This document shows, in pieces, positions 1 to 16,889 of a DNA stretch of 16,889 nucleotides. This stretch comes from an uncultured Gammaproteobacteria bacterium (GTDB lineage Bacteria > Pseudomonadota > Gammaproteobacteria > Arenicellales > UBA868), in NCBI GenBank assembly GCA_913051905.1, contig CAJXBY010000043.1, positions 1 to 16,889 of the forward strand, in the 5' to 3' direction. The first letter of the stretch is position 1. Every line of letters begins with the position of its first letter. Made by a program: the position numbers and the translations under genes. The notes below the pieces were generated by a model. That model did no database searches. It had not been told where the DNA came from and was given only the letters and a program-made list of their open reading frames with translations.

Positions 1-1
1 T

Positions 2-331
2 GAGTGGGTGCCCGTTCGTTTGGGGTTCAGCTTAGTGGCCCAGGAAAAATATGACGAGGCCCAGGAGCTCTTCATGGCTGTCATTGCCTCTGGCAAGACC
101 ATCAGACAGCCAGTTCAAGCGTTGGAAGGTATGGCAGTGATCGCTGTTTTCAAAGGAGAAATGGAAAAGGCCAGGGACTATATCGCGCAATTGCTGGGGC
201 TCAATCCTCAATTCAGTATTCAAGCAACACAGGGTCGGAATGGTTTCATGAAAGACCAAGCATTTCTGAAGCGCTACCTCGATGCCCTCCGTCAGGCCGG
301 CCTTCCCGATAAAGGCAAGCAGCAAGCGTGA
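2..331 (+). CDS. C-terminal part of a TPR protein, probably an adenylate/guanylate cyclase-TPR fusion (truncated by window edge)
   Basis: The frame is open to the left edge of the window, so only the last 109 or so residues are seen. The visible part has tetratricopeptide-like helical pairs: a repeat around AQEKYDEAQELF, then ALEGMAVIAVFKGEMEKARDYIAQLLGLNP. It closes with KDQAFLKRYLDALRQAGLP. From family knowledge, this 'F(L)KRYLDALRKAGLP' ending is common at the C-terminus of proteobacterial class III cyclase/TPR proteins. The cyclase domain itself is outside the window, so that part is inference. The GTG at 8 is an internal valine rather than a start. The gene converges on the flavin monooxygenase at 437-1576 and looks like the neighbour outside the catabolic island. 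Confidence 0.6.
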   Translation, partial: EWVPVRLGFSLVAQEKYDEAQELFMAVIASGKTIRQPVQALEGMAVIAVFKGEMEKARDYIAQLLGLNPQFSIQATQGRNGFMKDQAFLKRYLDALRQAGLPDKGKQQA

Positions 332-436
332 GTACTACGGGGGCTGTCTGAATTTGAGTCCAGTAATTGCTCGAGACAGGCCGTAACAATTGATTGTCTG
401 GGACGACTGTTCGGAACGGAGTTGTAGCGTTCACCT
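332..436. other. Convergent intergenic gap, no clear terminator
   Basis: This is 105 bp between the TPR protein and the converging flavin monooxygenase. It contains only a short ACAAT/ATTGT inverted repeat (near 385-397) and no GC-rich hairpin followed by a T-tract. I see no gene in it. Confidence 0.5.
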
Positions 437-1576
437 TCAGGCGTCTAGGTCGATCTGCCGTGACGTAAGATCTGCAGCAAATTGGGGTGCCATGTGCCCC
501 AGACGATTTGCATCGATTCGGCCCGCTCTTCTCATATAGCTCAGAGCGAAGTACCACGGATCCAGCTGCATGTGCTGTCCGAAATCTTCATACCAGCGGG
601 CAGAGCATCGACCAGCGTGCGCGATCTTGTCATGGATCGGCTGGCGTGCTGCCTGATAAGCGGGAAGCCCCGTAGAGAGGTTCCAGTCGTGTTCTCGCAG
701 GGCTGACACCAGTGAAATGACGTCCTCGAGGGCGAGCCGCGTACCTGAGCCAATCGAAAAATGCACCGTGTGCAGTGCATCGCCGACGAGTACCTGATCA
801 TCGAGGTGCCAGTTTCGACAGTTGAGGGTGGGAAACTGCCGCCATACCGAATTGTTGGTGATAAGGCTTGCGCCCCCAAGCGCGGCTGCAAATAGACACT
901 CGCATTCCTGCCGGTAATCTATTGAGGCCATCTGTTCGAAGCCAGTGGCTTCGAATGTGGCGCTGTTCATCTCGATAATAAATGTCGAACGTCCGGGCGC
1001 ATAACTGTAATGGTGGCTGTTCATCGGCCCGTAGGGCGTGTCGATAAAAGTTTGCGTCAGTGTGTCAAATTCCCGATCGGCACCAAACCAGGCAAAGTGA
1101 TTTCCCGATACCGTGATCTCTTCTCCAAATATCTCGGGAGCGGCACGCCGAACAGTTGAATGAAATCCATCGGCCCCGATCACGAGATCAAAATCAGAAA
1201 GTTCGGCACTATTTCTGATGGGTTCTTTGTATTCGGGGAAAATCTGCAGGGTCTCGGCCCGAGCCTGCAGGTGCCGGAGCAGTTCGAGTCTGCCGATACC
1301 TGAAAACCCGATCCCGTCGATAGTGATCCTTTGGCCTGCGTGAACCAATGTGATGTCGTTCCAGTGCTTCATGTGCGGCTCGATGAGATCGGCTGTCTCG
1401 GGATCGTCATGGCGTAGAAACGCAAGCGCCTGATCAGAAAAGACCACGCCGAATCCGAACGTAACATTGGCGTCGTTCTGTTCGACGATTCGTATGTCGA
1501 GATCAGGCCGGCTGCGTTTGAGTAGTATCGCAGCGTATAGACCGGCGGGACCGGCCCCGACAATCATCACGCGCAT
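437..1576 (-). CDS. FAD-dependent aromatic monooxygenase, salicylyl-CoA 5-hydroxylase / 2-aminobenzoyl-CoA monooxygenase type, stand-alone form
   Basis: This 379-residue protein is a class A flavoprotein hydroxylase. The N-terminal GxGxxG nucleotide fold is VGAGPAGLYAA (residues 6-16). The DG motif is GADGFHSTVR (134-143) and the FAD-ribityl GD motif is GDALHTVHFSIGSGTRLALE (265-284). The GFGVVFSDQALAFLRHDDPE segment (41-60) and the C-terminal LDPWYFALSYMRR stretch are hallmarks of the N-terminal domain of bifunctional salicylyl-CoA 5-hydroxylase / anthraniloyl-CoA monooxygenase. That fusion is about twice as long; here the old-yellow-enzyme-like half is absent, so reduction of the ring is not expected. 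AAGGA about nine bases upstream supports the ATG at 1576. It is divergent from the 3-hydroxybenzoate hydroxylase-like gene and shares its promoter region. The likely outcome is 5-hydroxylation of an aromatic CoA thioester towards gentisate, but no CoA ligase is visible and the substrate is inferred. Confidence 0.8.
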   Translation of the reverse strand: MRVMIVGAGPAGLYAAILLKRSRPDLDIRIVEQNDANVTFGFGVVFSDQALAFLRHDDPETADLIEPHMKHWNDITLVHAGQRITIDGIGFSGIGRLELLRHLQARAETLQIFPEYKEPIRNSAELSDFDLVIGADGFHSTVRRAAPEIFGEEITVSGNHFAWFGADREFDTLTQTFIDTPYGPMNSHHYSYAPGRSTFIIEMNSATFEATGFEQMASIDYRQECECLFAAALGGASLITNNSVWRQFPTLNCRNWHLDDQVLVGDALHTVHFSIGSGTRLALEDVISLVSALREHDWNLSTGLPAYQAARQPIHDKIAHAGRCSARWYEDFGQHMQLDPWYFALSYMRRAGRIDANRLGHMAPQFAADLTSRQIDLDA

Positions 1577-1757
1577 TGAGCTTTTCCTTTTTCGTTAACA
1601 ATCGACGCTCGCCACATAAGACCTACGTTAGCACAGTGGCATTCCAACACACTGGGCCAGTGAATAAGGTAGAAGTCGGCGATGATCCAGTCACCAGAGT
1701 TTGAAATCCGGCGTATCATCCACGTTGTGGATGACAGACCAGCGGACTAGGACCAAC
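1577..1757. promoter_or_regulatory. Divergent intergenic control region between the two flavin hydroxylases
   Basis: These 181 bp separate two divergently transcribed flavin hydroxylase genes and must hold both promoters. A TTAACA box (1595-1600) and AT-rich patches such as CATAAG (1615-1620) are present, but I cannot assign a convincing sigma-70 promoter with normal spacing. The most striking element is the perfect palindrome at 1716-1734, listed separately. Confidence 0.5.
1716..1734. promoter_or_regulatory. Perfect 8-bp inverted repeat, candidate operator
   Basis: TCATCCAC-GTT-GTGGATGA is a perfect dyad with 8-bp arms and a 3-bp spacer. It ends 23 bp before the chosen start of the 3-hydroxybenzoate hydroxylase-like gene. 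Size and place fit a dimeric regulator such as a MarR, GntR or IclR protein; the MarR gene at 15779-16285 is the only regulator in the window. Binding is inferred. I did not find a second copy of this exact dyad upstream of the other operons. Confidence 0.45.
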
Positions 1758-2957
1758 ATGGTGAATCGTGCTGCACAGCAGAACACCGTTCTATTGGTGG
1801 GCGGAGGTATCGGCGGACTCGCTGCTGCGCTGGGGCTGGCGCAGGCGGGGTACGAAGTCGATCTCTTTGAACAGGCGACTGATTTAGGGGAGATCGGTGC
1901 CGGGATCCAGCTTGGCCCCAATGCTTTTGCGGCGATGGATGCGCTCGGTTGCGGTCCGAGGGCGCGAGCTCGCGCGGTCTATACCGATGATCTCATCATG
2001 CTGGATGCGCTTGACGGATCGGTCGTCGGGAAGATCCCGGTCGGTACGGCTTTCCGCGAATATTTCGGTAATCCCTATGCGGTGATCCATCGTGCCGATA
2101 TTCATCTGTCGATCTATGAAGAGACACAGGTGCACGATTCGATCCGCGTTCATACCGATGCCCGAATTGTCAGCGCGGATGTGTCTGAGCATGGGGCCAG
2201 CGTCCGGGATCATAACGGGCAGGAATGGAGTGGAGCCGCCGTGGTCGGCTGCGACGGACTGAGATCTGTTGTGCGGGAGGCACTCATCGGTGACTCACAC
2301 GTCGTGTCCGGCCATGTGGTTTATCGTGCAGTCTGTCCCAAGGACGAATTTCCCAAAGACCTGCGCTGGAACGCGGCGGTCATTTGGGTTGGACCGAACT
2401 ACCATATCGTGCATTACCCGCTGCGGGGTGGCGAGGAGTACAACATCGTCATCACGTTTCACAGCCGGGAAAAGGAGGTCTGGAGCGTCCGGGAGGGATC
2501 GCGGGCAGAACTGTTGAGCTACTTTAACGAGATCAGTCCGAAGCCGCGACAGTTACTTGAGAAAGCGAGCGTCTGGCAGCGCTGGGCCACAGCAGATCGG
2601 GAACCGACTGAAAAGTGGGGTCGTGGTCGGGCGACCCTGCTGGGTGATGCGGCACATCCGCCGCTGCAGTACATGGCGCAGGGTGCGTGCATTGCCCTGG
2701 AGGACGCGGTGACCCTGCGTGAAGCATTGAAGAAGAGCGGCGGCGATATCGAAACCGCTTTCCGTCTGTATGAGAAATCCCGTATTCCGCGTACGGCCCG
2801 AGTGCAGTATTCGGCCAGGTTAATGGGGCGCATATACCATGCCTCGGGTGCGGAGCGACTGGTGCGTAACTCGCTGTGGAAAGATCGCAGTCCCGACGAG
2901 TATTACCAGGCCTTGAACTGGCTGTATGGGTGGAAGGTCGAGACTTGCCTGGACTGA
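1758..2957 (+). CDS. 3-hydroxybenzoate 6-hydroxylase-like FAD monooxygenase (gentisate-forming)
   Basis: The ATG at 1758 is preferred because an AGGA box lies five bases upstream (1749-1752). Upstream in-frame starts (TTG 1701, ATG 1731) would run through the candidate operator. The 399-residue product has the size of the family. Motifs are GGGIGG (15-20), the DG motif GCDGLRSVVR (from 164) and GDAAHPPLQYMAQGACIALE (296-315). The sequence DLGEIGAGIQLGPNAF and the NYHIVHYPLRGG stretch are typical of 3-hydroxybenzoate 6-hydroxylases. In the characterised Rhodococcus enzyme a His and a Gln contact the substrate; the His in NYHIVHY (about 216) and the Gln in PPLQY (about 304) are plausible equivalents. 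The expected reaction is 3-hydroxybenzoate + NADH + O2 to gentisate. Gentisate dioxygenase two genes downstream supports this. A salicylate or other hydroxybenzoate specificity cannot be excluded. Confidence 0.85.
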   Translation: MVNRAAQQNTVLLVGGGIGGLAAALGLAQAGYEVDLFEQATDLGEIGAGIQLGPNAFAAMDALGCGPRARARAVYTDDLIMLDALDGSVVGKIPVGTAFREYFGNPYAVIHRADIHLSIYEETQVHDSIRVHTDARIVSADVSEHGASVRDHNGQEWSGAAVVGCDGLRSVVREALIGDSHVVSGHVVYRAVCPKDEFPKDLRWNAAVIWVGPNYHIVHYPLRGGEEYNIVITFHSREKEVWSVREGSRAELLSYFNEISPKPRQLLEKASVWQRWATADREPTEKWGRGRATLLGDAAHPPLQYMAQGACIALEDAVTLREALKKSGGDIETAFRLYEKSRIPRTARVQYSARLMGRIYHASGAERLVRNSLWKDRSPDEYYQALNWLYGWKVETCLD

Positions 2958-3078
2958 CCTATCAAGGGACTCAGCCTACCCCGAGGTTTAACACGGCCGG
3001 TCTGACATGCCACGCTACCAGGTCGCTACAATGACGGGATACCGATGACGATAGTTAGCTGAATTCTGGATATCGACG

Positions 3079-4830
3079 ATGCTTGAGACGATCAGTTCCG
3101 AAGAACTGGCCCGTGACCCAGGTTACCCAGGGATGCTCCCGGAATATCTGGCGCAAACGGTGTACTACGCGCCATTCAAGAAACTGACCCAATCGGATCT
3201 GACAGGGTTCTGGGTTCTCGAGTACCGCTGGCCGAACGGCTGCACACCCTATGGTCTGATGTTCTGTGAACTGGCTCTGACCTGGGCGATGCAGTATGCC
3301 TCGCACCATTCGCCGTTGCCACCGACCAATGGCTATGACATGCGGGTCGCTGGCACACACCTGTTCGGGTCGGAACTCGACCTGGAAGCCGGGGCCGTGC
3401 TTGAGGCGCGTGATCAACGGCTCGCCCAACGATTACCGGGTTTCATCGAGAATTTCCAGGAGATCTGGAAGCAGGAGATCGATCTGCTGACGGCCGCAAA
3501 CCGGCAGATCGAGTCCTACGATACTTCCGGACGCAGTCCGGCTGAGCTGGCTGAATACCTGGTCTACACCCGGGAACACGTGCGCTGGAGTTGGGAAAGG
3601 CATTTTGAACTCATGTACCTGTTGCTCATTAACCATGCCGGTTTTTACGATCTGTGCACCGAACTCTCGATTCCTCACGCTGACGTCGCGACTTTTCTGC
3701 AGGGCTATGACAGCAGGATCAGCCAGGGCGACCGGGCGCTGTGGAGGATGGTTGAACAGGCCCGTCAAAAGGAACTGACCGGTTGGTTCGCCGGTGCAGA
3801 CGCCGGCAGTGGTCTCTTGGACCGCATGCGGTCGGCTGGCGGTGACGCCAACCGCTGGGTTGAGTCATTTGACGGGTTTCTGAATGAATGGGGTTGGCGT
3901 ACGGAAACCGTGGCCGATCCTTTGTCGCCAAGCTGGATCGAAGATCCCGGCCCTGTTCTGGGTTCCATTGGCTCTATGCTGATGGCAGGAGAGCAGCCTG
4001 ACTTCGATGCGAAACGCAAGGCCGCTGAGGACGAGCGAGAGGCTGCCCTGGAGGCGGTGCGGTCCAGGCTGAGCCGCGCCGAACAACGGGAATTTGACCA
4101 GACTCTGGAGAGCTGCCGTAAGGCTAATTTCCTATGGTGGAATGAAGACCACAACTTCTATATCGACTACCGGTCAGCCATACCGATGCGCAAAGCAGCC
4201 CTGGGTCTCGGTGAATCCCTGGATCTTGCCAATCCAGAAGACATGGTTTTCTGTTTTTACCCGGAGTTGCTCGCTCTGGCCCGTGGTGAGAAAAAATGGA
4301 ACGAGGTAGCCTCGCTGGTGAGCGAGCGCAAGGACTATTACTGGTCATGGCGTGAACGGCGGAACCAGATTCCAAAATTTCTGGGTGTGCCGCCTGAGTC
4401 TCTTAGTGACCCTATTCTCACGGAGCTGGACGGTTTCACGGCTGAATTTCTGGAAACCCTGAAAGTAGAGGGTACGGCGACCACGTTGAAAGGCATGCCA
4501 GCCAGCCAGGGCCGGGCACAGGGGGCAGCACGGGTGCTGCTTGGGGCTGACCGGATACATGACATCCAGCCTGGAGAGATACTTGTCTGTGAAGGGACGA
4601 CGCCGAGCTGGACACCAGCCTTTACCCGGATCGCCGGCTGTCTCACTGATCAGGGCGGTACGCTGTCGCATGCTGCGATTGTCGGACGTGAGTATGGTGT
4701 GCCCTGCGTGGTCGCACTGGGTAATGCCACCGCACGGATCAGGACTGGCGATGTGCTGGAACTCGACGGTGGCACAGGTACGGTCAGAATCGTGACCCGG
4801 GCGAACGAAAACAACACGGTCCCCGACTGA
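3079..4830 (+). CDS. PEP-synthase-type mobile-domain protein with phospho-histidine motif (phenylphosphate synthase alpha-like subunit)
   Basis: This 583-residue protein ends in the swivelling phospho-histidine domain of PEP synthase/PPDK (about 495-575). The core motif is CLTDQGGTLSHAAIVGREYG with His531 as the expected phosphoryl carrier. The approximately 480-residue N-terminal part has no ATP-grasp fold. It carries an amphipathic, charged helix region (about 315-350) followed by LWWNEDHNFYIDY, a stretch typical of the central substrate domain in phenylphosphate synthase subunit 1 and rifampin phosphotransferase. No C-terminal PEP/pyruvate barrel follows, so pyruvate is unlikely to be the acceptor. 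Its catalytic partner should be the ATP-grasp protein at 14715-15782. The start has only a weak SD (GGA at 3067-3069). The stop is eight bases from gentisate dioxygenase, so the two are probably co-translated. Function is inferred: ATP-driven phosphorylation of a hydroxylated, possibly aromatic, acceptor. Confidence 0.75.
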   Translation: MLETISSEELARDPGYPGMLPEYLAQTVYYAPFKKLTQSDLTGFWVLEYRWPNGCTPYGLMFCELALTWAMQYASHHSPLPPTNGYDMRVAGTHLFGSELDLEAGAVLEARDQRLAQRLPGFIENFQEIWKQEIDLLTAANRQIESYDTSGRSPAELAEYLVYTREHVRWSWERHFELMYLLLINHAGFYDLCTELSIPHADVATFLQGYDSRISQGDRALWRMVEQARQKELTGWFAGADAGSGLLDRMRSAGGDANRWVESFDGFLNEWGWRTETVADPLSPSWIEDPGPVLGSIGSMLMAGEQPDFDAKRKAAEDEREAALEAVRSRLSRAEQREFDQTLESCRKANFLWWNEDHNFYIDYRSAIPMRKAALGLGESLDLANPEDMVFCFYPELLALARGEKKWNEVASLVSERKDYYWSWRERRNQIPKFLGVPPESLSDPILTELDGFTAEFLETLKVEGTATTLKGMPASQGRAQGAARVLLGADRIHDIQPGEILVCEGTTPSWTPAFTRIAGCLTDQGGTLSHAAIVGREYGVPCVVALGNATARIRTGDVLELDGGTGTVRIVTRANENNTVPD

Positions 4831-4837
4831 GGATGAC

Positions 4838-5881
4838 ATGATGGACGAACTGCAATCTGCTGCTGAACTCCCGCCGCAATATCTGTCGGCACTGACTTCA
4901 ATCAACCTGCAGCCCCTGTGGCCCAGCCTCCGGGCGCTCGTACCGCATGGAGACCCGACCCGGCGTTCCGTACCGGTTCATTGGCGTTATTCCGAGGTTC
5001 GTGAACTCCTGATGCAGGCCGGGGACCTCACACCGATAGAAAAAGCGGAACGACGGGTGCTGGTTCTGTGTAACCCGGGACTCGGCATCGACAACCTGCA
5101 GGCCACGCCGTCGATCTATGTGGGCCTGCAACTGATTCTTCCGGGTGAGGATGCGCCCAATCACCGTCACTCTCCCAGTGCCATCAGGCTTATCGTGGAG
5201 GGCGAGGGCGGGTTTACAACCGTGGAAGGCGAGCGCCTGCCGATGGAACCCGGTGACCTGATATTGACACCGTCCGGTTTGTGGCACGAACACGGTCACA
5301 CCGGTACTGAGCCAGTCATCTGGCTGGACGCGCTCGACCTGCCGCTGATTTATTATCTGGAGACCTCCCAGGCTGAAGAAGCCCCGCTACAGCATGCACC
5401 CGAACATCCGGATTCGTCACAGACCAAGTTCCGGCGGGCCGGCCTGCTGCCCTATGACCAACTGCACGATCACAATCCCTACCCCATGCTCCGCTATCCC
5501 TGGAAAGAGACTCGGGAGGCATTGACCGAACTCGCGGGTGCCGCTGACCGGGATGCGTTGATCCAGCTGGCTTACATCAATCCAGTCACCGGGGAGGAAT
5601 GCCTGCCGATACTGGGTTTTTCCGCCTTGATGCTGCGCCCCGGTGAGTGTGCTGAACTGGGTCGGCGGACGTGCTCGGCTGTGATCCATGCCGTGGAGGG
5701 GCAGGGCAGCGCCGAGATCGACGGCGTCTCTTTTGACTGGGAGCGGCATGACACACTGGCCGTTCCGCCGCACGCCCCCGGCCTGTTGCAGAACGGTTCC
5801 GGAACCCGCCCGGCGTTTCTATTTGTCGTGGACGATGCCCCTTTGCATCGGAAGTTGCGGATTTACCGCGAGTATGCCTAA
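4838..5881 (+). CDS. gtdA: Gentisate 1,2-dioxygenase (bicupin Fe(II) ring-cleavage enzyme)
   Basis: This 347-residue bicupin cleaves gentisate between C1 and C2 to maleylpyruvate. The first cupin has NHRHSPSAIRLIVEGEG and PSGLWHEHGH. His109, His111 and His150 show the same spacing (2 and 41 residues) as the iron ligands recalled for the E. coli enzyme (119, 121, 160). The LDALDLPLIYYLE stretch after the first cupin is also typical. The second cupin (about 260-335) lacks an equivalent histidine triad, as is usual for this family. Two ATGs are possible, 4838 and 4841; TGAGGA overlapping the previous stop (4828-4833) serves as SD and fits both. It follows the mobile-domain gene directly, implying one transcript. 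Close relatives act on salicylate or 1-hydroxy-2-naphthoate, so exact specificity is less certain than the fold and reaction type. Confidence 0.88.
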   Translation: MMDELQSAAELPPQYLSALTSINLQPLWPSLRALVPHGDPTRRSVPVHWRYSEVRELLMQAGDLTPIEKAERRVLVLCNPGLGIDNLQATPSIYVGLQLILPGEDAPNHRHSPSAIRLIVEGEGGFTTVEGERLPMEPGDLILTPSGLWHEHGHTGTEPVIWLDALDLPLIYYLETSQAEEAPLQHAPEHPDSSQTKFRRAGLLPYDQLHDHNPYPMLRYPWKETREALTELAGAADRDALIQLAYINPVTGEECLPILGFSALMLRPGECAELGRRTCSAVIHAVEGQGSAEIDGVSFDWERHDTLAVPPHAPGLLQNGSGTRPAFLFVVDDAPLHRKLRIYREYA

Positions 5882-5958
5882 GCGCGGACACTTTCTCCTG
5901 AAAATCGACCGCTTCAGATGACTATCGGGTCTCAATGGCCCGCATTCACAGGATTGGG

Positions 5959-6000
5959 TTAGCGGACCGCTGTTTCAGTACCCTATCGGTCCAACGCTAA
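5959..6000. terminator. Possible bulged hairpin between convergent genes
   Basis: TTAGCG-GACCG (5959-5969) pairs with CGGTC-(CAA bulge)-CGCTAA (5987-6000) around a 17-nt loop. It lies in the 115-bp gap between gentisate dioxygenase and the converging sulfotransferase and includes the sulfotransferase stop codon. There is no T-tract on either strand, so it is at best a weak bidirectional terminator or an mRNA 3'-end structure. Confidence 0.3.
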
Positions 6001-6950
6001 GTGGTTCCGAGTTTCTTGCGCAAGGTCAAGTAGTCCGGAATGCCAAGCTGCCGGCCGATTGTCTCCTCCCAGCGCCGGGCAAAAAGGTCCTGGACCGGAG
6101 CGGAGAGTCGATGGCGCTGAGTGTTTGCAAGTGAAACTTTGAGTGTCTCGCCATCAGCTGGCAGGCCGAGGATCGGGTCCCGGTGACGTCGCAGCAGATG
6201 ATCGTCAAACCGGCGGTAGTGTTTGCGCATAAATTCCAGACCGGTATTCTGCTGGGTGATCTCGGATAACTCCGGATCAAGCCCGATCTCGAGCAATGCC
6301 GCGACCTGTTGAATCACCGTCAAGGGATCGGCCAGGAAATCCTCGTAGGTGAGAAACAGCACGTTCGGTTCGCGGCGCCGCGGCCACCAGCTGAGCAGGT
6401 GATCCCAGTAGCGCCCGGCCTTGGTCCCCTCAAGGATCATGCCGGTGGCAAACTCATCCAGAGAGATACTGCCGGCCTCAAAGGCCCAACCCGAGAAGAA
6501 CCGGTAGAACGAATCCGCGACGGCCAGCGGATCCCGGGTCATATGGATGAACCGACCGCTCGATGGGAGTCCCGCTGCGGTCCGGTGGGTCTTGAATACC
6601 CGCGGCCGTGCCGTTTGTTCAGCTTCGGGATCGATGCCGATGTCCCAGGCCGATTCCAGCCAGGGCACGACCGCGGTGATCTCCTCGAAGCTCATGTCTC
6701 CGTGGGTGCGGAGGGTATGGACCATTTGCTGCAGCAGCGTGGTCCCGCATTTAGGGTAGGTTGCGATGAACACATCCGTCGGTCGGGACGCCATGCGGTC
6801 GGCATACCGGTCGCTTTCCGCGCTGCGGAAATAATGCAGGCGTTCCCGCAATTCATCAATCGTCTCTGGACGACGGGCTGGACCCTGCCATCTTTCCAGA
6901 GATGAGTTTTCCAGAACAGAGTCTGTCCCAGGTGTTTTTGGCCGGTTCAT
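5997..6950 (-). CDS. PAPS-dependent sulfotransferase (sulfotransferase 1 family)
   Basis: The 317-residue product carries the 5'-phosphosulfate-binding loop TYPKCGTT (residues 64-71), KTH with His122 as the expected catalytic base, and the 3'-phosphate-binding segment TRDPLAVADSFYRFF (138-152, Arg139 and Ser147). These are the landmarks of cytosolic-type sulfotransferases that move sulfate from PAPS to a hydroxyl or amine. The usual C-terminal RKGxxGDWK is replaced by FMRKHYRRFDDHLL, a divergence seen in bacterial members. Its ATG overlaps the stop of the upstream exporter gene by four bases (ATGA, 6947-6950), so the two are translationally coupled. In this setting a phenolic acceptor is plausible, but the sequence does not tell the substrate. 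Confidence 0.85.
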   Translation of the reverse strand: MNRPKTPGTDSVLENSSLERWQGPARRPETIDELRERLHYFRSAESDRYADRMASRPTDVFIATYPKCGTTLLQQMVHTLRTHGDMSFEEITAVVPWLESAWDIGIDPEAEQTARPRVFKTHRTAAGLPSSGRFIHMTRDPLAVADSFYRFFSGWAFEAGSISLDEFATGMILEGTKAGRYWDHLLSWWPRRREPNVLFLTYEDFLADPLTVIQQVAALLEIGLDPELSEITQQNTGLEFMRKHYRRFDDHLLRRHRDPILGLPADGETLKVSLANTQRHRLSAPVQDLFARRWEETIGRQLGIPDYLTLRKKLGTT

Positions 6951-7702
6951 CCTATGAAGCCCAGTAACAGCAGCCGGAGTCCCAGCACCGTCAGTACTAA
7001 CCGAAACAATTTGGTGAAGAGCCGTTCTGGCAGTCGTTGCAGGATTCGTCGTCCGGCCAGGGTGCCGATAAATCCGCTGGCGATCATAGCCGCCATAACG
7101 GGCAGCCAGGGCAGGAACTGGAAACCCAGGAACCCGAAGGCAATGCCTTTCAGGCCATGCTGGATCGTCATACAGGTCGCGTGTGTGGCGACCAGCTTTT
7201 CACGGCCCAGGTGCTCGGGCGAGAAAAATGCAGAAACCAGCGGACCGGTGCCGCCAACGAAGAGGGTCGCGAAGCTGGTCAGTGCCCCGACCGGCACGAA
7301 CCCGGCGAGCGGTATACTGGAGGGTCTCAGTTTGGGGGCCCAGACAGCGTAAAGCACAAAGAGACCGAGCAGTGCCTGCAGGACCCCGACCGGCAGGGCA
7401 ATGAAGACCTTTGCCGCAAGGACTACGCCGACGATCGAACCCAGGAAAAAATACCCGGCGATCCGCCAGTGGATGTGCGCACGCATCACGGCTGCCCGTC
7501 CGCTGTTGGAGCCCAGCTGGACGATCCCGTGTACCGGCAGGACCACGAGTGGTGGAAGAAACGATGCCATCACGGCCAGCAGGACCACACCACCACCGAT
7601 GCCGACTGCGGCAGTCAGCGCAGAGGTAAAGAAACTCAGAGCCACCAGGCCGCCTGCAGAGACGACGGTGAGGTCGGAAGGGAGGAGTGCATACAGGTCC
7701 AT
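6947..7702 (-). CDS. TauE/SafE-family membrane exporter (sulfite/organosulfur anion type)
   Basis: This is a 251-residue integral membrane protein with about eight hydrophobic segments. It shows the duplicated glycine-rich signatures of the TSUP/TauE-SafE family: AAVGIGGGVVLL near residue 35 and FVGGTGPLVSAFF near 150. Basic loops such as GRRILQRLPERLFTK lie between membrane spans. Family members move sulfite, sulfoacetate or related anions across the inner membrane. It is the first gene of a two-gene unit with the sulfotransferase, overlapping by 4 bp, which suggests a shared sulfur-related role. Start ATG 7702 has no strong SD. It is divergent from metC. Substrate is not determinable from sequence. 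Confidence 0.82.
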   Translation of the reverse strand: MDLYALLPSDLTVVSAGGLVALSFFTSALTAAVGIGGGVVLLAVMASFLPPLVVLPVHGIVQLGSNSGRAAVMRAHIHWRIAGYFFLGSIVGVVLAAKVFIALPVGVLQALLGLFVLYAVWAPKLRPSSIPLAGFVPVGALTSFATLFVGGTGPLVSAFFSPEHLGREKLVATHATCMTIQHGLKGIAFGFLGFQFLPWLPVMAAMIASGFIGTLAGRRILQRLPERLFTKLFRLVLTVLGLRLLLLGFIG

Positions 7703-7839
7703 GTCGTATTCAGTTTACTCTATGCGTACTGCTGGAAAGAGTCCGAAGACGCTCTCTTCGTTCTAGTTCGCCGACAAGGCGTAGAATACTTGCGCCTAGA
7801 CGTCATGTGGAAAACAGCGGAGTCTTACAGGGACAGACC
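7703..7839. promoter_or_regulatory. Divergent intergenic region, tauE-like / metC
   Basis: These 137 bp must contain the promoters of the exporter-sulfotransferase pair and of metC. A TAGAAT hexamer at 7782-7787 is a candidate -10 for metC, but no good TTGACA lies at 17 bp. A loose AAGAG...CTCTT dyad sits near 7737-7759. No MetJ box array was recognised. Confidence 0.35.
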
Positions 7840-9003
7840 ATGAAGGACGAGACAAAACTCGTACACCTCGGAAGGGGTCAGAAAACCTTTGAAGGTACGG
7901 TCAATATGCCCGTATACCGAGCATCGACCATCCTCTCGCCGGATGTTGACAGTTACATTCACCGGTTCGACGGCGAAAAAGCCTTGACGGACATTACCTA
8001 TGGAGCGCGTGGCACGCACAATGCCAGGGCTTTGGCTGAAGCCATCGGGTCGCTCGAAGGCGGGGCGGGTACGGTGGTGACCGCCTCCGGGTTGTCGGCG
8101 ATCACGCTGACACTGGGCGCATTGCTTGACAACGGTGACCACATCCTGCTGACGGACAGTGTTTACGGGCCCACCCGTACTTTTTGTGACAGCGTACTGA
8201 AAAGATACGGCATCACACCGCAGTTTTACGACCCCGGTGTCGGTGCCGGGATTGCAGAGCTGATTCAGCCGAACACCCGGGCGGTGTTCGTGGAAGCGCC
8301 GGGTTCGCTCACCTTTGAAATGCAGGATATCCCGGCGATCACTTCCATCACTAGGGAGCACCAAGTACTCACGGTGATGGATAACACCTGGGCTTCGCCT
8401 CTTTTCTTTCGCCCATTCGAACATGGCGTAGATATCTCGATTCAGGCCGGCACCAAGTACATCGCTGGCCACTCCGACCTGGTGATCGGTACGATTACCT
8501 CTGCATCGGAGTCTGTCCATCGCTCGATCGTCAGTCAGGCACACAATCTGGGTGATGCGCCGGGTCCGGACGACTGTTACTTGGCCCTTCGAGGGTTGCG
8601 TACATTGGCCGTACGACTGGAGCGCCAGCAGGCATCGGCCTTGAAGGTTGCAGAATGGCTCGCGGCCCAGCCGCAGGTGCACCGAGTGCTGTATCCAGCG
8701 CTTGCCGATGATCCCGGCCATGGTATCTGGCAACGGGATTTCAGAGGGGCGTCCAGCTTGTTCGGTCTGGCGCTTCGGTCAGTGGATGAAGACGCAGTCA
8801 AGCGCTGCATCGATTCATTGGCCTACTTCCAGATCGGTTCCTCGTGGGGTGGCTACGAGAGCCTGATCGCATTCAACCATATGCCGGTGGCGCGGGATGT
8901 CGTGTCCTGGACCGAAAAACCGTTCCTCCTGCGTCTGCACATCGGTCTGGAGGACCCGGACGATCTGATCGACGATTTATCCCAGGCCTTGGGCCGGTTG
9001 TAA
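7840..9003 (+). CDS. metC: Cystathionine beta-lyase (PLP, Cys/Met metabolism family)
   Basis: The ATG at 7840 is chosen over an upstream in-frame start at 7687 because AGGGA lies seven bases upstream and homology begins at once with MKDETKLVHLGR. The 387-residue product is a fold-type I PLP enzyme. GxG-type PLP phosphate contacts appear in VTASGLSAI, the ESPGS-like EAPGSLTFEMQDIPAI and DNTWASPLFFRP segments are present, and the Schiff-base lysine is Lys206 in AGTKYIAGHSD. This pattern is that of proteobacterial MetC, which splits cystathionine to homocysteine, pyruvate and ammonia. A C-S lyase acting on other thioethers or cysteine conjugates is possible. It stands alone on its strand between minus-strand genes, but its product homocysteine is the methyl acceptor of the enzyme type encoded at 10016-11143. 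Confidence 0.88.
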   Translation: MKDETKLVHLGRGQKTFEGTVNMPVYRASTILSPDVDSYIHRFDGEKALTDITYGARGTHNARALAEAIGSLEGGAGTVVTASGLSAITLTLGALLDNGDHILLTDSVYGPTRTFCDSVLKRYGITPQFYDPGVGAGIAELIQPNTRAVFVEAPGSLTFEMQDIPAITSITREHQVLTVMDNTWASPLFFRPFEHGVDISIQAGTKYIAGHSDLVIGTITSASESVHRSIVSQAHNLGDAPGPDDCYLALRGLRTLAVRLERQQASALKVAEWLAAQPQVHRVLYPALADDPGHGIWQRDFRGASSLFGLALRSVDEDAVKRCIDSLAYFQIGSSWGGYESLIAFNHMPVARDVVSWTEKPFLLRLHIGLEDPDDLIDDLSQALGRL

Positions 9004-9025
9004 ATCAAGAGCTGTCAGGGCAGCC

Positions 9026-9883
9026 TCATCCCGTTGTTTCCGGTTGCAGGACAAAATCGGAATCGACTTTCCAGAAAGGGCCGTCAAATCCACAGCGCTG
9101 AATCTCGTCCGGGTCTTCGATCTGGTTGAAGGTCCGGATCAGGCTCTCGCGAACGGCGAATACAGCGTCGTCTTCGAGGTGCGGATCGCCTTCGACAAAT
9201 ATGTGGGTCGTCAGTTTGCGGTATCCCGCAGCACTGAGCATGAAATGAATGTGGGCCGGTCGCCAGGCGTTTCGATTCATCTGGCGCAGCATGTCACCGA
9301 CCGGGCCGTCTGTAGGCACCTCGTACGATACGGGTTTAACCGTTTTGAACCAGTAGCGACCATCGTCGCCGGTTGTGAAGATCCCCCGGTTGAGTTCACC
9401 GGTGCCTGTTCTTTGTACATCGTAAAATCCGTCGCCGGCCGTCTGCCAGACGTCGATTCTCGCGCCTGATATCGGGTTGCCCGAAAGATCCAAGATCCGG
9501 CCTGACACCAGTGTCGGTTCGCCGCTACCCGGTAGGGTGTCACCCATCGCCATGTCCGGTGCTGCGGCATGGAACGGGCCGAGCACCGTGGCTTCTGTCG
9601 CGTTGCCTTCGGTCCGGTTGTTGATACTTTCCAGCAGCATGGAAATGCCAAGCGTATCGGACAGCAAAATGAACTCCTGGCGTTTGTCGTCTGAATTCTG
9701 ACCGCACGCAGTCAGAAACTGGATAGTGCGGAACCACTCGTCCATGGTCGGCTCAACATCCCGAACAATTCCGTGCAGATGCCTGATAACTGAAGATATG
9801 ACCTGGAGAAATCGAGGATCTTTGCTTTGTGCCATGCGCTCGATGACCGCATCGGTCGCAACGGCTTCGTTAAAGTTTCGCAT
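9026..9883 (-). CDS. Intradiol ring-cleavage dioxygenase, hydroxyquinol 1,2-dioxygenase type
   Basis: This 285-residue non-heme Fe(III) dioxygenase has an N-terminal helical dimerisation/lipid-binding domain (1-100) and a beta-sandwich catalytic domain. The iron ligands are visible: Tyr154 in DGFYDVQ, Tyr187 in KPVSYEVPTDGPVG, His211 and His213 in RPAHIHF. The spacing matches that recalled for Nocardioides hydroxyquinol 1,2-dioxygenase (164, 197, 221, 223). The GFYDVQ motif in place of the catechol-enzyme GNYSxFD points to hydroxyquinol or substituted catechol substrates, giving maleylacetate. AAGGAGG (9891-9897) seven bases before the ATG is the best SD in the window and suggests high translation. 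It lies 132 bp downstream of the methionine-synthase-like gene on the same strand and converges on metC 22 bp away. No maleylacetate reductase is in the window. Confidence 0.87.
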   Translation of the reverse strand: MRNFNEAVATDAVIERMAQSKDPRFLQVISSVIRHLHGIVRDVEPTMDEWFRTIQFLTACGQNSDDKRQEFILLSDTLGISMLLESINNRTEGNATEATVLGPFHAAAPDMAMGDTLPGSGEPTLVSGRILDLSGNPISGARIDVWQTAGDGFYDVQRTGTGELNRGIFTTGDDGRYWFKTVKPVSYEVPTDGPVGDMLRQMNRNAWRPAHIHFMLSAAGYRKLTTHIFVEGDPHLEDDAVFAVRESLIRTFNQIEDPDEIQRCGFDGPFWKVDSDFVLQPETTG

Positions 9884-10015
9884 TGGTGGCCCTCCTTGAC
9901 ATCGTTTTGATTGTGCCGGTCGATTCTAGATCAATCTCACCGTCAAAGACGGTCGGTACCCTGGGTAACATCACAGCTGGGCCTGAATTCGCCGTTGCCG
10001 GTGCGCGCAATCAGA

Positions 10016-11143
10016 TCAGATGCCACCCCAGATGAGCTCGGCGGTGTTTACCACGAGTTCGAGTTTTCGTTTCTGTTCGTCTTCTGTCAGGGTGTTGCCT
10101 TCCTCAGTGGAGGCGAATCCGCACTGGGGCGCAATTCCCAGCTGGTCAAGGTCGACAAATTTCGAGGCTTCATCGAATTTGCGGCCGAGGGCATCGGGTT
10201 CTTCCAGTTCTCCCGACTTGGTCGTAACGAAACCTGCCATCACTCTCTGTTGACCTTTGGACAACAGGCGCAGGGGAGCCAAGCCGCCCGCACGTTGGGT
10301 GTCGTACTCCAGGAAGAAAACATCTATTCCGGTCTGGTTGAATACGGTATCAGCTACCGGGTCATAGGCGCCCTGTGCCATCCAGGTCGACTGAAAGTTT
10401 CCGCGACAAAGGTGCATGGCAATGGTCATGTCGTCTGGTCGGTCCTTGATCGCGTCGTGCATCATCTGCGCGTACTGGGCAACCAGCCAGTCGGGATCCT
10501 GACCCAGGGTTTTCTTCTCTTCACGGATTTTGGCGTCACAGAGGTAGGCAAAGAAGATGTCGTCCATCTGCAGATACCGACAGCCTGCGGCATAAAAAGC
10601 TTTGACTGCTTTCGCATAGGTTGAGGTGATATCTGCGAACAGTACCTCAGGATCGGAGTATTCGGCAGGCAGAATGTCTGCCGCAGCAGTCCGAAAATGA
10701 CAGCAACTTGGCCCCGGAATTGATATCTTGGGCTGAACTTCGGCGACCGATGCCAGGTACTTGAAGTGTGAAAGCATGGGATGATCGTCGGGAAAATCCA
10801 GTTTACCGGCAATCGTCGGGAAAATAGGTCGAAGGACAGCTCCCGAGAACTTAAGTCCCTGCTCACGCTCGACCAGCTCAAAACCACTCAAGTGCCCCAT
10901 GAAGTCGTAGTGCCAGAATGAACGACGGTACTCTCCGTCCGTCACCGCCCTGAGACCGGCTGCCTGTTGCATGACGACGGCTTGGCGAATGGCTTCGTCT
11001 TCGATCTTTGCAAGGGACGCAGAGTCCATGCTGCCGTCTTCTAGGCAGGCTTTGCGGGCCTCTTTGACCACCTGCGGCCTCAACAGGCTGCCGACATGAT
11101 CGGCTCTGAATAGGGGTTTCTGGTTCTGCAATCGAGAGTGCAC
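10016..11143 (-). CDS. Cobalamin-independent methionine synthase (MetE C-terminal domain)-like methyltransferase
   Basis: This is a single-barrel protein resembling the C-terminal half of MetE. It starts KPLFRADHVGSLLRPQ and has TDGEYRR, QMDD and the full zinc site. In numbering from the GTG at 11143 the ligands are His244 and Cys246 (HLCRGN), Glu279 (FFLEYD) and Cys341 (PQCGFAS). An in-frame extension up to a GTG at 11263 adds 40 residues with no family resemblance, so 11143 is preferred, though neither start has a good SD. MetE-type proteins transfer a methyl group to a zinc-bound thiol, classically homocysteine. Short homologues of this type use varied methyl donors, and related proteins handle epoxide-CoM chemistry. 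Placed before an intradiol dioxygenase and near metC, it could accept methyl groups released from a methoxylated or methylated substrate. That role is inference. Confidence 0.75.
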   Translation of the reverse strand: MHSRLQNQKPLFRADHVGSLLRPQVVKEARKACLEDGSMDSASLAKIEDEAIRQAVVMQQAAGLRAVTDGEYRRSFWHYDFMGHLSGFELVEREQGLKFSGAVLRPIFPTIAGKLDFPDDHPMLSHFKYLASVAEVQPKISIPGPSCCHFRTAAADILPAEYSDPEVLFADITSTYAKAVKAFYAAGCRYLQMDDIFFAYLCDAKIREEKKTLGQDPDWLVAQYAQMMHDAIKDRPDDMTIAMHLCRGNFQSTWMAQGAYDPVADTVFNQTGIDVFFLEYDTQRAGGLAPLRLLSKGQQRVMAGFVTTKSGELEEPDALGRKFDEASKFVDLDQLGIAPQCGFASTEEGNTLTEDEQKRKLELVVNTAELIWGGI

Positions 11144-11412
11144 TTGGGCTTGCAGCAGTGAACTGGCATTAAACGTTACCCGGTGGCTGGCGGTCAACTG
11201 GCTGCAGGACGGGATCAAATGAACCGGCAGCGTCAAATGGATCAGTTTGGATAAAAGACACACCGCGCGGTTCCACGAGGGAGTGGTGGGTTGTCTACCG
11301 TCTGAATAACCCGTTTAGAATGTGCCTTCATTGACCAACTGCCGTATCCGTCAGGGTGAACCCATGAAGGGCTCACCAAACTGTGCGCCAGGAATAGATC
11401 CGGAAGACCCGT
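11144..11412. promoter_or_regulatory. Divergent region upstream of the TRAP transporter
   Basis: These 269 bp lie between the methionine-synthase-like gene and the TRAP permease. A possible sigma-70 promoter towards the transporter is TTGTCT (11291-11296) with TAGAAT (11316-11321), spacer 19, or TTTAGA at spacer 17. An imperfect dyad follows at 11355-11377 and an SD, GGAAG at 11401-11405, precedes ATG 11413. The left 120 bp could alternatively encode an N-terminal extension of the minus-strand gene. Confidence 0.35.
11355..11377. repeat. Imperfect inverted repeat in the TRAP leader, candidate operator or RNA hairpin
   Basis: GGTGAACCC (11355-11363) and GGGCTCACC (11369-11377) pair at eight of nine positions around ATGAA. 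It lies downstream of the possible promoter and 36 bp before the permease start, so it could act as an operator or a leader hairpin. Confidence 0.35.
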
Positions 11413-13305
11413 ATGAACAGCAGACTGTCAGGGCGGATGATGCAACAGGTGGCAGGTGGTATTGGACTGCTTTTCTCCTGTTTCATCATCTACTCGATCA
11501 TTATTGCTCTGATAGACGAGGCCGATCTGCGGTTTATCGCCGTTGCTGTAGGGTTTGTGGTCGCTCTGACGGGGCATCCGCTAGCAGAGAGGATCAAAGC
11601 CGATCAGTGGCGATGGGTCGGGTGGGTCATCGACGTTTTCCTGGTCGCCGCGTTCTGTTACTCAGCCTGGTGGTTTTTCGAAGTGAAGGAGGAGTTGTGG
11701 ACCGGGTTCTATATTGGAACGCCAGCAAATATATCCGCTGGCGCACTAGGTCTTGTCGGCTTGCTCGAGGCAACCCGTCGAGTCTGGGGCTGGTCGTTGG
11801 TTATTCTCGCTGTATTTTTCGTCTCCTTTGGTTTTGCAGGCCCACATCTTCCCGGAATGCTTCAGCATTTCGGAATGGACCTCAGTAATTTTATGCAGAT
11901 CGCGTGGTACTCCTTTGACGGGGTCTTTGGCCGTGTCACCGGACTGGTTTTCAATACTGTTCTGGTTTTTCTGATCCTGGGTGCAATGCTGAGTCAGACC
12001 GGCGCCGGAGACAGTCTTATCAGAATATCCACGGCATTGACGGCTCGAATTCGGGGTGGGGCGGCTCATGCGGCCATTGTCGCCAGCGCGTTGTTCGGCA
12101 TGATGAGCGGATCCGTCGCTGCGAACATCGCTGGAACGGGTGTATTCACCATCCCCATGATCAAGAAACAGGGGTTTTCAAATAACTTTGCCGGTGCAGT
12201 CGAAGCCTCCGCCTCCTCTGGCGGTCAGTTGACACCTCCGATCATGGCTGCCGCAGTGTTTGTGATGGCCGACTTGCTGGGCGAACCCTACCTGCTGCTG
12301 ATCGCTGCAGCGGCTCTGCCGGCGCTTTTCAAATACATCAGCCTGTTTGCCCAGGTGTATGGGGAAGCGCTACGGATGGGCGACGAATCCGTCAGCACTG
12401 AAGAGATACCGGCCCTTGGCCGGCGTGACTGGCTCAATGCGCTGCTGTTTGTCTTACCGCTGACTGCACTAATGGCCGCTTTTCTGTTGGGCTATTCCCC
12501 TTCTATGGCAGGGTTCATCGGATTGATGATGGCGTTCGCGATGGGACTTGTACTCAGTCCGGACTTCAGGCGACAACCCATGAAGATCGCCAAGGCCTTT
12601 TCGTCGGGAGGCACTTCAGCGGCGAATATCATGGTTGCGGTCGCAACCATTGGCATCGTCCTCGGGGTCGTCAATGAGACAGGCATCGCAATCCGTTTTG
12701 CCATCGCAATTTCTTCGTTTGGAGAAAGTTATCTGATCGTTGCTCTGTTGCTGGCAATGTTGGGTGCACTGATACTTGGTATGGGATTGCCGACGCTGCC
12801 CGCGTATCTCATCATAGCGATAATGATTGCCCCAGCCATTATCAAGGCCGGTGTCGATCCGATTGCAGCACATATGTTTGTACTGTATTACGCGGTTTAT
12901 TCCTCGATTGTGCCGCCGATTGCATACGGTTGTTACGTTGCCGCACCCATCGCGGGTGGCTATCCAATGGCAACATCATTGGTTGCGCTTCGTCTATCAG
13001 TGATCGGACTGTTGGTTCCTTATGTTTTTGTTTATTCGCCATCACTGTTGTTGATCGTTGACGGATTCACATGGAGCGAATTGGCCGGAACAGTGGTTCG
13101 ATTGACTATGGCTATATGGATGTTTGCGGTGTCTTTTGCCGGTGTTGATCCTGTCACGGGACGTCTTTCGATGTCTCACCGATTTGTCCGGTTAATTCTT
13201 GGTGTAGGTGCTCTATGGCCCGTCGCCATGATCTGGATTCCCGCTGTAATGTTGGCAATTCTTGTCACCTTGTTTTCCCGTATGCGCCGAGTACGATCGA
13301 ATTGA
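11413..13305 (+). CDS. TRAP transporter fused permease (DctQ-DctM type)
   Basis: This 630-residue membrane protein fuses a small DctQ-like N-terminal part (about 1-170, four membrane spans) to a large DctM-like permease (about 175-620). Family signatures include GMMSGSVAANIAGTG, EASASSGGQLTPPIMAAAVF, GMGLPTLPAYLIIAIMIAP and SSIVPPIAYGCYVAAPIAGG. Such fused subunits pair with TAXI-type periplasmic binding proteins, and one follows at 13523. The complex would use an ion gradient to import an organic acid across the inner membrane. GGAAG seven bases upstream supports ATG 11413. The location inside a catabolic cluster suggests the imported acid is the aromatic substrate or a precursor, but TAXI systems also carry glutamate and dicarboxylates, so the ligand is open. 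Confidence 0.92.
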   Translation: MNSRLSGRMMQQVAGGIGLLFSCFIIYSIIIALIDEADLRFIAVAVGFVVALTGHPLAERIKADQWRWVGWVIDVFLVAAFCYSAWWFFEVKEELWTGFYIGTPANISAGALGLVGLLEATRRVWGWSLVILAVFFVSFGFAGPHLPGMLQHFGMDLSNFMQIAWYSFDGVFGRVTGLVFNTVLVFLILGAMLSQTGAGDSLIRISTALTARIRGGAAHAAIVASALFGMMSGSVAANIAGTGVFTIPMIKKQGFSNNFAGAVEASASSGGQLTPPIMAAAVFVMADLLGEPYLLLIAAAALPALFKYISLFAQVYGEALRMGDESVSTEEIPALGRRDWLNALLFVLPLTALMAAFLLGYSPSMAGFIGLMMAFAMGLVLSPDFRRQPMKIAKAFSSGGTSAANIMVAVATIGIVLGVVNETGIAIRFAIAISSFGESYLIVALLLAMLGALILGMGLPTLPAYLIIAIMIAPAIIKAGVDPIAAHMFVLYYAVYSSIVPPIAYGCYVAAPIAGGYPMATSLVALRLSVIGLLVPYVFVYSPSLLLIVDGFTWSELAGTVVRLTMAIWMFAVSFAGVDPVTGRLSMSHRFVRLILGVGALWPVAMIWIPAVMLAILVTLFSRMRRVRSN

Positions 13306-13522
13306 TCTAAAAAAATAGACCGTGCTACGGCACTCGGTACCCGTGACCCAATGGCGAATGCACAGAATAATTAACCGATGGTCAGTCGCTTTCGGAGCAA
13401 TCCGTTGACTAATTGACTGCGAGATTCTCTTCTGCGACTATGAACGCGCACTGGGCTTTACTGAGCCCAGGCTTTTCGTTCATTGCATAATTTAAAAACA
13501 GACATAGAACAGAGGATGGAAA
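13306..13522. promoter_or_regulatory. Structured spacer between TRAP permease and binding protein
   Basis: These 217 bp carry no plausible gene. They hold a nested hairpin at 13440-13483 (listed separately), a small bulged hairpin near 13319-13338 and a CATAAT hexamer (13486-13491) that might be a -10 for separate transcription of the binding-protein gene; no good -35 was found for it. GAGG at 13512-13515 is the SD for the next gene. Confidence 0.4.
13440..13483 (+). repeat. Nested inverted repeat / RNA hairpin upstream of the binding-protein gene
   Basis: The outer arms ATGAACG (13440-13446) and CGTTCAT (13477-13483) and the inner arms CTGGGCT (13451-13457) and AGCCCAG (13464-13470) are perfect complements. 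The loop is TTACTG and the internal loop is asymmetric (4 and 6 nt). It ends 39 bp before the binding-protein ATG. It could stabilise the downstream mRNA, act as a weak attenuator or be an operator. Confidence 0.5.
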
Positions 13523-14524
13523 ATGAAATTTACTAAGCTCCTGAGTACTTTTATGGGTGCCATAGCTTTTGTTATTGCATCTAGCGCCCAAGCTGAACTC
13601 TATAGAGTGACATCAATAGCGCCGGGCATGTCGCCCTTTGTGGTCAATACCGCCATCGCCAAAGTTGTTGGAAAGCATGTCCCTGGCGTCGACATGCAGG
13701 TTCGAGCCACGGGGGCCGCAACCCGGCATGTCGTTGAGGCGGCCCAAGGCAAAGTCGACTTTTTCTTTAATTCTGGAACCATCAACTGGTTGATGGTCAA
13801 GAACCTCGGGCCCTACAAGAAAATGGAAAATGCGCCGGAGCTCGAAAAAAATCTGGGCATGATTTTCAACTACGAAATTGGTCCGTACCACTACATCACC
13901 CGTGCCGACAGCGGAATTGAAAAACTCGAGGATATTGCGGGTAGAAAGGTATTCGCCGGTCCTCCAGGCGGCGCCGCCAAACGGGTCTGCCTGGGCAATA
14001 TCAAGCTGACAACGGGTCTGGAGGGTGGTAAAGACTTCGAAGCAGTCGATTTCGGTTTTGATGCCGCTATTCAGGCCTTTCAGGATGACAAGATTGATGT
14101 GATTGTTCTATCGACCAACTTTCCCAGTTCTTCCGTTAGTCAGTTTGCGCTCACCAAGAAGATTCGACTGCTGGATATCGATACCGACAAGATCTCGTCG
14201 ACGTGGAAATCCTTCATGAGTGCAACCGTGGTCGAGATACCACCGGATGCCTATGGCGATAATCAGGTCAACACCAGTTCAGTGTCTACCCATGGGGCTT
14301 TGGTTAACTTCTCTGCCCGCATGGACCTGGACGAGGAAGTGGTCTATCAGGTGACCAAAGCAATCTGGGAAAATGTTGAGGAATTACACGAAGCTGCGGC
14401 CTGGATGAAGGACACGGTGTCGCTGGATAAAGCCCTTGATTTCATTCCAAGCCGTCTCCACCCCGGAGCGGAAAGGTATTACAGGGAAATCGGTATGACG
14501 ATTCCAGAGCCGACAACCTATTAG
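13523..14524 (+). CDS. TAXI-family TRAP transporter periplasmic solute-binding protein
   Basis: This 333-residue protein begins with a Sec signal peptide (basic MKFTK, hydrophobic core, cleavage after SAQA at residue 24). The mature part has the TAXI fold: SIAPGMSPFVVNTAIAKVVG, the ligand-shell stretch RATGAATRHVVEAAQGKVDF, and IAGRKVFAGPPGGAAKR at about 150-165. It should capture the substrate in the periplasm and hand it to the fused permease encoded just upstream. SD GAGG sits seven bases before the ATG. The strong terminator at 14554-14589 ends the unit. The 217-bp structured gap to the permease may let this subunit be made in excess, as binding proteins usually are. Ligand identity cannot be read from sequence. 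Confidence 0.92.
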   Translation: MKFTKLLSTFMGAIAFVIASSAQAELYRVTSIAPGMSPFVVNTAIAKVVGKHVPGVDMQVRATGAATRHVVEAAQGKVDFFFNSGTINWLMVKNLGPYKKMENAPELEKNLGMIFNYEIGPYHYITRADSGIEKLEDIAGRKVFAGPPGGAAKRVCLGNIKLTTGLEGGKDFEAVDFGFDAAIQAFQDDKIDVIVLSTNFPSSSVSQFALTKKIRLLDIDTDKISSTWKSFMSATVVEIPPDAYGDNQVNTSSVSTHGALVNFSARMDLDEEVVYQVTKAIWENVEELHEAAAWMKDTVSLDKALDFIPSRLHPGAERYYREIGMTIPEPTTY

Positions 14525-14553
14525 ACGACTACAGAATAATCAGTCAAACGTGG

Positions 14554-14589
14554 ACCTTCCGGGCCTTATGGCCCGGAAGGTGTTTTTTT
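14554..14589 (+). terminator. Strong Rho-independent terminator after the TRAP operon
   Basis: A perfect 12-bp stem, ACCTTCCGGGCC (14554-14565) with GGCCCGGAAGGT (14570-14581), encloses a TTAT loop. It is followed after one G by seven T residues (14583-14589). The stop of the binding-protein gene is 29 bp upstream. There is no matching A-tract for the opposite strand, so it serves the plus-strand operon. Confidence 0.95.
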
Positions 14590-14714
14590 GAGGTCTTGGT
14601 CTACTGCAAGGCAAAGTCTTCTCCTTGATTAACTTCCTTCCGAATCGGGCAGGTCACTGCTGCGGGAGTACAGAGTTCGTGTTCACCGGGTGCCTGTAAT
14701 CAGCTAAGACCTTT

Positions 14715-15782
14715 TTACCTTGGTTTTCGTCGCCACCTCGCGGCCGCGCGAACCGGATGGGATGCGGATGTATCGCCAGTGCCGCTCCTCAGTGACGTGA
14801 CCGGTCGCAGCTGTACAAAGATCGGCACATTCTCTTTCGACAGTACCCATTCCGTGTCGACAGGCTGGGCAGTCCGGCGTTCGAGTTCGTGTACGGTCTC
14901 AGCGATCCCCAAAACCTCGTCGCGCGTCAGACAGGCCTCGGACCTCAGCCCGGAAGGCGTCTCGATCTCCTGAATAGACTGACCTTGCGGGTCGAGCTGC
15001 GAATGAATCTCTTTGGAGCCGATTGCATAGTCCAGAATCCTGTAATCTTCCTTGTCGACCATGATCCGGTCAGGGACGGTCAGCCCCTGGACAACAGCCT
15101 CACCGTACCCCCAGCAGGCTTCGATGACGATCCGGTCGCGTTTGCCGGTGACCGGGTCGGCTGAGAACGCCACGCCGGCGCAGCGTGCCGAGACCATCGG
15201 CATCACGATCACGGCCATTGGAGAGGTCACGAACGACCGTTTCTTCTGTCGACGGTAGCGTAGTGCCCGCTCTGAAAAAAGCGACGCCCAGACGGCTTGT
15301 ACCGCATCAATCAGCGCATCGGGACCGGTGACGTTCAAGAGCGAGTCATACTGGCCAGCGAAGCTGTTATCGGCGCTGTCTTCTCCCGTGGCCGAGCTGC
15401 GTACGGCGACAGGTAACGTAGGTTCGCCGCTTAGAGCACACAGCCACCGGTAGGCATCAGCAATGAGTTGGACTGTGGCAGGTTCAATATCCACCGCTCG
15501 AATGGCTGCCTGGCATTGCCGACTCATTTGTGCGAGATGGTTGGTATCGTCTTCTGACCAGTCTGATTCTCGTTGCCTCAGCCAGGCTTCAAGCCCTTGG
15601 CTCTTCAAACAAGTCTCGAAAACTCGCGTGCTAATGCAGAAGGCCTCAGGGACTTTCGTTCTCCAGCCACGAAGCTCAGCGAGGCGTGTCATCTTGGGTC
15701 CGACAGTTGAAGGATCCGCTGCGTCCGGCTCATCCAGACGAACAATCAGGGGGCCGTTTCGGCTCGACTGCGGTCGGGTCAC
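14715..15782 (-). CDS. Free-standing PEP/pyruvate-binding ATP-grasp domain protein (phenylphosphate synthase beta-like subunit)
   Basis: The 355-residue product matches only the N-terminal nucleotide-binding part of PEP synthase. Motifs in order: VGPKMTRLAEL (27-37; family consensus VGGK with its ATP lysine), VAVRSSATGEDS (125-136), FSADPVTG (206-213), GYGEAVVQG (225-233), DTEWVLS (309-315) and QLRPVT (324-329). It then stops, with no phospho-His domain and no PEP barrel. The missing His domain is found in the 3079-4830 protein. Start GTG 15782 is chosen because it forms a GTGA overlap with the stop of the MarR gene; the frame is open further upstream but there it only overlaps MarR coding sequence. 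Expected role: bind ATP and load the mobile histidine with phosphate. A VGGK-to-VGPK change is the one oddity. Confidence 0.8.
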   Translation of the reverse strand: MTRPQSSRNGPLIVRLDEPDAADPSTVGPKMTRLAELRGWRTKVPEAFCISTRVFETCLKSQGLEAWLRQRESDWSEDDTNHLAQMSRQCQAAIRAVDIEPATVQLIADAYRWLCALSGEPTLPVAVRSSATGEDSADNSFAGQYDSLLNVTGPDALIDAVQAVWASLFSERALRYRRQKKRSFVTSPMAVIVMPMVSARCAGVAFSADPVTGKRDRIVIEACWGYGEAVVQGLTVPDRIMVDKEDYRILDYAIGSKEIHSQLDPQGQSIQEIETPSGLRSEACLTRDEVLGIAETVHELERRTAQPVDTEWVLSKENVPIFVQLRPVTSLRSGTGDTSASHPVRAAARWRRKPR

Positions 15783-16285
15783 CGGTGTTGGTCGAGGGTC
15801 TGCACGAGATCGTCGAGCAGCAGCTGTAGCTCTTGTAGACGGTCTCTGCCGAACCATTCGGCGATTTCCCGGTAGCGGGTATCGGACCAGATTGCAGCTT
15901 CTGCGACCATAGCCTGACCGGCTGGGGTCGGTGAGATCATTGTCTTGCGCAGATCGCCACGGTCTGATCGTCGGCGTATCAGATGACGCTTCTCAAGCGA
16001 CTGCATGATCCGAGACAGGCTGGGCATACTGACGAAGATCGATTTGGAAAGCTCTCCAGCGGTCATCGAGCCAGCTGATGTCACCATTCGCAGAACGCGC
16101 CATTGCTGTTCGGTCACATTGTATTGGCGGAAAATGGGCTGGAATTGATTGACTGCGGCCTGCCTGGCCCGAAGCAGCCTGATGGGCAGGGTATGAGAGA
16201 AGTCATTCAGACCGTGTGAGTGGGCGGTGGATTTCTTCGGTTTTTCGGTCACTGATACAGGGTCGGAGTTATTCATCGACCACAT
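15779..16285 (-). CDS. MarR-family transcriptional regulator, HpaR-like
   Basis: This 168-residue winged-helix protein has the opening LPIRLLRARQAAVNQFQPIF and TEQQWRVLRMV typical of HpaR, the repressor of homoprotocatechuate degradation. The recognition region is GELSKSIFVSMPSLSRIMQS and the wing RRRSDRGDLRKTMISPTPAG, with an alpha-helical dimerisation tail. HpaR-type proteins release DNA on binding a phenolic acid. ATG 16285 or ATG 16276 are both possible; neither has a clear SD, and both lie inside the end of the FAH gene. Its stop shares GTGA with the ATP-grasp gene. Being sandwiched in that operon suggests it senses a pathway intermediate. Targets may include the divergent regions at 1577-1757 and 11144-11412, which is inference. 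Confidence 0.88.
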   Translation of the reverse strand: MWSMNNSDPVSVTEKPKKSTAHSHGLNDFSHTLPIRLLRARQAAVNQFQPIFRQYNVTEQQWRVLRMVTSAGSMTAGELSKSIFVSMPSLSRIMQSLEKRHLIRRRSDRGDLRKTMISPTPAGQAMVAEAAIWSDTRYREIAEWFGRDRLQELQLLLDDLVQTLDQHR

Positions 16286-16889
16286 GGTTTTTTAAAATGC
16301 CGACACCCGGCACCTCGACCTCAACCGTGTCGCCCGGGACAAGGAACCGTGGGGGATCGAATCGGGCGCCTGCGCCTGTCGGGGTGCCGGTTGTGATGAT
16401 GTCGCCGGTCTTGAGCGTCATGAAGGTCGACAGGTAACTGATCAGGTAGGAAAAAGAGAACAGCAGGTTGGCGGTGCTGTCATGCTGTCTCTGTTCACCG
16501 TTGACCCGGGTTGTGACGGTGAGCTGGTCATAGCCGTCAAACTCATCCGCAGTCACCATCCAGGGTCCGACGGCGCCGGAGCGGTCGAAATTCTTGCCCT
16601 GCGTGACGTTGAACTTGCCGTGACGCATCCAGTCACGCACGCTGCCTTCCTGCAGTACTGTCAAGCCAGCAATATGGTCATGGGCCCCGTGTTCGGCGAT
16701 TCTTCGACCCGGTTTGCCGATGATGATTGCGATCTCCCCCTCGTAATCGAATTGGGTCGATTCCGGTGGACGAACAATAGGCTGGAGATGGCCGACTAGA
16801 GATCCTGGGGTCCGCATAAAAACACTGGGATAGGGCGGCAGCGCTGTGTCGTCGTACTCTTCATTTCGATTGACGTAGTTAACACCGAT
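16269..16889 (-). CDS. Fumarylacetoacetate hydrolase family protein, probable fumarylpyruvate/maleylpyruvate hydrolase (5' end beyond window)
   Basis: The frame stays open to the right edge: upstream of the internal Met at 16817 it reads IGVNYVNRNEEYDD then PPYPSVFMRTPGSLVG, the normal N-terminal body of the FAH fold. Metal-binding glutamates are in FDYEGEIAIIIGK. The usual ND(V/W)SARD box is LQEGSVRDWMRHGKF, a subfamily variant in which Glu replaces Asp. It continues with TQGKNFDRSGAVGPWMVTADE and the closing signature TLKTGDIITTGTPTGAG, VPGDTVEVEVPGVGIL. FAH enzymes hydrolyse C-C bonds of ring-cleavage products in the cytosol. With gentisate dioxygenase in the cluster, hydrolysis of fumarylpyruvate or maleylpyruvate to pyruvate plus fumarate or maleate is the best guess. 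It overlaps the MarR gene and leads that operon. Confidence 0.88.
   Translation of the reverse strand: MGVNYVNRNEEYDDTALPPYPSVFMRTPGSLVGHLQPIVRPPESTQFDYEGEIAIIIGKPGRRIAEHGAHDHIAGLTVLQEGSVRDWMRHGKFNVTQGKNFDRSGAVGPWMVTADEFDGYDQLTVTTRVNGEQRQHDSTANLLFSFSYLISYLSTFMTLKTGDIITTGTPTGAGARFDPPRFLVPGDTVEVEVPGVGILKNHVVDE

Follow-up and report, generated by a model that had tools for sequence, protein, structure and literature searches.

Two-component small-molecule dikinases are already known, namely HpeHI, CreHI and PpsAB (PMC12167813). HpeHI functions aerobically as the dikinase for 4-hydroxyacetophenone/acetovanillone in Rhodococcus rhodochrous GD02, and its pathway has a phosphatase, HpeD, whose nearest characterised homologue is NagD (PMC12167813, PMC9618137). 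CreHI, as cited in PMC12167813, is the likewise aerobic 4-cresol kinase of Corynebacterium glutamicum. As far as an excerpt of PMC13101465 goes, the kinase that starts acetovanillone catabolism in Novosphingobium aromaticivorans (MarK) is single-component, in which it differs from the pair studied here, and Acv is another described aerobic route through a phosphorylated aromatic. Hpe and Cre both being aerobic, a phosphorylated aromatic has already been described as an aerobic intermediate (PMC12167813), and the novelty suggested for such a route in the original prediction for this locus has to be given up in light of HpeHI and CreHI (PMC12167813), the Hpe pathway (PMC9618137) and, in the excerpt, Acv (PMC13101465).

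In the window, by which we mean the whole analysed stretch of 16,889 nucleotides (Table 1), the ATP-grasp and the phosphohistidine swivel are found on two separate proteins, and neither has the C-terminal PEP/pyruvate barrel, so that the architecture is not that of PEP synthase or PPDK. According to the Pfam scan, the larger protein has a substrate-binding and a swivel domain and lacks both ATP-grasp and PEP barrel. Its substrate domain is mostly helical (about residues 10-460), and a fold match to rifampin phosphotransferase (RPH) places an RPH-like second-substrate domain in front of the swivel. The swivel motif with the catalytic His, T/SxxGGxxxH as taken from PMC12167813, is fitted by T523, G526, G527 and H531; across the rows compared the His is invariant (21/21) and the T is present in just 5/21. 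The ATP-grasp subunit matches the crystal structure of HpeI (9GOJ, E 3e-33), and the motifs AVRSSA, DxEW and QxRP are kept across 14 aligned rows. The domains thus bear out the original prediction that the two proteins complement each other without a PEP/pyruvate barrel in either. The genes belong to different transcription units about 10 kb apart, and most likely they encode two halves of one ATP-using enzyme. We consider it likely that the two proteins together form a small-molecule dikinase of the two-component kind, with which a phenol would be phosphorylated as a temporary handle, modified, dephosphorylated and then passed to aerobic ring cleavage.

Table 1. Features of the window with coordinates, strand and supporting evidence (percentages are identities to counterparts in the relatives named).
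Feature	Position	Strand	Evidence
3-hydroxybenzoate 6-monooxygenase	1758..2957	+	NF006021, 632.7 bits (cut-off 459)
Substrate-binding and phosphohistidine swivel subunit, HpeH/CreH/PpsA-like	3079..4830	+	Predicted catalytic His531
Gentisate 1,2-dioxygenase-like cupin	4838..5881	+	TIGR02272, 289.4 bits (below cut-off 442.1)
Sulfotransferase, block common to G001 and G1422	5997..6950	-	PF00685; 65% and 63%
TauE/SafE family exporter, shared block	6947..7702	-	PF01925; 75% G001, 74% G1422
Cystathionine beta-lyase-like protein, shared block	7840..9003	+	TIGR01324, 439.8 bits (cut-off 365.9)
MetE-like (PF01717) protein, block common to window and G1422	10016..11263	-	NF005085, 464.4 bits (cut-off 313)
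Stand-alone ATP-grasp subunit, HpeI/CreI/PpsB-like	14715..15782	-	GTG start; PF01326, 286 bits
MarR-family regulator, HpaR type	15779..16285	-	TIGR02337 (HpaR), 126.9 bits (cut-off 121.2)
FAH-family protein, HpaG-like, runs off window	16269..16889	-	PF01557; best NCBIfam TIGR02303 (HpaG-C)

The window swivel protein is 25-27% identical to three reference loci, which were assigned by gene context. A tree was made of 35 chosen swivel rows, comprising 14 of the 24 close, 6 of the 9 more distant unfused and 6 of the 15 fused matches together with 9 locus proteins, the G003 fragment being left out. The window clade (20 rows, support 100/99) is sister to the PpsA, CreH and HpeH-like references (5 rows, 100/100), the two being joined with 100/99, and the window protein thus falls outside the aryl dikinase clade proper. 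Judged from sequence, the aryl dikinases are the characterised clade nearest to the window pair, and the window genes are an own branch of a known enzyme kind with different partner genes. With HpeHI the pair shares the division into an ATP-grasp protein and a substrate/swivel protein, the catalytic-His motif and the RPH-like substrate fold, and the proposed route would resemble the Hpe pathway in having a phosphatase and in being aerobic. In contrast, the window has no biotin carboxylase, the ring-cleavage routes differ, and the swivel protein is about 25% identical to an HpeH-like protein of a Rhizobium leguminosarum plasmid, which stood in the comparison in place of HpeH itself. CreHI is similar as a two-component aerobic kinase. 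It is accompanied by an oxygenase and a probable phosphohydrolase, an arrangement to which the Rieske and HAD genes beside the pair in G001, G003 and G1422 may correspond and of which no counterpart was seen in the window. The Cre-like cluster that we assigned in Rhodococcus oxybenzonivorans (27% identity) has a P450, a ferredoxin, a reductase and an HD-domain protein, whereas relatives of the window pair have a Rieske or MetE-like protein and a HAD protein.

In the six relatives, a HAD protein is found near the pair in every case, all of one family with 36-46% identity between lineages, and a Rieske oxygenase or a MetE-like protein accompanies the pair in five. The Rieske gene adjoins the dikinase in G001, G003 and G1422, where the HAD gene is also with the pair, and of the solved chains, dicamba O-demethylase is the one nearest to the G003 Rieske protein. 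In G002, tblastn with the Rieske and MetE-like queries found nothing in the fetched parts of the contig; there a class-III aminotransferase overlaps the ATP-grasp gene. Two kinds of operon stand out: one in a Rhodoferax MAG with the kinase pair, Rieske, HAD and reductase, and one in G876 and G1301 with the kinase pair, MetE-like protein, HAD and catechol 2,3-dioxygenase. A single MetE-like subfamily for the window and the latter two genomes was rejected, as no BLASTP match was obtained at 1e-8; the best tblastn match was 30% over 145 amino acids (E 2e-6). Of the NCBIfam models matched, the HAD proteins that were scanned passed only the general HAD-IA one, and the HAD proteins carry D-F-G at the first motif; a classic HAD phosphatase has a second Asp at that first-motif position. 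Ring-cleavage genes above the cut-off were detected in the fetched DNA of four relatives, as catechol 2,3-dioxygenase (G1301 and G876), HpaD with HpaE (G1422) and homogentisate dioxygenase (G002); for G003, with its 9.9-kb contig, and for G001, in the DNA that was fetched, we noticed none. Where two frames overlap, the ORF lists retain the longer one, by which some true genes were dropped, for example TauE and the G002 HAD; the key neighbourhood comparisons were repeated by tblastn on DNA. The constancy of the HAD family and the Rieske or MetE-like partners are a new observation for this clade, and among the literature matches listed none dealt with a dikinase with such a partner or with the window clade.

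It was originally proposed that each half of the enzyme lies in an operon with a gentisate-pathway gene, and this is true of the swivel gene, which has the hydroxylase gene 121 bp upstream (ATG at 1758, frame open from TTG 1701) and the dioxygenase-like cupin gene 7 bp downstream (best solved relative 2d40, 243 bits). For the ATP-grasp operon the proposal failed. The stop of the MarR gene overlaps the start of the ATP-grasp gene, and the FAH protein scored 149.8 bits against TIGR02303, below the cut-off of 276.4, and is 90% identical to a gene near HpaE and HpaD in G1422, where the same operon as that of the window ATP-grasp is found beside these two genes. A gentisate assignment of the FAH and MarR genes, as a fumarylpyruvate hydrolase and a gentisate regulator, was rejected because the regulator passes the HpaR cut-off and the G1422 neighbours are HpaE and HpaD, which links the operon to homoprotocatechuate. 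Nor did the expected co-occurrence of the pair with gentisate dioxygenase elsewhere appear: neither the 3-hydroxybenzoate 6-hydroxylase nor the dioxygenase-like gene gave a tblastn match at 1e-5 in 15 loci around the pair in the six relatives. Between the kinase genes, the cystathionine beta-lyase-like protein (frame open from 7687, the ATG at 7840 fitting the family) is 66% identical to its counterpart in G001 and 76% in G1422, and the MetE-like protein, for which a methyl-transfer step is possible, is 84% identical to that of G1422. A Pfam scan covering 14 proteins of the window gave no HAD or Rieske domain, and queries from the relatives, four of them HAD and two Rieske proteins, had no tblastn match in the window, which also has no tRNA and no Rfam match.

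The distance between the two genes raises the question of whether the proteins are partners at all. The ATP-grasp could act within the homoprotocatechuate operon, with the swivel protein using another ATP-grasp elsewhere in the genome, as the separate operons in both the window and G1422 would allow, and the ATP-grasps of these two are just 54% identical compared to 82% for the swivel proteins. However, the ATP-grasp changes faster than the swivel in G876 and G1301 as well (73% versus 87%). A stand-alone ATP-grasp was present in all six genomes found with the swivel protein, directly adjacent in four, 5.2 kb off on the opposite strand in one and on another contig in one, and each of these genomes has a single ATP-grasp at E 1e-60 or better. 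The ATP-grasp that adjoins the swivel gene in relatives belongs to the same family as that of the window and is no second partner. In two taxonomic controls a close ATP-grasp occurred solely where the swivel protein does (2/109 and 2/36 genomes). Of the surveys, those made with alignment A1 at E 1e-90 scored per genome no more than the top 3 or 5 candidates, and the surveys centred on G001, G002, G003 and G876 include these genomes themselves. We regard separate functions as very improbable, and the original idea that the two proteins are complementary halves of a single ATP-driven phosphotransferase, as predicted, is supported. On mobile elements, none of 11 viral stretches that fitted a pattern encoded a relative, and 237 plasmid records matched, all below 60%, the 40 listed being at 24-33%; three of these listed matches served as reference loci.

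Given such a pair, the substrate could also be a non-phenolic small molecule, with the aromatic neighbours incidental, in the manner of RPH and its antibiotic. RPH gives the fold match for the substrate-binding and His domains and has a homologous ATP-grasp, and the neighbours of the pair differ strongly among relatives, with aminotransferases, a sulfotransferase and transporters included. RPH differs in having its domains fused in one chain, and in the tree the window clade has the aryl dikinases as its sister group, rather than the fused RPH-like rows, which are long branches whose exact place is unsure; the ring-cleavage genes that accompany the pair in the window and in four of six relatives also speak for an aromatic substrate, and we find a non-phenolic one unlikely. 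Far less probable still, and given hardly any weight here, is an anaerobic-type phenylphosphate synthase whose product would be carboxylated to hydroxybenzoate. PpsAB(C) has homologous subunits of about 40 and 70 kDa with the same division and domains, but it is anaerobic and works with a CBS subunit and phenylphosphate carboxylase, as seen in the Azoarcus cluster that carries ppcBDAG, to whose PpsA the window protein is 27% identical. No carboxylase or CBS domain was found among the 14 scanned window proteins or noticed by eye in the ORF lists of the relatives, and oxygenases are found all round.

The dikinase reading is thus based on observed architecture, motifs, pairing, phylogenetic position and neighbourhood, and from these we infer that the pair is catalytically active, that its substrate is phenolic, that the HAD protein acts as a phosphatase and in which order the later steps follow. 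The ATP-grasp subunit would bind ATP and load His531 in the swivel domain with the beta-phosphoryl group, AMP and Pi being released, and the swivel would then turn to the substrate domain and phosphorylate the phenolic hydroxyl. The HAD protein in 6/6 and the Rieske or MetE-like protein in 5/6 relatives suggest a sequence of phosphorylation, modification or demethylation, and dephosphorylation. The phosphate would serve for a time as an anionic handle, by means of which a partner enzyme (the Rieske oxygenase or perhaps the MetE-like protein in the relatives) may remove or oxidise a methyl or methoxy group, after which the HAD phosphatase would free the phenol for ordinary aerobic ring cleavage, through gentisate in the window and through homoprotocatechuate, homogentisate or catechol meta-cleavage in the relatives. 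More tentatively, and on balance doubtful, the clade might perform phosphate-assisted O-demethylation, in which carboxylate-free phenols such as guaiacol and other methoxyphenols would be phosphorylated, demethylated as aryl phosphates and dephosphorylated by the HAD protein. The demethylating enzyme would then be a VanA/DdmC-type Rieske protein, or a corrinoid-free MetE-like protein with homocysteine as the methyl acceptor. The genes for cystathionine beta-lyase and the MetE-like protein that stand between the kinase genes in the window and G1422 might then provide this homocysteine and form methionine.

The reason for starting phenol catabolism by phosphorylation has been called unclear, and scavenging and trapping in the cell have been suggested (PMC12167813). 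As the HAD protein stays constant across relatives that differ in the middle enzyme and in the route of ring cleavage, our comparison suggests that phosphate is a general removable handle, instead of or besides scavenging and trapping. The operons of the Rhodoferax MAG and of G876 and G1301 are compact and testable for this question, and the clade possibly holds new demethylases for lignin-derived methoxyphenols.

A stand-alone ATP-grasp protein akin to that of the window accompanied the substrate-binding, phosphohistidine-carrying swivel protein in all six distinct relative genomes (G001, G002, G003, G876, G1301 and G1422). A scan of species genomes for the swivel protein had given three loci and surveys of groups three further genomes. 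The swivel family is rare: counting the genomes on which each survey was centred, it was present in 1/385 and 2/274 genomes at the level of class (those of G002 and G001, respectively), 1/399 and 2/109 of order (G003 and G001), 1/248 and 2/36 of family (G002 and G876) and 1/10 of genus (G003). The ATP-grasp gene adjoins the swivel gene in the same orientation in G002, G003, G876 and G1301, is found 5.2 kb from it in the opposite orientation in G1422, and is on a short separate contig in G001, there too with MarR and FAH genes. In a control group of 109 genomes, ATP-grasp matches at E ≤1e-60 were found only in the same two that carry the swivel protein (next best 1.8e-44), and in a second group of 36 genomes, with the G1301 ATP-grasp as the query, matches at E ≤1e-100 were limited to the two with the swivel protein, the next best (4.0e-59) being inside a 927-aa frame. 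Thus, the co-occurrence anticipated by the original prediction was seen elsewhere, and a second ATP-grasp partner beside the swivel gene, named there as an outcome against the pairing, was not seen in the relatives.

Sequence change is quicker in the ATP-grasp subunit than in the swivel one (52 vs 81% identity between the window and G001, 73 vs 87% between G876 and G1301). The genome G1417, with no swivel protein of the window clade at E 1e-90, has a stand-alone ATP-grasp protein that is perhaps half of another dikinase. About 30 residues are missing before the catalytic motif in the swivel gene of G001, which may be an assembly fault, since the gene of G1422, 89% identical to it, has an unbroken frame across the whole model. 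According to Pfam, the PEP/pyruvate barrel is absent from both kinase proteins of the window.

Coordinates of the features (in the window unless a locus is named) and identity of the window proteins to those of G1422
Feature	Position	Strand	Length (aa)	Remark	Identity (%)
Swivel protein	3079-4830	+	583	Single Pfam domain: PEP-utilisers mobile domain, aa 496-567	82
ATP-grasp protein	14715-15782	-	355	Single Pfam domain: PPDK_N ATP-grasp	54
Sulfotransferase, TauE-type exporter, cystathionine beta-lyase, MetE-like	5997-11263			Block between the kinase genes, retained in G1422	63, 74, 76, 84
MarR					75
FAH					90
FAD monooxygenase	437-1576	-		Single-domain
Intradiol catechol-type dioxygenase	9026-9883	-
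TRAP-type permease (DctM) and NMT1_3 binding protein	11413-14524			Adjoin ATP-grasp gene
Stand-alone ATP-grasp	G1417:C14:102413-103348		369	E 1.8e-44
Swivel gene of G001	L001:10001-11665
Protein overlapping swivel gene end in two relatives	L034:15786-16301, L001:11662-12165		167-171	No Pfam match
APH-family phosphotransferase and class-III aminotransferase-like genes, side by side	L001:12189-14492			Aminotransferase-like protein 27% identical to the scanned one

Reference swivel proteins were taken from plasmid loci of Azoarcus (cluster with a CBS subunit and phenylphosphate carboxylase), Rhodococcus (P450, ferredoxin, FAD oxidoreductase, HD-domain protein and aldehyde dehydrogenase; presumably Cre-type) and Rhizobium (biotin carboxylase and HAD; read as Hpe-type). 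They are 44-46% identical among themselves but 25-27% to the window protein, which in the same comparison shares 43-81% with its own relatives. A maximum-likelihood tree built from 35 rows, rooted at the midpoint and with the fused rows as long branches, placed 20 of them in the window clade (support 100/99); its sister was formed by the three references and two further rows (5 rows, 100/100), the two joining at 100/99. Judged from these identities and the tree position, the window pair appears to be the same kind of enzyme, yet it stands outside the clade that holds the known members. Two-component dikinases of phenolics have been described as the aerobic HpeHI and CreHI and the anaerobic PpsAB (PMC12167813); the Hpe pathway, which includes the phosphatase HpeD, has been reported (PMC9618137), as have AcvAB and MarK, the latter a single-component enzyme (PMC13101465). 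An aerobic route via a phosphorylated aromatic, which the original prediction did not know as a described pathway, is therefore not new; no paper on the window clade was found in the open-licence literature among the matches listed.

In the window, a 3-hydroxybenzoate 6-monooxygenase gene (632.7 bits, cut-off 459) is followed after 121 bp by the swivel gene, and 7 bp further downstream by a gentisate-dioxygenase-like cupin gene (289.4 bits, below the cut-off of 442.1), whose product has a gentisate 1,2-dioxygenase as its closest solved structure. The FAD monooxygenase is similar to salicylyl-CoA 5-hydroxylase over the N-terminal half of that enzyme, with a score of 351 bits for NF006101 (below the cut-off of 1078), and is a possible second gentisate feeder. 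The GTG start of the ATP-grasp gene overlaps the MarR stop, and the MarR gene overlaps the FAH-family gene, making a compact FAH-MarR-ATP-grasp unit. This unit had likewise been assigned to gentisate, but the window MarR scores above the HpaR cut-off (126.9 vs 121.2) and, past FAH, G1422 has HpaE (774.1, cut-off 638.35) and HpaD (483, cut-off 315.95). The window FAH is HpaG-like (its best match, yet below cut-off). The ATP-grasp operon thus goes with homoprotocatechuate genes rather than with those for gentisate. A DapA/HpaI-like gene, also past FAH in G1422, passed the DapA model and scored 293.1 with HpaI, below the cut-off of 396.7.

Most of the window gene order is retained in G1422: swivel, sulfotransferase(-), TauE(-), cystathionine beta-lyase(+), MetE-like(-), ATP-grasp(-), MarR(-) and FAH(-). 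Compared to it, the gentisate genes flanking the swivel gene, the intradiol dioxygenase and the TRAP-type transporter are specific to the window, and in 15 loci of relatives no tblastn match at 1e-5 was found for the 3-hydroxybenzoate hydroxylase, the gentisate-dioxygenase-like protein, the intradiol dioxygenase or either transporter protein. The intradiol dioxygenase matched five NCBIfam models, all below cut-off (best TIGR02439, 163.5 of 392), and we take the NMT1_3 protein to be TAXI-like. Where the window has the TRAP-type permease and NMT1_3 protein beside the ATP-grasp gene, G001, G1422 and G002 have a tripartite tricarboxylate transporter set near the kinase, and these three also share a class-III aminotransferase; in G002 the gene of the latter overlaps the ATP-grasp gene. 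The APH-family and aminotransferase-like gene pair of G001 is reminiscent of pairings in which an amino-alcohol kinase accompanies a phospholyase.

A HAD-family protein is near the pair in all six relatives (about 8 kb away in G002). These proteins form one family, with 36-46% identity between lineages. Those scanned with NCBIfam pass only the general HAD-IA model, so their phosphatase activity is a prediction. A Rieske oxygenase gene adjoins the pair in G003, G001 and G1422. That of G003 has VanA_C as its C-terminal half and dicamba O-demethylase as its closest solved relative (2.3e-46); those of G001 and G1422, 94% identical to each other, are of a different type, closest to carnitine monooxygenase in a search with the G1422 protein. 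Neither a HAD nor a Rieske gene was found in the window by a Pfam scan of its proteins or by tblastn with the relatives' proteins. Ring cleavage genes are near the pair as well: in G876 and G1301 a MetE-like gene stands between the ATP-grasp and HAD genes, and genes for catechol 2,3-dioxygenase (388.3 and 387.7 bits, above the cut-off of 320.2) and phenol hydroxylase come next; G002 encodes a fumarylacetoacetase besides homogentisate dioxygenase, each scoring above its cut-off.

In the proposed reaction sequence, phosphate would pass from ATP to His531 and on to a phenolic hydroxyl; this kinase step is predicted from homology, motif and pairing, and the phenolic substrate from the sister position in the tree and the neighbour genes. 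A modification step would follow, after which the HAD protein would take the phosphate off before ring cleavage, the modification and phosphatase steps being predicted from gene order in the relatives only. Demethylation as the modification would be the boldest reading, and the most economical one is that of a kinase, a modification, dephosphorylation by HAD and cleavage of the ring.
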